Origin: Catellatospora sp. IY07-71
GTDB taxonomy: Bacteria; Actinomycetota; Actinomycetes; Mycobacteriales; Micromonosporaceae
DNA length: 64,000 nt
Direction of reading: 5' to 3'
Assembly: GCF_018326265.1 (NCBI RefSeq)
Contig: NZ_AP023360.1
Location: 3,959,501 to 4,023,500, forward strand
The notes beneath the pieces are model-generated. The model had not been told where the DNA came from. It did no database searches and saw only the letters and a list, made by a program, of their open reading frames with translations. The translations under genes and the position numbers were made by a program. Below, piece after piece: positions 1 through 64,000 of this stretch. Numbering within the stretch: position 1 is the first letter of the stretch; the number at the start of each line of letters is the position of its first letter.

Positions 1-2725
1 GGCTGCGGTAGTGCCAGGCCAGGTGGCGCACCTGCGGCAGCGGCAGGGTGTGCGCGAACGCCTGCAGCAGCGACTCGACGTCGTCGCCGAGCGCGGTCCC
101 GTCGTCGGGCACCCCGTCGCCGTCGGTGTCGCCGCGCTGGAAGAAGTTCGTCGGCGGCAGCTGGTGCTCGTCGCCCGCCACGACGACCTGGCGGCCGCGC
201 ATGATGGCGGGCACGCCGTCCACCGGCTCGACCTGGCTGGCCTCGTCGAAGATGACCACGTCGAACAGCACCCGGGCCGGCAGCACCTGGCTGACCAGCA
301 GCGGGCTCATCGCCCAGCACGGCTTGAGCGCGGTCAGCGCCTCCGGGGCCTGCTCGAACAGGTGGCGTACGGGCAGGTGCCGAGCCTTCTTCGCGGCCTC
401 CCGGCGGACCAGCTGCTGCTGGTCGGGGAACTCGTCGAGCACCGCCATCAGGTTGCGGGCGGCCAGGTGGCGTACCCGCTGCGCGGCGGCGGTGATGTGC
501 GCGGCGTCGGCGGTGTGGAACTCGGCCACCGCCGCGTGCAGCGCCGCGCCGTGGAAGGTGGCCAGGTGCTCGTCGCTGAAGCGCAGGTGCTCCAGCACCG
601 AGCTGAGCCAGGCGTGGTCGAACGCCGCGCCCGCGCGGGCCGTGTCGCCGCCCACGCCGCGCGCGGCCAGCTCGTCCAGCAGCCGCCGGGCCCGCCACTC
701 GACCAGCGAGGCGGCCAGCTCGTTGCGCCGCGCCGTGCGCAGCAGGTCGGCCTGGTCGCCGGCCAGCGCGTCGAGCTGCCGCTGCAGCGCGTCCAGGTCG
801 TCGGCGTCCACCGGGACGTAGCCGCGCAGCGGCTGCAGCGCGCCGGTGAACTCGGCGAACGCGGCCAGCGCCGGGGCCGTGCCCGGGTCGGTGCGCGGCG
901 GCTGCCCGTCCAGGCTCACCACGCGCCAGCGGGCCAGCTGGTCAGCGGCGGCAACGGCCGCCTGGTGCAGCTCGGCGGTGCTCGGGCGGCCCGGCGCGAG
1001 CCAGTGCGCCCGGATGTCCTTGACCACGCGGCGGCGCTGCCAGAAGCCCATGCTCCCGCGCTGCTCGCCGGTGGCGGTCGCGGTGATCCAGGCGGGCAGG
1101 TCCGCCGCGTACGCCTGCGGGCGTAGCCGCCGCAGCGTCTCCTCCACCTCGGACAGCAGCGCGGCCATCTTCTGCGCCGAGCCCAGCGTGGCCGGGACGG
1201 CCAGCCCCAGCCGCGCGGCCAGCGCGGACAGCTGCTGCCGGGCCGGGGCCAGCGTGGTCGCGGCCTGGCCCGCCAGCGCGTACGCCAGCTGCGCCGCGGC
1301 CCGGTCGGGCACCGTGGAGCGCACCCACGCGCCCGGCCCCGGCGCCGGGTCGAACGCGCCCAGCTGGGCCAGCTCGACCACGGTCGCGCGCAGCCGCGCG
1401 GCGGCCGGGGCGTCCAGCCGGGCCAGGTCCTCGCCCGCCCAGCGCTGCGGGGTCATGTCCTCGGGCGCGATGCCCAGCAGGCGCGACTGGAGGTCGAACA
1501 CCGACAGGCCCCACGGCTCGTGCCGGGTGTGCAGCGCCGCGTGGTGGCGCGCGAGCGCGGCGCGGGAGCCGGTCAGGCTGCGGTCGGTGTCCTCGGTCGT
1601 GGGGCGGGTCTCGTGCCGGGCCCGCTGCAGCCGCGCGTCCAGGGCGCGGGCCAGCTCGCGGCGGCTGCCCTGGTCGCCGTGCAGGTTCTGCACGAGGTCG
1701 TCCAGGCCGACCTGGTTGAGCCGGTCCAGCACGGCGTCGATGGCGGCGCGCTTCTCGGCCACGAACAGCGCGGTGCGCCCGCGCGCGGCCAGCGCCATGA
1801 TCATGTTGGCGATGGTCTGGCTCTTGCCGGTGCCCGGCGGGCCCTTCACCACCAGGTGGTGCCCGGCCACCGCCGCGTTGACCGCGTAGCTCTGCGAGGA
1901 GTCCGCGTCCAGCACCAGGAACTCGTCGTCCGGCTCCACCCGGTCGGGCGCGTCGGCCTCCACCGGGGCCTGCGCGTACAGCTCGCTCAGCGCGCGCGGG
2001 TCGCCCGCCAGCGCGGCGATCACCTCGCTGCTCTCCAGCAGCTCGCCGTGCTCGGTGATGTCGGCGACCATGGGCAGCTTCTCGTACAGGAACGTGCCCA
2101 CCAGCAGCTCCGGCGTGACCGTGAAGCCGCGCACGTCCTCCGCCGCCTTGGCCAGCTGCTCGAACACCGGCGCCGGGTCGTACGGCCCCTCCGGCAGCGC
2201 GTCCAGCAGCGCCTCCGGGTCCACCTCCAGCCGGTGCTCCTTGAACAGCTTGAACAGCAGCACCGGGTTGACCGCCGGCTCCGGGTCGACGGTGAGCGCG
2301 AACTCGGTCTCCGCCGCCGACGTGGTGCGCACGGTGAGCCGGTGCAGCAGCACGGGGGAGCGCGGCGTGCGCTCGGCCTCGTACCAGGTGGCAAGGCCGG
2401 CGGCCAGGTAGCCGACGTCGACGCCGCGCTCCTCGGCCAGCGTGCGCGTCCGGGTGCGGATGGTGCGGGTGCGCCGCAGCGCGTCGGCGTGCGCCGCGTC
2501 GTCGGGGAACAGTTGGCGCAGCGTCACCGTCCGGCCCGCCATGAGCACGGTCAGCGCCTCGGGCCGGGCCGCGTCCAGGCGCAGCGTGCCCGCCTTCAGA
2601 TCGCGGTAGTAGGCCAGCTGGTTGCGCCCGGAGTCGTCCACCAGCGCGTCGGCCCACCGCCGCGTGGCGAGGGCGACATGGGACGGGCGCGGCGCGGCGA
2701 AGTCATCCGCCTCGGACAGAGTCAC
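1..2725 (-). CDS. SF1 (DNA2/NAM7-like) helicase-type ATPase, truncated by the window edge
   Basis: This large P-loop protein is open at position 1, so its C-terminus lies outside the window; about 908 codons are visible. The frame stays open from a GTG at 2725. Walker A reads VVKGPPGTGKSQTIANM (around residues 285-300), Walker B is FDEASQVEP, motif III is AGDEHQLPP and a motif IV-like AWHYRS stands at the window edge. This order fits superfamily 1 helicases of the AAA_11/AAA_12 type, which unwind or translocate on nucleic acid using ATP. The N-terminal 280 residues look like the accessory region of DUF4011-type helicases. A GGGGG tract precedes the GTG, and CATCGT seven bases before it could be a leaderless -10 box. 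Whether it acts in repair, RNA metabolism or defence cannot be told from this piece. The family call is firm, the role unknown. Confidence 0.85.
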   Translation of the reverse strand, partial: MTLSEADDFAAPRPSHVALATRRWADALVDDSGRNQLAYYRDLKAGTLRLDAARPEALTVLMAGRTVTLRQLFPDDAAHADALRRTRTIRTRTRTLAEERGVDVGYLAAGLATWYEAERTPRSPVLLHRLTVRTTSAAETEFALTVDPEPAVNPVLLFKLFKEHRLEVDPEALLDALPEGPYDPAPVFEQLAKAAEDVRGFTVTPELLVGTFLYEKLPMVADITEHGELLESSEVIAALAGDPRALSELYAQAPVEADAPDRVEPDDEFLVLDADSSQSYAVNAAVAGHHLVVKGPPGTGKSQTIANMIMALAARGRTALFVAEKRAAIDAVLDRLNQVGLDDLVQNLHGDQGSRRELARALDARLQRARHETRPTTEDTDRSLTGSRAALARHHAALHTRHEPWGLSVFDLQSRLLGIAPEDMTPQRWAGEDLARLDAPAAARLRATVVELAQLGAFDPAPGPGAWVRSTVPDRAAAQLAYALAGQAATTLAPARQQLSALAARLGLAVPATLGSAQKMAALLSEVEETLRRLRPQAYAADLPAWITATATGEQRGSMGFWQRRRVVKDIRAHWLAPGRPSTAELHQAAVAAADQLARWRVVSLDGQPPRTDPGTAPALAAFAEFTGALQPLRGYVPVDADDLDALQRQLDALAGDQADLLRTARRNELAASLVEWRARRLLDELAARGVGGDTARAGAAFDHAWLSSVLEHLRFSDEHLATFHGAALHAAVAEFHTADAAHITAAAQRVRHLAARNLMAVLDEFPDQQQLVRREAAKKARHLPVRHLFEQAPEALTALKPCWAMSPLLVSQVLPARVLFDVVIFDEASQVEPVDGVPAIMRGRQVVVAGDEHQLPPTNFFQRGDTDGDGVPDDGTALGDDVESLLQAFAHTLPLPQVRHLAWHYRS

Positions 2726-2772
2726 GGCCCCCACGATGGCAGACCCCCGCACCCCCAGCCAAGCACCGAGGG

Positions 2773-2825
2773 TAAGGAAGGGCACCTTGTTATCGGAATA
2801 CGTAGAGGAAGGGCACCTTCTTAAC
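2773..2825. repeat. Family D palindromic repeat, copy D1
   Basis: The stretch holds two direct copies of GGAAGGGCACCTT, the second running into CTTAAC. Each core AAGG-GCA-CCTT is a small hairpin. It lies between two co-directional minus-strand genes. It is the most degenerate of six family D copies, because here the two halves are direct rather than inverted. It probably terminates transcription arriving from the 2840-3922 gene... or from the helicase side only weakly; this is inference from the other copies. Confidence 0.55.
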
Positions 2826-2839
2826 GCATACCCCCGTGG

Positions 2840-3922
2840 TCAGAGGTAACAGCCCGTCGACGGCTCCGGGGTGCTGGTGACCAGGTCGCGGTCGCCGCGC
2901 TGGAGGGCGAACAGCTCCGCCAGGGTCGCGCCGCCCGAGCTGAGGCCGACCGTGCTGCCCAGCCAGGCGCTCGCCTGCGCGAAGGGCAGCGGGCCCACCT
3001 CGATCTGGGCCAGGCAGCGGCCGGGGCGCACCACGGCCGGATGCAGGCGGTTGAGCGGCTCGTTGGTGGTCAGGCCGACCAGCACGTCGCGGCCCTGGGC
3101 GAGCAGGCCGTCGGTGAGGTTGAGCAGGCGGGACAAAGCCTGGCCGCTGGACTGCTTCGCGGCGGCGGAGATCAGCTCGTCGCAGTCCTCGACCAGCAGC
3201 AGGCGCCAGCGGCGCTCCTCCTGCTCCTCGTCGCCGATGGCCACCTCCATCAGGTAGCTGGAGTCGTGGAACAGGTTCTCCGGGTCGAGCACGCAGTCGA
3301 CCTGGCACCAGGACGACCACGCCTGCGCCAGCGCGCGCAGCGCGGTGGTCTTGCCCGTGCCGGGCACTCCGTGCAGCAGCAGCAGGCGGCCCGAGATCGA
3401 CTCCGGGGTGAGCGTCATCAGGCGCTCCAGCGACTCCGCCACGTCCGCGGCGTAGTTGTCCCGGATCGCGCCCCAGGACGGCGTGGTGATCGGCCGCGTG
3501 CTGCGCTGCGCGCCGCGCTTGGCCGAGTGGTGCCAGAAGCCCATCGGCACGCTGTCGGTGCGCTCCACGTGCTCCTCGCGCGCGCCGCGGGTGGCGTCGT
3601 CGAGGATGCGCAGCGCGAGCTCGTCGGTGGTGGCGGTGACGGTCACCTCGGCGACCCCGCCGCGCCAGCGCGCCGCGCGCAGGGTCCAGCCGTCGCCCGC
3701 GGCCAGGTGGCTGCGCAGCCCGTCGTCCGTGGCCACCCGCAGCAGGTGCCCCTCCGCGGGCAGCAGGCGCGCGTCCTTGCGTACGCGGGGCAGGCGGGCG
3801 GTGTGGGCGTACGGCTGCTCGCCCGTGCTGAACGGGGCGAGGATCATCGCGTCGACGATGTCCCGGGGCGTGTCCGCGTCATCGAGAGTGAGGCTGGTCG
3901 GCAGCTGTGGCAGAGTGCCCAT
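2840..3922 (-). CDS. DUF5925-type AAA ATPase
   Basis: This is a 360-residue protein with an N-terminal domain of about 150 residues resembling DUF5925, then an AAA module. Walker A is LLHGVPGTGKTTALRA, Walker B is RLLLVEDCDEL, and a sensor-like GLTTNEPLNRLHP and an arginine-finger-like VVRPGRC follow. AAA proteins of this kind remodel or unfold partners using ATP; no substrate is visible. The start at 3922 is chosen because GATCAT stands six bases upstream, a leaderless-type -10; an in-frame ATG at 3940 would add six residues. The gene lies just downstream, on the same strand, of the PhoX-like gene and 114 bp upstream of the helicase, with repeat D1 between. The domain call is solid, the function unknown. 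Confidence 0.85.
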   Translation of the reverse strand: MGTLPQLPTSLTLDDADTPRDIVDAMILAPFSTGEQPYAHTARLPRVRKDARLLPAEGHLLRVATDDGLRSHLAAGDGWTLRAARWRGGVAEVTVTATTDELALRILDDATRGAREEHVERTDSVPMGFWHHSAKRGAQRSTRPITTPSWGAIRDNYAADVAESLERLMTLTPESISGRLLLLHGVPGTGKTTALRALAQAWSSWCQVDCVLDPENLFHDSSYLMEVAIGDEEQEERRWRLLLVEDCDELISAAAKQSSGQALSRLLNLTDGLLAQGRDVLVGLTTNEPLNRLHPAVVRPGRCLAQIEVGPLPFAQASAWLGSTVGLSSGGATLAELFALQRGDRDLVTSTPEPSTGCYL

Positions 3923-4000
3923 GTCTCGATGATCTCGCATTTGGACCTGGGCTCCTAGCAGTTTTTCCAGCCTGCTGCGGCCTTACGCGTGAACCCGCGC

Positions 4001-5458
4001 TCAGATTCCCAGCCGCGCCCACGGCCCCCAGATCGCCACGGTCATCCCGTGCAGCGCCAGCACGTTCACGAACAGCGTGTGCCCGTCGGGGCTGAACACG
4101 GCGCCGGCGAACTCGTCGCGCTGGCGCGACACCCCGGCGCGGTTGGTGAGCCGGTTGAGCGCGACGTCGATCAGCTCCCCGCGCCGGGTCAGCCCGCGTA
4201 CGTAGTTGTTGTTCTCGCCGTCCTCGCACACGATCAGGGTGCCGCTGGGGCTGGTGGTGACGTTGTCCGGGAAGTCCAGCCCGTCCACCCGCGGCGCCTG
4301 GTAGACCAGCCGCAGCACCTCCTCCGCGCAGTGGTACGCCCAGATCTGCCCGCGGCCGTTGCCGTAGCCGCCGTCGAAGGGCCCGTCGTCCTCCTCCGGC
4401 TCGCCGCCGCCCTGCGTGGAGGTGAAGTACACGACGCCCTGCCGGAACGTGGAGCCCTCCAGGCGCGAGAACAGCGCGGCGCCGCCGTCACGCCCCTGCT
4501 CGCCGACGTAGCGCAGCGCCTCGTCCTGCGACGTCGGCGCGGGGATGCCCTCCGTGTACGGGAAGCGCGGCGCCGGGTCGTCGATGTCGACCCAGGTCAC
4601 CGGCAGCACGGTGCCCGGCGGCTGCGCGCACGCCAGGTCGGCGCGCGGGTGGCCCTGCACTGCGAGCGCCTGCAGCCGCCCGCCGTCGGCCAGCCCGCGC
4701 CGGTCCGCCCGGTACGGGTCCGGCGGGCGCGGCGGCAGGTAGCGGTAGAAGCAGCTGGCCGAGCCGAAGTTGTCCTCGGTCAGGTAGAGCATCCCGCCCT
4801 TCGGGTCGTACGCCACCGACTCGTGCGAGAAGCGGCCCGCCGCCGTGATCGGCTCCGGCTCCACCACCCCGGTCGCGGGCACCTCGAAGATGTAGCCGTG
4901 CCGCTCGCGCAGCAGGTAGTTGCCCGCCCCGGCCACGTCCGGGCCGTGCACGGTCTCCTCGCAGCTGATCCAGGTGCCCCACGGCATCCGGCCGCCGTTG
5001 CAGTTGGTGTGCGTGCCGCTCAGGCTGGTGTGCGCCCGCACCACCTCGCCGTACCGGGTGACCTCGACCGTGGTCGCGCCCCCGCAGGCCGCGGGGTCGT
5101 AGGTGACCGCGCCCGGCCCGAACGCCTGTCCGGTGACCTTGACCTCGTGGTTGCGGACCAGGATGGTGTTGCCGCCCGGCGCCTGGAACGCGCCCATGCC
5201 GTCGTGGCTGCCCGGCAGCCGGGAGCCGTCGTCGAGCACCACCGGCCACTCCGTGTCGTGGAACGACCGGTACGCGAAGCCCTCCGGCACCCACAGCCGC
5301 GCCACCCCGTCCCGCAGGTCGGCGACCGGCCCCAGCCTGCTGCGCGGCACCTCCGGGGCGCGCTCGCGGGCGAGGAAGCCGCTGAACGGCCCGGCGGCGA
5401 GGAGACCACCCGCCACGGCCACGCCGCCCAGCAGCGAACGCCGCCTGATCTCCACCAT
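4001..5458 (-). CDS. PhoX-like (DUF839) protein with Tat signal
   Basis: The 485-residue product begins MVEIRRRSLLGGVAVAGG, a twin-arginine signal, so it should be folded with its cofactors before export. The rest follows the DUF839/PhoX pattern: a conserved Asn/Cys-rich core with THTNCNGG and WGTWISCEE around residues 145-165, FSHESVAYDP near 210 and DNVTTSPSGTLIVCEDGENN near 400. PhoX alkaline phosphatases hydrolyse phosphomonoesters with Fe/Ca cofactors, but many DUF839 proteins are untested. The start at 5458 follows GGGAAGAGAG, a reasonable ribosome site, and puts the RRRS motif at residues 5-8; an upstream in-frame codon at 5512 would bury the signal. It lies 86 bp behind the MazG-like gene on the same strand. 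Confidence 0.85.
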   Translation of the reverse strand: MVEIRRRSLLGGVAVAGGLLAAGPFSGFLARERAPEVPRSRLGPVADLRDGVARLWVPEGFAYRSFHDTEWPVVLDDGSRLPGSHDGMGAFQAPGGNTILVRNHEVKVTGQAFGPGAVTYDPAACGGATTVEVTRYGEVVRAHTSLSGTHTNCNGGRMPWGTWISCEETVHGPDVAGAGNYLLRERHGYIFEVPATGVVEPEPITAAGRFSHESVAYDPKGGMLYLTEDNFGSASCFYRYLPPRPPDPYRADRRGLADGGRLQALAVQGHPRADLACAQPPGTVLPVTWVDIDDPAPRFPYTEGIPAPTSQDEALRYVGEQGRDGGAALFSRLEGSTFRQGVVYFTSTQGGGEPEEDDGPFDGGYGNGRGQIWAYHCAEEVLRLVYQAPRVDGLDFPDNVTTSPSGTLIVCEDGENNNYVRGLTRRGELIDVALNRLTNRAGVSRQRDEFAGAVFSPDGHTLFVNVLALHGMTVAIWGPWARLGI

Positions 5459-5544
5459 CGAGCTCTCTTCCCTGGGTACCGAGCTACCGAGGGTGCAACG
5501 AGCGAGGGCCACGCATGATCACGGCGCGCAGCGCTTTCCGGTCC

Positions 5545-5874
5545 TCACTCGCGCGACTCGTGCGCGGCCATCCGCTCGAGCACCGCCGCCGCCTTGCCCG
5601 ACAGCACCTCGGCCGGATCGAACCCCAGGCTCTGCATCGCCACCAGCGCCGACAGCACCACATCGGCCAGCTCGTCGGCCACCTCCCGCACCTCGTGCGT
5701 CACCCCCTTCCGCGGGTTCTGCCCCTGCACCCCGATCCACGCCCGCGCGACCTCCCCCGCCTCCTCCGTCACCTTGAGAATCCGCATCGTCTGCTCCTGC
5801 ACCCCACACCCCCGATGCCCATCAAGCCACCCCACGGCGGCCCCCACAGCCCGCCACACCACCTCATCACCCAT
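5545..5874 (-). CDS. MazG-like nucleotide pyrophosphohydrolase family protein
   Basis: A 109-residue protein with the MazG/all-alpha NTP pyrophosphohydrolase motif: EEAGEVARA at residues 37-45 and EVADELADVV at 61-73 supply the EExxE and ExxD metal ligands. Such enzymes cleave (d)NTPs to monophosphate and pyrophosphate for nucleotide-pool clean-up. The start is the ATG in TACGGT-N7-ATG, the leaderless geometry repeated through the window. The gene is divergent from the sliding-clamp paralog at 6016, and the two share an identical 17-bp promoter/start segment. No Shine-Dalgarno is seen. Confidence in the family is high; the substrate is unknown. Confidence 0.85.
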   Translation of the reverse strand: MGDEVVWRAVGAAVGWLDGHRGCGVQEQTMRILKVTEEAGEVARAWIGVQGQNPRKGVTHEVREVADELADVVLSALVAMQSLGFDPAEVLSGKAAAVLERMAAHESRE

Positions 5875-6019
5875 GCCGCGCACCGTACCGCCCGCTCCTC
5901 TGCTGCGGCGATCTTGCGCGGACTGTGGGTGCGACACGCGCTTTCCGGGCAAAGGGGCAACACTTCGCGCAAGATCGACGCGATCTTGTCGGGGGACGCG
6001 GATACGGTGCGCGGCATGG
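5871..6019. promoter_or_regulatory. Divergent twin leaderless promoters
   Basis: The 17-mer TACGGTGCGCGGCATGG occurs on the plus strand at 6003-6019 and exactly inverted at 5871-5887. In both cases it covers a -10 box TACGGT, a 7-nt gap and the ATG of the gene (sliding clamp to the right, MazG-like to the left). Palindrome C1 lies between. No good -35 hexamer is obvious for either. Leaderless initiation is inferred from spacing. Confidence 0.65.
5909..5977. repeat. Family C palindrome, copy C1
   Basis: Perfect 12-bp arms CGATCTTGCGCG (5909-5920) and CGCGCAAGATCG (5966-5977) enclose 45 nt. It lies between two divergent starts, so it cannot be an ordinary terminator for either gene. A related copy, with the same CGATCTTGC outer arm, is at 7949-8017. 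Confidence 0.7.
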
Positions 6020-7170
6020 CGCTGGATATGAGCGTGGAGACCGGGGGGCTCGCTGAGGCGGCGGCCCAGCTGCTGAAGCTGCTGCCGGTGCGGTCCGCGC
6101 AGCCGGGGCAGGCGGGGGTGCTGCTCAGTGCGAGCGCCGGCGGGTTGGAGCTGTCGGCGTCCGACGGGGAGGTGTGGGCGCGGGTCCAGGTTCCGGCGCA
6201 GGTGCACGAGGACGGGGAGGCCGTCGTGTCGCGGCGGGCGCTGGCCGAGACGCTCGGCACGCTGGACGCGCCGCGGCTGCGGCTGTGCGCCGAGGGCGCG
6301 CGGCTGGCCGTGCGCACCGACCGGGCCCGGTTCGCGCTGCCCCAGCTCGACCTGGCGGCGTACCCCCGGCCGCCGCACCCGCCGCAGGCGGTGGGCGTGC
6401 TGACCGGCGCGGACTGGCGCGCCGCCGCGGGGCCGGTCGCCTCGGCCGCCTCGCGGGAGGACGCGCTGCCGCTGTTCACCGCGGTGCGCATGCGCTCGCT
6501 CGGCGCGACGCTGTCGCTGCTGGCCACCGATCGCTTCCGGCTCGCCGCGGCCCGTCCCGCGTGGCGTGAGGCCGCCGATTCCGCTGCCGGTGCGGCGGGG
6601 GAGCCCGGCGCCGCGCTCGACGTGCTGATCCCGGCGGGGCTGGTCGCTGAGCTGGCCCGGCAGGCGGGCCGCGCGGCCGAGCTGACCCTGCACGCCGCAG
6701 ACGGCCGCTTCGCGCTGTCCTGGCCCGGCTGGGCCGTGGGCACCGCCTCCCTGGCGGTGACCTTCCCCGACCGGCAGCTCGACCAGCTGCTGCGGGTCGA
6801 ACCCGAGGCGACGGTACGCGTCGACGCCGACGAGCTGGCCGCCGCCGTGGGCCGGGCCGCGCACTACGCCGGTCCGCGCGGCGCGGTGACGCTCGAACCC
6901 GGCGACGGCGAGCTGTGCGTGCGCGGCAGCGACCCCCTGTCCGGCGAGTCCGCCGAGACCCTCAAGGCCGACCTGCTCGGCGACCGCCTCACGCGGCAGT
7001 ACCAGGCCCGCTACCTGCTCGACGCGCTGCGCCCGTTCGCTGGCGGCCCGGTGCGCCTGCAGATCCAGTCCGCGCTGCGCCCGACCCTGTTCACCGCCGC
7101 CACCCCCGACCCGGGCGCCGACCTGCGCTACCTCGTCGTCCCCCTCCGCCCCACCGACCCGGCCTCCTGA
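6016..7170 (+). CDS. DNA polymerase III beta-clamp (DnaN-like) paralog
   Basis: The 384-residue product matches the length and fold pattern of bacterial sliding clamps: three repeated domains. The central one contains LFTAVRMRSLGATLSLLATDRFRLA (around 150-175), a hallmark DnaN strand pair, and the C-terminus LRYLVVPLRP resembles the DnaN tail that closes the hydrophobic partner groove. Clamps tether polymerases and repair proteins to DNA. The main dnaN of actinobacteria sits beside dnaA and recF near oriC; neither is here, so this is likely a second clamp, perhaps for repair or specialised polymerases (inference). The start is TACGGT-N7-ATG, leaderless; an upstream open frame back to 5515 covers the MazG gene and palindrome C1 and is not coding. 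Confidence 0.82.
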   Translation: MALDMSVETGGLAEAAAQLLKLLPVRSAQPGQAGVLLSASAGGLELSASDGEVWARVQVPAQVHEDGEAVVSRRALAETLGTLDAPRLRLCAEGARLAVRTDRARFALPQLDLAAYPRPPHPPQAVGVLTGADWRAAAGPVASAASREDALPLFTAVRMRSLGATLSLLATDRFRLAAARPAWREAADSAAGAAGEPGAALDVLIPAGLVAELARQAGRAAELTLHAADGRFALSWPGWAVGTASLAVTFPDRQLDQLLRVEPEATVRVDADELAAAVGRAAHYAGPRGAVTLEPGDGELCVRGSDPLSGESAETLKADLLGDRLTRQYQARYLLDALRPFAGGPVRLQIQSALRPTLFTAATPDPGADLRYLVVPLRPTDPAS

Positions 7171-7255
7171 ACAGCCGGGCCACGCCGCGCCACGCCGCAC
7201 TGCGCCGAACCACGCCGGGTCGCGTCGGGCCCGGACGTGTGCGCGGCCGGGCCTT

Positions 7256-7330
7256 GATCGTTCGACTTGCCTGGCACATGGGCGAATCTTGAGCGCGCAT
7301 TGGCCCATGTGCCAGGCAAGTTCGATGACC
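7256..7330. repeat. Family A palindrome, copy A1
   Basis: Left arm GACTTGCCTGGCACATGGGC pairs with right arm GCCCATGTGCCAGGCAAGTT; the outer ends GATCGTTC and TCGATGACC pair loosely. It lies between the convergent clamp and NUDIX genes, where it could end transcription both ways. It is one of six copies in the window. Confidence 0.8.
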
Positions 7331-7367
7331 TTGGCCGCCTGCGGCGGGCTTCGGACGGGGTGGGTGG

Positions 7368-7916
7368 TCAGAGGGGTGGGGCGGTGTTGGTGGCGCGTTG
7401 GGCGGCGGCGAGGGAGACGAGTTCGGGGTACCACGGTGCGTCGGTGAGGAGGAGGCGGCGGGCCTCGTCGAGGGGGTGGGCGCGCACCTCCAGGACCGTC
7501 TCGCCGTCGTCGGGGTTGGCCGGCGGCCGCTCCACGCTCACCTCGGCGTAGCACCACAGCCAGGCCATCTCCGGGTGCGGCTGGTGCGGCCGGTACGGCG
7601 CGGGCCGGTCGGACACGGCGTGGTGCGCGCCGATCACGTACAGCGGGCCGCGTAGCACCGCGCCCGCCTCCTCGTGCAGCTCACGCGCGGCGCATTCGGA
7701 CACCGTCTCGCCCGGCTCGCGGGTGCCGCCGGGCAGGAACCACACGTCGCGCCCGTCCCGGCAGAGGACCACCTCGTCCCCGGCGAACCCGACCACGTGC
7801 ACGTTGGTGACCAGCCGGTCCTCGGGCGGGCGCACGGAGAACCGGGCGTCCACACCGGCCCACTCCCAGCGCTGCGGCGCGAACAACAGCGGATAACGGT
7901 CATGAGGGGAAACCAC
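7368..7916 (-). CDS. NUDIX hydrolase
   Basis: The 182-residue protein carries a complete Nudix box, G-x5-E-x7-RELHEEAG-x-L, starting at PGGTREPGETV near residue 85. NUDIX enzymes hydrolyse a nucleoside diphosphate linked to another group; the substrate here cannot be read from sequence. The start is the GTG at 7916, because TACGAT lies seven bases before it in the recurrent leaderless layout; an upstream ATG at 8012 would translate palindrome C2. It converges on the sliding-clamp paralog and follows the membrane-anchored NUDIX gene on the same strand. Confidence 0.85.
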   Translation of the reverse strand: MVSPHDRYPLLFAPQRWEWAGVDARFSVRPPEDRLVTNVHVVGFAGDEVVLCRDGRDVWFLPGGTREPGETVSECAARELHEEAGAVLRGPLYVIGAHHAVSDRPAPYRPHQPHPEMAWLWCYAEVSVERPPANPDDGETVLEVRAHPLDEARRLLLTDAPWYPELVSLAAAQRATNTAPPL

Positions 7917-7948
7917 GGCCCGGATCGTAACGCACCGCGCCCTCCCGA

Positions 7949-8017
7949 CGATCTTGCACGAACTGTTGCCCATGTGCCCGGATCGTGCGTGTCGTACCAA
8001 CAGTTCACGCAAGATCG
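7949..8017. repeat. Family C palindrome, copy C2
   Basis: Arms CGATCTTGCACGAACTGTTG (7949-7968) and CAACAGTTCACGCAAGATCG (7998-8017) pair over 20 bp with two mismatches. It lies between two co-directional NUDIX genes, downstream of the first. Terminator or dispersed element; the related copy C1 sits between divergent promoters. Confidence 0.7.
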
Positions 8018-8039
8018 GCGCAGCAGAGAGGGCGCCGGG

Positions 8040-8936
8040 TCAGGTGGGGTCGGGGCGGGAGAGGGGGTGGGTGGTGGCGGTGGGGAGGAGGTGGAGGAAG
8101 GCGTGCTGGTGGTTGCCGGTGGTGCGGAGGAGGTCGCGGGCCTGGGGGACGGGGATGAAGGTGGCGGTGACGGGGGCGCCGGTGTCCCAGACGCCGGGGT
8201 CGCCGATCATCGTGTGCGGCCAGGTGCGGCGGGGGTCGTCGGTGTGCAGGTGGAAGTAGACGTTGAGGTAGGGGCGGCGGGTGTCGGTGAAGCGGCCGCT
8301 CTGGACGCCTACGACGCTGACCACGGTGAGGGGGCCGGTGATGCCGGTCTCCTCGTAGGTTTCGCGGACCATGGCGTCGTTGAGGAGTTCGCCGCGTTCG
8401 ACGCCGCCGCCGGGGAGGTGGGTGCCGGGGTGGTCGGCGTATTCGAAGACGAGCAGCTGCATGTCGTCGCCCTCGCCGCGGGTGACGTAGCCGGTGACGC
8501 GGACGCGGGTGGGGCGGTGGGCGCCGATGCCGCTGACCGAGACGAACAGGCCGATCTGGACGAGGGTGACCAGGAGGGCGCCGATCGCCCACCAGAGGTG
8601 GAAGTCGGCCAGCACGGACGCGGTGATCAGGCCGAGGCCGAGGCCGCCGCTGATCGGGGCGGCCACCTGCCACCAGAGGGGGGCCGCGGCGAGGCGGCGG
8701 CGGTCGCGCCAGATCCACCACCAGGCCAGCGCGGAGCCGGCGGCGATGAGCAGGGCGCCGACGGTGTCGAGCAGGCCGGGGCCGTGGGCTTCGCTGAAGG
8801 AGATCAGGCGGGGGCCGTCGTCGGGCAGCGCGAGCAGGAATCCACCCACCAGGGTGCAAGCCGCCCAGACGGCGATGACGTGAGTGCGGCGCACCTTCGG
8901 CGGCTCCTCCACAGGCGACGGTGACGGATCGACCAT
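8040..8936 (-). CDS. Membrane-anchored NUDIX hydrolase
   Basis: The 298-residue protein has about four hydrophobic helices in its first 140 residues (for example TLVGGFLLALP, LLDTVGALLIAAGSALAWWW, GGLGLGLITASVLA, WAIGALLVTLVQIGLFVSV), followed by a NUDIX domain with the box GGGVERGELLNDAMVRETYE and EETGI near residues 195-220. NUDIX domains are usually soluble; a membrane anchor suggests action on a lipid- or membrane-linked pyrophosphate, but this is inference. The start at 8936 gives a short cytoplasmic tail before the first helix. It is 12 bp behind the next minus-strand gene and probably shares its transcript. Confidence 0.82.
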   Translation of the reverse strand: MVDPSPSPVEEPPKVRRTHVIAVWAACTLVGGFLLALPDDGPRLISFSEAHGPGLLDTVGALLIAAGSALAWWWIWRDRRRLAAAPLWWQVAAPISGGLGLGLITASVLADFHLWWAIGALLVTLVQIGLFVSVSGIGAHRPTRVRVTGYVTRGEGDDMQLLVFEYADHPGTHLPGGGVERGELLNDAMVRETYEETGITGPLTVVSVVGVQSGRFTDTRRPYLNVYFHLHTDDPRRTWPHTMIGDPGVWDTGAPVTATFIPVPQARDLLRTTGNHQHAFLHLLPTATTHPLSRPDPT

Positions 8937-8948
8937 AGTGGCGGGCGC

Positions 8949-9731
8949 CTAACCCTGCGGAGGCGCGTCGTGGTGTCCGGCCACGAGCTCCTGGAGCCAG
9001 ATCTTGCTCTTGATCACCGGGCGGCGCAGCTGCACCTCCCGCCACGTCGACCTGGCCAGTTTCGCGGCGGCCCGGGGAGTGTCCTTCGTATAGCGCCAGC
9101 GGGCCCACGGGGAGTGCGGGCGGGCCAGCCGGATCGCGCCCACGAACAGCAGCACGGGGATGAACAGCCCCAGCAGGCCGGTCCAGATCTTGCCCTTGAG
9201 CAGGGTGATCGCGGCCAGGCTGAGGCTGGCCGCGGCGGCGACGGCGGCCAGGCTGTACGAGGGCAGGCCGTCGGGGGTGCCCGCGAGCAGGAAGTCCTCG
9301 ACGCCGACGGGCCGTACGCCGAGCACCAGCAGCCCGGTCACCGCGAGCGCGACGAACACCGCGTCGATGGAGGTGCGGCCCTTCTCCGACCAGTACACGT
9401 CCTCCAGGTGCAGGATCAGCGCGAACTCGTCGAGCACCAGCGCCGAGCCGACGCCGAACAGGCCGGCCAGGATGGAGCGCCACACGACCAGCTCGTCGGG
9501 CACCACGAAACTGCTCACGCCGGACAGCAGCATGAAGATCACGCCGAACACGACATGGTGGATGTGCAGGCCGCCGCCGGGTGTCACGTTGCCGGGCCAC
9601 CACTTCACCTGGGCCCGGATCATGCGGACCGAGACGCGGATGAAGACGAAGCCGCCGATCACCCCCGCGAAGAAGCAGAACAGCGGCAGCCGGCCGCTCT
9701 CCACGATCGTGCGGCGGAACCATTCCGACAC
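8949..9731 (-). CDS. Integral membrane protein of unknown function
   Basis: About 260 residues with some seven hydrophobic segments. Polar residues occur inside or beside helices: LHIHHVVFGVIFML near residue 60 and LVLDEFALILHLEDVYW near 105, which together could form a metal or redox site. I do not recognise a named family. The C-terminal 60 residues are basic and probably cytoplasmic. The start is uncertain: GTG at 9731 follows GGGGGTGGGG, whereas an ATG at 9800 would add 23 residues. TACACT at 9783-9788 on the minus strand looks like a -10 box, which favours 9731. It diverges from lysX across about 106 bp of probable shared promoter and is followed after 12 bp by the membrane NUDIX gene. 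Confidence 0.7.
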   Translation of the reverse strand: MSEWFRRTIVESGRLPLFCFFAGVIGGFVFIRVSVRMIRAQVKWWPGNVTPGGGLHIHHVVFGVIFMLLSGVSSFVVPDELVVWRSILAGLFGVGSALVLDEFALILHLEDVYWSEKGRTSIDAVFVALAVTGLLVLGVRPVGVEDFLLAGTPDGLPSYSLAAVAAAASLSLAAITLLKGKIWTGLLGLFIPVLLFVGAIRLARPHSPWARWRYTKDTPRAAAKLARSTWREVQLRRPVIKSKIWLQELVAGHHDAPPQG

Positions 9732-9837
9732 CGCCCCACCCCCGCTTCCGGCACCCGAGTATTCATCGCATTTGCTGCGTTTCAGTGTAGTGAGTGCCAT
9801 ATGTTCGTGTTGATGCCCCGCGAAATGAGGTGACGGC

Positions 9838-12800
9838 GTGGAGACGGCACGGCGTACGAACGGCAGCGGCTGGCGGGCACATGTGCCCAAGGTGTTCGCG
9901 ACAGTCCTCGGCATCCTCGCCGCGATCAGCGCGCTGGCCGCGCTCGGCGGCGCGATCGGGCACAGCACCCAGCCGCTGCGGCGGCTCATCGACGACGTGC
10001 TGGTGCCGGTCCCGGCCAACCTCGCCTACGCCGCGTTCATGGCGGTGCTCGCGGGCGCGACCGCACGGCGCAAGCGGGTGGCCTGGTGGACGCTGATCGT
10101 GTACTTCGTCATCGACGTGGTCTCCAGCGTGCTCGCGCTCGGCGTGATCGCGCTGCTGCCGCAGGCGAACCTGGTCGACGATGCGGGCGTGCCCCTGTTC
10201 AGCGGCTGGGGCCGGGTGGCCACCAGCGTCGCCGTGGTCGTCGGCGTCGCCGCACTGGTCGTGCTGTTCCTGGCCCGGCACGAGTTCTACGCCCGGGTGC
10301 GCAAGGGCGCCGTGCTCAAGGCGCTGGGCGTGTTCGCCGGTGTCGCCGCGGTCGGCATCGGCCTGGGCTACACCCTGGTCGCGACCTTCCCCGGCACGCT
10401 GCCCAGGGACCCCTCAGCGCAGCTGGCGTACGCCGCGGAGAAGGTGCTCGGTGGCGCGTTCGAGTTCGACGTGACCCGCATCGGGGCGGCCCCGGGCTGG
10501 GTCAACTTCGTCCTCGGCCTGTTCGGCGCGATCGCCGTGTTCGCCGCGCTGTTCACGCTGCTGCGTTCGCAGCAGGTCAACGCGGCGCTTGAGCCCGCCG
10601 CCGAGGCGAAGGTGCGCGGCCTGCTGGACCGCTACGGCGAGCGCGACTCGCTGGGCTACTTCGCCACCCGCCGCGACAAGCTGGCCATCTTCGCGCCCAG
10701 CGGCAAGGCCGCCGTCACCTACCGGCCGGTCAACGGCGTGAGCCTGGCCGGCGGCGACCCGATCGGCGACCCGGAGGCGTGGGGCGCCGCGATCGACGCC
10801 TGGCTGGAGGAGGCGCGCAGCTACGCGTGGACCCCGGCGGCGATGGGCGCCAGCGAGGAGGGTGCCACGGCGTACCACAAGGCCGGGCTGAAGGTGCTGG
10901 AGCTGGGCGACGAGGCGATCCTGCTGACCGACCGCTACTCCCTGGACGGCCGGGAGATGCGCCAGGTGCGCCAGGCGGTCAACCGGGTCGAGCGCGCCGG
11001 GTACACCGCGCAGGTGCGCCGGCACGCCGACATCCCGGCCGACGAGATGAAGGAGATCGCCGAGCTGGCCACCCGCTGGCGCGACACCGACAGCGAGCGC
11101 GGCTTCTCCATGGCGCTGGGGCGCATCGGCGACCCCAACGACGGCCGCTGCGTGCTGGTCGAGGCGCGCGACTCCGACGGCATGCCGCGCTCGCTGCTGT
11201 CGTTCAGCCCGTGGGGGCAGCACGGGCTGTCGCTGGACCTGATGCGCCGTGACCACGAGGCGGAGAACGGCGCGATGGAGTTCATGGTCACCGCGCTGAT
11301 GAACGCCGCGCCCAAGCTGGGCGTGGAGCGGGTGTCGCTGAACTTCGCGGTGTTCCGCGCGGTGTTCGAGGAGGGCGGCCGGATCGGCGCCGGGCCGGTG
11401 CTGCGGCTGTGGCGGCGCATCCTGATGTTCTTCTCCAAGTGGTGGCAGCTGGAGCAGCTGTACCGGTCGAACATCAAGTACCAGCCGGAGTGGGTGCCCC
11501 GCTTCCTGTGCTTCGGCGACCGGCGCGACCTGGCCAAGGTCGGCATGGCCTCGGCCATCGCCGAGGGCTTCCTGACCGTGCCGGGCACCCCGGTGGTCGA
11601 GCTGGACGCCACCACCGCCCCGGTGCTGGCGGGGCTGCCCGCCCAGCCGACCCCCGCCGAGCTGGCCGGTGCGGCCCACGACGAGAGCGTCAACGAGCAG
11701 ATGGCGGTACGCCTGGCGAAGCTGGAGCGGCTGCGCGCCGCGGGCGTCGACCCGTACCCGGTGGGCTTCCATCCGACCGCGACCTGCGGTGAGATCCGAG
11801 CCGGACACCTGGACACACCCGCCGACACCCGCACCGGGGACCGGGTCTCGGTCGCGGGTCGGCTGATGCTGCAGCGCGACCACGGCCACCTGGTCTTCGC
11901 CACCATCCGGGACTGGAGCGGCGACCTGCAGCTCATGCTGGACCGCGACATCGACGCCTGGACCGCGGCGGTGGACATCGGCGACCACGTCGGGGTCACC
12001 GGCGAGGTGGTCACCACGAGGCGCGGCGAGCTGTCGGTGCACGTGGACACCTGGGAGATCACCGGCAAGTGCCTGCGCCCGCTGCCGGACAAGCACAGTG
12101 GCCTGGCCGACCAGGAGGCGAAGGTGCGCCAGCGCTACCTGGACCTGATCACCAGCGCCGACGCCCGCGCGCTGCTGCGGGCGCGCAGCGCCGCCGTGCA
12201 CAGCCTGCGCCAGTCGTTCACGGGGCGCGGCTTCATCGAGGTCGAGACGCCGATCCTGCAGCGCATCCACGGTGGCGCCAACGCCCGCCCGTTCACCACC
12301 CACATCAACGCCTACGACCTGCGCCTCTACCTGCGCATCGCGCCGGAGCTGTACCTGAAGCGGCTGGCCGTGGGCGGCGTGGAGAAGGTGTTCGAGCTGG
12401 GCCGCACGTTCCGCAACGAGGGCGTGGACTACAAGCACAACCCCGAGTTCTCCATGCTGGAGGCGTATCAGGCGTACGCCGACTACGACTCGATGCTGAC
12501 GCTGACCCGCGAGGTGGTGCAGTCGGCGGCGCTGGCCGCCAACGGCGAGTGCGTGATCATCCATGACGGGCAGCCGCACGACGTGTCGGGGCAGTGGTCG
12601 GTGCGCACGGTGGACGAGGCGATCTCGGCCGCGCTCGGTGAGGAGATCACCGCCGACACCGACGTGGAGAAGCTGCGCAAGCTGTGCGACGCGGCGAAGA
12701 TCCCGTACGACCCGAAGTGGGGCCGCGGCGCGGTGGTGCTGGAGATGTACGAGCGCCTGGTCGAGGAGAAGACCGTGCTGCCCACGTTCTACAAGGACTT

Positions 12801-13137
12801 CCCGACCGAGGTGTCGCCGCTGACCAGGCAGAGCCGGGTGGACGCGCGCCTGGCCGAACGCTGGGACCTGGTCGCCTTCGGCACCGAGCTGGGCACCGCC
12901 TACTCCGAGCTGACCGACCCGATCGAGCAGCGCCGCCGCCTCACCGAGCAGTCCCTGCTGGCCGCCGGCGGCGACCCGGAGGCCATGGAACTCGACGAGG
13001 ACTTCCTGCAGGCCCTCGAGTACGCCATGCCGCCCACCGGCGGCCTCGGCATCGGCGTCGACCGCCTGGTGATGCTCCTGACCGGCCGCTCCATCCGGGA
13101 AACCCTCCCGTTCCCCCTGGTCCGCGCCACCCGCTAG
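9838..13137 (+). CDS. lysX: Bifunctional lysylphosphatidylglycerol synthase / lysyl-tRNA synthetase
   Basis: The 1,099-residue fusion has about seven membrane helices (residues 1-240), a DUF2156-type lysyltransferase domain (about 245-570) and a class II lysyl-tRNA synthetase (about 610-1099). The synthetase shows an OB-fold, motif 2 FRNEGVDYKHNPEFSMLEAY and motif 3 GLGIGVDRLVMLLTGR. The synthetase charges tRNA-Lys and the membrane part moves lysine onto phosphatidylglycerol, lowering surface charge and giving resistance to cationic peptides; this is established for mycobacterial LysX. The GTG start follows AGGTGA at five bases. A separate housekeeping lysS is expected elsewhere. Repeat D2 follows the stop. 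Confidence 0.93.
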   Translation: METARRTNGSGWRAHVPKVFATVLGILAAISALAALGGAIGHSTQPLRRLIDDVLVPVPANLAYAAFMAVLAGATARRKRVAWWTLIVYFVIDVVSSVLALGVIALLPQANLVDDAGVPLFSGWGRVATSVAVVVGVAALVVLFLARHEFYARVRKGAVLKALGVFAGVAAVGIGLGYTLVATFPGTLPRDPSAQLAYAAEKVLGGAFEFDVTRIGAAPGWVNFVLGLFGAIAVFAALFTLLRSQQVNAALEPAAEAKVRGLLDRYGERDSLGYFATRRDKLAIFAPSGKAAVTYRPVNGVSLAGGDPIGDPEAWGAAIDAWLEEARSYAWTPAAMGASEEGATAYHKAGLKVLELGDEAILLTDRYSLDGREMRQVRQAVNRVERAGYTAQVRRHADIPADEMKEIAELATRWRDTDSERGFSMALGRIGDPNDGRCVLVEARDSDGMPRSLLSFSPWGQHGLSLDLMRRDHEAENGAMEFMVTALMNAAPKLGVERVSLNFAVFRAVFEEGGRIGAGPVLRLWRRILMFFSKWWQLEQLYRSNIKYQPEWVPRFLCFGDRRDLAKVGMASAIAEGFLTVPGTPVVELDATTAPVLAGLPAQPTPAELAGAAHDESVNEQMAVRLAKLERLRAAGVDPYPVGFHPTATCGEIRAGHLDTPADTRTGDRVSVAGRLMLQRDHGHLVFATIRDWSGDLQLMLDRDIDAWTAAVDIGDHVGVTGEVVTTRRGELSVHVDTWEITGKCLRPLPDKHSGLADQEAKVRQRYLDLITSADARALLRARSAAVHSLRQSFTGRGFIEVETPILQRIHGGANARPFTTHINAYDLRLYLRIAPELYLKRLAVGGVEKVFELGRTFRNEGVDYKHNPEFSMLEAYQAYADYDSMLTLTREVVQSAALAANGECVIIHDGQPHDVSGQWSVRTVDEAISAALGEEITADTDVEKLRKLCDAAKIPYDPKWGRGAVVLEMYERLVEEKTVLPTFYKDFPTEVSPLTRQSRVDARLAERWDLVAFGTELGTAYSELTDPIEQRRRLTEQSLLAAGGDPEAMELDEDFLQALEYAMPPTGGLGIGVDRLVMLLTGRSIRETLPFPLVRATR

Positions 13138-13141
13138 GCCA

Positions 13142-13194
13142 AAAGGAAGGGCACCTTCTCCGCGCCATGCGTAGAGAAGGTGCCCCTCTTAACG
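13142..13194. repeat. Family D palindrome, copy D2 (probable terminator)
   Basis: GGAAGGGCACCTTCTC and GAGAAGGTGCCCCTCTTAAC form an imperfect inverted repeat 4 bp after the lysX stop. The next gene is on the same strand, so the role is most simply termination of lysX. Like other family D copies it carries TTAAC at its outer edge. Confidence 0.75.
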
Positions 13195-13259
13195 TGAAAC
13201 CGTCTGCCCCTTTTGGACAACTTGGTTATGGTGCAGGTACGTAAGCCGCAGGAGGCAGC

Positions 13260-14189
13260 ATGCGTACCGGTTCGGCTTCGGGCGGGGGACGGCGGGCGGC
13301 CGTCATCGCCATCGTGCTGGCCCTCGGGCTACTGAGCGTCGGCTTCCTGCTCGGCCAGCTCACCGGCGCGCGTGATCCGGTGGCCGAACGGGACTCACCC
13401 GGTCCGGATCGTCCCTCGCGGGCACGCCTCGCGCCGCCGCCCGCCCGGATGCCCCCGCCGCTGCCGCCCCGCGACCAGCCGGTCAGCGGCCCGAACCATC
13501 CGCCGCTGCCCGCCGAGCCGGGCGGGCCGTTCGGCAGCCGGTTCACCACCGGCACGCCGGAGGTGGCGCTCACCTTCGACGACGGACCACACCCGCAGTG
13601 GACCCCGCAGGTGCTGACGATGCTGGCCGACTACGGCGTCAAGGCGACCTTCTGCCTGGTGGGCATCAAGGCCGCGAAGTATCCGCAGCTCGTACGCGAC
13701 ATCGCCGCCGCCGGCCACACGCTGTGCAACCACAGCTGGGACCACGACATGGCGCTGGGCATGCGCGACGAGCAGACGGTGCTGGCCGATCTGGAGCGGG
13801 CCAACGCCGCCATCCGCGCGGCGGTGCCGGGGGCGCGCATCTCGTACTTCCGCCAGCCGGGCGGCTTCTGGTCCAAGCGCGTCGTCGAGGCGGCCCACCG
13901 GCTGGGCATGACCTCGCTGCACTGGCGGGTCGACCCGCAGGACTGGGACTCCTCACCGGCCTACCGCATCGCCTCGGACGTGAACTCGCAGACCGTGCCC
14001 GGTGCGATCGTGCTGCTGCACGACGGGGGCGGCGACCGCGGCAGCACCCTGGCCGCACTGCGGACCATCCTGCCGCACCTGCTGACCCGGTTCCACCTGG
14101 CCGCGCTGCCCCCGGGACGCGACGCGCCCCGGGAGTCCGAATCGGCTGACTCGGACGCCCGGGGCGGCAACAGGTGGTTCGCGAACTGA
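13260..14189 (+). CDS. Polysaccharide deacetylase (NodB domain), membrane-anchored
   Basis: This 309-residue protein has one N-terminal hydrophobic segment (residues 14-36), a proline-rich linker (about 50-85) and a NodB/CE4 deacetylase domain. The motifs are in order: TFDDGPHPQWT (catalytic Asp and metal Asp), CNHSWDHD (His metal ligands), RQPGGFWSK and VLLHDGGGDR. Such enzymes remove acetyl groups from peptidoglycan, chitin oligomers or xylan, outside the membrane. A strong AGGAGG lies six bases before the ATG. The C-terminal 30 residues are polar and unstructured-looking. The downstream transglycosylase gene converges with only 2 bp between the stops, so their transcripts may overlap. Confidence 0.88.
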   Translation: MRTGSASGGGRRAAVIAIVLALGLLSVGFLLGQLTGARDPVAERDSPGPDRPSRARLAPPPARMPPPLPPRDQPVSGPNHPPLPAEPGGPFGSRFTTGTPEVALTFDDGPHPQWTPQVLTMLADYGVKATFCLVGIKAAKYPQLVRDIAAAGHTLCNHSWDHDMALGMRDEQTVLADLERANAAIRAAVPGARISYFRQPGGFWSKRVVEAAHRLGMTSLHWRVDPQDWDSSPAYRIASDVNSQTVPGAIVLLHDGGGDRGSTLAALRTILPHLLTRFHLAALPPGRDAPRESESADSDARGGNRWFAN

Positions 14190-14191
14190 GG

Positions 14192-15139
14192 TCAGTTCGT
14201 CAGCGCGTCCACGACCTGCTGGGCGCGCGTCTCGTGCTTGGCGTAGTGGTACGGGAACGCCGACACCTGGACCTCCTGGATGGCCAGGGTGAGCGGCATG
14301 TCCTGCCAGCCCTGCACGTTCTTCAGGGCGTTGTAGAACTGGGTGGCCGCGTACTTCGGCTGCATCAGGTCCTTGACGGTGCCCCAGCCGGAGGTCGGCC
14401 GCTGCTGGAACAGGCCGACCGAGTCGTGGTCGGAGCCCTCACCCTGGTTGGTGTACTGGTACGACTCCGCGTAGACCGTGCTGGCGAGGTTGTACAGCTG
14501 GCTCTCCTGCATCGCGCAGGCGATGGCCGCCACGTACGCCCGCTTGGGCAGGCCCAGCTCCCTGCCGGCCTGCACGATGGCCTGCGCGTTGCGCATCTGG
14601 GTCATGTCCAGGCCCGCGACCGGGCGCAGCACGGGCTGCGCGGCGGCCTTCGGCTTGGCGGGGGCCTTGGGGGCCGCGGCCTTCGGGGCAGCCTTCGGGG
14701 CGGCCTTGGGCGCCGCCTTGGGGGCGGTCTTGGGCGCGGCCTTCGGGGCCGCCTGGGTCGCCGCCTTGGGAGCGGCCTCGACGGCAGCCTTCGGAGCTGC
14801 CTTGGGGGCCGCCTTCGGGGCGGTCTCCACCGGCGCGGTGCCGGTGGTCGTACGGGTCATCGAGCGGGTGGCCGCGTTCTCGGCCTCGACTCGGCTCACG
14901 CTCGCCGTGTGCAGGTTTACCTTCTCGTCGGGAGCGGCGTTGGCCGCCACTCCGCCGGCCGCCGCGACGCCCAGGGCGCCGACCAGGCCGGTCACTGCCA
15001 TCAGCTTCCGCGAGTCGGCAGCCGAGAAGAGGCCGAACCGCTTGGTGAGGGACTTGAAAGGGCTGGACAGGGGGTTCTGGCGAGCCGGGGCGCGGTGACG
15101 CCCGATCTCGCGCTGCTCGTGTGCTCCGTTGCCACGCAT
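14192..15139 (-). CDS. Secreted lytic transglycosylase-like protein with Ala-Pro-Lys repeats
   Basis: The 315-residue protein has an unusually long basic N-terminus before a hydrophobic segment (about 46-68), then about 75 residues built from tandem AAPK/KAAP units (about 105-175), then a lysozyme-like domain. In that domain IACAMQESQLYNL carries the candidate catalytic Glu and GLFQQRPTSGWG matches the SLT fold. It probably cleaves or binds peptidoglycan; the Lys/Ala/Pro-rich linker may span the wall (inference). TAACCT lies six bases before the ATG, allowing leaderless initiation, but the upstream region also holds structured sequence. The gene is convergent with the deacetylase. Confidence 0.83.
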   Translation of the reverse strand: MRGNGAHEQREIGRHRAPARQNPLSSPFKSLTKRFGLFSAADSRKLMAVTGLVGALGVAAAGGVAANAAPDEKVNLHTASVSRVEAENAATRSMTRTTTGTAPVETAPKAAPKAAPKAAVEAAPKAATQAAPKAAPKTAPKAAPKAAPKAAPKAAAPKAPAKPKAAAQPVLRPVAGLDMTQMRNAQAIVQAGRELGLPKRAYVAAIACAMQESQLYNLASTVYAESYQYTNQGEGSDHDSVGLFQQRPTSGWGTVKDLMQPKYAATQFYNALKNVQGWQDMPLTLAIQEVQVSAFPYHYAKHETRAQQVVDALTN

Positions 15140-15300
15140 TCGACCAGGTTAGAAAGCCGATCGACGGGTGCCCACCCGCGAATGGTGACGGGAGCCACCG
15201 CTGAGCGCTGAAACAGCGCAGTTCACCCCCCTCTTTCGGCCGCTCGGAGATTGTTGATGTAGTACTTTCAGACGATGCTAATACGGACATATCACTCGGC
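15140..15300 (-). promoter_or_regulatory. Structured upstream region of the transglycosylase gene
   Basis: Read on the minus strand, this AT-richer stretch contains GGGGGGTGAACTG, a hairpin GCGCTG-TTT-CAGCGC and a hairpin CGGGTG-GG-CACCCG, then TCTAACCTGG just before the start. GGGGTGAA and CTAACCT-like blocks recall the c-di-AMP (ydaO) riboswitch, which often precedes wall-hydrolase genes in actinobacteria, but the 5-prime conserved block is missing by eye. TAACCT could equally be a leaderless -10. Confidence 0.3.
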
Positions 15301-15385
15301 TAGCTCGCCGGAGCAATCAGCTTAAAAACGGATAATCCATGCTCTGGTACCCGACCAGGAGCGGCCGCCTGACGGGCGCGAAGGC

Positions 15386-15420
15386 GCCGGGGCGCCCGTC
15401 ACATGGACGGACGCCCCGGC
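15386..15420. terminator. Strong hairpin terminator
   Basis: GCCGGGGCG (15386-15394) pairs with CGCCCCGGC (15412-15420), and inside it CCGTC pairs with GACGG around an ACATG loop. It stands 12 bp beyond the stop of the YidB-like minus-strand gene. There is no T-run, as is common in GC-rich actinomycetes. Confidence 0.8.
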
Positions 15421-15432
15421 ACAGGCACTCGG

Positions 15433-15840
15433 TCACTGCCCGAACAGCCTGCCCATCATCTGCTGCGTCTGCTGCGGGTCGGGCAGCCGGCCCTCGGGCG
15501 TGGCCTGGTTGACCAGCTCCGGCAGGACCTTGGCGAGCTGGTCGGCGGCCTCGCGCGGCGTGGTGCCGGCCTCCTGGGCCACGCGCTCGATCGTGCCGCC
15601 GCCCAGCGCCTGCTGCAGCTGCGCGCCGGTGACGTTCTGGTTCTGGCCCGTACCGACCCAGGACTGCACCTGGGGGCCGAGGCCCGACTTGCTCAACTGG
15701 TCGACCAGACCACTGAGGTTGGCCTGCTGCCCACCGCCGCCCTGGCCGCCCCCGGACATCTGACTGAACAGGCCCTTGAGCAGACTCTGGATCTGCGGGT
15801 CGCTCATCAGCTTCATGATCTGGTTGAGGTCGACTGCCAT
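15433..15840 (-). CDS. YidB-like / DUF937 protein
   Basis: The 135-residue protein has a helical N-terminus, a Gly/Gln-rich stretch (about 30-40) and a C-terminal helical domain with QNVTGAQLQQALGGGTIERVAQEAG and PREAADQLAKVLPELVNQ, as in the YidB/DUF937 family. The biochemical role of this family is unknown. GGGGGT lies about ten bases upstream of the ATG. TAGGGT at 15885-15890 on the minus strand is a likely -10; it lies inside a 12-bp perfect palindrome GACCCTAGGGTC (15881-15892). The gene diverges from the small gene at 15964. Confidence 0.8.
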   Translation of the reverse strand: MAVDLNQIMKLMSDPQIQSLLKGLFSQMSGGGQGGGGQQANLSGLVDQLSKSGLGPQVQSWVGTGQNQNVTGAQLQQALGGGTIERVAQEAGTTPREAADQLAKVLPELVNQATPEGRLPDPQQTQQMMGRLFGQ

Positions 15841-15963
15841 TTTCCGTTACCCCCGTGTTCGGAGCGGGATGCTCTTCCTAGACCCTAGGGTCCGACCCCG
15901 GTAGTGGGGGCAAAAGCCGTGAAATGCCCTCACGAACAGGCTTCTCTGCGCAGAATGTGCCGC

Positions 15964-16359
15964 ATGACGGAATACACCGATGAAGAGCGCAAGACCCTGC
16001 GTACCGCCGCCTTCGGCGCCGTGTTCCTGGTGTCGCACGCCGATCCCGGCTTCTTCGCCTCCTTCAAGGAGAGCATCGTGGGCGCCAAGGCGCTCGCCGG
16101 CGCCTCACCCGACCTGCAGGCCGTCTTCAAGGCCGGCGGCCTGCCCGAGGTGCCCAAGGGCTCGCCCGCCGAGATGGAGTCCGGCGTGCTCACCGCCCTG
16201 CAGCAGTCCACCGGCATCCTGGCCAAGGACCCGCAGGACCTGGCCGAGTTCCGCGCCGTCATCACCAGCGCCTGCGACCAGGTCGCCGCCGCCTCCGGCG
16301 GCGTCAAGGACACCGAGACCACCGCCATCACCAAGGTCAAGTCCGCCCTCGGCGCCTGA
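15964..16359 (+). CDS. Conserved small soluble protein, unknown function
   Basis: A 131-residue, alpha-helical, mildly acidic protein with no signal peptide or membrane segment. Recognisable stretches are TAAFGAVFLVSHADPGFFASF near the N-terminus and FRAVITSACDQVAAASGG near residue 95. I do not recognise the family. The start at 15964 (MTEYTDEE) is preferred because CAGAAT lies seven bases upstream in the leaderless layout; an in-frame codon at 15904 would include promoter sequence. Codon use is typical of the window. It converges on the IclR gene with palindrome A2 between. Confidence 0.72.
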   Translation: MTEYTDEERKTLRTAAFGAVFLVSHADPGFFASFKESIVGAKALAGASPDLQAVFKAGGLPEVPKGSPAEMESGVLTALQQSTGILAKDPQDLAEFRAVITSACDQVAAASGGVKDTETTAITKVKSALGA

Positions 16360-16380
16360 CCCACCCGCGACAGTCCCCAA

Positions 16381-16456
16381 GATCGTCCGACTTGCCTGGC
16401 AGACGGGCGTATCCCGGCTCAAGATACGCCCATCTGCCAGGCAACTTCGATGATCG
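16381..16456. repeat. Family A palindrome, copy A2
   Basis: GACTTGCCTGGCAGACGGGC and ATACGCCCATCTGCCAGGCA are the arms, with outer GATCGTCC/TTCGATGATC. It lies between the convergent 15964 gene and the IclR gene. This copy has the CAGA/TCTG arm type rather than CACA/TGTG. Confidence 0.8.
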
Positions 16457-16483
16457 AGGGCGGGTTCGGCGGGCGAAGCGCGG

Positions 16484-17254
16484 TCAGGTGAGGAGGTGGG
16501 CGGCGGCCGTGAGGGCGGCGGCGTGGTGGTGGAGGTCGGCGAGGATGTCGGCCTCGGTGGTGGGGCGCAGGCGGGCCAGCGGGATGGAGACGCTGATGGC
16601 GTCGACCGCCGGGCGGCGCAGCGGGACGGCCACGGCCAGGCACATGATGCCTTCGGTGTTCTCCTCGCGGTCCACGGCGTGGCCGTGTTCGCGGATCACG
16701 GCCAGTTCGGCGTGCAGGGCCTCCGGGGTGGTCACGGTGTGCGGGGTGAGGGCGGGCAGGGGCCAGTCGAGGAGGCGGTCGACGTCGGCGTCGGTGCGCT
16801 GGGCGAGCAGCGCCTTGCCCAGCGCGGTGGCGTGGGCGGGCAGGCGGCGGCCGATCGCGCTGAAGAGCCGCAGCGGGTGGGCCGACTCACGTTTCGCTAT
16901 GTAAACGACGTTCGGCCCGTCGAGGCGGCCCAGGTGGACCGTCTCGCCGAAGCGCTCGGCGAGCGCGTCGAGGGTGGCGTTGACCAGACCGAGCGCGTCG
17001 TCGCTGTCCAGGTACGCGGCGCCGACCTGCAGGGCGCGTACGCCGAGGCCGAAGCGGGTGCCGGTGGCGTCGGTCTCCACCCAGCCGCGCTGGCTCATGG
17101 TGCGCAGCAGGCCGTGCAGGCTGCTCTTGGGGATGTCCAGCTCGCGGGCCAGCTCGACCAGCCCACGCGGGCCCCCGGCGGCGAGCGCCTCCAGCAGCTC
17201 CAGGGTGCGGTCGGCGGACTTCACCGGTGGGCGGGCGGCCCCCTGCTGGTTCAT
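16484..17254 (-). CDS. IclR-family transcriptional regulator
   Basis: The 256-residue regulator has an N-terminal winged helix (about residues 10-65, with GLVELARELDIPKSSLHGLLRTM as the recognition region) and a C-terminal effector domain (about 75-250; GRLDGPNVVYIAKRES, HATALGKALLA and DREENTEGIMCLAVAV). IclR proteins of the KdgR subgroup bind sugar acids such as 2-keto-3-deoxygluconate. That fits its divergence from KDPG aldolase and KDG kinase genes. The ATG at 17254 follows GAAGGGA; its start region overlaps the -35 box of the aldolase promoter, so each gene's transcription should affect the other. It most likely represses the aldolase-kinase operon (inference). Confidence 0.88.
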   Translation of the reverse strand: MNQQGAARPPVKSADRTLELLEALAAGGPRGLVELARELDIPKSSLHGLLRTMSQRGWVETDATGTRFGLGVRALQVGAAYLDSDDALGLVNATLDALAERFGETVHLGRLDGPNVVYIAKRESAHPLRLFSAIGRRLPAHATALGKALLAQRTDADVDRLLDWPLPALTPHTVTTPEALHAELAVIREHGHAVDREENTEGIMCLAVAVPLRRPAVDAISVSIPLARLRPTTEADILADLHHHAAALTAAAHLLT

Positions 17255-17321
17255 TGCCAATCCCTTCGTCCACCACTAGGGTCACATACGTGACTGTAGT
17301 TCACCAACATGAACGTTCATC
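17254..17321 (+). promoter_or_regulatory. Promoter and candidate IclR operators of the KDPG aldolase-kinase operon
   Basis: A near-ideal promoter is visible: -35 TTGCCA (17254-17259), 17-bp spacer, -10 TAGGGT (17277-17282), then seven bases to the GTG at 17290. Two palindromes overlap the start: GTCAC-ATAC-GTGAC (17281-17294) and the perfect 12-mer ATGAACGTTCAT (17310-17321). Binding there would block RNA polymerase or initiation. The assignment to the adjacent IclR protein is inference. Confidence 0.7.
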
Positions 17322-17970
17322 TGACATCGCGGCGGTGCTGGCCGGTGACCGGCTGCTGCCGGTCGTCATCCTTCCTGATGCCGCCGCGGCCGAGCCGCTG
17401 GCCGCCGCCCTCACCGCGGGCGGCCTGCGCTCCATCGAGGTCACCCTGCGCACCCCCGCCGCGCTCGACGCGATCAAGCGGCTGGCCGCCTCGTCCGGGC
17501 TGCTGGTAGGGGCGGGCACGGTGGTCACCCCGGATCAGGCCGAGCGGGCCGTCGAGGCGGGCGCGCGTTACGTCGTGTGCCCCGGCTTCAGCGCCGCGGT
17601 GGTACGCCGCTGCCAGGAGTTGGACGTGCCGGTGTTCCCCGGCGTGGCCACCCCGACCGAGATCCAGATGGCGCTGGAGGCGGGCCTGACCGCGGTCAAG
17701 TTCTTCCCGGCCGAGCAGCTCGGCGGCGCCCCGATGGTCAAGGCGCTGTCCGCCCCGTTCCCCGGCATGCGCTTCGTGCCCACCGGCGGGGTCACCACCG
17801 CCAACCTGGGCGCATACCTGTCCGTCCCGGCCGTGCTCGCCGTCGGCGGCACCTGGATGGTCGCTGCCGACCTGCTCAAGGCCGGCGACTACGCCGAGAT
17901 CACCCGCCGCACCGCCGCCGCCGTGGCCGCCGCGCGGGAGCTGACCGCGGAGGCCAGCGATGCCCGTTGA
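17290..17970 (+). CDS. eda: KDPG/KHG aldolase
   Basis: The 226-residue class I aldolase cleaves 2-keto-3-deoxy-6-phosphogluconate to pyruvate and glyceraldehyde-3-phosphate in the Entner-Doudoroff pathway. Family marks are IEVTLRTPAAL (catalytic Glu region, near residue 50), VGAGTVVTPDQAE, FPGVATPTEIQMALEAG, the Schiff-base Lys in VKFFPAEQLGG (near 145) and FVPTGGVT. The GTG start is supported by the leaderless promoter just upstream. The stop overlaps the KDG kinase gene by 11 bp, so the two are co-transcribed. Upstream in-frame codons from 17227 overlap the divergent IclR gene and are rejected. Confidence 0.9.
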   Translation: MTVVHQHERSSDIAAVLAGDRLLPVVILPDAAAAEPLAAALTAGGLRSIEVTLRTPAALDAIKRLAASSGLLVGAGTVVTPDQAERAVEAGARYVVCPGFSAAVVRRCQELDVPVFPGVATPTEIQMALEAGLTAVKFFPAEQLGGAPMVKALSAPFPGMRFVPTGGVTTANLGAYLSVPAVLAVGGTWMVAADLLKAGDYAEITRRTAAAVAAARELTAEASDAR

Positions 17971-19057
17971 CGTCCGTCCGGCCGAGGAGTGCCGCTACGA
18001 CCTGGTGTCGCTCGGCGAGGTGATGCTGCGGCTGGACCCGGGCGAGGGCCGGGTGCGCACCGCGCGCTCGTTCCGCGCCTGGGAGGGCGGCGGCGAGTAC
18101 AACGTGGCCCGCGGCCTGCGCCGCTGCTTCGGCATGCGCACCGCACTGGTCAGCGCGTTCGCCGACAACGAGGTGGGCCGGCTGCTGGAGGACCTGATCC
18201 TGACCGGTGGCGTGGACACCTCGCTGATCCGCTGGGTGCCCTACGACGGCATCGGCCGCACCGTGCGCAACGGCCTCAACTTCACCGAGCGCGGCTTCGG
18301 CGTACGCGGCGCGGTCGGCGTCTCCGACCGGGGCCACACCGCCGCCGGGCAGCTGCGCCCCGAGGACGTGGACTGGGAGCACCTGTTCGGCACGCTGGGC
18401 GTGCGCTGGTTCCACACCGGCGGCATCTACGCGGCCCTGTCCGACGGCACGCCCGCCGTGATCGAGGCCGCGATGGCCGCCGCCCGCCGCCACGGCACGA
18501 TCATCTCGTACGACCTGAACTACCGCCCCAGCCTGTGGAAGGGCATCGGCGGCAAGGCGCGGGCGCAGGAGGTCAACCGCGCGCTGGCCCGCTACGTCGA
18601 CGTGATGATCGGCAACGAGGAGGACTTCACCGCCAGCCTCGGCTTCGAGGTGCCGGGGACGGCCGACGACCTGTCCGAGCTGGAAACCGAGAACTTCGAG
18701 AAGATGATCGGCCAGGTCGTGCAGGAGTACCCGAACTTCAAGGTGGTCGCCACGACGCTGCGCACCGTACGCAGCGCGACGGTCAACGACTGGGGCGCGG
18801 TCGCGTGGAGCCGGGACGGGTTCGCGCACGCCACGCACCGGCCGAATCTGGAGATCCTGGACCGGGTGGGCGGCGGCGACAGCTTCGCCAGCGGCCTCGT
18901 CTACGGCCTGCTCACCACCGGCGACCTGGCCCGCGCCGTCGAGTACGGCGCCGCGCACGGCGCGCTGGCGATGACCACCCCCGGCGACACCTCGATGGCG
19001 ACCCGCGCCGAGGTCGAGGCGCTGATGGGCGGCGGCTCCGCCCGCGTGCAGCGCTGA
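17960..19057 (+). CDS. kdgK: PfkB-family sugar kinase, probable 2-keto-3-deoxygluconate kinase
   Basis: The 365-residue ribokinase-family protein has the N-terminal GEVMLRLDPGEGR, the sugar-binding GGGEYNVARGLRR, the central YDLNYRPSLWK and the C-terminal anion hole/catalytic base RVGGGDSFASGL near residue 310. Coupled to KDPG aldolase it most likely phosphorylates KDG to KDPG; the substrate is inferred from context, since PfkB kinases are diverse. It begins inside the end of the aldolase gene (11-bp overlap), implying translational coupling. A long perfect hairpin follows the stop. Confidence 0.87.
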   Translation: MPVDVRPAEECRYDLVSLGEVMLRLDPGEGRVRTARSFRAWEGGGEYNVARGLRRCFGMRTALVSAFADNEVGRLLEDLILTGGVDTSLIRWVPYDGIGRTVRNGLNFTERGFGVRGAVGVSDRGHTAAGQLRPEDVDWEHLFGTLGVRWFHTGGIYAALSDGTPAVIEAAMAAARRHGTIISYDLNYRPSLWKGIGGKARAQEVNRALARYVDVMIGNEEDFTASLGFEVPGTADDLSELETENFEKMIGQVVQEYPNFKVVATTLRTVRSATVNDWGAVAWSRDGFAHATHRPNLEILDRVGGGDSFASGLVYGLLTTGDLARAVEYGAAHGALAMTTPGDTSMATRAEVEALMGGGSARVQR

Positions 19058-19067
19058 CCCCAGGACC

Positions 19068-19117
19068 GGCCGAGGCCCCGTTCATGCGACTCCAGCGGCA
19101 TGAACGGGGCCTCGGCC
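19068..19117. terminator. Perfect 20-bp-arm bidirectional terminator
   Basis: The arms at 19068-19087 and 19098-19117 pair over 20 bp without mismatch around a 10-nt loop (arm core GAGGCCCCGTTCATGC). It lies between the stops of the convergent kinase and 2H phosphoesterase genes, ideal for ending both transcripts. Confidence 0.88.
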
Positions 19118-19127
19118 ACGTGACGGA

Positions 19128-19649
19128 TCAGTTCGCGGGAAGCGGGTGGTAGAGGTCGCGGGCGTGGTCGGCGACGGCGGCGCCGGTGATGGTCGCCTCC
19201 AGGGGGAGCATGTCGAGGCAGAGGCGGATCGCGTCGGTCATCCGGACCAGCGGCACCCGCATCGACAGCGTGCAGTGCGGGACCCAGGCGCCGGGCTGGT
19301 AGAACGAGCCGGTCTCGATGCCCGCCGCGGTCAGCCGCTCGTGTACCGCGGCGTGATGGGACAGCAGCTCGGCCGTGGGCACCGGCCCCAGCCACAGCAC
19401 CCGGCCCAGGAACTGCCCGATGTGGTCGAACGTGAGCCGGATGGGCGGCGCGATCGGCATACCCTGCAGCGCCGCCGCCACGGCCGGTCCGTCGAGCACG
19501 TCCGCGCTGGTGATGGACAGGTGCGGCCGGTGCTTGCGGTGCGTCAGGTCACGCAGGGTCGGCACCCCCTCCGCCTCCAGCGCGTTCCACAGCGTACGCA
19601 GCCGCGCGGTGGCGACCGGGTCGAGATAGAGCTCCAGGGCCGCTGCCAT
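19128..19649 (-). CDS. 2H phosphoesterase superfamily protein (2'-5' RNA ligase-like)
   Basis: The 173-residue protein has the two tandem histidine motifs of the 2H superfamily: RPHLSIT near residue 43 and PHCTLSM near 127. Members hydrolyse or ligate 2',3'-cyclic or 2'-5' phosphodiester ends of RNA and ADP-ribose products. A neighbouring sirtuin gene 11 bp upstream on the same strand makes an NAD/ADP-ribose by-product substrate attractive, but this is inference. TAGGGT lies eight bases before the ATG and could give an additional leaderless transcript from inside the sirtuin gene. Confidence 0.83.
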   Translation of the reverse strand: MAAALELYLDPVATARLRTLWNALEAEGVPTLRDLTHRKHRPHLSITSADVLDGPAVAAALQGMPIAPPIRLTFDHIGQFLGRVLWLGPVPTAELLSHHAAVHERLTAAGIETGSFYQPGAWVPHCTLSMRVPLVRMTDAIRLCLDMLPLEATITGAAVADHARDLYHPLPAN

Positions 19650-19660
19650 GATCGGAGACC

Positions 19661-20431
19661 CTACCGCCGCCCCTCGCCGCCCGCGACGCTGTTTCCGTGG
19701 GCGGCGAGCAGCGCCCGGACCAGCTGCGGCACAGCCTCGCTGATGGGCGTGCGCACCACCTCGTCGGCGATGACGTCGTACGGCGTCGGCTCGGCGTTGA
19801 CGATGGTGATGTGGGCGCCCTCCGTCATCGCGATCGCGCACAGCGACGCGGCCGGCTGGACCGTGAGCGACGTGCCGATCGCCCAGAAGACCTGGCACGC
19901 CTTCGCGATCGCGCCCGCCTGGCTCAGCGTCTCGCCGTCCAGGTTCTCGCCGAACATGACCGTGCCCGCCTTGAGGATGCCGCCGCAGGACAGGCACGCC
20001 GGGTCCGGCTCACCCGCGGCGACCCGGTCCAGCGCGTCGCGCATCGTGCCGTGCTCGCCGCAGCCCGTGCACCGCACCGTGAACATGGTGCCGTGCAGCT
20101 CCAGCACCTTGCGCGGGGTCGAACCGGCCTTCTGGTGCAGGCCGTCGATGTTCTGCGTGATGATCCGCACGGGGAACCCGGCCCGCTCCAGTTCGGCCAG
20201 CGCCAGGTGCGCGGCGTTGGGCCGCGCGGTCCAGGCCGCGTTGTCGGCCCGCGCCAGCCAGGACCGCCGCCGCACCTCCGGGTCGGCCATGTAGTGCTCG
20301 TACGTGAACAGCTTCTCCGCGTCCGGGTCCCTGGTCCAGACACCCTGCGGACCTCGGAAGTCGGGAATGCCGGAGTCGGTCGAGATGCCCGCCCCGGTGA
20401 GGACGGCGATCATCGGCTTTCGATCGGTCAT
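19661..20431 (-). CDS. Sirtuin: NAD-dependent protein deacylase
   Basis: The 256-residue protein is a complete class III-like sirtuin: LTGAGISTDSGIPDFRG at the N-terminus, TQNIDGLHQKAG with the catalytic His near 115, two zinc-binding pairs CTGC and CLSC, and GTSLTVQPAASL plus IVNAEPT for NAD. It removes acyl groups from lysines using NAD, typically reversing acetylation of acyl-CoA synthetases and other enzymes. GATCAT stands six bases before the ATG, a possible leaderless -10. Downstream after 11 bp is the 2H phosphoesterase gene, and the ECF41 sigma gene lies upstream on the same strand 30 bp away. Confidence 0.92.
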   Translation of the reverse strand: MTDRKPMIAVLTGAGISTDSGIPDFRGPQGVWTRDPDAEKLFTYEHYMADPEVRRRSWLARADNAAWTARPNAAHLALAELERAGFPVRIITQNIDGLHQKAGSTPRKVLELHGTMFTVRCTGCGEHGTMRDALDRVAAGEPDPACLSCGGILKAGTVMFGENLDGETLSQAGAIAKACQVFWAIGTSLTVQPAASLCAIAMTEGAHITIVNAEPTPYDVIADEVVRTPISEAVPQLVRALLAAHGNSVAGGEGRR

Positions 20432-20461
20432 CCGTCCATGATCCCAGCGGCCGACAACCCG

Positions 20462-21358
20462 TTATCGGCTCGCGGTCCAGGGCCGGAGCTTGTCCGGGTT
20501 GCGCACCGCCCACACGTGCCGGACCAGCCCGTCCATCACCTCGAACGCGAACACCGCGACGACCGCGCCGTCCCGCAGCCCCACCAGCCCCGGCTGGCCG
20601 TTGACCGTACGCTCCACCAAGCTCAGCCCGGCCAGCCGCTCGACCATCCCGGCCGCGAACCGGGCGACCTCCGCGCGGCCCACGACCGGGCGCGGCACCG
20701 CGCTGACCAGGCCGCCGCCGTCGGCGACCACCGTCGCATCGGGATCGAGCAGCCCGAGCAGCGCCGCGATGTCCTTGGCCGCCCACGCCAGCCGGAAGTC
20801 CCGCACGACCTCGGTACGCCGGTCGCCGGCCGGGGGTGCGGTCCGTGCCGCGCCGACCCTGCGCCGAGCCGACACCGCGAGCTGACGGCAGGCCGCCGGG
20901 GTACGCCCCACGATGGCGCCGATCTCGGTGAACGGGTATCCGAACACGTCGTGCAGCACGAACGCGACCCGCTCGGCCGGCGTCATCGTGTCCAGCACGA
21001 CCAGGAACGCCATGCTCACCGACTCGTCGAGGGTGATCCGGTCGGCCGGATCGGCGCCGCCCCACTCGGCCGGTTCGGGCAGCGGCTCGGGCAGCCACTC
21101 GCCGACGTAGCGTTCCCGGCGGGCCCGCGCGGAGCCGAGCAGGTCGAGGCAGATCCGGGTGGCCACCGTCGTCAGCCAGGCGCCCGGCGACGCGATCTCG
21201 TCCTGCTGCGCCGGGGTCAGCGCATACCAGCGGGTGAAGGTCTCCTGCACCGCGTCCTCGGCGTCGGCCAGCGAGCCGAGCAGCCGGTACGTCAGGTTGA
21301 TCAGCTGCCGCCGCTCGTCCAGGACCGTACTCAGGCCCGGTTCGGCTGGGTGGTTCAC
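20462..21358 (-). CDS. ECF41-type sigma factor with SnoaL-like C-terminal domain
   Basis: The 298-residue protein has sigma region 2 (DAEDAVQETFTRWYAL, about 30-50), region 4 (EIGAIVGRTPAACRQLAVSA, about 145-165) and a C-terminal SnoaL/NTF2-like domain from about 185. ADGGGL and the final NPDKL match the conserved DGGGK and NPDKL motifs of the ECF41 group, where this tail controls activity instead of a separate anti-sigma factor. GAGAGGAAG precedes the GTG start. The usual ECF41 partner, a small oxidoreductase/decarboxylase gene, is absent; the divergent neighbour is a four-helix membrane protein with a plausible ECF41 promoter. Confidence 0.9.
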   Translation of the reverse strand: MNHPAEPGLSTVLDERRQLINLTYRLLGSLADAEDAVQETFTRWYALTPAQQDEIASPGAWLTTVATRICLDLLGSARARRERYVGEWLPEPLPEPAEWGGADPADRITLDESVSMAFLVVLDTMTPAERVAFVLHDVFGYPFTEIGAIVGRTPAACRQLAVSARRRVGAARTAPPAGDRRTEVVRDFRLAWAAKDIAALLGLLDPDATVVADGGGLVSAVPRPVVGRAEVARFAAGMVERLAGLSLVERTVNGQPGLVGLRDGAVVAVFAFEVMDGLVRHVWAVRNPDKLRPWTASR

Positions 21359-21399
21359 GGGTGCTTCCTCTCGCCTGGCTCCCGCAGACAGTACGCCGC

Positions 21400-21446
21400 G
21401 TCACATCCGGGCCCGCGCGCCTCACATCCCGCGCGGCTGCGTCGTC
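21400..21446 (+). promoter_or_regulatory. Candidate ECF41-type promoter
   Basis: GTCACATCC (21400-21408) and CTCACATCC (21421-21429) form a near-direct repeat, and CGTCGTC follows at 21440-21446. CTCACA to the second CGTC leaves 16 bp. As I recall it, ECF41 targets read TGTCACA-N16-CGTC, so this fits with one or two mismatches. It points at the membrane-protein gene at 21499, divergent from the sigma gene. Confidence 0.5.
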
Positions 21447-21498
21447 GGACGGGTGAGACCGATCCGGACGGGATCGGCGACCTCGGGGAGGCACCGAA

Positions 21499-21900
21499 AT
21501 GCGCAAGGCTTTCATCGGACTGGCGGCACTGTTGATGTTGGCTGTCGTCGCGGAGTTCTACTTCGCCGCGGCCGGGGCCGCCGAACCGGGCCTCTACCGG
21601 CCGCACCACGTGCTCGGGTACGTCATCTTCCTGCTGCCGCTGGTGATGGCGCTGGTCGCGGCGCTGGGCAGGCTGCCCCGGCGGCTCGTCGGCCTGGCGC
21701 TGCTCGTGGTCGGCCTGACCTCGCTGCAGGTGGTGATCGCGAAGGTCGCCCGCGCTCTCGGCGACGGCGGTGGCGGTCTGGTCTTCGGCCTGCACGCCGT
21801 CAGCGGCCTGGCCATCCCGCTCGTCGCCTGGCTGATCCTCCGCCAGGCCCGGGCCCTGCCCGCCACCACGGCCGAGCCCGCCACCGCAGTCGCCGACTGA
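21499..21900 (+). CDS. Four-helix membrane protein (DUF6220-like)
   Basis: The 133-residue protein has four hydrophobic helices (about 5-28, 38-58, 64-83, 95-112), two charged loops and a short polar tail. It resembles small DUF6220-type integral membrane proteins with no assigned function; HHVLGYVIFLLPLVMAL and FGLHAVSGLAIPL place histidines in helices 2 and 4, as in some haem-binding bundles (inference). GGGGAGG lies about eight bases before the ATG. Its promoter is probably read by the adjacent ECF41 sigma factor, making it the likely physiological target. The pseudogene follows on the other strand. Confidence 0.75.
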   Translation: MRKAFIGLAALLMLAVVAEFYFAAAGAAEPGLYRPHHVLGYVIFLLPLVMALVAALGRLPRRLVGLALLVVGLTSLQVVIAKVARALGDGGGGLVFGLHAVSGLAIPLVAWLILRQARALPATTAEPATAVAD

Positions 21901-21911
21901 CGATCAGCTGG

Positions 21912-22257
21912 TCAGGAGGCGGCCAGGGGTTTGACCCAGCGGGACCACTGCGGCTGGCGGTGGTAGCCGGCGGCGGACCAGGCGCCGTGGGCGAGCTCGT
22001 TCTCGTCGAGCACCATCGCCCCGGCCCGCCGCCCGCCGAACCCGACGAAGCGCTGCTCCGCCGCGTCCAGCAGCGCCCGGCCGATGCCCTGACGCCGCCG
22101 CCCCGGATGCACCGCGAACCGGTAAAGGTGACAGCGCCAGCAGCGCCGTCACGGCCTCGGCGCTGTCGTCGCGGTCGGTGTTCTCGGCGGCGAGCTTCCA
22201 GAACGCGAGCACCAGTGCGACATCGGCGGGCTGGGCGGTACGCAGCGTGACGGTCAT
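21912..22257 (-). pseudogene. GNAT acetyltransferase with internal deletion and frameshift
   Basis: From the ATG at 22257 the frame reads as a normal GNAT N-terminus (VTLRTAQPADVALVLAFWK ... AVTALLAL). From about 22110 a different frame gives the GNAT acetyl-CoA loop HPGRRRQGIGRALLDAAE and a normal C-terminal region ending at 21912. The join at about 22115-22125 lacks the 30-40 residues that should form the central strands, and the frames do not match. A GGCGCTG duplication lies at the join. The product cannot fold as an acetyltransferase, so I call it a pseudogene; a sequencing gap is possible but would have to remove about 100 bases. Confidence 0.72.
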
Positions 22258-22319
22258 ACCCCCGATGATCTCAACGTCCGCAGGCCCGCCACCCACGGGC
22301 CGGGCACTTCACGATGCGG

Positions 22320-22363
22320 CGTCACAACTTCTGGGTTGTACCTACAACCCAGAAGTTGTGACG
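22320..22363. repeat. Perfect 21-bp inverted repeat with 2-nt spacer
   Basis: The arm at 22320-22340 (containing CACAACTTCTGGGTTGTA) is exactly inverted at 22343-22363, leaving only CC between. This is too tight for a normal RNA hairpin loop and AT-richer than the surroundings. It is unlike families A-D. Part of it, CCCAGAAGTTG, recurs inside a gene at 35808-35818. Confidence 0.85.
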
Positions 22364-22413
22364 CGCGAATCGTGTTGCCGCAGCCGGACGGCGGGTGCGA
22401 GCATGGCCGCGCG

Positions 22414-22557
22414 ATGGGGGCGGGCGAAGGCGGGGCGCGGACGGCGGTCCGGGTGCGGGTGCATCCGGTCGGCGGGAGCCCGCACCGCGCCGGGACCAGG
22501 CGGGACACCACCTGGGAGTGCATGATCCTCGCGGTGGATCCGCGCCGTCAGCCCTGA
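22414..22557 (+). CDS. Possible 47-residue small ORF
   Basis: An ATG at 22414 opens 47 codons with strongly GC-rich third positions, ending 10 bp inside the 3-prime end of the convergent prolyl oligopeptidase gene. The product (start MGAGEGGARTAV, end VDPRRQP) has no recognised motif, membrane segment or signal. No Shine-Dalgarno is present. It may be noncoding spacer; the rest of 22258-22547 holds only the perfect palindrome. Confidence 0.22.
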   Translation: MGAGEGGARTAVRVRVHPVGGSPHRAGTRRDTTWECMILAVDPRRQP

Positions 22558-24635
22558 CCGGTGTACGCCCGCAGGAAGGCGAGCTCGTCGGCGTATAGGT
22601 CGAGGCTGCGGGAGACGGAGCGGTTGCCGTGGCCGACGTCGCCCTCGCGGCGCAGCAGCACCGGCCGGTCACCGGAGGTGGCGTGCTGGAGCGCGGCGGC
22701 CAGCTTGCGGGCGTGCAGCGGGTCCACCCGGCTGTCGCCGTCGAACACCGTGAACAGCACCGCCGGATAGGCCGTGCCCTCGCGCACGTGGTGGTACGGC
22801 GAGTAGGACAGCAGCCAGCCGAGCTGCTCCGGATCGGACGCCGTGCCGTACTCGCCGGACCAGGTGGTGCCGAGCCCGAACAGCTCGTAGCGGACCATGT
22901 CGAGCAGCGGTGCCGAGCACACCACCGCGGCGTACGCGGCAGGCCGCTGGGTCAGCGCCGCGCCGACCAGCAGGCCGCCGTTGGAACCGCCCATGATCGC
23001 GAGCTGCCCTGGGGTCGTGGTGCCCGAGGCGACGAGCCAGTCCGCCGCCGCGTGGAAGTCGTCGAAGACGTTCTGCTTACGGGCCAGCATGCCGTCGCGG
23101 TGCCACTGCTCGCCCTCCTCGCCGCCGCCGCGCAGGTTGGCCACGGCCCACACCCCGCCCGCCTCCGCCCACGCGATCGCCATCGCCGAGTACCACGGGG
23201 TCAGCGAGATGTTGAAGCCGCCGTACCCGTACAGCACGGTGGGCCGGGGACCGGCAGGCGCGCCGGCGCGGGATACGACGAACATGCGCACGTCCGTGCC
23301 GTCGGCCGAGGTGTAGGTGACCTGTTCGGTGACCAGGTCGCCGACCTCGGCCGCGCCGGGCGGGGCGGCCCACCGGGTGACCGTGCGGAACCGGGCGTCG
23401 AAGCGGTGCACCGTGCCCGGAGTGGTGTAGTCGCCGTACCCGAACCAGGCCTCGTGGCCGCCCTCCGGAAACGCGGTGAGCCCGTTGAGGCTGCCCACGC
23501 CGGGCAGTGCCACCTTGGCCACCTCCTCGCCGCCGGCCAGCTCGTGCACGGTCAGCTCGCTGAGCGCGTGCCGGGTCGTGGCGACCAGCAGCACGGGCGT
23601 CTCCAGCGCCGGGCCGTCGAGCACCACGTAGTCCTCCAGCACCGCGCCGGGATCCTCGGGGATCAGCTCCTGCCAGCTCTCGTACGCCAGGTCCGCCGGG
23701 TCGGCGACGCACAGCCGCCACCGGGGCGCGTCACGGTTGGTCTGCAGGTAGACGCGATCGCCGCGGAACTCGGCGTAGGTCAGCGCGTCGACGCCCCGCT
23801 GCACCGGGCGCAGCGCGGGGGTGTCCAGCGGGCTCGCCGAGAGGTCGGCCAGCCAGAGGTCGTTGCGCGGGTCGGTGCCCTGGGTCTCGCTGACGGTGAG
23901 CCAGCGGCCGTCGCGCGAGACCGACGGCCAGAAGTAGCGGCCGCGCGGCGAGTCGCCGCCCATGATCAGGACGTCGGTGTCCGGGTCGGTGCCGAGACGG
24001 TGCAGGTAGACGCGCCGGTGCAGCTTGTGATCGTCACCCGGGACGCTGCCGGGGGCGAGGAAGCGCGAGTAGTAGAAGGCGTGCCCGCCGGGCAGCCAGG
24101 CGATGCCGGTGTGCCGCATGCGGTCGATCGGGCCGTCCACCACCTCCCCGGTGGCCACGTCCATCACCCGGAGCAGCGGCTCCTCGGTCCCGCCCACCGA
24201 CAGGGCGTACGCCAGCAGCGTGCCCTCCCGGGACGGGTAGTGGAAGTCCAGCGTGGTGGCGCCGGTCGGGTCGACGGCGTTGGGATCGATCAGCACCCGC
24301 TCGGCACCGTCCGGCTCGACGAGCCAGAGCACGGCGTGGTCCTGCTGGGGGGCGCGGCGCAGGTAGAAGCCGCGCCCGCCGCGCCAGACCGGGGTGCCGA
24401 CCGCGCCGACCGCCATCAGCTGCGCCAGCCGGTCGCGCAGCGCGGCCCGGTCCGCCCAGCCCGCCCGGTGCTCCGCCAGCAGCGTGTCCTGCGCCCGCGA
24501 CCAGTCCTCGACCGCCGGGTCGGCGGCGTCCTCCAGCCACCGGTACGGGTCGGCGATCCGGTGCCCGTGCACCTCCTCCACGAGGTTCGACCGGGCGGCG
24601 GGCGGGTACGTGGAGGGGGCACGGTCCGTGGACAT
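22548..24635 (-). CDS. Prolyl oligopeptidase family (S9A) serine peptidase
   Basis: The 695-residue protein has the N-terminal beta-propeller of S9A peptidases (about 75-420; [20 protein letters not shown] opens the family) and a C-terminal alpha/beta-hydrolase domain. The nucleophile motif is [11 protein letters not shown] (Ser near 545), the acid lies in FDGDSRVDP and the His in GDVGHGN. It cleaves short peptides after proline; there is no signal peptide, so it acts in the cytoplasm. CATCCT lies seven bases before the ATG, a leaderless layout. It diverges from the glucose dehydrogenase gene over 100 bp. Confidence 0.92.
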
Positions 24636-24735
24636 GCCGTAAAGGATGCACTACGGAAGGTGCCGGTCGCACGTGCGAGTTACGGCTCTCCCGCTTTCCC
24701 GGCGGAGACGGGCCCACGGACCTAGGGTGACGGCT

Positions 24736-25782
24736 ATGCGAGGTTTGATCGTCGAGACGGGACGCCCGGACTCGGCGCGGTACGTCGACGACCTGCCCGA
24801 ACCGGACGAGTCCGAGGGGCAGGTGCTGGTGCAGGCGCTCGCGGTGGGCATCTGCGGCACCGACCGGGAGATCGTCGCGGCGGAGTACGGCACCGCTCCC
24901 GGCCCGGACGGGCGGCTGGTGCTCGGGCACGAGTCGCTGGGCCGGGTGATCTCCGACGACTCCGGCCGCTGGCAGCCCGGCGCCCTGGTCGCCGGGGTGG
25001 TGCGCCGGCCCGACCCGGTGCCGTGCGTGAACTGCCTGGTCGGCGAGTGGGACATGTGCCGCAACGGGCAGTACGTCGAGTGCGGCATCAAGGAGCGGCA
25101 CGGCTTCGCCCGCGAGCGCTGGCGCGTCGAGCCCGACTTCGCGGTCGCGCTGGACCCGGCGCTGCTGGAGGTGGGCATGCTGCTGGAGCCGACCAGCGTG
25201 GTCGCCAAGGCCTGGGAGCACATCGAGCGTATCGGCCTGCGTGCCCGCTACGAGCCAAGCACCGTGCTGGTCACCGGCGCCGGGCCGATCGGCCTGCTCG
25301 CGGCGCTGCTGGGCCGCCAGCGCGACCTCGAGGTGCACGTGCTGGACCGGGCCGAGGACGGCCCGAAGCCGGAACTGGTGGCGGGACTGGGCGCGACGTA
25401 CCACTCCGGCTCGGTGTGCGACGTCGGCTTCAAGCCCGACATCGTGCTGGAGTGCACCGGCGCGCCGCAGGTCATCGCCCAGGTCATCGACCAGGTCGGG
25501 CCGAACGGCACCGTCGCGCTGACCGGCGTCTCCAGCGGCGGCCGCAAGCTCGCCCTGGACCTGGGCGGCCTCAACCGCGACATGGTCCTGGAGAACAACG
25601 TGGTCTTCGGCTCAGTCAACGCCAACCTGCGCCACTGGCAGGAGGCCGCCCACGCGCTCCGCTCCGCCGACCCCGACTGGCTCGCCGCCCTCATCACCCG
25701 CCGCGTCCCCGCCGACCACTACGCCGAGGCCCTCGAAAACCGCCCCGACGACATCAAGGTCGTCCTCGACTTCGCCCCCTGA
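24736..25782 (+). CDS. Zinc-dependent glucose 1-dehydrogenase-type MDR enzyme
   Basis: The 348-residue medium-chain dehydrogenase has the catalytic-zinc region GICGTDREI and GHESLGRV, a structural-zinc lobe CVNCLVGEWDMCRNGQYVEC (residues 97-116) and the Rossmann motif VTGAGPIGLLAALLG. The pattern matches archaeal/actinobacterial glucose dehydrogenases that oxidise glucose with NAD(P) to gluconolactone; a threonine or galactose dehydrogenase is less likely. With the KDG kinase and KDPG aldolase 7 kb away it suggests an oxidative sugar route. TAGGGT-N7-ATG marks a leaderless start, rejecting upstream in-frame codons from 24646. Confidence 0.83.
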   Translation: MRGLIVETGRPDSARYVDDLPEPDESEGQVLVQALAVGICGTDREIVAAEYGTAPGPDGRLVLGHESLGRVISDDSGRWQPGALVAGVVRRPDPVPCVNCLVGEWDMCRNGQYVECGIKERHGFARERWRVEPDFAVALDPALLEVGMLLEPTSVVAKAWEHIERIGLRARYEPSTVLVTGAGPIGLLAALLGRQRDLEVHVLDRAEDGPKPELVAGLGATYHSGSVCDVGFKPDIVLECTGAPQVIAQVIDQVGPNGTVALTGVSSGGRKLALDLGGLNRDMVLENNVVFGSVNANLRHWQEAAHALRSADPDWLAALITRRVPADHYAEALENRPDDIKVVLDFAP

Positions 25783-25850
25783 CGCCCACCCGCCCCGCCC
25801 GACCCGCGCCGCCCGACCCGCGCCGGCCCGCGGTCCGCGCGGCGCGCGCC

Positions 25851-25930
25851 TTGATCGTCCGACTTGCCTGGCACATGGGCGAAAGCGGCTTCAAGATACG
25901 TCCGTCTGCCAGGCAAGTCGGACGATCATG
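25851..25930. repeat. Family A palindrome, copy A3
   Basis: Outer arms pair perfectly over 21 bp (GATCGTCCGACTTGCCTGGC and its complement ending GGACGATC). The inner part is mismatched: CACATGGGC on the left faces TCCGTCTG on the right, as if the two arms came from different subtypes. It lies between convergent genes. Confidence 0.8.
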
Positions 25931-26006
25931 CCCGGCCCGGCCCGCCCGGCCCGCCCGGGGCGGCGCGGTGTGGCTCGGCCCGGCGTCCGTTCGGCGAGGC
26001 GGGCCG

Positions 26007-26798
26007 TCAGGCAGGGGTGTGGGTGGTGGTGAGGATGGTCTCGGCGAGGAGGTCTGGGGCGTCGCTCATGGGGATGTGGCCGCAGCCGGGAAGGGTGACG
26101 TGGCGGGCGTGGGGCAGACGCTCGCGGGCGATGGCGGCCTGGCGGGGGAGCAGGATGCGGTCGCGGTCGCCCCAGGCCACGGTGACCGGCACGTCCGGTG
26201 CGCCGCGGAAGTGGTAGCCCTTGCCGGCGGCACGGGCGACCGACCGGAAGCCGGCGCCGTCCCGCATGGCCAGGGCGTCGGACAGCGCCCGTTCCTCGCC
26301 GATGCGGCCGGGGTGCGTCATGAGCATCGCGAACGCCAGCGCGCGGGTCGGCGACGGGCGCATGTTGGCGCGCAGCAGCGGGCGCGGCAGCAGGGTGCCC
26401 CAGCGGATCGCGGTGAGCACGGTGACCGCGTACCGCGCGTGCCAGCGGGTCCAGAAGCCGGCGGGGGAGATCGCGGTGGCCGAGGCGACGTGCCCGGCCG
26501 CGGCCAGCTCCAGCGCGATCGCGCCGCCGAGGCTGTTGCCCGCGACGTGCGGCCGGTGCAGGCCCTGCGCGGTCAGCCACTGCGCGAGCTGCGCGACGCT
26601 GGCGGCCATGTCGCCCGGCATGCCGCCGTCGGGCACGGGGGAGCGGCCGAAGCCGGGCAGGTCGATCGCGATCACGTCGTGCGCCTCGGCGAGCCGGTCC
26701 AACACGGGCTCCCAGGCCCGCCAGTGGTGGCCGATGCCGTGGATGAGCAGCAGCGGCTCGCCGGACCCGCGCCGCTCGTACGCCACCTCGATGCTCAT
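26007..26798 (-). CDS. Alpha/beta hydrolase
   Basis: The 263-residue hydrolase has the oxyanion stretch LLLIHGIGHHWRAWEP, the nucleophile elbow AGNSLGGAIALE (Ser near 97), the acid in VAWGDRDRILLP and the catalytic His in PGCGHIPMSD. The likely job is hydrolysis of an ester or lactone made by the Baeyer-Villiger monooxygenase at the head of the operon (inference). Its ATG overlaps the stop of the SDR gene in an ATGA junction, so the two are translationally coupled. It ends beside palindrome A3. Confidence 0.88.
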   Translation of the reverse strand: MSIEVAYERRGSGEPLLLIHGIGHHWRAWEPVLDRLAEAHDVIAIDLPGFGRSPVPDGGMPGDMAASVAQLAQWLTAQGLHRPHVAGNSLGGAIALELAAAGHVASATAISPAGFWTRWHARYAVTVLTAIRWGTLLPRPLLRANMRPSPTRALAFAMLMTHPGRIGEERALSDALAMRDGAGFRSVARAAGKGYHFRGAPDVPVTVAWGDRDRILLPRQAAIARERLPHARHVTLPGCGHIPMSDAPDLLAETILTTTHTPA

Positions 26799-27697
26799 GC
26801 CGCCCCCTCGCGCGTCTCGGTGCTGTGTACGCCGAAGGAGCGGCCCAGCGCCGCGACCTCCTGCTCCATGCGTGGCACCAGCGTCCGTGAGCGCCGCCCG
26901 ACCAGCGCGTCGGCCAGCCGCGAGTTCACCAGCGTGCGCAGCCAGTGCACTCCGGCGATCGAACGTGGCACGTACACGCGGCGGCGGCGCCGCTCGATGC
27001 CGCGTACGAACGCCCGCGCGCAGCGCTCCACGGAGGTGATCGAGCCGACGGGCCAGGGCATGGTGCGGAACGAGTCGCGGAACGACGGCAGGTCGGCGCG
27101 GGCGTCGCGGACCAGGTCGGTGTCGATCCAGCCGGGGTGCGCGGTGCCGACGCCCACCCCGTGGTGGGCCAGCTCCAGCCGCAGCGCGGTGCCGAAGTGC
27201 TCGACCCCGGCCTTCGCCGCGCAGTACGCCGACATGCCCGGCAGCGCCGCGAACGCGGCCGTGGACGACACCAGCAGGTAGTAGCCGCGGGCGGCGATGA
27301 CCGGGGCGGCGGTGGCGGCGACGGTGCGCATCACGCCGATCAGGTTCACCTCGACGGTGCGGGCCAGCGCGCCGATGTCGCCGGTCGCGACCGTGCCCAG
27401 GCTCGCGACTCCCGCGTTGGCGACGACGGCGTCGATGCGCCCGAAGGCGGCCAGCGTCCCGGCCACGGCCCGGTCCAGCGCGGCCGAGTCGGTCACGTCG
27501 GCGGCGAACCAGGCGGCGGTGCCGTCGCCGTGCGCGGCGTCGAGCTCGTCGGCGAGCAGCCGCAGCCGGTCCGGCTCCAGCCCGGCCAGCGCGAGCCGGG
27601 CCCCACGGGCGGCGGCGAGCCGGGCGGTGTACTCGCCGATGCCCCGGGCGGCCCCGGTGACCAGCACGACCTGCCCGGACAGGGGCGGCGGCGTCAC
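26795..27697 (-). CDS. Short-chain dehydrogenase/reductase
   Basis: This 300-residue classical SDR has VTGAARGIGEYTARL for NAD(P) binding, VVANAGVASLG, and the active site Ser with YCAAK (Tyr and Lys near 155-160). A C-terminal extension from about 240, rich in arginine, resembles membrane-associated mycobacterial SDRs. It probably oxidises an alcohol to the ketone used by the monooxygenase. The GTG start lies within the TGA of the upstream gene, and its own TGA overlaps the next ATG; the middle gene of a three-gene coupled operon. Confidence 0.88.
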   Translation of the reverse strand: MTPPPLSGQVVLVTGAARGIGEYTARLAAARGARLALAGLEPDRLRLLADELDAAHGDGTAAWFAADVTDSAALDRAVAGTLAAFGRIDAVVANAGVASLGTVATGDIGALARTVEVNLIGVMRTVAATAAPVIAARGYYLLVSSTAAFAALPGMSAYCAAKAGVEHFGTALRLELAHHGVGVGTAHPGWIDTDLVRDARADLPSFRDSFRTMPWPVGSITSVERCARAFVRGIERRRRRVYVPRSIAGVHWLRTLVNSRLADALVGRRSRTLVPRMEQEVAALGRSFGVHSTETREGAA

Positions 27698-29190
27698 CGG
27701 GTCGCCCCGGCGGTCGCGGCGCGGGCGGGCACGGCCCGGTACGCGCCGGGGTCGAAGCGCCGCGTACGCAGCCAGTACGTCCAGGTGTAGCCCGGCCACA
27801 GGGTCGAGTTGCGGCCGTGCTCGTCGAGATACCAGCTGCGGCAGCCGCCGGTGCTCCACACCGTGCCGGCCATCCGCCGGTCCAGCGCCTCGTTGTAGCG
27901 CCGCTGCGTGTCCGGGTCGGGCTCGATGGCGGCACCGGTCCGGTCCAGGTGCCGCAGCGCGCCGAGGAGGTAGCCGAGCTGGCATTCGATCATGAAGACC
28001 ACCGAGTTGTGGCCTAGCCCGGTGTTCGGCCCGAGCAGCAGGAACAGGTTCGGGAAGCCGGACACGGCGACGCCGCGGTAGGCGTACATGCCGCCCGCCC
28101 AGTGCTCGGCCAGGGTGCGCGCGTCGGTGCCCCGGATGGCGTGCGCCATCGGCAGGTCGGTGACGTGGAAGCCGGTGCCGAACACGATCGTGTCCACGGC
28201 GTGGGTACGCCCGTCCGCGGTGACCACCCCGTCCGCGGTGACCCGGGTGATCGGCTCGGTGACCACGTCCACGTTGTCGCGCGCCAGCGCGGGATAGAAG
28301 TCGTCGGACAGCAGCACGCGCTTGCAGCCCATGGTGTAGCGCGGGGTCAGCTTCTCCCGCAGCGCCGGGTCGGCCACCGAGCGGCGCAGGTGCCGCCGGG
28401 CGACGGCCTGGCCCACCCGCATCAGCGCCGGGCGTAGGAACGCGGTGCCCTGCAGTTCGCGGCCCCAGTAGGCGGCGGTCCGGGCCAGCCGGTGGGTGAC
28501 CGGCGCGGCGCGGAACAGCCGCCGCTCCAGCGTGGTGATCCGCCGGTCGCCGCGCGGCAGCACCCAGGCCGGGGTGCGCTGGAACAGCGTCAGCCGCGCG
28601 GCCTGCGGCGCGAGCCGCGGCACGAACTGGATCGCCGAGGCGCCGGTGCCGACGACGGCGATCCGCCGCCCGCGCAGGTCGAGGTCGTGCCGCCAGCGCG
28701 CGGAGTGGAACGTCTCGCCCCGGAAGCCCGCCAGGCCGGGCAGGTCCGGGATGGACGGCTCGGTGAGCGGCCCGCCCGCCGCGACCAGCACGTCGGCCGA
28801 GTACACCCCGTGTGAGGTGTCCAGCCGCCACACCTGGGACTCGGCGTCCCAGGCCGCGCCGTGCACCTCGTGGCCCAGCCGCAGGTGCGGGCGTACGCCG
28901 TGCTCGTCGGCGCAGCGGCGCAGGTAGGCCCAGATCTCGGGCTGCGGCGAGAAGCTGCGGCTCCAGCCGGGGTTGCGGGCGAACGAGAAGGAGTACAGGT
29001 GTGACGGCACGTCGCAGGCGCAGCCGGGGTAGGTGTTGTCGCGCCAGGTGCCGCCCACCTCGGCGCCCCGGTCGAACACCAGGAAGTCGCGGTGGCCCGC
29101 GCCGCGCAGCCGGATCGCCGCGCCGATGCCGCCGAACCCGGCCCCGATGATCGCGATGCGGGTGTGGCGGGGCCCGTCCTTGCTGTTCAC
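27694..29190 (-). CDS. Baeyer-Villiger-type flavin monooxygenase
   Basis: The 498-residue protein has an FAD motif IIGAGFGGIGAAIRL, GGTWRDNTYPGC, the Baeyer-Villiger signature FRGETFHSARW near residue 165 and an NADPH motif VVGTGASAIQ. Such enzymes insert oxygen next to a ketone to make an ester or lactone. The GTG start follows GAGGAGGT at five bases, one of the strongest ribosome sites in the window. With the SDR and hydrolase it forms an alcohol-ketone-ester-acid chain, similar in content to the mycobacterial mymA operon. The divergent TetR gene likely controls it. Confidence 0.9.
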   Translation of the reverse strand: MNSKDGPRHTRIAIIGAGFGGIGAAIRLRGAGHRDFLVFDRGAEVGGTWRDNTYPGCACDVPSHLYSFSFARNPGWSRSFSPQPEIWAYLRRCADEHGVRPHLRLGHEVHGAAWDAESQVWRLDTSHGVYSADVLVAAGGPLTEPSIPDLPGLAGFRGETFHSARWRHDLDLRGRRIAVVGTGASAIQFVPRLAPQAARLTLFQRTPAWVLPRGDRRITTLERRLFRAAPVTHRLARTAAYWGRELQGTAFLRPALMRVGQAVARRHLRRSVADPALREKLTPRYTMGCKRVLLSDDFYPALARDNVDVVTEPITRVTADGVVTADGRTHAVDTIVFGTGFHVTDLPMAHAIRGTDARTLAEHWAGGMYAYRGVAVSGFPNLFLLLGPNTGLGHNSVVFMIECQLGYLLGALRHLDRTGAAIEPDPDTQRRYNEALDRRMAGTVWSTGGCRSWYLDEHGRNSTLWPGYTWTYWLRTRRFDPGAYRAVPARAATAGATR

Positions 29191-29214
29191 CGGTGACCTC
29201 CTCGGCGATGGCGA

Positions 29215-29265
29215 CTGGTACCCATCAGTACCAGGAGCGCTGCCTCAGAAATTACCACCGGGTAA
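29215..29265. promoter_or_regulatory. Candidate TetR operator
   Basis: CTGGTAC (29215-29221) and GTACCAG (29228-29234) form a 20-bp palindrome with a 6-bp spacer, typical in size for TetR dimers, only 25 bp upstream of the monooxygenase start. A second palindrome TTACC-N4-GGTAA is at 29252-29265. Both lie in the intergenic space shared with the TetR gene. Confidence 0.65.
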
Positions 29266-29351
29266 CACGGCGCGGAAGGACCGAAAAGCGTGCGGGCCGC
29301 CGGTACAGTCGGCACCCATTCGACCCTGTGCTTCCGAGCAGCGGAGGAGCC

Positions 29352-29963
29352 ATGGCCGCCCCCACCAGAACGTTCGAGTCCGTCCGGCGCGACCTGACCA
29401 CGGCGCTGGCCACCTGCGTGGCGGAGAAGGGTTACGCGTCCACCACCATCGCCGACGTCGTGGCGCTGGCCCGCGTCTCCAAGCGCACGTTCTACGAGCA
29501 CTTCTCCGCCAAGGAGGAGTGCCTGATGGCGCTGTACGAGCACGTCTGCGACCGGCTCATGCTGATCATCAGGGCGGCCGCCTCCGGTGACCAGCCGTGG
29601 CCGCAGCGCATCAGCGACGGCGCCGCGGCGTATCTCGGCGCGCTGGAGACCATGCCCGCGTTCACCCGGACCATGCTGGTCGAGGTGCAGGCGGCCGGGC
29701 ACCGCGCGTTCCAGCTGCGCCAGCGCACCCTGCAGCGCTTCGCCGGCACGCTGGTCGACCTGGTCGAGGGCGGCCGGCTCACCGACCCCGAGCTGCAGCC
29801 GCTGTCGCAGCCGCAGGCGCTGGCCATCGTCGGCGGGATCAACGAGCTGCTGCTGCACGCCATCGACCCGTACGCCGACACCGCCGGCCCGGACGTGCAG
29901 GGTCGCTTCGCCGCGCTGCACGAGGACGTGGTCCGCCTGATCTCGGCGGTGCTCAAGGGCTGA
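29352..29963 (+). CDS. TetR-family transcriptional regulator
   Basis: The 203-residue protein has an N-terminal TetR helix-turn-helix (about 8-55: TIADVVALARVSKRTFYEHF) and an all-helical ligand domain with acidic and hydrophobic pockets. A GGAGGAG ribosome site lies just before the ATG at 29352; an in-frame codon at 29193 would cross the operator and is rejected. Divergent placement from the monooxygenase operon and the CTGGTAC-N6-GTACCAG palindrome make it the likely local repressor, released by a ketone, lipid or similar compound (inference). Confidence 0.88.
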   Translation: MAAPTRTFESVRRDLTTALATCVAEKGYASTTIADVVALARVSKRTFYEHFSAKEECLMALYEHVCDRLMLIIRAAASGDQPWPQRISDGAAAYLGALETMPAFTRTMLVEVQAAGHRAFQLRQRTLQRFAGTLVDLVEGGRLTDPELQPLSQPQALAIVGGINELLLHAIDPYADTAGPDVQGRFAALHEDVVRLISAVLKG

Positions 29964-30271
29964 AGCTGCACAGCGGGTGATCAAGACATAGACATCCGGT
30001 GTTGTGTCAGGGATGTTTCCTGTGCGACGATGACCGCGTTCGCGTTGGGAGCACGCGCGACATCCTCGCCGAGGGCACCCGGTTTGCACCACCGGGACGG
30101 CGACGGCACGGACCGGTTCTGGTCGCGTGCGTTCACCTCAGTTCCGCCCGCCGGGCCGGGCAATCCGCAGCACTGCGTGACGCCCCCGGCGCGGCCCTCC
30201 TCCCGGCCGTGGCCTAGGCGTCCACACCGGACCCCGGCCCCGGGGCCCGGCCAAGGCCCAAGGAGTAGGCA
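29964..30271 (+). promoter_or_regulatory. Upstream region of the GH6 cellulase gene
   Basis: This 308-bp gap separates tetR from the cellulase. It has an AT-richer first 50 bp, a likely promoter zone, and TGGGAGC at 30046-30052, which is one half of the CebR operator TGGGAGCGCTCCCA known in Streptomyces cellulase genes; the other half is poor here. Short open frames inside (from 29999 and 30030) lack ribosome sites and coding character. AAGGAG precedes the cellulase ATG. Confidence 0.4.
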
Positions 30272-32389
30272 ATGAGATTCCCGATCACCCTGTCCGGAAG
30301 GCGCAAGGCGATAGCGCTGACCGGCGCGAGCGCCCTCGTGGTAGCGGGCCTCGTGACGCTGCCCGCCGCGATGGCGCACGCCGCACCCGGCTGCGACATC
30401 ACCTACGCCACCAACGAGTGGACCGAGGCGCCGGGCTCCGGCGGCTTCACCGCCAACATCACCGTGAAGAACACCGGTGACGCGCTCACCAGCTGGACGC
30501 TGCGCTACTCGTACGCCAACGGCCAGACCCTCACCCTGCCCGGCTGGTCGGCCAACTGGGCCCAGTCCGGCGCGAACGTCACCGCCTCGAACCTGTCCTA
30601 CAACGGCGCGCTGGCCACCGGCGCGTCGACCAGCATCGGCATCAACGGCCGCTGGTCGGGCAGCAACGCCAAGCCGACGTCGTTCACGCTGAACAACACC
30701 ACCTGCACCACCGGCGGCGTGACCCCGAGCCCGAGCACCAGCCCGAGCACCGGCCCGAGCCCCAGCACGAGCCCGAGCAGCAGCCCGAGCCCGCAGGCCC
30801 GCTCGATCATCATCTCGCCGGCGTCGGTGAGCGTGGCCGAGGGCTCCAGCTCCTCGGTGACGGTCAAGCTGAGCGCCGCGCCGACCTCCAACGTGACCGT
30901 GACGCTGGCCCGCTCCGGCGACACCAGCATCACCGCCCCGTCCTCGGTCACCCTGACTCCGTCGAACGCGGTGGCGGGTGTGGCCGTCTCCATCGCCGCC
31001 GCCGAGGACAGCGACCAGACCCACGGCACCGCGACCGTCGCGGCGTCCGCCTCGGGCTACACCGGCGCCTCGCTGGCGGTCACCGAGATCGACAACGACA
31101 TCACGCAGAGCGGCAAGGTCGACAACCCGTACGCCGGCGCGACCGGCTACGTGAACCCGAACTGGCGCTCCCGGGCCGTCGCCGAGCCGGGCGGCTCGCG
31201 GGTGGCCAACACCTCCACCGGCATCTGGCTGGACCGGATCGCGGCCATCGCGGGCAACAGCACCACCATGGGCCTGCGGGCGCACCTGGACGAGGCCGTG
31301 CTGCAGGACGCCGCCAACGGCTCCGCCGCGCTGACCATCCAGTTCGTCATCTACAACCTGCCCGGCCGCGACTGCTCGGCGCTCGCGTCCAACGGTGAGC
31401 TGGGCGTCGACGAGCTGCCGCGCTACAAGGCGGAGTACATCGACCCGATCGCGGCGATCATGTCCGACACGAAGTACAGCAACCTGCGCATCGTGGCGAT
31501 CATCGAGATCGACTCGCTGCCGAACCTGGTGACCAACCTCAACATCGCCAAGTGCGCCACGATGAACTCCAACGGCGGCTACGTCAAGGGCGTCGGGTAC
31601 GCGCTGAACAAGCTGGGCGCCATCGCGAACGTGTACAACTACATCGACTCGGCCCACCACGGCTGGATCGGCTGGGACACCAACTTCGGCCCGACCGCGG
31701 TCAAGCTGAAGGAGGCGGCGGTCGCCGAGGGCAGCACGGTCAGCAAGGTGCACGGCTTCATCACCAACACCTCCAACTACTCGGCGCTGGTCGAGCCGTA
31801 CATCAACATCAGCGGCACCATCGGCGGCCAGCCGGTGCGCCAGGCCAAGTGGGTCGACTGGAACTACTACGCCGACGAGCTGTCGTTCGCGCAGGCGTTC
31901 CGCAACCGCCTGGTCCAGGAGGGCTTCACCTCCAACATCGGCATGCTGATCGACACCTCGCGCAACGGCTGGGGCAACTGCGTGCAGACCCCGTGCCAGC
32001 CGATCCAGACCACCCGTCCCACCGCGGCCAGCACCTCGACCGTGCTGGACACCTACATCAACCAGTCGCGCATCGACCGGCGTATCCACCCCGGCAACTG
32101 GTGCAACCAGGCCGGTGCCGGCATGGGCGAGCGCCCGACCGCCGCGCCGCAGCCCGGCATCGACGCCTACGTCTGGATCAAGCCTCCGGGCGAGTCCGAC
32201 GGCTCCAGCTCCCTCATTCCGAACGACGAGGGCAAGGGCTTCGACCGGATGTGCGACCCGACCTACACCGGTAACCAGCTCAACGGCAACAACATGACCG
32301 GCTCGCTGGGCAACGCCCCGATCTCGGGCCAGTGGTTCTCGGCCCAGTTCCAGCAGCTGATGGCCAACGCCTACCCCCCGCTGTCCTGA
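30272..32389 (+). CDS. Secreted GH6 cellobiohydrolase/endoglucanase with CBM2 and Calx-beta domains
   Basis: The 705-residue protein has a signal peptide (1-37), a CBM2 cellulose-binding module (about 39-147, Cys at each end), a Pro-Ser-Thr linker (150-176), a Calx-beta-like domain (about 177-280; VSVAEGSSSSVTVKLS, VTEIDNDI) and a GH6 catalytic domain (about 285-705). GH6 signatures are FVIYNLPGRDCSALAS and VAIIEIDSLPNLV. GH6 enzymes attack cellulose with inversion, releasing cellobiose. The Calx-beta domain between binding and catalytic parts is less common and may act as a calcium-stiffened spacer. Repeat D3 follows within 5 bp. Confidence 0.92.
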   Translation: MRFPITLSGRRKAIALTGASALVVAGLVTLPAAMAHAAPGCDITYATNEWTEAPGSGGFTANITVKNTGDALTSWTLRYSYANGQTLTLPGWSANWAQSGANVTASNLSYNGALATGASTSIGINGRWSGSNAKPTSFTLNNTTCTTGGVTPSPSTSPSTGPSPSTSPSSSPSPQARSIIISPASVSVAEGSSSSVTVKLSAAPTSNVTVTLARSGDTSITAPSSVTLTPSNAVAGVAVSIAAAEDSDQTHGTATVAASASGYTGASLAVTEIDNDITQSGKVDNPYAGATGYVNPNWRSRAVAEPGGSRVANTSTGIWLDRIAAIAGNSTTMGLRAHLDEAVLQDAANGSAALTIQFVIYNLPGRDCSALASNGELGVDELPRYKAEYIDPIAAIMSDTKYSNLRIVAIIEIDSLPNLVTNLNIAKCATMNSNGGYVKGVGYALNKLGAIANVYNYIDSAHHGWIGWDTNFGPTAVKLKEAAVAEGSTVSKVHGFITNTSNYSALVEPYINISGTIGGQPVRQAKWVDWNYYADELSFAQAFRNRLVQEGFTSNIGMLIDTSRNGWGNCVQTPCQPIQTTRPTAASTSTVLDTYINQSRIDRRIHPGNWCNQAGAGMGERPTAAPQPGIDAYVWIKPPGESDGSSSLIPNDEGKGFDRMCDPTYTGNQLNGNNMTGSLGNAPISGQWFSAQFQQLMANAYPPLS

Positions 32390-32393
32390 CCGA

Positions 32394-32447
32394 GTTAAGA
32401 AGGGCACCTTCTCATCGCTTTGCGATGTAGAAGGTGCCCTTCTTAAC
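32394..32447. terminator. Family D palindrome, copy D3 (bidirectional terminator)
   Basis: The best-preserved family D copy: GTTAAGAAGGGCACCTTCT pairs perfectly with AGAAGGTGCCCTTCTTAAC, with inner CATCGC-TTT-GCGATG. The flanking TTAA gives U-rich ends on both strands. It lies between the stops of the convergent cellulase and penicillin-binding protein genes. Confidence 0.9.
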
Positions 32448-32457
32448 GTCCTGCTGG

Positions 32458-34752
32458 TCAGCCGCCGATGCCGAACGGCAGGCGGAAGCGGCTGCCGCTG
32501 TCGTCCCGGCCGCCGGAGCCGCCCTCGTCCTCCGAGCCGCCGTCGTCGCCGGAGCCGTCGTCACCGCGGTTGTCGTTGCCGTTGCCCGAGTGGTCGCCGT
32601 CGTTGCCGCGGCGGTTGTCGTTGTCGCGCTCACGGTCGTCGCGGGACTCGTCAGGCTTCGGCTTCTCCTCGGGCTCCTGCTGGCGCGGGGCGAACGCCCG
32701 TTCCTGCGACGGGGCCGGGAAGTCCTTGACCTCCAGCCCCTCCGAGCCGGTGGCCAGCGTCTGCGCGACCGCCCGGTACACCTTCGGCAGCACCGCGGCG
32801 CCCACCGCGTCGGCGTGGCTGTCCGGGTTGGCCGCGATCGCCGCCGCCGCGAGCTGCGGGGTGAACGCCGCGAACGTCTCCGTCATGTTGTCCTGCGAGC
32901 TACCGGTCTTGCCCGCGACGGGACGGCCGCCGAGCAGCCCGGACACGGCGGTCGCGGTGCCGCCGTCGCAGCGGCCGAAGGCGCCGCTCTGGCCGACCGG
33001 GCAGCGCGCCGCGTCGGTCGCCGCGCGGGCCACCTCCGGGTCGAGCGCCTGGCCGCAGCCGGGGTGGACCACGTCCAGCGCGCGGCCCGCGGCGTCGGTC
33101 ACCGACTCCACCGGCTGCGGCGTGCAGTAGCGGCCGTCGGCGGCCAGCGTCGCGTACGCGTTCGCGAGGTCCAGCGGGGTGGTCAGCGAGGCGCCCAGCA
33201 CGAACGAGCCCCAGCCGGCCGCGTCGGTCGCGGCGTGCTCGGCATCGTTCGGGTGGCGGAACTTCACCCCGAGGCGCTGCGCCATCTCGATGGTCTTGTC
33301 CGCGCCGGTCTCCTGCTCCAGCCACACGAAGTACGTGTTCACCGACCGGCCGAAACCGGTCCACATGTTGCGCCTGCCGTCCATCCAGGAGCTGTTGTCG
33401 TTCTTCGGGCACCAGTAGCCGTCGCAGCTGACCGGGCTGTCCTTCGGCTCCGGCCAGATCGTCTTCAGCCGCGACGGCGAGTCGAAAGTGGTGTCCAGCG
33501 TCTTGCCGGCCTCCAGCGCGGCGAGCATGGTGAACATCTTGAACGTCGAGCCGGCCTGGTAGCCGTAGACGCTGCCGCCGCCCGCGACGAGCTGGTTCAT
33601 GGTGTTGCCGGCGCCGGCCGCGGCGCTGTAGTGCCGGTTGACCGCCAGCGCCAGCACCTTGCCGGTGCCCGGCTGCACCACGGCCATCGGCAGGGCGCGC
33701 TTGTTCGCGTACCCGTACACCTTGGTGACCTGCTGCTGGGCCGCGTTCTGCAGCTTCGGGTCCAGCGTGGTGACGATGCGGTAGCCGCCCTGCCGCAGCG
33801 CCTGCTCGCGCTGCTCGGCGGTGTCGCCGAACGCGCTCTGGTCCCGCCACCAGCTGCGGAAGTAGTCGCAGAAGAAGCCCCAGCCCGCGCGCGAGGCGGT
33901 GCAGTCGTTGGGGCTGGCGCCGCGCTTGAACTTCGGGGTGACCGCGCGCGCCGCGTCGGCCTGCGCCTGCGTGATCGCGCCGGTGCCGGTCATCGCGGCC
34001 AGCACGTACTCGCGCCGGCCGAGCGCCTGCTTCTCGTCGCCGGTCAGCGGGTTGTCCGCCTCGGGCGACTGCAGCAGCCCGGCCAGCAGCGATCCCTCGC
34101 CCAGGGTCAGCTTCGCCGGGTCCTTCGAGAAGTACGTGTGCGAGGCGGCGTAGATGCCGTACGCCCCGGCGCCGAAGTACGCGATGTTCAGGTAGCGCTC
34201 GAGGATCTGCTCCTTGGTGAGCTGCTTCTCCACCGCCAGCGCGTACCGCGCCTCACGGATCTTGCGGGTGGCGGACTGCTCGGTGGCGGCCGCCCGCTCC
34301 TCCGGCGACAGCGACGGGTCGCCCTTGAGCACGTTGCGCACGTACTGCATGGTCAGCGTCGAGGCGCCCTGGGAGACGCCGCCGCTGGTGCCGTTGGCGA
34401 CCACCGCGCGCAGCACGCCCTTGAGGTCGACGCCGTGGTGCGAGTAGAAGCGCGCGTCCTCGGCCGCGACCACGGCCTGCGCCGCGACCGGGGCCACCTC
34501 GGCCAGGGTCACGTCGCGCCGGTTCTCGTCGTAGAAGGTGGTGACCACGGTCTTGCCGTCGTTGGCGTACAGGTAGCTCGCCTGCGCCGTGGTCGGGTGC
34601 TTGAGCACCTCCGGCAGCTCGTCGTACGCCGGCGCGGACTGCTCCACGGCCCAGTTGGCCAGCGCCGCGGCGGGCATGGCCCCGGCGGCGACGACCGCCC
34701 CGGCGACCACGGCCACCAGAGTGAGACGGGTCATCCGGGTGAGCTGCGGCAT
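32458..34752 (-). CDS. Class A penicillin-binding protein (transglycosylase/transpeptidase)
   Basis: The 764-residue bifunctional protein polymerises and crosslinks peptidoglycan outside the membrane. One N-terminal helix (about 8-33) anchors it. The GT51 domain has EDARFYSHHGVD, QGASTLTMQYVRN, RKIREARYALAVE and LNIAYFGAGAYGI (about 95-220); the transpeptidase has the SxxK motif AGSTFKMF, SVNTYF and GKTGSSQ. The last 90 residues are an acidic, Asp/Gly/Arg-rich disordered tail, possibly wall-facing. I place the start at the ATG at 34752 after GAAGGTG; a TTG further upstream is less likely. It converges on the cellulase. Confidence 0.92.
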   Translation of the reverse strand: MPQLTRMTRLTLVAVVAGAVVAAGAMPAAALANWAVEQSAPAYDELPEVLKHPTTAQASYLYANDGKTVVTTFYDENRRDVTLAEVAPVAAQAVVAAEDARFYSHHGVDLKGVLRAVVANGTSGGVSQGASTLTMQYVRNVLKGDPSLSPEERAAATEQSATRKIREARYALAVEKQLTKEQILERYLNIAYFGAGAYGIYAASHTYFSKDPAKLTLGEGSLLAGLLQSPEADNPLTGDEKQALGRREYVLAAMTGTGAITQAQADAARAVTPKFKRGASPNDCTASRAGWGFFCDYFRSWWRDQSAFGDTAEQREQALRQGGYRIVTTLDPKLQNAAQQQVTKVYGYANKRALPMAVVQPGTGKVLALAVNRHYSAAAGAGNTMNQLVAGGGSVYGYQAGSTFKMFTMLAALEAGKTLDTTFDSPSRLKTIWPEPKDSPVSCDGYWCPKNDNSSWMDGRRNMWTGFGRSVNTYFVWLEQETGADKTIEMAQRLGVKFRHPNDAEHAATDAAGWGSFVLGASLTTPLDLANAYATLAADGRYCTPQPVESVTDAAGRALDVVHPGCGQALDPEVARAATDAARCPVGQSGAFGRCDGGTATAVSGLLGGRPVAGKTGSSQDNMTETFAAFTPQLAAAAIAANPDSHADAVGAAVLPKVYRAVAQTLATGSEGLEVKDFPAPSQERAFAPRQQEPEEKPKPDESRDDRERDNDNRRGNDGDHSGNGNDNRGDDGSGDDGGSEDEGGSGGRDDSGSRFRLPFGIGG

Positions 34753-34856
34753 CACGGCACCTTCGGGGGAGGAGGCGGGGATGCTCAAGCCTGCCCGGAG
34801 ATCGCCGATCTGCCAGGTTTTGTGGGATACATCGCACTTGAGCTGGGCATATCCAC

Positions 34857-36734
34857 CTACCTGCGGCGGAGCCGCCGGGCCGCCCCGCGTGCCCAGCGGG
34901 CCGGGGCGAGCAGCGCCCGGCCCAGCCGGAAGCTCGCCGAGCCCTTCAGCTGCGCGACGGTCTGCCGCGCGGCCCGTGCCGCCTCCTCGGCGGCCCGCCG
35001 CTGCTGCTCCGCGCGGGCCGCCACCCCGCGCGTGTGCGCCAGCTCGCCGCGCAGCCGCCGGTCGGCCAGCAGCAGCTCCCGATACGCGGCGACGTCGGGC
35101 GCGGTGCCGGTGCCGACCGCGGCGGCCCGCCGCGCCAGCCGGTCCCGCCCGGCCTGATCCAGCCCCGCCGCGGCGGCCCGCAGGTCCGCGTCGAACTCCA
35201 CCGCGGCGGTCACCGCGGCCGGGTCCGGCCGGTCCCCGGCCGCGCCGATCAGGACCGGCGTCAGTTCAGCGGCGTCCAGCGTGCTGGGCCACGGGTGCAC
35301 GGCACCGCTGATCAGCAGCCGCTCCGCGAACCGGTGCAGGGTGCGCGCCAGCACCACCGGGAACGGCCGTGCTCCTGCCGACCACGACGGGTCGAGCACG
35401 GCCGGGCCGCCGGGCGACAGCGCCAGCCCGTCCAGACCCGCGCACGCGTAGGCCCCGGCGACCTCCCCCTGCTCGTCGGCGTGGCCGCGCAGCCAGTCCG
35501 CGTACGCCGTCAGCAGCGCGCGCGCACGTGGCGTGTCCCGGCGGCGGCACGCGTCCCGCAGCACCCGCTCGAACCCGGGCCCGGCAGGTACAGGTCCCGC
35601 CGCCGCCGCGACGTCCCGCGTGATCCCGAACAGCTCGCCGTCCGGGGCGGCCGATGTGCCGGCAGCGCGCTCGCCTCCCGTGAAGGTCCAGGTCACCGCA
35701 TATGGCCCCGTGGCGGGCTCGGCATGGATCAGCTCCGGCAACACCGCGCCCGGACGGGCGGCCGGCCGCTCACCGCTCTCCGGCATCGGTCCGTGGCCGG
35801 GATGCATCCCAGAAGTTGCGAGGGCACCTTCCGGGATGCCTGGTCCGGCGGATGCGTCGGCCTGCGGCACCGTGGTGCTCGGCCGTACGGCCGCCACCAG
35901 CCACAGCGGGGCGAAGGCCGGGCCCAGCCCGTTGGCGAGCGCGTCGGCCGCGAGGGCGTGCGGGTCACTGAGCACCGCTGCTCCGTCCCTGCCCGCCCAG
36001 GCGCCCGCGAGCGCGAGGTCCACCGCCGCGCCCATACCCCCGGGCGCGTCGGGGCCGCAGGCCTCCGGGTCGAGCAGCAACGCGGGGGCGAGCGGGTCGG
36101 GGTAGCCCAGCCACAGGCGGCGCATCGTCAGGCCGTCGCGGGCCAGCACCGCGCGCAGCCGGTCCGGGCTGCCGGGCCGCTCGGGATCGGCGGCGGCGGG
36201 CGCGTGCCAGTGCCGGTCGGCCGCCTCGTGGGGAGTGGGCGTCAGCGCGGTCAGCTCGTGTACGCCCAGCGGGTTGGCCACGCCGAGCAGCAGCAGCCCG
36301 CCCGGCGTGAGCAGGGCCGCGAGCGCGTCGAGTGCCGGCACCCAGCCCGGCTGCGGACCCTCGGCCGACACGACCCGGTCCAGCCCGTCCAGGGCCACGA
36401 TCACGTCGTACGCGCGCCCGGCGACCGCCTCCGGCCCGCCGCAGACCACCTCCGCGCCGACGGCCCGCGCCGCGTCGACGGCGTCCTGGCGGGAGCGCAG
36501 CAGCCAGGTGATCCGTTCGGGCGGCACGGGGAGCCCGGCGACGAGGGCCGGGTCGTGCGGCCCGGCGACCAGCACCCGGGCTTGCGGTGGCACGGCGCGG
36601 GCCAGCAGCGCCGCAGCGGCACGGCCGCCGCACGGGCCCGGCGGGCCGGTGAGATCGGACCAGTGCGGCATCTCCACCGGGGTCCGCGCCACCGTCCCCG
36701 CAGTGGCCGGGCGATCGCGTTCGACCGTGCTCAC
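34857..36734 (-). CDS. SAM methyltransferase-like protein of a polysaccharide locus
   Basis: The 625-residue protein begins with a Rossmann methyltransferase-like domain (about 25-240): RVLVAGPHDPALVAGL replaces the usual glycine-rich loop, YDVIVALDGLDRV and LLTPGGLLLLGVANP follow. After a low-complexity linker (about 290-340) there is a second uncharacterised domain, then a coiled-coil-like basic tail (TVAQLKGSASFRLGRALLAP) of the type seen at the ends of actinobacterial surface-polysaccharide proteins. The GTG start overlaps the stop of the upstream gene by 4 bp. The loose SAM motif leaves room for a catalytically different role. Confidence 0.62.
   Translation of the reverse strand: MSTVERDRPATAGTVARTPVEMPHWSDLTGPPGPCGGRAAAALLARAVPPQARVLVAGPHDPALVAGLPVPPERITWLLRSRQDAVDAARAVGAEVVCGGPEAVAGRAYDVIVALDGLDRVVSAEGPQPGWVPALDALAALLTPGGLLLLGVANPLGVHELTALTPTPHEAADRHWHAPAAADPERPGSPDRLRAVLARDGLTMRRLWLGYPDPLAPALLLDPEACGPDAPGGMGAAVDLALAGAWAGRDGAAVLSDPHALAADALANGLGPAFAPLWLVAAVRPSTTVPQADASAGPGIPEGALATSGMHPGHGPMPESGERPAARPGAVLPELIHAEPATGPYAVTWTFTGGERAAGTSAAPDGELFGITRDVAAAAGPVPAGPGFERVLRDACRRRDTPRARALLTAYADWLRGHADEQGEVAGAYACAGLDGLALSPGGPAVLDPSWSAGARPFPVVLARTLHRFAERLLISGAVHPWPSTLDAAELTPVLIGAAGDRPDPAAVTAAVEFDADLRAAAAGLDQAGRDRLARRAAAVGTGTAPDVAAYRELLLADRRLRGELAHTRGVAARAEQQRRAAEEAARAARQTVAQLKGSASFRLGRALLAPARWARGAARRLRRR
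35799..35839. repeat. Palindromic insert within a coding linker
   Basis: GGGATGCATCCC (35799-35810) is followed by AGAAGTTGCGAGGGCACCTTCC and GGGATGC (35833-35839). The segment carries CCCAGAAGTTG as in the palindrome at 22320 and GGGCACCTTC as in family D. It is read in frame as part of the low-complexity linker of the 34857-36734 protein. Confidence 0.55.
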
Positions 36735-37636
36735 GCCGCCTCCTTCACTGTCGTGACCAGCGTGGCGGGCCGGGCGTCGGCCGTCGTGGCGCGCGCCGGA
36801 AGGCCGGGCGGGGCGTCCGCGCCGGGCGGCTCCGGCCAGCCGAGCAGCGCGCGCAGCTCGGCGGGGGAGGCGAGGTGGGCCAGGCCCAGCTCGTCGTGGG
36901 CGATCGCGCGGGCGGTGGCCAGGTCCACCTGCTCGCCGTGCAGCGGCGCCCACTGGCGGCGGACCCGCTCGGCGCCGCCCATGGTCTGGTCCTCGCCGTC
37001 CAGCGTCATCGGGTCGCCGTACACGGCGGGTTCGCAGCCCGCGGTGATGCCGTAGAGGACCGCGGTGGACAGCCGGTTGGACGCCACCCGCCGGTGCCGG
37101 CGCAGCGTGGCGAGCTGGCGGTGCAGGAAGTCCGGGTCGCCGTCGCGCCGCCCCCAGCCGCGCCGGCCGTGGCAGACGACCTCGAACCCGGCCCGCTCGT
37201 ACACGTCGCGGACCCGGGGTGCGGTGTACTCGTTCCAGTGCAGGCAGATGGTGACCGGCTCGGTCTCCACCGCGCGGATGGTGTCCACGAGCCGCCGGTG
37301 GTCGCCGAGCACCTCCTGCTTCTCCCAGCCGTGGAAGGGATAGAACACGGTCCCGGCGCGCGCGGCGGGCTTCTCGGGCGCCATCCGCAGCAGGTACGCC
37401 CACGGCGCGCCCAGCACGAACACGTTGCGGCGGCCCAGTGACCAGGCGCGGCGGCGGGTCTGCTCGGACCACACCAGCAGCGGGTCGTGTCCCTCGATGC
37501 GGGCGTGCAGCTCCCAGCCGTCCCCGATGTTCCAGCCGTGCTGCAGGTAGCCGCGCACCCGCGGTTGCGGGTCGGTCAGCCCGCACCACGCGCCCAGGAT
37601 CGCGGCGTGGCCGTAGAAGTGGTTCACGTGGTGCAT
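36731..37636 (-). CDS. Glycosyltransferase-like surface-polysaccharide protein, unassigned
   Basis: A 301-residue soluble protein without signal or membrane helices. YGHAAILGAWCGL, GYLQHGWNIGDGW, VLGAPWAYLLRM, HWNEYTAP, RLSTAVLYGITAGCEPAVYGDPMT and QTMGGAERVRRQWAP read like the two halves of a GT-B-type transferase with a sugar-nucleotide site near the SNRLSTAVLYG stretch. I cannot assign a family with confidence. It overlaps the methyltransferase-like gene by 4 bp, so both act together, probably in making a surface polysaccharide (inference). GGGGG lies about 13 bp before the ATG. Confidence 0.6.
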   Translation of the reverse strand: MHHVNHFYGHAAILGAWCGLTDPQPRVRGYLQHGWNIGDGWELHARIEGHDPLLVWSEQTRRRAWSLGRRNVFVLGAPWAYLLRMAPEKPAARAGTVFYPFHGWEKQEVLGDHRRLVDTIRAVETEPVTICLHWNEYTAPRVRDVYERAGFEVVCHGRRGWGRRDGDPDFLHRQLATLRRHRRVASNRLSTAVLYGITAGCEPAVYGDPMTLDGEDQTMGGAERVRRQWAPLHGEQVDLATARAIAHDELGLAHLASPAELRALLGWPEPPGADAPPGLPARATTADARPATLVTTVKEAA

Positions 37637-37754
37637 GACTGTGGGCGCCCCCGCAGTTGCCTATATGTCACGCAATCCTCGCAGAAGCCGCACCGTCGCG
37701 TCCGACACGCCGGAAAAGTTCCGGGCCATGAGGTGGAAATATCGTTGCGGCGCG

Positions 37755-37760
37755 TATAGT
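37755..37760 (+). promoter_or_regulatory. -10 box of the YceI gene
   Basis: TATAGT lies 47 bp before the YceI start, in an AT-rich break in the GC background. GGAAAT stands about 20 bp upstream, which would suit an ECF-type -35 better than the TTGACA consensus. The assignment is by eye. Confidence 0.4.
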
Positions 37761-37807
37761 TGAACCATCACGTAAAGGCTTCCGCCACGAACCTGGAGGA
37801 CATCGTC

Positions 37808-38377
37808 ATGACCACGAACACCCGTACCTGGCACGGTCTCACCATCCCCACCGCCGGCACCTTCGTGCTCGACGCCGCCCACACGCGGGTCGGGTTCGTC
37901 ATCCGGCACCTGGTGGTGAGCAAGGTGCGCGGCGCGTTCAAGGACGTGGCCGGTGAGATCGTCATCGCGGAGGAGCCGCTGGACTCTTCGGTCAACGCCG
38001 TGATCCAGGCGGCCAGCATCGACACCGGCGTCGCCGACCGCGACAACCACCTGCGCACCGGCGACTTCCTGGAGGCCGAGAAGTACCCGGAGCTGAGCTT
38101 CCGCAGCACCGGCCTGCGCGCGGTGTCCGGCGAGAACTTCATCCTCGTCGGCGACCTGACCATCAAGGACGTCACCAAGCGCGTCGAGCTGGAGCTCGAG
38201 TTCGGTGGCGTGCAGAAGAGCCCGTACGGCCAGGAGGTCATCGGCTTCAGCGCGACCACCGAGATCGACCGCGAGGACTTCAACGTGACCTGGAACCAGG
38301 CGCTGGAGACCGGCGGCATGATGCTCGGCAAGACGCTGAAGATCGAGATCGAGGGCGAGGCCGTTCGCCAGGCCTGA
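37808..38377 (+). CDS. YceI-family lipid-binding protein
   Basis: The 189-residue protein has the YceI lipocalin-like barrel: AGTFVLDAAHTRVGFVIRHL opens the fold, KVRGAFKDVAGEI, VADRDNHLRTGDFLEAEKYPELSF and VGDLTIKDVTKRVELEL follow. YceI proteins bind isoprenoid chains such as polyprenyl pyrophosphates. No signal peptide is present, so it is cytoplasmic as usual in actinobacteria. GGAGGA precedes the ATG at 37808 by about eight bases. A perfect 15-bp-arm hairpin follows the stop. Confidence 0.9.
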   Translation: MTTNTRTWHGLTIPTAGTFVLDAAHTRVGFVIRHLVVSKVRGAFKDVAGEIVIAEEPLDSSVNAVIQAASIDTGVADRDNHLRTGDFLEAEKYPELSFRSTGLRAVSGENFILVGDLTIKDVTKRVELELEFGGVQKSPYGQEVIGFSATTEIDREDFNVTWNQALETGGMMLGKTLKIEIEGEAVRQA

Positions 38378-38390
38378 CCTGGACGGGCTC

Positions 38391-38428
38391 CGCGCGGCCG
38401 CGACCACGGGGTGGGTCGCGGCCGCGCG
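38391..38428. terminator. Terminator hairpin after the YceI gene
   Basis: CGCGCGGCCGCGACC (38391-38405) pairs perfectly with GGTCGCGGCCGCGCG (38414-38428) over 15 bp. Just beyond, CAAGATCG-CG-CGATGATCGAG (38431-38451) looks like the outer ends of a family A element with its core missing. Confidence 0.8.
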
Positions 38429-38516
38429 TCCAAGATCGCGCGATGATCGAGCCCGGCGGGCCGGGGTCGGGCCAAGGACGCCGGGCCGTCGCAGATGCGA
38501 GGGGTAGATTCGGCGC

Positions 38517-38906
38517 ATGACCGCATTCCGGATCGGCGAGGCCGCGGAGCTGCTGGGCGTCAGCGCCGACACGGTGCGCCGGCTCGTCGACTCCGGGCGG
38601 CTGCCCGCCCGCCGCGACGAGCACGGGCATCGGGTGGTGGCCGGGGGAGACCTGGCGGCGTACGCCCGCGCGCGGGCCGACGACCCCGACGGCCGCGCGG
38701 ACCGCTCCTCGGCCCGCAACCGGATGCGCGGCATCGTCACCGCCATCGTCAAGGACACCGTCATGGCGCAGGTCGACATCCAGGCTGGGCCGTTCCGGGT
38801 GGTGTCGCTGATGAGCCGCGAGGCCGTCGACGAGCTGGGCCTCGACATCGGCAGCGTCGCGGTCGCCGTCATCAAGTCCACCAACGTGGTCGTCGAACGT
38901 GACTGA
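38517..38906 (+). CDS. Helix-turn-helix plus TOBE (molybdate-binding) protein
   Basis: The 129-residue protein has an excisionase/MerR-like helix-turn-helix (FRIGEAAELLGVSADTVRRL, residues 4-23) and a C-terminal TOBE domain (RNRMRGIVTAIVKDTVMAQV, VVSLMSREAVDELGL, VAVAVIKSTNVVVE) that binds molybdate or tungstate. It is probably a molybdate-responsive regulator or storage protein. TAGATT-N6-ATG indicates a leaderless start. It overlaps the ABC ATPase gene by 8 bp, so the two are co-expressed. Confidence 0.85.
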   Translation: MTAFRIGEAAELLGVSADTVRRLVDSGRLPARRDEHGHRVVAGGDLAAYARARADDPDGRADRSSARNRMRGIVTAIVKDTVMAQVDIQAGPFRVVSLMSREAVDELGLDIGSVAVAVIKSTNVVVERD

Positions 38907-40017
38907 TCCGCCGGGGCCGCGCGCCGATCCCGTGACCCTGGTGGGCGGGTGGCCCGCCGAGCGAGCGCTGCTCAGCGCGCACCTCGTGGTCGAGCGGCCC
39001 CGGTTCCGGCTGGACGTGGCGCTCACCGCCGGACCGGGCGAGGTCGTCGCGCTGCTCGGGCCCAACGGCGCGGGCAAGACCACCGCGCTGCGTGCCCTGG
39101 CCGGGCTGCTGCCGCTGCACGGCGGGCGGCTGCGCCTGGGCGAGGTGCTCCTCGACGACCCGGCGGCCGACGTGTACGTGCCGCCCGAGCGCCGCCGCGT
39201 CGGCGTGGTGTTCCAGGACCACCTGCTCTTCCCGCACCTGTCCGCGCTCGAGAACGTCGCCTTCGGGCCCCGCTCCCGGGGCGACGGCCGCCGCGCCGCC
39301 CGCGCCGAGGCGCAGCGCTGGCTGGAGCGCTTCGGGCTGGCGGAGTACGCCGCGCGGCGCCCCCGGCAGCTGTCCGGAGGGCAGGCGCAGCGGGTGGCGC
39401 TGGCGCGGGCGCTGGCCGTACACCCTGATCTGCTCCTGCTGGACGAGCCGCTGGCCGCGCTGGACGCGCGGACCCGGATGGAGACGCGCGCCCGGCTGCA
39501 CCACGACCTGCGCGCGCACGAGGGCGCGACCCTGCTGATCACGCACGATCCGCTGGACGCGCTGGTGCTCGCGGACCGGCTGGTGATCATCGAGGACGGG
39601 CGCATCGTGCAGGAGGGCGACGCCGCCACGGTCACCGCGCGCCCGCGCACGGAGTACGTGGCCCGCCTCGTCGGGCTGAACCTCTACCGCGGCCGGGCGG
39701 CCGGGCACGACGTCACCCTGGACGGCGGGTTCACCATGGTCGCCGACGACGAGGTGCACGGTGAGGCGTTCCTCGCGTTCCCGCCCTCGGCCGTGGCGCT
39801 GTATCCGCAGCGGCCCGCGGGCAGCCCCCGGAACACGTGGGCGGCGACGGTGGTCGGGGTGCTGCCGCACGGCGACCACCTGCGCGTCGAGCTGGGCGGC
39901 CCGATCCACGCCGCCGCCGAGATCACCCCCGCCGCCGCGGCCTCCCTCGGCCTGCTCCCCGGGACGGAGGTCTGGGCCGCGGTGAAGGCCACCGAGACCC
40001 GCGCGTACCCGTACTGA
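38899..40017 (+). CDS. modC: ModC-type ABC transporter ATP-binding protein
   Basis: The 372-residue ATPase has Walker A LLGPNGAGKTTALRAL, Q-loop VFQDHLLFPHL, signature LSGGQAQRVALARAL, Walker B LLLLDEPLAALD and the switch His in LLITHDPLDAL; a C-terminal TOBE domain (about 260-370) fits molybdate importers. No ModA binding protein or ModB permease is encoded nearby, so it either works with components elsewhere or serves another transporter. Its GTG start lies within the end of the HTH-TOBE gene. Palindromes B1 and D4 follow the stop. Confidence 0.85.
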   Translation: MTDPPGPRADPVTLVGGWPAERALLSAHLVVERPRFRLDVALTAGPGEVVALLGPNGAGKTTALRALAGLLPLHGGRLRLGEVLLDDPAADVYVPPERRRVGVVFQDHLLFPHLSALENVAFGPRSRGDGRRAARAEAQRWLERFGLAEYAARRPRQLSGGQAQRVALARALAVHPDLLLLDEPLAALDARTRMETRARLHHDLRAHEGATLLITHDPLDALVLADRLVIIEDGRIVQEGDAATVTARPRTEYVARLVGLNLYRGRAAGHDVTLDGGFTMVADDEVHGEAFLAFPPSAVALYPQRPAGSPRNTWAATVVGVLPHGDHLRVELGGPIHAAAEITPAAAASLGLLPGTEVWAAVKATETRAYPY

Positions 40018-40077
40018 CCCGGCCCGCCCCGGGGCCGGCCGTGGTTCGCCCGCAGGTCCGGCTCCGGATCGGCCGCG

Positions 40078-40142
40078 TTGATCGCGGTCTCGTGTCACAA
40101 AGTGCGGTCCAGCCCCACCTTTTGACACGAGATCGCGATCAA
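40078..40142. repeat. Family B palindrome, copy B1
   Basis: TTGATCGCGGTCTCGTGTCA and GACACGAGATCGCGATCAA pair over 19 bp with one mismatch; inside, CAAAGTG can pair with CACCTTTTG. A diverged copy, B2, is at 56111-56174. It lies between convergent genes next to repeat D4. Confidence 0.75.
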
Positions 40143-40176
40143 CAGACCACCCGCCCCGCCCGCCCTCACTGGGTGC

Positions 40177-40230
40177 GTTAAGAAGGGCACCTTCTACTAC
40201 GGATAGCGATAAGAAGGTGCCCTTCCTTCA
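40177..40230. terminator. Family D palindrome, copy D4
   Basis: GTTAAGAAGGGCACCTTCT pairs with AGAAGGTGCCCTTCCTT; the right end supplies the TGA stop of valS on the minus strand. It lies between the convergent modC and valS genes and should end both transcripts. Confidence 0.82.
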
Positions 40231-42756
40231 CAGGTGGGCGAGGTAGGTGGGGTGGGGGTGGCGGGTGACGGACTCGATCACGCCGGCGTCGCGGATGTCT
40301 CGCTCGATGAGCGGGAAGTAGGCGTCGTCGGGGGCGGTGAGCAGGGGCACGGGCGTGCGCATGGACACCTTGGCGGCGGACTTGGCCCGGCGCACCGCCT
40401 CGATCGCCTCGGTCGCGGCGGTCAGCAGGGCGGGGTCACCGGCGTGGCCGTCCAGGTCGGACGGGGACGGCCACGGGGCACGGTGGATCGAGCCGGGCTG
40501 CCACCAGGACCAGGCCTCCTCGGTCACGAACGGCAGCACCGGGGCGAGCAGGCGCAGCAGCACCGACAGGGCGGTGCGCAGCGCCAGCCGCGCCGAGTCG
40601 GCGGCCGCGTCGCCGTGCTGCCCGTACGCGCGCTGCTTCACCAGCTCCAGGTAGTCGTCGCAGAACAGCCAGAAGAAGCGCTCCGCGGTGTCCAGGGCAC
40701 GGCCGGCGTCGTACTGCTCCAGCGCGTTCGCCGCCTCGTCGATCACGGGGCGGAGCGCGGCGAGCAGGGCACGGTCCAGCGGCTCGGTCACCGCGGCGGC
40801 CGGGCCGGGCGCGCCGAGCCCGAGCACGAACCGGGTGGCGTTGAGGATCTTCATGGCGAGCCGCCGCCCCACCCGCATCTGCCCGGTGTCGAAGGCCGTG
40901 TCGGCGCCGGGCCGGGCGGCGGCGGCCCAGTAGCGCACCGCGTCGGAGCCGTACTCCCGCAGCAGCCCCAGCGGCGTCACCACGTTGCCGACCGATTTGG
41001 ACATCTTCTTGCGGTCGGGGTCGAGGATCCAGCCCGCGATGGCGGCGGTGCGCCAGGGCAGCGTGCCGTGCTCGGTGTGGGCGCGCAGCACCGTCGCGAA
41101 CAGCCAGGTACGGATGATCTCGTGGGACTGCGGCCGCAGGTCCATCGGGAACACCTTGGCGAAGAGGGCGTCGTCGAAGCCCCAGCCACCCGCGATCTGC
41201 GGGGTGAGCGAGGAGGTGGCCCAGGTGTCCATCACGTCCGGGTCGCCGGTGAAGCCGCCGGGCCGCCCGCGTTGATCCTCGGTGTAGCCGGGCGGGGCGT
41301 CGGAGCTGGGGTCGATCGGCAGCGCCTCCTCGGCCGGGGTGATCGGGCGGTCGTGCAGGGGCTGCCCGTCGGCGTCCAGCGGATACCACACCGGGATGGG
41401 CACGCCGAAGAAGCGCTGGCGACTGATCAGCCAGTCTCCGGCGAGGCCGTGCACCCAGTGCTCGTATCGGGTGCGCATGTGCGGCGGCTGCCAGGCCAGC
41501 TCGCGTCCGCGGGCGAGCAGGTGCTCGCGTAGCGCGGCGTCGCGCCCGCCGTTGCGGATGTACCACTGCCGGGTCGACACGATCTCCAGCGGCTTGTCGC
41601 CGCGCTCGTAGAACTTCACCGGGTGGGTGATCGGCTCGGGTTCGCCGAGCAGCTCGCCGTGCTCGCGCAGCAGCGCGGTCACCCGCTCCCGCCCGGTGTG
41701 CACGGTGGCCCCGGCGAGCTGTCCATACAGCTCGCGGCCGGTCTCGGACAGCCCGTCGGGCGCGTCGGGCCGGAAGCGGCCGTCGAAGCCGAGCACCGGA
41801 CGGGTGGGCAGGTCCAGCTCGCGCCACCAGATCACGTCGGTGGTGTCGCCGAAGGTGCACACCATGGCGATGCCGGTGCCCTTGGCCGGGTCGGCCAGGC
41901 GGTGCGGCAGCACCGGCACCCGCGCCCCGAACAGCGGCGTGCGCACCGTGCTGCCGAACAGCGGCCGGTAGCGCTCGTCGTCGGGGTGCGCCACCAGCGC
42001 CACGCAGGCGGGCAGCAGCTCCGGGCGCGTGGTCGCCACGACCACCGGCTGACTCTGCGTGGCCACGATGATCGGTGCGGTCCCGTCGGGGTGGAAGGCC
42101 AGCCGGTGGTATGCCCCCGGCCGTTCCCGGTCCTCCAGCTCCGCCTGGGCCACCGCGGTCCGGAACGTGGTGTCCCACAGCGTCGGCGCCTGCGCCGGAT
42201 ACGCCTCGCCGCGCTCCAGCGCACGCAGGAAGGCGCGCTGCGACACGGCGCGGGCCCGCGTGCCGATGGTGGTGTAGAGCAGCGACCAGTCCACCGACAG
42301 CCCCACCAGCCGCCACACCTGCTCGAACGCCTCCTCGTCGCGGGCGGTCAGACGTTCGCACAGCTCGATGAAGTTGCGCCGCGAGATCGGCACCTGGGCC
42401 TTGCCCGGCTTCTCCGGCGGGGTGAAGTGCGGGTCGTAGGGCAGCGACGGGTCGCAGCGCACCCCGTAGAACTGCTGCACCCGGCGCTCGGTGGGCAGGC
42501 CGTTGTCGTCCCACCCCATCGGGTAGAACACGGCCCGGCCCCGCATGCGCTGGAAACGGGCGATGACGTCGGTCTGGGTGTACGAGAACACGTGCCCCAC
42601 GTGCAGCTCGCCGCTGGCCGTCGGGGGCGGGGTGTCGATGGCGAACACGCGCTCACGTGGCGCGTCGCGGTCGAAGCGGTACACGCGCTGTTCTTCCCAG
42701 CGCTGCGCCCACTTGTCAGGGAGACCGTCGATGGTCGGCTTGTCCGGAAGGCTCAT
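40228..42756 (-). CDS. valS: Valyl-tRNA synthetase
   Basis: The 842-residue class I synthetase attaches valine to tRNA-Val. It has the HIGH-type motif GELHVGHVFSYTQTD near residue 50, the editing domain (about 200-360), KKMSKSVGNVVTP near 600 and the anticodon-binding domain (about 660-800). It belongs to the shorter ValS type without a long C-terminal coiled coil. GAGGTGAGGTC precedes the ATG. A short upstream ORF rich in valine codons and a GC-rich hairpin suggest transcription attenuation by charged tRNA-Val (see the leader features). The stop lies inside repeat D4. Confidence 0.94.
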   Translation of the reverse strand: MSLPDKPTIDGLPDKWAQRWEEQRVYRFDRDAPRERVFAIDTPPPTASGELHVGHVFSYTQTDVIARFQRMRGRAVFYPMGWDDNGLPTERRVQQFYGVRCDPSLPYDPHFTPPEKPGKAQVPISRRNFIELCERLTARDEEAFEQVWRLVGLSVDWSLLYTTIGTRARAVSQRAFLRALERGEAYPAQAPTLWDTTFRTAVAQAELEDRERPGAYHRLAFHPDGTAPIIVATQSQPVVVATTRPELLPACVALVAHPDDERYRPLFGSTVRTPLFGARVPVLPHRLADPAKGTGIAMVCTFGDTTDVIWWRELDLPTRPVLGFDGRFRPDAPDGLSETGRELYGQLAGATVHTGRERVTALLREHGELLGEPEPITHPVKFYERGDKPLEIVSTRQWYIRNGGRDAALREHLLARGRELAWQPPHMRTRYEHWVHGLAGDWLISRQRFFGVPIPVWYPLDADGQPLHDRPITPAEEALPIDPSSDAPPGYTEDQRGRPGGFTGDPDVMDTWATSSLTPQIAGGWGFDDALFAKVFPMDLRPQSHEIIRTWLFATVLRAHTEHGTLPWRTAAIAGWILDPDRKKMSKSVGNVVTPLGLLREYGSDAVRYWAAAARPGADTAFDTGQMRVGRRLAMKILNATRFVLGLGAPGPAAAVTEPLDRALLAALRPVIDEAANALEQYDAGRALDTAERFFWLFCDDYLELVKQRAYGQHGDAAADSARLALRTALSVLLRLLAPVLPFVTEEAWSWWQPGSIHRAPWPSPSDLDGHAGDPALLTAATEAIEAVRRAKSAAKVSMRTPVPLLTAPDDAYFPLIERDIRDAGVIESVTRHPHPTYLAHL

Positions 42757-42804
42757 GACCTCACCTCGGGGAACAGGCGCCCGTACGCGAGGGGGAGGCC
42801 GGGT

Positions 42805-42836
42805 TCGACCACCGCGCGCCGGGGCGCGGTGATCGA
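42805..42836 (-). terminator. Candidate attenuator hairpin of valS
   Basis: On the transcript, TCGATCACCGCGC pairs with GCGCGGTGGTCGA over 13 bp (one G-U pair) around a 6-nt loop. It starts eight bases after the stop of the leader ORF and lies 48 bp before the valS start. No T-run follows, as in many actinomycete terminators. Confidence 0.6.
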
Positions 42837-42843
42837 AGGATGA

Positions 42844-42903
42844 CTACGCGCGGCCCGAGTCGGCTACGCGTACGACGAACGATGCGGAGAGCGCGTGGGT
42901 CAT
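42844..42903 (-). CDS. Leader peptide of valS with clustered valine codons
   Basis: The 19-residue ORF reads MTHALSASFVVRVADSGRA. Valine occupies three of the four codons 10-13 (GTC, GTA, then GTA after an Arg). AAGGAGGAGCC before the ATG is among the strongest ribosome sites in the window, which is striking for so short a frame. A -10 box TACCAT lies about 33 bp upstream (42936-42941). A ribosome waiting for charged tRNA-Val at these codons would change pairing in the RNA that follows, the classic attenuation logic known for amino-acid operons in actinobacteria. The peptide itself probably has no function. The case rests on position and codon content only. Confidence 0.68.
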   Translation of the reverse strand: MTHALSASFVVRVADSGRA

Positions 42904-42973
42904 GGCTCCTCCTTCGGCATCGCTCGGTTGGCACGATGGTAACCGGTCGGCCCGGCGCGCGCATCCGGTCATC

Positions 42974-43011
42974 GCCGGATCACTCCGGCGGGTGCCGCCG
43001 GATCACTCCGG
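42974..43011. repeat. Direct repeats upstream of the 43076 gene
   Basis: GCCGGATCACTCCGG occurs at 42974-42988 and 42997-43011, 23 bp apart (about two helical turns). TCACTCCG recurs a third time near 43020. Each unit is itself partly palindromic (CCGG ends). They lie between the valS leader promoter and the divergent 43076 gene, so they may be operator sites. Confidence 0.6.
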
Positions 43012-43075
43012 AAGTGTCGTCACTCCGATGAGTCGGACCATTGCGCTCGGTGACGAAAGCGATCGATAGTGGCCT

Positions 43076-43915
43076 GTGACCAATCCTGCCTCCCCGCGCA
43101 CGATCGTCCCCTATGCCGGGGCCGCGATCGTGGTCGTCTGTGCCGCCTATTTCGGTTTCCTCATGGTCGGCGTGCCCGGCATCGTGGCCGTGCTCCTCCT
43201 CGGGGCGCTCGCCGTGCTCGTCGCGCAGTTGCGCGCCGCCCGGGCGAGCCGCCGCCGAGTGCCGCCTCCGGACAGGGCCGAGGCGGATCGGCGCACCGCG
43301 CTGACGGTGGCCGGTCTGGGCGCGGGCGGCGCGGTGCTCGCGGCGCTCGTCACGGCGCTGGTCCCGGTGCTGTTCAAAGACGACGTCCCGGCCGCCGCGA
43401 CGTCCGCTGCCACGCCTGGCGCCTCGGCAGGCCACACCGCGTCGCCGTCGCCGTCGGCGCCGCCCTCGCCGTCGTCGGTGCCGTGGGCCGGTCCGGGCAC
43501 CGACTGCCTGGTCCTCGACGTGGACGTCGACCAGTACGGGTCGGTCGGCTCTGCGCTCGCCGTCGGGTATCAGGTCAACCTGACGGGGCAGTGGCAGCCC
43601 GCGTACGACGGCGGCAAGCTCTGGATCTTCGTGACCGGCGGCGGCACCAACGCGCACTTCCCGTACGTGGGGGAGATCGTGCGCGACGGCGGCCGCTGGG
43701 TCGCGTGGGGTATCCCGCTCGGCCGCAAGGAGGTGGCCGCCGACGCGAAGATGGGCGTGCGCACCCTGGAGGTGATCGTGGCGACCCCTGAGCAGGACAA
43801 GCAGCTGCGCAAGCAGGTCGACGCGGCGGACTTCTGGACCAGGGGCGGGGTCGTGCAGCAGCTGCCCGCCGGCGCCGCCTCCGTCGCCCGGATACCGGTC
43901 GACCGCGTCTGCTGA
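43076..43915 (+). CDS. Membrane-anchored protein with extracytoplasmic domain, unknown
   Basis: The 279-residue protein has two hydrophobic helices near the N-terminus (about 12-45) and a third (about 76-97), then a Pro-Ser-Thr-Ala linker (about 105-135) and a 140-residue C-terminal domain with one Cys near its start and one at its last residue (TDCLVLDVDVDQYG, VDRVC), likely a disulphide outside the cell. I do not recognise the domain. The GTG start is backed by TTGCGC-N18-GATAGT just upstream. Direct repeats lie further upstream. The TM2 gene follows on the same strand after an iteron-bearing gap. Confidence 0.68.
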   Translation: MTNPASPRTIVPYAGAAIVVVCAAYFGFLMVGVPGIVAVLLLGALAVLVAQLRAARASRRRVPPPDRAEADRRTALTVAGLGAGGAVLAALVTALVPVLFKDDVPAAATSAATPGASAGHTASPSPSAPPSPSSVPWAGPGTDCLVLDVDVDQYGSVGSALAVGYQVNLTGQWQPAYDGGKLWIFVTGGGTNAHFPYVGEIVRDGGRWVAWGIPLGRKEVAADAKMGVRTLEVIVATPEQDKQLRKQVDAADFWTRGGVVQQLPAGAASVARIPVDRVC

Positions 43916-43945
43916 TCAACCGTCAAGCCAGGACGGTGTGCCCGA

Positions 43946-43978
43946 GTGACGGTTGTTACCAGGGGTGACTGTTGTTAC
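43946..43978. repeat. Direct repeats upstream of the TM2 gene
   Basis: GTGACGGTTGTTAC (43946-43959) and GTGACTGTTGTTAC (43965-43978) differ at one base and are 19 bp apart. They lie 65-97 bp before the TM2 gene start and could be tandem activator sites. Confidence 0.6.
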
Positions 43979-44042
43979 GGTCCGAACTCGCCGATCACGG
44001 CTCGGTGATCGGTTACACCTCTTGATCCGAAGGAAAACGACT

Positions 44043-44267
44043 GTGACCACCGCTCCGGCCACCACCGGCAAGTCCTGGCTCGTCACCCTGCTGCTCTGCA
44101 TCTTCCTGGGCACCCTGGGCGTGCACCGCTTCTACACCGGCAAGATCGGCACCGGCATCCTGCAGCTGATCACGCTCGGCGCCTTCGGCATCTGGACGTT
44201 CATCGACTTCATCATGATCCTGATCGGCAAGTTCGACGACAAGCAGGGCCAGCCGCTCGTCAAGTGA
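44043..44267 (+). CDS. TM2-domain protein
   Basis: The 74-residue protein has two membrane helices (about 12-30 and 38-60) joined by the TM2 signature LGTLGVHRFYTGKIGTGI, then a short basic tail. TM2 proteins are widespread small membrane proteins of unclear function. GAAGGA lies eight bases before the GTG. A terminator hairpin follows. Confidence 0.88.
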   Translation: MTTAPATTGKSWLVTLLLCIFLGTLGVHRFYTGKIGTGILQLITLGAFGIWTFIDFIMILIGKFDDKQGQPLVK

Positions 44268-44283
44268 CCTGACGCGGTCCGTG

Positions 44284-44316
44284 CGGCCCCTCGCGCCCGG
44301 CAGGCGCGGGGGGCCG
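44284..44316. terminator. Terminator hairpin after the TM2 gene
   Basis: CGGCCCCTCGCGCC (44284-44297) pairs with GGCGCGGGGGGCCG (44303-44316) with one mismatch, 16 bp after the TM2 stop and before the trmB promoter. Confidence 0.7.
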
Positions 44317-44337
44317 TCGCTGTATCCTGACTGTCTT

Positions 44338-45054
44338 GTGACCACCTCTGACCTGGCCGGCACGCGCGAAGACGGCCGCCACATGACGCGCATCACCACC
44401 TTCTACCCCCGTCGCGGGCGGGTGAGCGGGCGGCACGAGGACGCGCTGACCAGGCTGTGGCCGACGTACGGGGTCACCATCGCCGACCCGTACCCACCGC
44501 TGGACCCGGCGGATCTGTTCGGCCGCAGCGCGCCGCTGGTGCTGGAGATCGGCTCCGGCATGGGCGACGCCACCGTGGCCATGGCCGCGGCCGACCCGGG
44601 CCGCGACTACCTGGCGGTCGAGGTCTTCCCGCCCGGCCTGGGCAACCTGCTGGCCGTGGTCGAGGAGCGCGGGCTGACGAACGTGCGGGTCGCCCAGGGC
44701 GACGCGCTGCACCTGCTCCGGCACATGATCGCCCCGGACTCCCTCGCCGCCGTGCACGTCTACTTCCCCGACCCGTGGCCCAAGGCGCGCCACCACAAGC
44801 GCCGCCTGATCCAGCCGGACAACGTGGCGCTGATCCGCTCGCGCCTGGCCGTGGGCGGCATCCTGCACTGCGCGACCGACTGGGCCGACTACGCCGAGCA
44901 GATGGCCGAGGTGCTCGCCGCCGCCGACGGCCTGGCCAACCTGCACGACGGCTTCGCCCCCCGCCCCGCGCACCGCCCGGTCACCAAGTTCGAGCAGCGC
45001 GGCGTCGCCGCCGGCCGCCACATCTTCGACCTCCTCCACCGCCGCACCCACTGA
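44338..45054 (+). CDS. trmB: tRNA (guanine-N7-)-methyltransferase
   Basis: The 238-residue enzyme methylates G46 of tRNAs with SAM. It has the SAM loop LVLEIGSGMGDATVAMA near residue 70, VHVYFPDPWPKARHHKRR (the TrmB active-site stretch), HCATDWADYAEQM and VTKFEQRG. The GTG at 44338 is preferred: TATCCT lies nine bases upstream as a -10 box. The frame upstream of it runs through the terminator hairpin of the previous gene. Repeat D5 follows the stop directly. Confidence 0.92.
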   Translation: MTTSDLAGTREDGRHMTRITTFYPRRGRVSGRHEDALTRLWPTYGVTIADPYPPLDPADLFGRSAPLVLEIGSGMGDATVAMAAADPGRDYLAVEVFPPGLGNLLAVVEERGLTNVRVAQGDALHLLRHMIAPDSLAAVHVYFPDPWPKARHHKRRLIQPDNVALIRSRLAVGGILHCATDWADYAEQMAEVLAAADGLANLHDGFAPRPAHRPVTKFEQRGVAAGRHIFDLLHRRTH

Positions 45055-45139
45055 AAGGAGGGGCACCTTCGTCGGATCGCGTCAGCGAGACGAGCAGCGG
45101 CTCAGCACGCTATGCGTGGTAGAAGGTGCCCTTCTTAAC
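45055..45139. terminator. Family D palindrome with enlarged loop, copy D5
   Basis: GGAGGGGCACCTTC and GAAGGTGCCCTTCTTAAC are the arms but the loop is about 52 nt, much longer than in the other copies, with its own GC-rich sequence. It lies directly after the trmB stop. The loop enlargement could be an insertion into a normal family D element. Confidence 0.72.
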
Positions 45140-45258
45140 CCTCGGCTTAGGACGTAGCTAAGTTTCGTCGTCTAGTTGTTACTTGTAGGTTCTCGACGGA
45201 ATCGATGCATTCTCATTAATGTCAGGCCACCAGTCCCTCTTACCCCGGGAGGACCTCC

Positions 45259-46266
45259 ATGGTGGCCACCCTGTCACCTCTGCTGCGCCGTGCCGCGGCG
45301 TTCGGCGGCGGCGTCGCGCTGACGCTCGGCACGCTGCTGGCCGTGCCCACCGCCGCGCAGGCCAGCACCGACTACGGCCCGGCGGCCTGGGTGCCGGCCA
45401 GCACCAGCAACTACACCAACGCCAGCCGCGAGTCCGACTACAACATCAACTACGTGGTGATCCACACCATCCAGGGCTCGTACAGCAGCGCGATCAACTG
45501 GTTCCAGAACCCGGCCGCTCAGGTCAGCGCCCACTACGTCGTCTCCAAGGGCGGCGCCGTGACGCAGATGGTGCGCGAGGCCGACGTGGCCTGGCACGCC
45601 GGCAACTGGACGTACAACACCCAGTCGATCGGCATCGAGCACGAGGGCTACGTCGAGCAGGACGGCTGGTACACCGAGGCGATGTACCAGGCGTCGGCGG
45701 CCATCGTGCGCAGCGTGACCAGCAAGTACGGCATCCCGCGCGACCGCGCCCACATCATCGGCCACAACGAGGTCCCCGGCGCCACCCACACCGACCCCGG
45801 TTCGCGGTGGAACTGGACGTACTTCATGCAGCTGGTCAACGGGACCACGCCGCCGTCGTGGACGCAGACCGTCGACAACACCACCGCGGGCCGGTTCACC
45901 GCCTCGGCCAACTGGGGCACGTCGAGCTACTCGGCGCAGCGGTACGGCGCCGACTACCGGTACGCCAACCCGCAGGCCGTGTCGGACGCCGCCTGGTACA
46001 AGTTCGCCGTGCCGGCGACCGCGAGCTACCGGGTCGAGGTCTGGTATCCGGCCGTGGCGGGGTACAACACGTCCACGCCGTACGTCGTCGTGACCACCGG
46101 CGGCAACACCACCGTCCAGGTGAACCAGCAGGCCAACGGCGGTAAATGGGTCACCCTCGGCACGTTCACCCTGGCCGCGGGCGACTACAACGCCGTCGGC
46201 GTCAGCCGCTGGACCAGCACCTCCGGCTACGTCATCGCGGACGCGGTCAAGCTGACCCGCGTCTGA
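45259..46266 (+). CDS. Secreted N-acetylmuramoyl-L-alanine amidase
   Basis: The 335-residue protein has a signal peptide (1-36, ending AQAS), an Amidase_2/PGRP-like domain (about 45-200) with zinc ligands in YVVIHTIQGS, HAGNWTYN and GHNEVPGATHTDPG, and a C-terminal beta-sandwich (about 205-335) similar to the golvesin/XlyCBM-like wall-binding type. It cuts the amide between muramic acid and the stem peptide, outside the cell. GGGAGGA lies five bases before the ATG. The 120 bp upstream are AT-rich; TTCGTC-N16-TAGGTT is a possible promoter. A perfect hairpin follows. Confidence 0.9.
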   Translation: MVATLSPLLRRAAAFGGGVALTLGTLLAVPTAAQASTDYGPAAWVPASTSNYTNASRESDYNINYVVIHTIQGSYSSAINWFQNPAAQVSAHYVVSKGGAVTQMVREADVAWHAGNWTYNTQSIGIEHEGYVEQDGWYTEAMYQASAAIVRSVTSKYGIPRDRAHIIGHNEVPGATHTDPGSRWNWTYFMQLVNGTTPPSWTQTVDNTTAGRFTASANWGTSSYSAQRYGADYRYANPQAVSDAAWYKFAVPATASYRVEVWYPAVAGYNTSTPYVVVTTGGNTTVQVNQQANGGKWVTLGTFTLAAGDYNAVGVSRWTSTSGYVIADAVKLTRV

Positions 46267-46288
46267 TCGCCGCTCCGGCGTGATCGAA

Positions 46289-46322
46289 CGCCCGCCATGC
46301 CGTTCCCCCGGCATGGCGGGCG
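46289..46322. terminator. Terminator hairpin after the amidase gene
   Basis: CGCCCGCCATGCC (46289-46301) pairs perfectly with GGCATGGCGGGCG (46310-46322) around an 8-nt loop, 23 bp after the amidase stop. Confidence 0.82.
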
Positions 46323-46373
46323 CCTCGGCCACGGGTGGGCCGTTTCGCAGGTGCGGATCATCGTGGGGCCTGC

Positions 46374-46475
46374 TAGGCTCCTGCGCATGTACATCTGAGC
46401 GTGATCCCCACGCCCGCGCCGCTCGACGTGCGCGGCGAGCGTGCCGCGCCGCCCCGTCGAGGGCCGCGCGCCTGA
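46374..46475 (+). promoter_or_regulatory. Leaderless promoter with a three-codon ORF before the 46543 gene
   Basis: TAGGCT (46374-46379) lies exactly seven bases before ATG-TAC-ATC-TGA (46387-46398), the same geometry as the leaderless genes of this window. A GTG two bases after that stop opens 24 codons to 46475 with hairpin-forming GC-rich sequence. Both could be upstream ORFs in the leader of the 65-residue gene. Confidence 0.4.
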
Positions 46476-46542
46476 TCCGTCTTTTCCCCACGCCCTGCCC
46501 GCGACGGCGGCTGTCGGCGTGCCGCATCCGTAGGAGACACTC

Positions 46543-46740
46543 ATGCGTGAAGATCACAGCTCGGAGCAGCCCGCGCCGGACGAGACCGCCGAGGCCGAGC
46601 AGCAGCCGATGAACCGCGCCGAGCGGCGCGCCAAGGGCAAGCAGTCCGGCCAGCAGCAGGCGTACGGCAAGCAGGCGTTCGCGCCCAAGAAGAGCCAGGG
46701 CCACGGGCCCCGGCTGTGGGCGAACCGCCGCGCCGGCTGA
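46543..46740 (+). CDS. Small basic protein, unknown
   Basis: A 65-residue, highly polar protein. The first 20 residues are acidic (Glu/Asp/Gln-rich) and the rest strongly basic and Gln/Lys-rich (MNRAERRAKGKQSGQQQ, FAPKKSQGHGPRLWANRR). Such composition suits an RNA- or ribosome-associated peptide, but I do not recognise a family. TAGGAGA lies seven bases before the ATG. It has its own 165-nt leader with possible upstream ORFs. Confidence 0.68.
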   Translation: MREDHSSEQPAPDETAEAEQQPMNRAERRAKGKQSGQQQAYGKQAFAPKKSQGHGPRLWANRRAG

Positions 46741-46829
46741 GCCGTTTCCGCACCTCGATCCGCCGATCCCGGTCCCGCCGGGGTCGGCGGATCCGTGTTT
46801 GTCGGTCCCCCTGCCTAGACTCCGCCGGC

Positions 46830-46946
46830 ATGACGATGCCGACCATTGTGGACTGTCTTGCCGAGCACGGAGAGCCGCCGGGTGACCGGTGCGGGGTGCC
46901 GGGTGGAGTGCCGATCCGGGCGGGTGGCAGATGTCCCGGCCGGTGA
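46830..46946 (+). CDS. Possible leaderless 38-residue ORF overlapping the next gene
   Basis: TAGACT (46816-46821) lies eight bases before ATG-ACG-ATG, opening 38 codons with two Cys (IVDCLAEHG, GDRCGVPGG) that end 16 bp inside the 46931 gene. It may be a small protein, a leader that couples translation to the next gene, or chance. There is no known motif. Confidence 0.35.
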   Translation: MTMPTIVDCLAEHGEPPGDRCGVPGGVPIRAGGRCPGR

Positions 46947-47410
46947 CCTATGCCGAACACGCCGACCAGGTCACGGCCTGGATCACGAGCGGTGACCTGG
47001 ACGCCGCCGCGGCCGGGCTGGTGGCCGCGCGCCGCGCCGGGGGAGGCGCGGGGCTGCGGCCGCTGCTGGAGCCGGTGGCCGCGCTGCCCCGCCCGCAGCT
47101 GACGGCGCTGGTGCGGGCGCTCCTGCGGCAGCGCCGCGCGCACGGCGGCTGGCCGGTGGACAGCGTGCTCGGCGCGGTGTGCCCGCTGCTGCCGCCGGAC
47201 CTGCCGCCGGACCTGGTCGCCGAGCTGCTCACGTTCGCGGTGGACAGCTCCTACGACCTGCCGGTGATGACGCTGGCCGGGCTCGTCGCCCAGCAGTTGC
47301 GGCACGGCGCGCTGCCGCCCGCGGTGCTGGCCCTCATGGAGCGGCGCAAGCGGGAGAGCCTGTGGCTGCGCGAGCTGGCCGCCTCGGCGGCGGCGCGTGC
47401 GGTGCGGTAA
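46931..47410 (+). CDS. Helical-repeat protein, unknown
   Basis: About 159 residues, almost entirely alpha-helical, with repeating Leu/Ala-rich helices (LRPLLEPVAALPRPQLTALV, ALLRQRRAHGGWPVDSVL) reminiscent of HEAT-like arrays. No signal or membrane segment. I do not recognise a family. The ATG at 46931 follows GGGTGG; an in-frame ATG at 46889 would add 14 residues. Its start overlaps the 38-codon leaderless ORF, so translation may be coupled. It converges on the TPR/FN3 gene with 11 bp between stops. Confidence 0.65.
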   Translation: MSRPVTYAEHADQVTAWITSGDLDAAAAGLVAARRAGGGAGLRPLLEPVAALPRPQLTALVRALLRQRRAHGGWPVDSVLGAVCPLLPPDLPPDLVAELLTFAVDSSYDLPVMTLAGLVAQQLRHGALPPAVLALMERRKRESLWLRELAASAAARAVR

Positions 47411-47421
47411 CGGTGGGCGGA

Positions 47422-49095
47422 TCAGGGGCGGGCCGCGGGGGACCGCCCGCGATCGGTGCACACCGGCGGTGACATCACGGTCTGCTCGGCGCTGTACACG
47501 AGGGTGACGGTGACGCAGTAGTCACGCCGTGGGCTGAGGCCGGGCAGCGTGAACGTCTCCGTCCCGGCGGGCAGCGACTGCATGGCGCGCATCGGCTCAC
47601 CGGCCGGGGCCGCCGACAGCACCACCGCCGCGGCCACCCCGGCCGGGTACTGCCAGCTGACGCGCAGCTTCTCGCCCTCGTCGGCGAGGGTCAGCCCGGT
47701 CGCGGCCGGGGGCGCCGACGGCGGCGGCACCGAGGTGGCGGCGGCGGGCGGCGTCGGCTCGGCGTCCGGATCGGACCCGTCGGCCAGCAGGAACGCGCCT
47801 ACCAGCGCGGTGATGGCGACCAGCGCCGCGCACACGGCCAGCGCCGCCGCCCCCGCGCCGCGCCGCCTGCGCACGGGCGGGGAGTACGACGTGCGCAGGC
47901 CCGGCGGGGGCGTGGTCGGCACCGGGAACGGCAGATCCTGCCTGCTCGGCGCGGACCGGCCGGTCCGGTCCGGATACACCACCGGCACCTGCTGCCCGCC
48001 GAACCCGACGGTCGGACCGCTCCCCTCCGGCGGGCCGCCGTCGCGTGCCGTGCGCTGCTCCGGCCACGTGCGGTCGCGCATCCCGTGCTGCTCCGGCCAG
48101 TCGCCGGCCGGAGGCGTGTGCCGGTCGGGCCGGCTGCCGGTGGAGGGTGCGCCGCCCGTCGCGGGGTGGTGGCCGGATGCGTCCCCGGCGTCGGGGGACA
48201 ACGGGGCCTGACGGGTGCGGCGGATGCGCGCGGGGTCGTCGTACCGCTCGAAGATCTCGTCGTCGGGCCACTCGCCGGCGTCCCCGGCGGGGCCAGGGCC
48301 GGTGTGGTGCGGCCCCGGGATGAGGTCGTCCGGGTGGGGCACCAGCACCGGCAGCACGCCCGGCCCGGGGTCGGCAGCCCGCAGGCGCTGCTCCTCCGGC
48401 GGGGGCGTGCCGCAGCGGTGCTCGGCGTCGGCCGCGGCCCCCGTGGCGGCCTGCAGCAGCCGGTGCGTGTCGTCGTCGGCGGGCAGCCAGGCGGACTCCT
48501 CGCGGGCCTGCTCCAGCAGCTCGTGCGCCCGGTCGAGGTCGCCGCAGTCGCGCCACATCCCGGCCAGCCGGACGGTCATGCGTACGTTGACCGGATGTCC
48601 CGGGCCGTGCCGGGACACGTGCGCGGCGAGCGCCTCGGCGAGGTGGCGGCGCCCGTCGGCGCAGCTGCCGCGGGCGTGCTCGACCACGGCCGCGTCCGCG
48701 CGGGCGGCCAGCGTGCGGTCGGCGTCGGGTCCGTCGGCCCGCGACAGGTCGCGGATCAGGTCGTCGTAGACGTCGGCCGCCCGGTCCAGCGCACCGGTGC
48801 GGTGCAGGCAGACCGCCAGCACGCCGAGCGCGTGCAGGGTGCGCCGGTCCAGGTCGCCGTGCAGCGCCTGCGCGGCGGCGTGGGCGTACGCGGCCCAGCT
48901 GCGGGCCGCGTGCGGCTCGCCCAGGTGCAGCAGCACGCCGGCGTACAGCGCGGCGGTGTCGGCCTCGGCCGCGTCGGCGTGGCGCGGGTCCTGGTGCGCG
49001 AGCGCGAGCTGGTCCCGGAGCAGTTGCCGGGCAGCCGGGAAGTCGAGTCGGCGCACCAGCTCGCGTGCGCGGGCCAGCCGTCCCCCCTCAGGCAT
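47422..49095 (-). CDS. TPR-like N-terminal, single-pass membrane protein with FN3-like ectodomain
   Basis: The 557-residue protein has a tetratricopeptide-like helical region (about 1-220: ARSWAAYAHAAAQALHGD, GALDRAADVYDDLIRD, RMTVRLAGMWRDCGDLDRAHELLEQ), a long disordered Pro/Gly/Asp-rich linker (about 225-410), one membrane helix (AAALAVCAALVAITALVGAFLL) and an outer domain resembling fibronectin type III (about 470-555). The TPR part faces the cytoplasm. The role is unknown; such layouts occur in actinobacterial scaffold proteins. CACGAT-N7-ATG supports the 49095 start; an in-frame codon at 49104 is possible. Confidence 0.7.
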   Translation of the reverse strand: MPEGGRLARARELVRRLDFPAARQLLRDQLALAHQDPRHADAAEADTAALYAGVLLHLGEPHAARSWAAYAHAAAQALHGDLDRRTLHALGVLAVCLHRTGALDRAADVYDDLIRDLSRADGPDADRTLAARADAAVVEHARGSCADGRRHLAEALAAHVSRHGPGHPVNVRMTVRLAGMWRDCGDLDRAHELLEQAREESAWLPADDDTHRLLQAATGAAADAEHRCGTPPPEEQRLRAADPGPGVLPVLVPHPDDLIPGPHHTGPGPAGDAGEWPDDEIFERYDDPARIRRTRQAPLSPDAGDASGHHPATGGAPSTGSRPDRHTPPAGDWPEQHGMRDRTWPEQRTARDGGPPEGSGPTVGFGGQQVPVVYPDRTGRSAPSRQDLPFPVPTTPPPGLRTSYSPPVRRRRGAGAAALAVCAALVAITALVGAFLLADGSDPDAEPTPPAAATSVPPPSAPPAATGLTLADEGEKLRVSWQYPAGVAAAVVLSAAPAGEPMRAMQSLPAGTETFTLPGLSPRRDYCVTVTLVYSAEQTVMSPPVCTDRGRSPAARP

Positions 49096-49180
49096 GGCAC
49101 CCATCGTGCCCGCTCACCCACCACCTGTGAAGTCCCCAGATCAACACTCCTGACCCGACGGAGCGCCGCGCCCCGCCCAA

Positions 49181-49258
49181 GGTCATCCGACTTGCCTGGC
49201 ACATGGGCGTATGACGGCACGAGATACGCCCATGTGCCAGGCAAATCGAACGATCATG
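49181..49258. repeat. Family A palindrome, copy A4
   Basis: GACTTGCCTGGCACATGGGC pairs with GCCCATGTGCCAGGCAAATC, the CACA/TGTG arm type as in A1. It lies between two divergent genes, 85 bp from each start, where a terminator has no obvious use. Confidence 0.82.
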
Positions 49259-49341
49259 CCGGGGCGTGGCGGGGTGCGGCGCGGGCGGGGCGATCGGGCG
49301 GGCGGGTGGAGTGCTTGGCGGACGGTAGGGTCTGCGACCAC

Positions 49342-50199
49342 ATGGGCGAGGGGAGTGCGGCAGTGGGACGGGACGTGGCCGGGCTGACGGTGGCGGTGAC
49401 CGGGGCGGCCCGGGGGATCGGCGCGGCGGTGGCCGCGCGGCTGGCCGGAGCGGGCGCGCGCGTGGTGCTCGGTGACCTCGACCTCGCGGCGGCGGAGGCG
49501 ACGGCCGCGGCGCTGCCGGGTGAGTCGCGCGCGGTCGGGCTCGACGTCACCGAGCAGGACTCCGTGGACGCGTTCCTGGACGCCGCCGAGCAGGCGTACG
49601 GGCCGGTGGACGTGCTGGTCAACAACGCGGGCGTGATGTGGGTGGGCCCGTTCGGGGCGGAGCCGGAGCGGGCCGCGCGGCGGCAGTTCGACGTCAACGT
49701 GCACGGCGTCCGGCACGGCTTCCTGGCCGCCGTGCCGCGTATGCGCGCCCGTGGTCGCGGGCAGGTCGTCACCGTCGCGTCGGCGGCCAGCCGGATCAGC
49801 CCGCCGGGGGAGGCGACCTACGCCGCCACCAAGCACGCGGTGTACGGGTACGCCGCGGCCGTCCGCCAGGAGCTGCGCGGCACCGGCGTACACGTCAGCC
49901 TGGTCATGCCGTCGGTGGTGGAGACGGAGCTGGCGCTGGGTACGAGCCACGGCTCGGTGCCGCGGCTGCGTCCGGCCGACGTGGCCGCGGCGGTGGAGCG
50001 GGTGATCCGCCGTCCCCGGTTCGAGGTCTTCGTGCCGGGCCGGCTGGACCCGCTGACCCGGCTGCTGGCGCTGCTGCCGCAGGCCGGGCGGGATCTGGCG
50101 TACCGGCTGCTGGTGCCGGACCAGGTGGCGCTCGGCGACGGCGGGGCACGGGCGGCGTACCAGGTCGAGGCGGGCCTGTCCGAAGCGGACGGCCAATAG
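49342..50199 (+). CDS. Short-chain dehydrogenase/reductase
   Basis: The 285-residue classical SDR has VTGAARGIGAAVAARL, DVLVNNAGVMWVG, the catalytic Ser in VTVASAASR and YAATKHAVYGY (Tyr and Lys near 160). The C-terminal 60 residues (FVPGRLDPLTRLLALLPQ) are partly hydrophobic, as in membrane-associated ketoreductases. The substrate is unknown. TAGGGT lies ten bases before the ATG at 49342; a GTG at 49363 with GAGGGGAG upstream is an alternative start. It diverges from the TPR gene across palindrome A4. Confidence 0.87.
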   Translation: MGEGSAAVGRDVAGLTVAVTGAARGIGAAVAARLAGAGARVVLGDLDLAAAEATAAALPGESRAVGLDVTEQDSVDAFLDAAEQAYGPVDVLVNNAGVMWVGPFGAEPERAARRQFDVNVHGVRHGFLAAVPRMRARGRGQVVTVASAASRISPPGEATYAATKHAVYGYAAAVRQELRGTGVHVSLVMPSVVETELALGTSHGSVPRLRPADVAAAVERVIRRPRFEVFVPGRLDPLTRLLALLPQAGRDLAYRLLVPDQVALGDGGARAAYQVEAGLSEADGQ

Positions 50200-50212
50200 G
50201 GACATAACTCTT

Positions 50213-50247
50213 GTGACCTAGGTCACCTGGATATTACCCTTCGGTAA
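50213..50247. promoter_or_regulatory. Palindromes upstream of the GDSL esterase gene
   Basis: GTGACCTAGGTCAC (50213-50226) is a perfect 14-bp palindrome. TTACC-CTTC-GGTAA follows at 50234-50247, the same TTACC-N4-GGTAA form seen in the TetR operator region at 29252. Both lie between the SDR stop and the esterase start and could be regulator sites. Confidence 0.5.
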
Positions 50248-50303
50248 CCGCGTGCCCGCGCGGTATCAGGTTCCTCCTTCGTACCCCCGGAAGGCAGGCT
50301 CCC

Positions 50304-51128
50304 ATGCGTCTCGCGCGCCCGTCCCTCGCGCTCGCCGCCGGTCTGGCCGTGGCGCTGCTGTCGGCGACCCCGGCAGCCGCCGTCGGCCCCGTCCCCAACT
50401 CGATGGCCAGCATGGGTGACTCGATCACCCGTGGCTTCAACGCCTGCGGCTGGTACAGCGACTGCACCGACCGCTCCTTCAGCACCGGCGGCTACGCGTC
50501 GGTCAGCTCCCACTACCGGCGGATCCTCGCCAAGAACGCCGCCATCAGCGGCCGCAACTACAACCAGGCCAGGAGCGGCGCGAAGGCCGCCGACATGCCC
50601 GGCCAGGCGACGGCGGTGGTCGGCCGCAACGCCGACTACGTGACCATCCTGATCGGCGCCAACGACGCCTGCACCAGCTCCGAGGCGAGCATGACCTCGG
50701 TGGCCGGGTTCCGGGCGTCGATCGACACGGCGCTGGCCACGCTCAAGAGCGGCCTGCCGAACGCGCGCGTCGCGCTGATCTCGATCCCCGACGTGAAGCG
50801 GCTGTGGGAGGTCGGCAAGGGCTCCTCGTCCGCCCGCAGCGCCTGGTCGCTGTTCGGCATCTGCCAGTCGCTGCTGGCCAACCCGACCTCGACCACCGCC
50901 GCCGACGTGGCCCGGCGCGACCGGGTACGCCAGCGGGTGGTCGACTTCAACGCCCAGCTCGCGCAGGCCTGCGCGGCGTACGGGTCCAACTGCGACTTCG
51001 ACGACAACGCGGTGTTCAACTACCCGTTCGCGCTGTCGCAGGTGTCCACCTGGGACTACTTCCACCCGAACACCGCCGGCCAGGCCGTGCTGGCCCAGAT
51101 CTCCTACACCGCCGGCCACAACTGGTGA
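50304..51128 (+). CDS. Secreted SGNH/GDSL esterase-lipase
   Basis: The 274-residue protein has a signal peptide (1-26, ending AAAV), block I MASMGDSITRGF with the catalytic Ser, block III ILIGANDACTS and block V STWDYFHPNTAG with the Asp-His pair. It resembles the secreted GDSL esterases of Streptomyces that act on lipids or acylated polysaccharide. Six cysteines suggest disulphides outside the cell. AAGGCAGG lies a few bases before the ATG. It may deacylate plant polymers alongside the chitinase and cellulase genes (inference). A strong terminator follows. Confidence 0.9.
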   Translation: MRLARPSLALAAGLAVALLSATPAAAVGPVPNSMASMGDSITRGFNACGWYSDCTDRSFSTGGYASVSSHYRRILAKNAAISGRNYNQARSGAKAADMPGQATAVVGRNADYVTILIGANDACTSSEASMTSVAGFRASIDTALATLKSGLPNARVALISIPDVKRLWEVGKGSSSARSAWSLFGICQSLLANPTSTTAADVARRDRVRQRVVDFNAQLAQACAAYGSNCDFDDNAVFNYPFALSQVSTWDYFHPNTAGQAVLAQISYTAGHNW

Positions 51129-51136
51129 GCCGGGAG

Positions 51137-51171
51137 GAGGGCGCCCCACGGCACCGGGGCGCCCTCTTTTA
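51137..51171 (+). terminator. Rho-independent terminator with T-run
   Basis: GAGGGCGCCCC (51137-51147) pairs perfectly with GGGGCGCCCTC (51156-51166) and is followed by TTTTAT, the most classical intrinsic terminator in the window. It closes the esterase transcript. Confidence 0.93.
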
Positions 51172-51193
51172 TCTGCCAGAATCGACAACACTC

Positions 51194-51222
51194 TTTACTG
51201 TTAACCGTCTTTAAATTAGGGT
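51194..51222 (+). promoter_or_regulatory. Promoter of the chitinase gene
   Basis: TTTACT (51194-51199), a 17-bp spacer and TAGGGT (51217-51222) lie in an AT-rich island 112 bp before the chitinase start. The 5-prime leader that follows holds no obvious ORF. Confidence 0.55.
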
Positions 51223-51333
51223 TGCCGCAAGGCCCTCATGAGCGCTTGACCGTTCCTCACAGCTCGCCGTCGGGCGACGTGCTCCCCGAAGCCGTCGCCC
51301 GCCGCGCGCTCTCTGCGAAAGGACAACCGCGCC

Positions 51334-52911
51334 ATGAGAAGGTCCCTGCGGGCCGGTCTCGCCACGCTCGGCGTGGCATTGCTGGCCGGCGCCATCTCCC
51401 TCGTCGCGTCCTCGCCGGCCCACGCCGCGACCGCGACCTTCACCAAGGTCTCCAGCTGGGGCAGCGGGTACGAGGGCAAGTTCACCGTCACCAACAACTC
51501 CTCGTCGACCATCACCAGCTGGAACGTGCAGTTCGACCTGCCGTCCGGCACCACCATGGGCGTGTTCTGGGACGCCGCGGTGACCACGTCCGGCCAGCAC
51601 GTCACGGCCACCAACGTGGGCTGGAACGGCACCCTCGCCGCGGGCGCCTCGACCAGCTTCGGCTTCAACGCCAACGGCTCGGGCAACCCCACCAACTGCA
51701 CGGTCAACGGCACCAGCTGCACCGGCGGCACCCCGCCCAGCTCCTCGCCGCCGCCCGCGGGCGTGCCCGGCAAGCCCGGCAACCCGAGCGTCACCTCGGT
51801 CACCAACAGCTCCATCTCGCTGAGCTGGGGCGCCTCCACCGGCACCGTCACCGGCTACCGGGTGTACGAGGGCAGCACCGTGCGCGCCACCGTCACCGGC
51901 ACCTCCGCCACGCACAGCGGCCTGGGCACCTGCACCGCGCACACGTACACGATCAAGGCGTACAACAACAGCGGTGAGTCCGTGGCCAGCAACGCGGTCA
52001 CCGGCACCACCTCCGGCTGCCCCAGCGGCACCTTCAAGGGCGCCGCGCCGTACTACTACGTCGGCTGGGGCAACCCGCCCGCGCCGGCCACGGTCATGAA
52101 CGCCACCGGCATCAAGTGGTTCACCATGGCCTTCATCCTCTCCGGCGGCGGCTGCACGCCGGCCTGGGACGGCAGCCGGCCGCTGACCGGCGGCGCCGAC
52201 CAGAGCACCATCAACGCCATCCGCGCGGCGGGCGGCGAGATCGTGCCGTCGATCGGCGGCTGGAGCGGCAACAAGCTCGGCCCGAACTGCTCCTCGGCCG
52301 CGGCGCTGGCCGGGGCGTACCAGCAGGTCATCAACGCGTACAACCTCAAGGCGATCGACGTCGACATCGAGAACACCGACGAGTTCGAGAGCGAGGTCGT
52401 GCAGGACCGGATCCTGGGCGCGCTGAAGATCGTCAAGCAGAACAACCCCGGCCTCAAGACGATCATCACGTTCGGCACCACGACCACCGGCCCGAGCTAC
52501 TGGGGCACCCGCCTGATCAACCAGGCGGCGGCGCTGGGCGCGAACATCGACATCTTCACGATCATGCCGTTCGACTTCGGCGGCGGCGCGAACATGTACC
52601 AGAACACGGTCAACGCCGCGGTCGGCCTGCGCAACGCGCTCAAGACCGCGTTCGGCTGGAACGACGCGACGGCCAACGCCCACCTGGGCATCTCCGGCAT
52701 GAACGGCCTGTCCGACCAGCAGGAGCTGACCAGCACCGCCACCTGGACCCAGATCCGCGACTGGGCGAACGCCAACGCCATCGCCCGGCTGTCCTTCTGG
52801 TCCGTGAACCGCGACCGCGGTTGCGCGGGCGGCGGCGTCCAGTCCGCCTGCAGCGGCATCGCCCAGCCCGACTGGGAGTTCACCCGCATCACCGCCGGCT
52901 TCACCCGCTGA
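51334..52911 (+). CDS. Secreted GH18 chitinase with CBM2 and FN3 modules
   Basis: The 525-residue protein has a signal peptide (1-32), a CBM2-type module (about 33-130; VSSWGSGYEGKFTVTNNSS), a Pro-Ser linker, an FN3 domain (about 145-228) and a GH18 barrel (about 235-525). IVPSIGGWSGNK and the catalytic AIDVDIENTDEF (Asp-x-Asp-x-Glu) mark the active site, and IMPFDFGG follows. It cleaves chitin with retention of configuration. The leading Gly of the usual DGxDxDxE is replaced, as in some actinobacterial GH18 enzymes. AAAGGA lies ten bases before the ATG. Confidence 0.92.
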   Translation: MRRSLRAGLATLGVALLAGAISLVASSPAHAATATFTKVSSWGSGYEGKFTVTNNSSSTITSWNVQFDLPSGTTMGVFWDAAVTTSGQHVTATNVGWNGTLAAGASTSFGFNANGSGNPTNCTVNGTSCTGGTPPSSSPPPAGVPGKPGNPSVTSVTNSSISLSWGASTGTVTGYRVYEGSTVRATVTGTSATHSGLGTCTAHTYTIKAYNNSGESVASNAVTGTTSGCPSGTFKGAAPYYYVGWGNPPAPATVMNATGIKWFTMAFILSGGGCTPAWDGSRPLTGGADQSTINAIRAAGGEIVPSIGGWSGNKLGPNCSSAAALAGAYQQVINAYNLKAIDVDIENTDEFESEVVQDRILGALKIVKQNNPGLKTIITFGTTTTGPSYWGTRLINQAAALGANIDIFTIMPFDFGGGANMYQNTVNAAVGLRNALKTAFGWNDATANAHLGISGMNGLSDQQELTSTATWTQIRDWANANAIARLSFWSVNRDRGCAGGGVQSACSGIAQPDWEFTRITAGFTR

Positions 52912-52970
52912 CTCCCCGTCCCCAAACCCCCGGCCCGCGACCATCCCCCCGATGCGCGGGCCGGGTCCCC

Positions 52971-53050
52971 TTGATCCACCGACTTGCCAGGCAGATGGGC
53001 GAATCGCGCGTCAAGATACGCCCATCTGCCAGGCAACTCCAACGATCATC
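52971..53050. repeat. Family A palindrome, copy A5
   Basis: GACTTGCCAGGCAGATGGGC pairs with GCCCATCTGCCAGGCAACTC. This is the clean CAGA/TCTG arm type. It lies between co-directional genes (chitinase and MFS exporter), 60 bp after the chitinase stop. Confidence 0.82.
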
Positions 53051-53085
53051 GCGAAGCCGGAACACCGCGGCGGACCGGTATTTAG

Positions 53086-55107
<2,022 letters not shown>

Positions 55108-55191
55108 AAACACCGCGAACGAAGTGTGAACCGCGTCCGCTCCTCGGGATGATCATCGCGGTCGCCCCTGGTCACGTGGCACGCTGGCGGC

Positions 55192-55647
55192 ATGGATCTC
55201 ACCGGGCCGGCCGTGGCGGGCGTCGCGCTGTTCGCGGCGACCGCGTACGGGCTGGTCCACCGCCGCCGGGCGGGTACCGTCCGTGCCGTGCCCGCCGCAT
55301 CCGACACCCACGCCCCGCTGCTGGCCGAGCTGGGCGTACAGCCCGGCGCGGTGACCCTGCTCCAGTTCTCGTCGGCGTTCTGCGCCCCCTGCCGGGCCAC
55401 CCGCGTGATTCTCGCCGAGGTCGCCCGCGCCACGCCCGGGGTGGCCCACGTCGAGGTCGACGCGGAGAGCCGCCTGGACGCGGTCCGCGCCCTCGACATC
55501 TGGAAGACCCCCACCGTGCTGATCGTCGACGGGGAAGGGCGCATCGCGGGCCGTGCCCAGGGCACCCCCACCCGCGCCCAGGTGCTGGCCGCGATCGACC
55601 CGCTGCTGCCCGCCGAGCCTGTCCAGGCCGAGAGGAAGTCCGCATGA
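55192..55647 (+). CDS. Membrane-anchored thioredoxin-like protein
   Basis: The 151-residue protein has an N-terminal hydrophobic segment (about 5-20) and a thioredoxin fold with the active site SSAFCAPCRATR near residue 65 and the cis-proline in WKTPTVLIVD. It should reduce or transfer disulphides at the outer face of the membrane or in the cytoplasm, depending on anchor orientation. CACGCT lies six bases before the ATG. Its stop overlaps the DUF4395 gene by 4 bp, a pairing common in actinobacteria. Confidence 0.87.
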   Translation: MDLTGPAVAGVALFAATAYGLVHRRRAGTVRAVPAASDTHAPLLAELGVQPGAVTLLQFSSAFCAPCRATRVILAEVARATPGVAHVEVDAESRLDAVRALDIWKTPTVLIVDGEGRIAGRAQGTPTRAQVLAAIDPLLPAEPVQAERKSA

Positions 55648-56075
55648 TCGACCCCCGTGGTCCGCGCTTCGCCGCGGCGGTCACCACCGCTGTGATGGTC
55701 GTCGTGTTGCTCACCGGCTCCGGTTGGCTGGCGCTGGCGCAGGCGGCCGTCTTCGCGCTGACCGCGACCCGGCCGCGCCTCGGCACGTACGGACTGGTCT
55801 ACCGCACGCTGCTCGCGCCGCGGCTGGGCCCGCCCGCCGAGCTGGAGCCGCTGGCGCCGTTCCGGTTCGCGCAGGCGGTCGGCTTCGTCTTCGCCACCGT
55901 CGCCACGCTGGGCTACCTGCTCGGCTCGTCGGTGACCGGCGCGGTCGCGGCCGGGTTCGCGCTGGCCGCCGCCTTCCTCAACGCTGCTTTCGGCCTGTGC
56001 CTGGGCTGCGAGATGTTCCTGGCGTACCGCCGCCTCGTCGGCCGCCCGATGACCGTACGCGTCCCGGCGGCCTGA
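55644..56075 (+). CDS. DUF4395 membrane protein
   Basis: The 143-residue protein has four hydrophobic helices and the conserved FLNAAFGLCLGCEMFLAY near the C-terminus, where a CLGC pair lies in the membrane, the DUF4395 hallmark. Coupled to the thioredoxin-like gene through an ATGA overlap, it probably relays electrons or disulphides across the membrane to or from that protein, by analogy with DsbD/CcdA-type pairs (inference). Palindrome B2 follows. Confidence 0.88.
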   Translation: MIDPRGPRFAAAVTTAVMVVVLLTGSGWLALAQAAVFALTATRPRLGTYGLVYRTLLAPRLGPPAELEPLAPFRFAQAVGFVFATVATLGYLLGSSVTGAVAAGFALAAAFLNAAFGLCLGCEMFLAYRRLVGRPMTVRVPAA

Positions 56076-56110
56076 CCCGTCGCTTCGCCGACGCCGCCCG
56101 GCACCGGTGA

Positions 56111-56174
56111 AGATCGGTGTCTCGTGTCAGAAGGTGCAGCCTGGCCTTAGATTTCGACACGAAGCGGCGATCAT
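56111..56174. repeat. Family B palindrome, copy B2
   Basis: GATCGGTGTCTCGTGTCAGA and TTTCGACACGAAGCGGCGATC align with copy B1 over their length (shared GTCTCGTGTCA, GTGC, GACACGA) but the arms have drifted. It lies between co-directional genes. Confidence 0.65.
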
Positions 56175-56263
56175 GCCGGGGAGGCGGGGCGAGGTCTGCG
56201 GAAAGGTCGGGGTCTCCTGTTAGACACGCGGGGACCGGACATTCGACCTTGAGGAGCGGCGAC

Positions 56264-56713
56264 ATGGCGACACGGATCCAGGTGACGATCGACTGCGCGG
56301 ACCCGAACCGGCTGGTGGAGTTCTGGGCCGCCGCCCTGCACTATCGGCCCCAGCAGCCCCCGGAGGACCACCCGACCTGGAAGTCGTACTGGCTGAGCAA
56401 GGGCATCCCGGAGGACGAGCTGGAGGGGGCGGAGAACATCGACTCGATCGAGGATCCGGACGGCGTCGGCCCGCGCTTCTGGTTCCAGCAGGTCCCCGAG
56501 GCCAAGGCGGGAAAGAACCGCCTGCACCTGGACCTGTCCGTCAGCGGTGGCCGCACCGTCCCGGTGGAGACTCGCCGCGAGCGCGTGCACGCCGAGGCCG
56601 AGCGCCTCATCGCTCTGGGCGCCACCCGCCTGCGCATCCTCTACACCGAGGGCGTCGACCACTACGGCGAGACCCTCCAGGACCCCGAAGGCAACGAGTT
56701 CTGCCTCCACTGA
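56264..56713 (+). CDS. VOC-family (glyoxalase-like) protein
   Basis: The 149-residue protein has the vicinal-oxygen-chelate double beta-alpha fold: QVTIDCADPNRLVEFWAAAL opens the first half; LHLDLSVSGG and TLQDPEGNEFCLH carry His and Glu metal ligands in the second. It belongs to the glyoxalase-like single-domain group, whose members include resistance proteins and isomerases; the substrate is unknown. GAGGAG lies seven bases before the ATG. Repeat D6 directly follows the stop. Confidence 0.87.
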   Translation: MATRIQVTIDCADPNRLVEFWAAALHYRPQQPPEDHPTWKSYWLSKGIPEDELEGAENIDSIEDPDGVGPRFWFQQVPEAKAGKNRLHLDLSVSGGRTVPVETRRERVHAEAERLIALGATRLRILYTEGVDHYGETLQDPEGNEFCLH

Positions 56714-56766
56714 AAGGAAGGGCACCTTCTTCTACGGAATCCGAGAAGAAGGTGCCCTTCTTAACC
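56714..56766. terminator. Family D palindrome, copy D6
   Basis: GGAAGGGCACCTTCTTCT pairs with AGAAGAAGGTGCCCTTCTT, with TTAAC beyond. It lies between the stops of the convergent VOC and FHA-ABC genes. Confidence 0.87.
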
Positions 56767-56774
56767 CTCAGTGG

Positions 56775-59063
56775 TCAGGAGCGACCGGGTTCGTGGCGGC
56801 GCAGCGCCAGGCGGGTCAGGCCGATCAGCACGACCATCTGCACGCCCATGAGCACCATGTACTTGATCCAGTTCTCCGCGGTGTGTCCCCACAGCGGGTC
56901 CTGGTAGCTCTTGGGCAGCATGGCGCCCATGTCGATGGTGGCCGCACCGGCCGCGAACCCCCACCGGGTCGGGAAGATCCAGGAGATGATCTCCATGGCG
57001 GTCTGCCCGGCCAGCAGGAACAGGCCGCCGGAGAACACGAGCTGCGCCATGACCACGACCACCATGGCGGGCGTGGTCTGCTCGGTGGTGCGTGCCAGCG
57101 AGCTGATCAGCAGGCCGAGCACGGTGGACACCAGCGCGATGCCGACCATGGCGACGATGATCTCGGCGGTCTGGCTCGGGATCACCAGCGCCTCGGTCGG
57201 CGGCCCCTGGAACAGCGCCAGGTACACGAACAACGCCACCTGTGCCGTGTTGATCAGGAAGAACACGGTGAGCTTGGAGCTGAGGTACGCCGCGGCGGAC
57301 AGGCCCACCGCCCGTTCCCGGGCGTAGATGGGCGCCTCGGCGACGATCTCCCGGACCGCCGCGGCCGTGCCCATGAACGCCGCGCCGGTGACCAGCACGA
57401 CCAGCAGCTGCTGTGCCGTCAGGTGGACCGGCCCCAGGTTGGCCAGGCCGGAGTCGCCGGGCACGGTGTAGGACAGCACCGCCAGGATCAGCGGCATGGC
57501 CAGCAGGAACATACTGAAGCCACGGTCGGAGAAGATCACGTTGAGCATGCGCATGCACAGCGTGAAGTACTGCCGGATGGGCGCGCTGGGGTTGCGGGCG
57601 AACAACCCCCACGTTTTGCGGTCGATGTTGACCCGGCCGGGTTTCGCGGCGGGCGCGTTCGGCCGGGCACGGGCGGCCAGCGCGTCGTCGACGCTGACCG
57701 CAGCGGGCTCGGCGTCGTCGATCACGGCGGTGGGCAGCGCCACCTCGCCGGTCGCACCGAGGTCGGGCTCGTCCGTGCGCTGCGCCGGCACCAGCGGCAC
57801 GGCCGCGGTCGGCTCCGCCTCACCGTCGGCGGCGACGGGCGCGGCGGCAGCCGCCGGGGCGGGTTCGGCGGCCACGGGCCGCGCGGCGGGCTCCTGCCGC
57901 GTGGACGGGGTCACCGCGCTGACGTAGCGCGCGTACAGCGGGGAGTTGCGGAAGGCGCGGGTCCACCGCTCCGGCTCCTCGGTGATCTTCGTGAAGACGT
58001 CGGCGTAGTCCTCCGCGCCGAAGAAGCCGAGCAGCTGGTCCGGCGGGCCGAAGTAGCCCATGGTGCCGCCCAGGCACATGACCAGCACCCGGTCGCAGAT
58101 GTCCAGGTGCAGCACGCTGTGGGTCACCACGACGACGGTCTTGCCCTTGTCGGCCAGTTCCCGCAGCTCGCCCATGACCTCCTTGTCGAGCGCGGGGTCC
58201 AGGCCGGAGGTCGGCTCGTCCAGGCACAGCAGCGACGGCTCGGTCAGCAGCTCCATCGCCACCGAGGCCCGCTTGCGCTGGCCGCCGGACAGCACGTCGA
58301 TGCGGGCCTTGGCGCGCTGGGTCAGCCGCATGGTGTCCATGACCTCGTCGACCTTGGCCCAGCGCACCTTGCGCGGCACGTCGTCGGCGAAGCGCAGCGC
58401 GGCGGCGTAGCGCAGCGCGGTGCGGACCTTGAGCTGCTTGTGCAGCACGTCGTCCTGCGGCACCATGCCGATGCGGTAGCGCAGCTGCGCGTAGTCGGCG
58501 TAGAGGTCGCGCCCGCCGTACCAGAGCCGGCCCTGGGTGGCCGGGCGCAGCCCGGTGAGCGCCTTGAGCAGCGTGGACTTGCCGCAGCCGCTGGGGCCGA
58601 TGAGGGCCAGCAGGCTGCCCTCCGGCAGCGCGAAGCTCACGTCGTCGATGAGGACCTTCTCGCCCAGGCGCACGGTCAGGTCGTCGGCGATGATCGAGGC
58701 GGGGCCGGTGTCGACGTGGTCGTGCAGGCGTACGCCGTCGAAGAGCAGCTCGTGCCGACCGATGGAGACCATGTCGCCAGCGTGCATGAGGGTGGGCTTG
58801 GCGACCTGGCGTCCGTTGAGGAAGGTGCCGTTGCGGCTGCCCAGGTCGACGAGCGTGAAGGTGTCGCCGGTGCGGCGCAGCTCGGCGTGGTATCGGGAGG
58901 CCTGCAGGTCGGCGAGCACGATGTCGTTGTCGGCCTCGCGCCCGAGGCGGATGCGCACCGCGCCGTCGGCGGAGGCCGTCTGTCCGGAGTCGACCGCCGC
59001 GGCGGCCTTCTTCGCGGGGCTCCGGCGGCGGGCCGGGCGTTCGGTGGAGGGGTCAGTTGACAC
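56775..59063 (-). CDS. FHA-domain ABC transporter (ATPase-permease fusion)
   Basis: The 762-residue protein has an FHA domain (about 30-110: IRLGREADNDIVL, ASRYHAELRR, DLGSRNGTFLNG), an ABCG-type ATPase (about 125-350: GPSGCGKSTLLKAL, LSGGQRKRASVAMEL, LLCLDEPTSGLDP), an Ala/Pro-rich linker (about 385-460) and an ABC2 permease with six helices (about 500-760). FHA domains bind phosphothreonine, so transport is probably switched by Ser/Thr kinases. The GTG at 59063 after AAGGA puts a polar tail before the FHA domain; upstream codons at 59105 or 59123 are alternatives. The cargo is unknown. Confidence 0.9.
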   Translation of the reverse strand: MSTDPSTERPARRRSPAKKAAAAVDSGQTASADGAVRIRLGREADNDIVLADLQASRYHAELRRTGDTFTLVDLGSRNGTFLNGRQVAKPTLMHAGDMVSIGRHELLFDGVRLHDHVDTGPASIIADDLTVRLGEKVLIDDVSFALPEGSLLALIGPSGCGKSTLLKALTGLRPATQGRLWYGGRDLYADYAQLRYRIGMVPQDDVLHKQLKVRTALRYAAALRFADDVPRKVRWAKVDEVMDTMRLTQRAKARIDVLSGGQRKRASVAMELLTEPSLLCLDEPTSGLDPALDKEVMGELRELADKGKTVVVVTHSVLHLDICDRVLVMCLGGTMGYFGPPDQLLGFFGAEDYADVFTKITEEPERWTRAFRNSPLYARYVSAVTPSTRQEPAARPVAAEPAPAAAAAPVAADGEAEPTAAVPLVPAQRTDEPDLGATGEVALPTAVIDDAEPAAVSVDDALAARARPNAPAAKPGRVNIDRKTWGLFARNPSAPIRQYFTLCMRMLNVIFSDRGFSMFLLAMPLILAVLSYTVPGDSGLANLGPVHLTAQQLLVVLVTGAAFMGTAAAVREIVAEAPIYARERAVGLSAAAYLSSKLTVFFLINTAQVALFVYLALFQGPPTEALVIPSQTAEIIVAMVGIALVSTVLGLLISSLARTTEQTTPAMVVVVMAQLVFSGGLFLLAGQTAMEIISWIFPTRWGFAAGAATIDMGAMLPKSYQDPLWGHTAENWIKYMVLMGVQMVVLIGLTRLALRRHEPGRS

Positions 59064-59152
59064 CCGCACATCCTTGCGGCAAGGCCAGTGCAGATCAAGC
59101 GCCATCCGGCTCGATAACCCCACCGTCCGGAACCCGACCGGTCTGTCGTCCC

Positions 59153-59232
59153 TTGATCACTCGACTTGCCTGGCAGATGGGCGAATGGGGCGTCAAGATA
59201 CGCCCGTTTGCCGGGCAAGTCGGAGGATCATG
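59153..59232. repeat. Family A palindrome, copy A6
   Basis: GACTTGCCTGGCAGATGGGC faces ACGCCCGTTTGCCGGGCAAG; two mismatches make it the most decayed copy. It lies between divergent genes (FHA-ABC and antiporter), 90 bp from the FHA-ABC start. Confidence 0.78.
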
Positions 59233-59617
59233 GTGTTCCCGGTGCCTGAGTGAAGATCGTCACGGCGTGGGAGGTTCGGCAGGGGCCGGATTCGGCGCTA
59301 TGGTGGTCGAGGTCGGTGCGTGGACAGTGTCCCCGGGCCTCAACTACAAAAGCCTTCACGGAATACCGTTCGGCTGGAGCCGTGTCGCGCCACTCGCCGC
59401 GAGGCGACCGCACGCACCGACCATGACTTCCTTTGTTGCCCGCCCGCTCCGGTGCCCGATCATCACCGGAGCGGGCGGTGCTTCTCTGCCCGCGGCTGGT
59501 GCGTTCCGCCGTCGTTACTTCGGCGAGACTACCAACAAAATCGGCAAGAATCCATGCCCTGCGACCCGTCATCGTGTCGCGTACGCCGATGATCGCGGGC
59601 CGTGGTGCGATGGCGGG
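59233..59617 (+). other. Long leader region of the antiporter gene
   Basis: This 385-bp gap holds a perfect hairpin CGCCCGCTCCGGTG / CACCGGAGCGGGCG (59441-59454, 59464-59477) and an AT-richer stretch (59515-59575). The antiporter frame stays open through it, including an ATG at 59423, but third positions lose their GC bias, so I read it as an untranslated leader. No tRNA or riboswitch consensus is recognised. Confidence 0.45.
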
Positions 59618-61144
59618 GTGGACCAACACTCGGTCATCCTCGTGCTGCTGGTGCTGGGACTGCTGTGCGTGCCGGTCGGGACGCGGCTGCGGATCCCCGC
59701 GCCGGTCGTGGCCACGGTGTTCGGCGTCGTGCTGGGCGCCCTGCCTGGCGTCACGCTGGACCCGCCGCCTGAGCTGATCCTGCCGGTGCTGCTGCCGCCG
59801 CTGCTGTACGCCGCCGTGCAGCAGACCTCCTGGCGTCACTTCGCCCGGGGCTGGCGGCCCATCCTGCTGCTGGCGGTCGCCCTGGTCTTCGTCACCACCG
59901 CCGTCGTGGCGGCCGTCGCCACCCGCATCCACCCCGCGCTGCCGCTGGGCGCCGCCGTCGTGCTCGGCGCGGTGACCTCGCCGCCGGACCCGGCCGCCGT
60001 CTCGGCGGTGGCCGGCCGGCTCGGGCTGCCCCGGCGCACGGTCACCCTGCTGGAGGGCGAGGGCCTGTTCAACGATGTGACCGCGCTGACCATCTACCAG
60101 GTCGCCGTGGCGGGGGTGGCGACCGGGACGCTGTCGGTCTGGGGCGCGGCGGCCGAGTTCGGCTACGCGGCGCTGGCCGGCGCGGGCATCGGCCTGGTCA
60201 CCGGTCTGTTCTTCGGCTGGCTGTTCGACCGGCTGCCCACCGCCGAGCTGCGTGCCGGGCTGAGCCTGCTGATCCCGTACGCCGCGTACCTGGCGGCGGA
60301 CGCGGCGCACGCGAGCGGGGTGCTGGCCGTGCTGGCGGCCGGGTTCTGGCTGGGCGCGACCCGGGCCGACCCGGACGACGTCGCGGGCAGGCTGTCCGGG
60401 CGCAACTTCTGGGACGTGATCGAGCAGCTCGTCACCGGGTTCACGTTCGGCCTGATCGGGCTGGAGTTCGTGCAGGCGCTGGATGATCTCGGCGCGGACC
60501 TGTGGGCGTACTCGCGATTCGCCCTGCTGATCTGCCTGACCCTGGTGGTGGTCCGCTTCGCGTGGATGTTCGGGATGAGCGGGCTGATCCGCCGCCTGCG
60601 CGCCCGCGACCCGGCGGACGTGCCGGTGAGCTGGGGGGAGACCCTGCTCGTGGCCTGGGCGGGCATGCGGGGGGTGGTCACCATCGCCACCGCCCTGGCC
60701 CTGCCCCGCGACTTCCCCGGCCGTACCCAGATCGTCTTCGTCGCCGCCGTGGTCGCGGTCGTGACGCTGCTGCTGCCGGGGATGACGCTGCCCTGGCTGG
60801 CACGCCGCACCGGGCTGACCACGGGGGCGCAGCGGCGGCGCGAGGCGGAGCGGGAGATCATCGCGGCCGCTCAGGAGGCCGCCCTGCGCCGGCTGGCGGA
60901 GTTGCGCGCCGACGGCACGGTCGGGCCGGAGACCGCCCGGCGGCTGGAGGAGTGGCAGCGGGCCGTCCTGCTCGACGAGGAGGCCGAGGACGAGGACTGG
61001 GTGCGCCGCCGGCGGCAGGTCGGCGAAGTGCGGGCGGAGCTGCTGGCGGCGGCGCGGGCGGAGGTGCTGGACCGCCGGGAGCGGGAGCCGGAGGCCGCCG
61101 ACGACGTGCTGCGCCGACTCGACCTGCACAGCGCGGTCCACTGA
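59618..61144 (+). CDS. CPA1-type sodium/proton antiporter
   Basis: The 508-residue protein has about 12 membrane helices and the CPA1/NhaP marks: LGAVTSPPDPAAVSAVAGRL, the ion-site EGEGLFNDVTALTIYQVAV (Asn-Asp) and TFGLIGLEFVQAL, with SWGETLLVAWAGMRGVVTIA near 345. The last 110 residues form a charged, Glu/Arg-rich helical cytoplasmic tail. It exchanges Na+ (or K+) for H+ for pH and salt balance. The GTG at 59618 starts just before the first helix. A bidirectional hairpin follows the stop. Confidence 0.9.
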   Translation: MDQHSVILVLLVLGLLCVPVGTRLRIPAPVVATVFGVVLGALPGVTLDPPPELILPVLLPPLLYAAVQQTSWRHFARGWRPILLLAVALVFVTTAVVAAVATRIHPALPLGAAVVLGAVTSPPDPAAVSAVAGRLGLPRRTVTLLEGEGLFNDVTALTIYQVAVAGVATGTLSVWGAAAEFGYAALAGAGIGLVTGLFFGWLFDRLPTAELRAGLSLLIPYAAYLAADAAHASGVLAVLAAGFWLGATRADPDDVAGRLSGRNFWDVIEQLVTGFTFGLIGLEFVQALDDLGADLWAYSRFALLICLTLVVVRFAWMFGMSGLIRRLRARDPADVPVSWGETLLVAWAGMRGVVTIATALALPRDFPGRTQIVFVAAVVAVVTLLLPGMTLPWLARRTGLTTGAQRRREAEREIIAAAQEAALRRLAELRADGTVGPETARRLEEWQRAVLLDEEAEDEDWVRRRRQVGEVRAELLAAARAEVLDRREREPEAADDVLRRLDLHSAVH

Positions 61145-61146
61145 GG

Positions 61147-61179
61147 CCGGTGGCGCCCCCGGGCAGGAGGCGCCACCGG
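61147..61179. terminator. Bidirectional terminator hairpin
   Basis: CCGGTGGCGCC (61147-61157) pairs perfectly with GGCGCCACCGG (61169-61179), between the convergent antiporter and LPMO stops. Confidence 0.85.
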
Positions 61180-61188
61180 TTCATCGCG

Positions 61189-62331
61189 TCACGGAGTCGT
61201 ACAGGTCAGCGTCGGCGGGTTGTTGGTCCCGCTGTGGTTGGCCAGGAATCCGAAGGTGGTGCTGGCGCCCGAGGCGAGGGTGCCGTTCCAGGACACGTTC
61301 TTGAACGTGGTGGCCCCGGAGGAGTTGGTGTAGGTGCTGCTCCAGCTCTGGTTCACGGTCTGCCCGTTGGGCCAGGTCGCCCGCACGGTCCAGCCGTTCA
61401 CCGCGCCGCCCGCGGTCACCTTGATCTCCCCCTGGAAGCCGTTGCTCCAGTTGTTGACCTGGGTGTACGTCGCCGCACACAGCGACGGGGTGGGCGGTCC
61501 GGGCGTCGGGGCAGACGGAGCCGGGCTGCTCGGCCGCGGCGACGCCGCGCTCGGCGACGGCGAGGTCGAGCGGGACGGCGACGCCGACGGCGAGGTCGGG
61601 TTCGACGGGATCGGCGACGGGCTGGAGGGCGGGTTGTTGATGCCCGTCACCTGGCCGTTGCCGCCGTCGAAGATGACGTCGGAGCAGCCGTAGAACGTCT
61701 CCTGGCTGTCCGAGCGCTTCCACACCGAGTAGATGACGTGGCGGCCGGACTTACCGGAGGGCAGGTTGCCGTTCCAGTAGTAGTAGCCGTCCGGCGCCGG
61801 GGCGTTCATCGGCGGGTGGTCGATCGACAGGAACGGCTGCTCCTCCATGTCCGCCCAGGTCAGCGCCTGGTTGGGGTTGTAGCCGTCCTTGGTGACGTAC
61901 AGGTAGAACCAGCCCGGGTGGGCCGCCCAGTTGCTGTAGCGCCAGGCGTGGTTCGCGCCCGAGGTGAGGTGGGTCAGCGGCCAGTCGCTGCGCGGCGCGT
62001 CGAAGCCCGCGAACTTGGTGTTGCCGCCGCTGCACAGCGCGCCGTCCGGGATGAAGCCGCGGGTGCGGCCCGCCCCGTCCGAGCGCAGCACGCCGAACCA
62101 GTCGTAGAACGGCTGTGCGCCGCCCACGGACATCGCGTTCTGGCAGGCGCCGTTGGTCGGCCTGATCTCGCCGGTGCTGGACTTGCCGTCCACGTAGCAC
62201 AGGTAGGTCCGGCTGCCCGGGGTGAGCATCGCCCCGTGGGCGGCGGCCGGGCCGGCGTTGATCATCGTGAGCGCCACGCCGGCGGCGAGGGTGGCGGCGG
62301 CCGCGAGGGCCGCTGCCTTCAGCTTGTTCAT
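61189..62331 (-). CDS. Secreted lytic polysaccharide monooxygenase (AA10) with CBM2
   Basis: The 380-residue protein has a signal peptide (1-31) whose cleavage exposes His32 in AAAHGAMLTPGSR, the first ligand of the copper histidine brace; the second His is in SGANHAWRYSNW. The AA10 domain (about 32-225) is followed by a Pro-Ser-Thr linker (about 235-285) and a CBM2 (about 288-380; YTQVNNWSNGFQGEIKV). AA10 enzymes oxidatively cleave cellulose or chitin. This length and the CBM2 suit the cellulose-active type. The ATG at 62331 follows AAAGGA; an upstream codon at 62412 would spoil the signal peptide. Confidence 0.93.
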   Translation of the reverse strand: MNKLKAAALAAAATLAAGVALTMINAGPAAAHGAMLTPGSRTYLCYVDGKSSTGEIRPTNGACQNAMSVGGAQPFYDWFGVLRSDGAGRTRGFIPDGALCSGGNTKFAGFDAPRSDWPLTHLTSGANHAWRYSNWAAHPGWFYLYVTKDGYNPNQALTWADMEEQPFLSIDHPPMNAPAPDGYYYWNGNLPSGKSGRHVIYSVWKRSDSQETFYGCSDVIFDGGNGQVTGINNPPSSPSPIPSNPTSPSASPSRSTSPSPSAASPRPSSPAPSAPTPGPPTPSLCAATYTQVNNWSNGFQGEIKVTAGGAVNGWTVRATWPNGQTVNQSWSSTYTNSSGATTFKNVSWNGTLASGASTTFGFLANHSGTNNPPTLTCTTP

Positions 62332-62535
62332 GCTGCTGTCCTTTCCAGCACGGACACACCCGCCGCCGGGCCGAGCCCCAGGTCGCGAACGGAGATGTGC
62401 CGAGCTGCGCATGCGGGATCACCCCTGCCGCGGCCTCGGGGCCGGGGACAGGGGTCAGGGACGGTCCGTCGCGTGCGTGCGGCTCGTGCTGGCCGCGGTC
62501 CGCTCCACGGATGCCCTCGCGGCACCACGGCATCG

Positions 62536-62563
62536 ACATTCCACCATGTGATTTACCGGTCAA
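62536..62563 (-). promoter_or_regulatory. Promoter of the LPMO gene
   Basis: On the minus strand TTGACC (62558-62563), a 16-bp spacer and GAATGT (62536-62541) fit a housekeeping promoter about 205 bp before the LPMO start. The leader between them holds no convincing ORF. Confidence 0.55.
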
Positions 62564-62599
62564 GCAACCGTTGCGCCGTCCCATCCCGTTTGCGAGCAT

Positions 62600-63133
62600 G
62601 TGCCGGTGTCGATGACCACGCTGCGCCGCAACGCCTGGTGGGTGCTGCCCGAGCTGGCGGCCCTGACCCTGGTGGCGGTGTTAGGCCTGGTCGCGCCGCC
62701 CGCCGGGCTCGACGACGCGCTCGCCGCGCGGGTGGCCGCGATCCTCACCGAGTCCTCCCCGGCCGAGCACCATGCGCACGGCCACGACGTGGCCGCCGAG
62801 GACACGGTCATGTGCACCGCCGAGACCATGGGCACCGAGCCCGCCGCGGCCACCCGGATCGAGGACGTGCGCGTGGTGTACGCGTACTTCATGTGCGCCG
62901 CCGGGGAGCCGGGGCAGCCGTGGGACTTCGCGGCCCGCATCTCCGGCCCGGTGGTCGTCGAGCTGGGCGAGCCGCCCGTGGTCCGCATCGCGCAGGCCGG
63001 GCTCGGCTACCGCGACCGGGTCACCGCGATGCTGCCCGACCGGTACGAGGACTGGGCCTTCAGCGGTTTCCGCGACAAGGAGCTGCCGACCGCGCTGCAG
63101 CGCCGCTACCTCGACGAGGTGGCCGGAGCCTAG
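62600..63133 (+). CDS. Single-pass membrane or secreted protein, unknown
   Basis: About 177 residues with one hydrophobic segment (LPELAALTLVAVLGLVAPPAG, about 16-36) and an outer domain containing HHAHGHD near residue 57, a possible metal site, two cysteines (VMCTAET, YFMCAAG) and a helical C-terminus. I do not recognise a family. Start choice is open: GTG at 62600, GTG at 62606 (GAGCAT six bases upstream) or ATG at 62612. It diverges from the LPMO gene. The next gene starts 30 bp after the stop on the same strand. Confidence 0.65.
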   Translation: MPVSMTTLRRNAWWVLPELAALTLVAVLGLVAPPAGLDDALAARVAAILTESSPAEHHAHGHDVAAEDTVMCTAETMGTEPAAATRIEDVRVVYAYFMCAAGEPGQPWDFAARISGPVVVELGEPPVVRIAQAGLGYRDRVTAMLPDRYEDWAFSGFRDKELPTALQRRYLDEVAGA

Positions 63134-63163
63134 TCCGCGGGGCGCCCCACTACGCTGATCACC

Positions 63164-64000
63164 ATGCGATTCGGATTATTCGGCACCGGCTACTGGGCGG
63201 AGCAGACACAGGGCGCGGCGCTGGTCGCCCACCCCGAGGCCGAGCTGGTGGGCGTGTGGGGCCGCGACGCGGGCAAGGCCGCCGCGCTGGCCGAGCGCCT
63301 GGGCGCCCGGGCGTACGGCGACCCCGACGCGCTCATCGCCGACGTGGACGCCGTCGCCGTGGCGCTGCCGCCGGACGTGCAGGCCCCGATCGCCGAGCGG
63401 GCCGCCCGCGCCGGCCGCCACCTGCTGCTGGACAAGCCGCTCGCGCTCACCGTCGCCGACGCCGACCGGGTCGTCGCGGCCGTCGACGCCACCGGCGTGG
63501 CCAGCGTGGTCTTCTTCACCGGCCGCTTCGATCCGTTGGTGACCGCGGCGCTGGAGAAGGCGTCGGCCGCGGGCGGCTGGGGTGCTGCCCGGGTCACCAT
63601 GTGCGCCTCGATCTTCGCGCAGGGCGGCCCGTACGCGGGCTCGGCCTGGCGCAAGGTGCACGGCGGGCTGTGGGACCTCGGCCCGCACGCGCTGTCCCGG
63701 CTGCTGCCCGTGCTCGGCCCGGTGACGGAGGTGACCTCGCTGGCCGGGGCGTACGCCACCAGCCATGTGCTGGCCCGGCACGAGACCGGCGCGGTGAGCG
63801 CGCTGACGCTGACCCTGGACGCCCCACCCACCGCGCTGCTGTTCGAGTACCAGCTGCAGGGCGAGGCCGGGATCCTCGACCTGCCCGGCGGCTCGGGCGA
63901 CCCGGTCGCCGCGTTCGGCCGCGCGATCGACGAGCTGCTCACCCAGGTGCGCGCGGGCCGCCCGGAGCACCCCTGCGACGTGCGTTTCGCCCGCGAGGTG
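63164..64000 (+). CDS. Gfo/Idh/MocA-family oxidoreductase, truncated by the window edge
   Basis: 279 codons are visible and the frame is open at the window end. The N-terminal Rossmann part begins MRFGLFGTGYWAEQTQG and contains VGVWGRDAGKA; LLLDKPLALTVADADR carries the conserved Lys-Pro of the family near residue 90, and WRKVHGGLWDLGPHALSRL carries the catalytic-type Asp-x-x-x-His. These enzymes oxidise or reduce sugars and inositols with NAD(P). TACGCT-N7-ATG marks a leaderless start. The substrate is unknown. Confidence 0.88.
   Translation, partial: MRFGLFGTGYWAEQTQGAALVAHPEAELVGVWGRDAGKAAALAERLGARAYGDPDALIADVDAVAVALPPDVQAPIAERAARAGRHLLLDKPLALTVADADRVVAAVDATGVASVVFFTGRFDPLVTAALEKASAAGGWGAARVTMCASIFAQGGPYAGSAWRKVHGGLWDLGPHALSRLLPVLGPVTEVTSLAGAYATSHVLARHETGAVSALTLTLDAPPTALLFEYQLQGEAGILDLPGGSGDPVAAFGRAIDELLTQVRAGRPEHPCDVRFAREV

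Follow-up and report, generated by a model that had tools for sequence, protein, structure and literature searches.

A candidate valyl-tRNA-sensing leader peptide upstream of an auxiliary valyl-tRNA synthetase gene in Catellatospora

In Streptomyces, leader-peptide attenuators have been predicted upstream of the aminoacyl-tRNA synthetase genes leuS and trpS (Seliverstov et al. 2005, PMC1262725). These systems resemble the locus described in this work in combining an actinobacterial synthetase gene with a leader ORF of cognate codons and with competing hairpins. They differ from it in having poly-U terminators, whereas the valS leader presented here is a valine leader without a U-tract. Neither 'valS' nor 'valyl' occurs in the accessible text of PMC1262725. 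According to the same accessible text, changing leader codons of Streptomyces coelicolor ilvB to other sense codons leaves regulation intact. For the amino-acid attenuators of Escherichia coli, the theory of selective charging, in the available part of its description (Elf and Ehrenberg 2005, PMC1183508), holds that leader codons are chosen for their sensitivity to starvation. Such a choice of leader codons for sensitivity to limitation of the amino acid is the feature shared with our locus; the E. coli systems have a terminator as their output, whereas here the regulated gene is additionally recoded away from the codons of its leader.

A leader is also present upstream of ilvB in the same genome (L237, G000:C1). 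It encodes MSTSRSARVLT*, with the codons GTA CTT ACC at the end, and its ATG is located 148 nt upstream of the ilvB ATG; a strong hairpin is followed there by a T6 tract. The two leaders are alike in being short, in carrying a Val codon near the end and in having hairpins before the gene. The ilvB leader has T6 after its hairpin and shows no Val recoding, while the valS leader lacks a U-tract and its gene is recoded. A question raised by the valS leader is how its hairpin works without a U-tract, given the high GC content of the genome and the presence of such a tract in the ilvB leader.

An auxiliary gene for an antibiotic-resistant tryptophanyl-tRNA synthetase (TrpRS) of Streptomyces is reportedly controlled by ribosome-mediated transcriptional attenuation, as Vecchione and Sello are said to have found in 2010. 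The likeness lies in a second synthetase beside the housekeeping one and in leader-peptide control. That system concerns tryptophan, whereas the present one concerns valine.

The literature searched, with subscription papers mostly outside its scope, contained no report of a valS leader peptide, and so constitutes weak evidence on this point. The accessible part of PMC2965389 does not mention valS, and the string 'vals' in PMC5794164, considered as a possible valS report, belongs in the passages available to Val-suppressor strains.

In this work, we describe positions 42805-42941 of the window (the whole 64,000-nt stretch of Catellatospora sp. IY07-71 DNA that was analysed), which quite probably represent a leader through which translating ribosomes sense valyl-tRNA and control an auxiliary alt_ValS gene. 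If this is true, valine would join the amino acids whose synthetase genes are under leader-peptide control in Actinobacteria.

The leader ORF and its distribution

The leader is located on the minus strand between valS (42756-40228) and a divergent ORF (43076-43915, plus strand) for which no NCBIfam match was found. The initial annotation had proposed a 19-codon ORF with three Val codons among codons 10-13, preceded by a -10-like TACCAT and followed by a valyl-tRNA synthetase gene, and all of these elements were found. The ORF encoding MTHALSASFVVRVADSGRA* (42844..42903, minus strand) runs over 19 codons from ATG at 42903 to TAG at 42844 and has homologues in 14 genomes. On direct reading, its codon 10 is GTC and codons 11 and 13 are GTA, within the run GTC GTA CGC GTA (42876-42865, minus strand). 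A strong ribosome site, the Shine-Dalgarno (SD) sequence AAGGAGGA (42907..42914, minus strand), is likewise read directly, and its AGGAGGAG shows no variation across the genus alignment. The hexamer TACCAT, the presumed leader promoter, is read at 42936..42941 (minus strand, 42941-42936); a TANCAT hexamer is located 5' of the leader in 11/11 genus members and is more distant in L092. For this promoter, a sigma-70 consensus scan of 36000-50000 gave no passing -35/-10 pair. The gene that follows, its ATG 87 nt from the leader stop, is valS (40228..42756, minus strand), the presumed regulated gene. It encodes a protein of 842 aa, which is assigned to the alt_ValS type by a score of 1414 bits against the curated NF000540 cut-off of 900.

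Apart from the leader, the window contains 214 short ORFs of 8-40 codons, none of which has three Val codons within four; the leader itself stands outside this set, an in-frame upstream ATG lengthening it to 42 codons. Given a background of 2 GTA among 217 Val codons, counted in seven window ORFs taken as genes, the presence of at least two GTA among the three leader Val codons has a p of about 2.5e-4.

It had also been anticipated that relatives would keep a short ORF with Val codons as well as the hairpin, while other residues changed. A comparison of the valS upstream regions agrees with this, as ORF, Val codons and hairpin are all kept in 11/11 genus genomes and in three other genera, with N-terminal residues varying as predicted. 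Each of the 11 genus genomes carries a single copy of the motif directly 5' of the same valS, with the ORF 84-87 nt ahead of the gene. A family survey by DNA search and another by a looser pattern, which covered 200 genomes of 44 genera each, added the three further genera, one genome each (G026, G028 and G075). In these the leader is again directly upstream of alt-valS and encodes VTHTFQAVVRVANSGHA, VTHHLQAVVRVADQGRA and MTHRQAVVVRVPNKGRA, respectively. They have no Shine-Dalgarno sequence and start 7 nt after TACTAT, TACGAT or TAGCAT, because of which their ORFs are presumably leaderless. Thus, a translatable ORF is present throughout, with SD and ATG in the genus and with a -10-like hexamer 7 nt before the start in the other three genera.

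Leader lengths of 17, 19 and 21 differ by whole codons only, and the stop is TAG or TAA. Start codon aside, each of the 14 leaders before valS has 3-4 Val codons, most of them GTA, with the first Val alternating between GTC and GTA within the genus. The N-terminal residues vary freely and the C-terminal VRVA..GRA is nearly invariant. Pairwise comparison of the genus leaders gave 86 non-synonymous and 27 synonymous codon differences, with the three codon positions varying alike, and hence no ordinary coding signature; this is the pattern that would be expected where the peptide does not matter.

The 14 leader-bearing valyl-tRNA synthetases (ValRS) form one clade (SH-aLRT 100), apart from the other alt-ValRS of the family, in a tree built by a quick method from 54 of 114 rows. 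In this tree, sequences of Micromonospora and Asanoa group with those of other family genomes, which suggests that the family is Micromonosporaceae. In total, 110 upstream regions (11 with the leader) and then 17 more (3 with the leader) were scanned; no such leader was found in the 113 other alt-valS upstream regions (99 + 14), two of the 99 being represented by only 33 nt (L109) and 150 nt (L011). The L164 alt-valS region is likewise without a leader. An order-wide pattern search found none in 396 other genomes, the own copy alone matching among 397, and a class-wide covariance model with strict filters found none in 393 others, again with the own copy alone among 394; both searches draw evenly, and the other known leader carriers are absent from their matches. 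A pattern match in G219 was considered as a further leader and ruled out, not being a valS leader, and stray pattern matches appeared in L036 and L171 during the leader scan. The leader is real and conserved, and it is very likely functional.

Predicted competing hairpins and the output step

The leader RNA is predicted to form the mutually exclusive pairings 1:2, 2:3 and 3:4 known from classical attenuators. Hairpin 1:2 (UACGCGU.GCC / GGC.GCGCGUA; 42845..42872, minus strand) overlaps the Val codons with its 5' arm, region 1 taking in Val codons 11 and 13 and region 2 corresponding to the ORF end. With a ribosome over the Val codons and region 4 still to be transcribed, the alternative hairpin 2:3 (42820..42857, minus strand) reaches -15.9 kcal/mol here; across six distinct sequences modelled in this state, its energy ranges from -14.6 to -18.1 kcal/mol. 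The footprint of the stalled ribosome was assumed to reach 14 nt. The GC-rich hairpin 3:4 (42804..42837, minus strand) has 14 bp with UUC/GAA and an 11 bp core at 42834-42807, with no U-tract. A hairpin after the stop was correctly recognized in the initial annotation, whereas its distance of eight bases was not confirmed: the stem begins 6-7 nt after the leader stop.

A ribosome positioned at the stop covers region 2 in the model, and the part of 3:4 that remains free then folds. Once region 4 exists, 3:4 is mostly more stable than 2:3, a stalled ribosome included, so that 2:3 would have to win kinetically by forming first. In known attenuators, 2:3 likewise forms before 3:4.

The 191-nt leader folds at -88.2 kcal/mol (z -2.88), with 1 of 200 shuffles as good. 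Hairpin 3:4 is present in the full-leader minimum free energy (MFE) structure of 13 of the 14 sequences, G028 being the loss, and with other fold ends it is lost from the MFE structure in L093, L094 or G026. RNAalifold recovers both 1:2 and 3:4 unaided. In an alignment of 9 distinct sequences, helix 3:4 has 99.0% of cells paired, and both partners have changed in two of its pairs (A-U/G-C/G-U and C-G/U-A). Hairpin 1:2, with 10 pairs, has 98.9% of cells paired, and 8 of its 10 pairs never vary. Of 500 shuffles, 2 matched the covariation score of the whole structure, 74 reached the number of pairs with two-sided changes, and 499 reached the pair-type count. A slide of +3 columns scored 0.132 versus 0.167, though only 46.8% paired. 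Covariation thus gives modest support to the competing hairpins, modest in 3:4 and none in 1:2.

On the sensing side, the leader appears to work like a classical attenuator. Transcription would start about 7 nt after TACCAT, and a ribosome would translate the leader. When charged tRNA-Val is ample, in particular the GTA-reading tRNA-Val(UAC), the ribosome would reach the stop and cover region 2, allowing hairpin 3:4 to form and valS expression to be cut. When charged tRNA-Val is scarce, the ribosome would stop at GTC GTA CGC GTA and cover region 1; 2:3 would then pair, 3:4 would be prevented and valS would be expressed. The valS mRNA, with Val codons almost all GTG (tRNA-Val(CAC), probably tRNA-Val(UAC)), would allow the enzyme to be made even under the inducing shortage. 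Visible in the sequence itself are the ORF, its codons and their conservation, the predicted competing pairings, the codon recoding and the second ValRS; we infer the promoter, the stalling, the identity of the sensed tRNA and the ending of transcription at 3:4. Leader-peptide sensing of valyl-tRNA is well supported by these sequence features.

The region had been proposed as a valine leader-peptide attenuator for valS. The sensing part of that proposal is upheld by the conserved ORF and Val codons, whereas attenuation in the strict sense is not, as a U-tract after hairpin 3:4 is absent in 14/14 sequences (0-3 T in 8 nt). In a classical attenuator, 3:4 is an intrinsic terminator followed by a U-tract, and because this tract is missing here we do not class the leader as a classical transcription attenuator. 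We lean towards hairpin 3:4 ending transcription, rather than acting on translation or RNA stability, and termination by the hairpin or by Rho seems more likely than a translational or decay-based output.

The less likely possibility is that the same leader-peptide sensor acts through translation, Rho or RNA decay, with no intrinsic terminator. The missing U-tract in all 14 sequences would fit this, and terminator-less leader peptides are described for mycobacterial cys operons in the accessible text of PMC1262725. The valS Shine-Dalgarno sequence GAGGTGAGG (42759..42767, minus strand) points the same way, being predicted mostly paired in all 14, despite differing sequences between genera; its mean pairing is 0.74-0.88 here and 0.56-0.98 over the 14 sequences and three modelled states. 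Against a translational output, the largest shift in this pairing between the 3:4 state and a state with region 4 free is 0.14 (from 0.88 to 0.74 here), so that no clear translational switch was seen when the part after region 3 was folded with and without region 4. The pairing of the valS start codon does change between states in some sequences, in both directions.

A GGGCGC-like element between the hairpin and valS (window 42777-42782) is complementary to region 3. Its counterparts in G026, G028 and G075 (L165, L167 and L172) have an 8-11 bp complement, reached by 11, 0 and 8 of 300 shuffles, respectively. In the genus, the runs of pairs are near chance (7-bp runs in 20-41 and 6-bp runs in 162-249 of 300 shuffles; 249 of 300 for the own sequence), and we claim no further partner of region 3 from this element.

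The near-invariance of the C-terminal VRVA..GRA could also suggest a conserved small protein, or a peptide whose own sequence, not its Val codons, arrests the ribosome. We consider this improbable. The nearly invariant 3' half of the ORF coincides with the RNA pairing regions, and the C-terminal conservation is explained by its coincidence with regions 1 and 2. In other genera the stretch reads VRVPNKGRA and VRVANSGHA with pairing kept, the N-terminus varies freely, and the rare Val codon GTA is used, which a function of the peptide does not require.

Hardly any credence attaches to a T-box or another tRNA- or metabolite-binding riboswitch: ileS T-boxes are described in several Actinobacteria (accessible text of PMC1262725) and a weak match occurs elsewhere in this genome, but Rfam gives no match at E<=1 in 42400-43400. 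This bears out the earlier remark that no T-box is visible upstream, and with no covariance-model match there, a T-box before valS was ruled out. The sole genome-wide T-box match (G000:C1:81305-81487, L001; 33 bits, cut-off 93) is located away from valS, beside a 1049-residue ValRS-related frame that is probably ileS. That an ORF and a hairpin arose by chance in a GC-rich spacer is scarcely conceivable, even though GC-rich palindromes pair easily and short ORFs abound, with 214 in the window: the leader is kept in four genera, its length changing by whole codons, and valS shows a codon shift.

Codon choice in the leader and in valS

The leaders and the genes behind them differ sharply in their use of GTA, which makes up 35 of 44 leader Val codons (start codons excluded) versus 0 of 725 in the 14 valS genes. 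In these genes 664 of the 725 Val codons are GTG, and valS of this genome has 49 GTG, 4 GTC and 0 GTA. The GTG fraction is 0.84-0.96 in 14/14 leader-bearing valS genes, against a median of 0.41 and a maximum of 0.79 in 99 other alt-valS genes. It is 0.61 in the canonical valS of the same genome; six window neighbours have 81 GTG:80 GTC, and ilvB of the same genome shows no Val shift (31 GTG:22 GTC). At 25 shared Val sites, the counts are 140 GTG:3 GTC (6 genes) versus 163 GTG:88 GTC:3 GTA (11 genes). Set against 79 others with GC3 over 0.9, the 11 genus genes fell outside the range for valine alone among 12 amino acids; leucine CTG was also somewhat raised (median 0.86 versus 0.69), still within range. 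The neighbour gene of valS in G075 is likewise GTG-rich (24:5). As the 14 leader-bearing genes form one clade, the p values are not independent tests, and the shift to GTG was probably a single evolutionary event, kept in every member seen.

One gene each was found for tRNA-Val with the anticodons UAC, GAC and CAC by ARAGORN applied to the Rfam tRNA hits, 53 of 60 of which were scanned; the seven outside the scan are 81-87 nt long. In standard decoding, UAC is required for GTA and GAC for GTC; CAC, and probably UAC as well, can read GTG. Selective charging theory predicts codons that stay readable under starvation, and the regulated gene may avoid the codons of its leader for a reason matching the one by which leader codons are chosen. 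We tentatively propose a codon-partitioned starvation circuit, in which the leader would sense through the rare GTA, the gene of an inducible back-up ValRS would be cleared of GTA and most GTC, and the off-switch would be a hairpin without a U-tract, a non-standard attenuator output. Such a circuit would let a shortage of valyl-tRNA, for example under inhibition of the canonical ValRS, induce the enzyme without blocking its translation. The opposite codon choices of leader and gene amount to a natural experiment on selective tRNA charging, both halves of which can be swapped and measured.

A second ValRS is encoded in this genome; it is 34% identical to alt_ValS over the aligned part and scores above the cut-offs of the ordinary valS models (687 residues scanned). 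The other ten genus members, together with G026, G028 and G075, have a second ValRS match of 31-35% identity, in two pieces in G075, and these 13 are taken to be the canonical enzyme on the basis of this identity. Thus, two ValRS, the alt_ValS and a more distant one, occur in 14/14 leader carriers. At E <= 1e-50, some sampled genomes have one ValRS type alone, of either kind, and either type can therefore probably serve alone. If the proposed control is real, it would point to alt_ValS as a back-up enzyme made on demand, perhaps as protection from a ValRS inhibitor. Upstream of the canonical valS of this genome, four short ORFs are listed in the first 300 nt, and none is rich in Val.

The neighbourhood of valS appears partly syntenic across genera, because the gene divergent from valS in G075 (L151) resembles the window ORF 44281-45054 (ITTFYPRRGRVSGRHEDAL...). 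At its other side, a long hairpin, AAGGGCACCTTCT...AGAAGGTGCCCTTCTTAA, comes after the end of valS (window 40138-40230, minus strand); L087, L089 and L092 have comparable hairpins where their valS ends.
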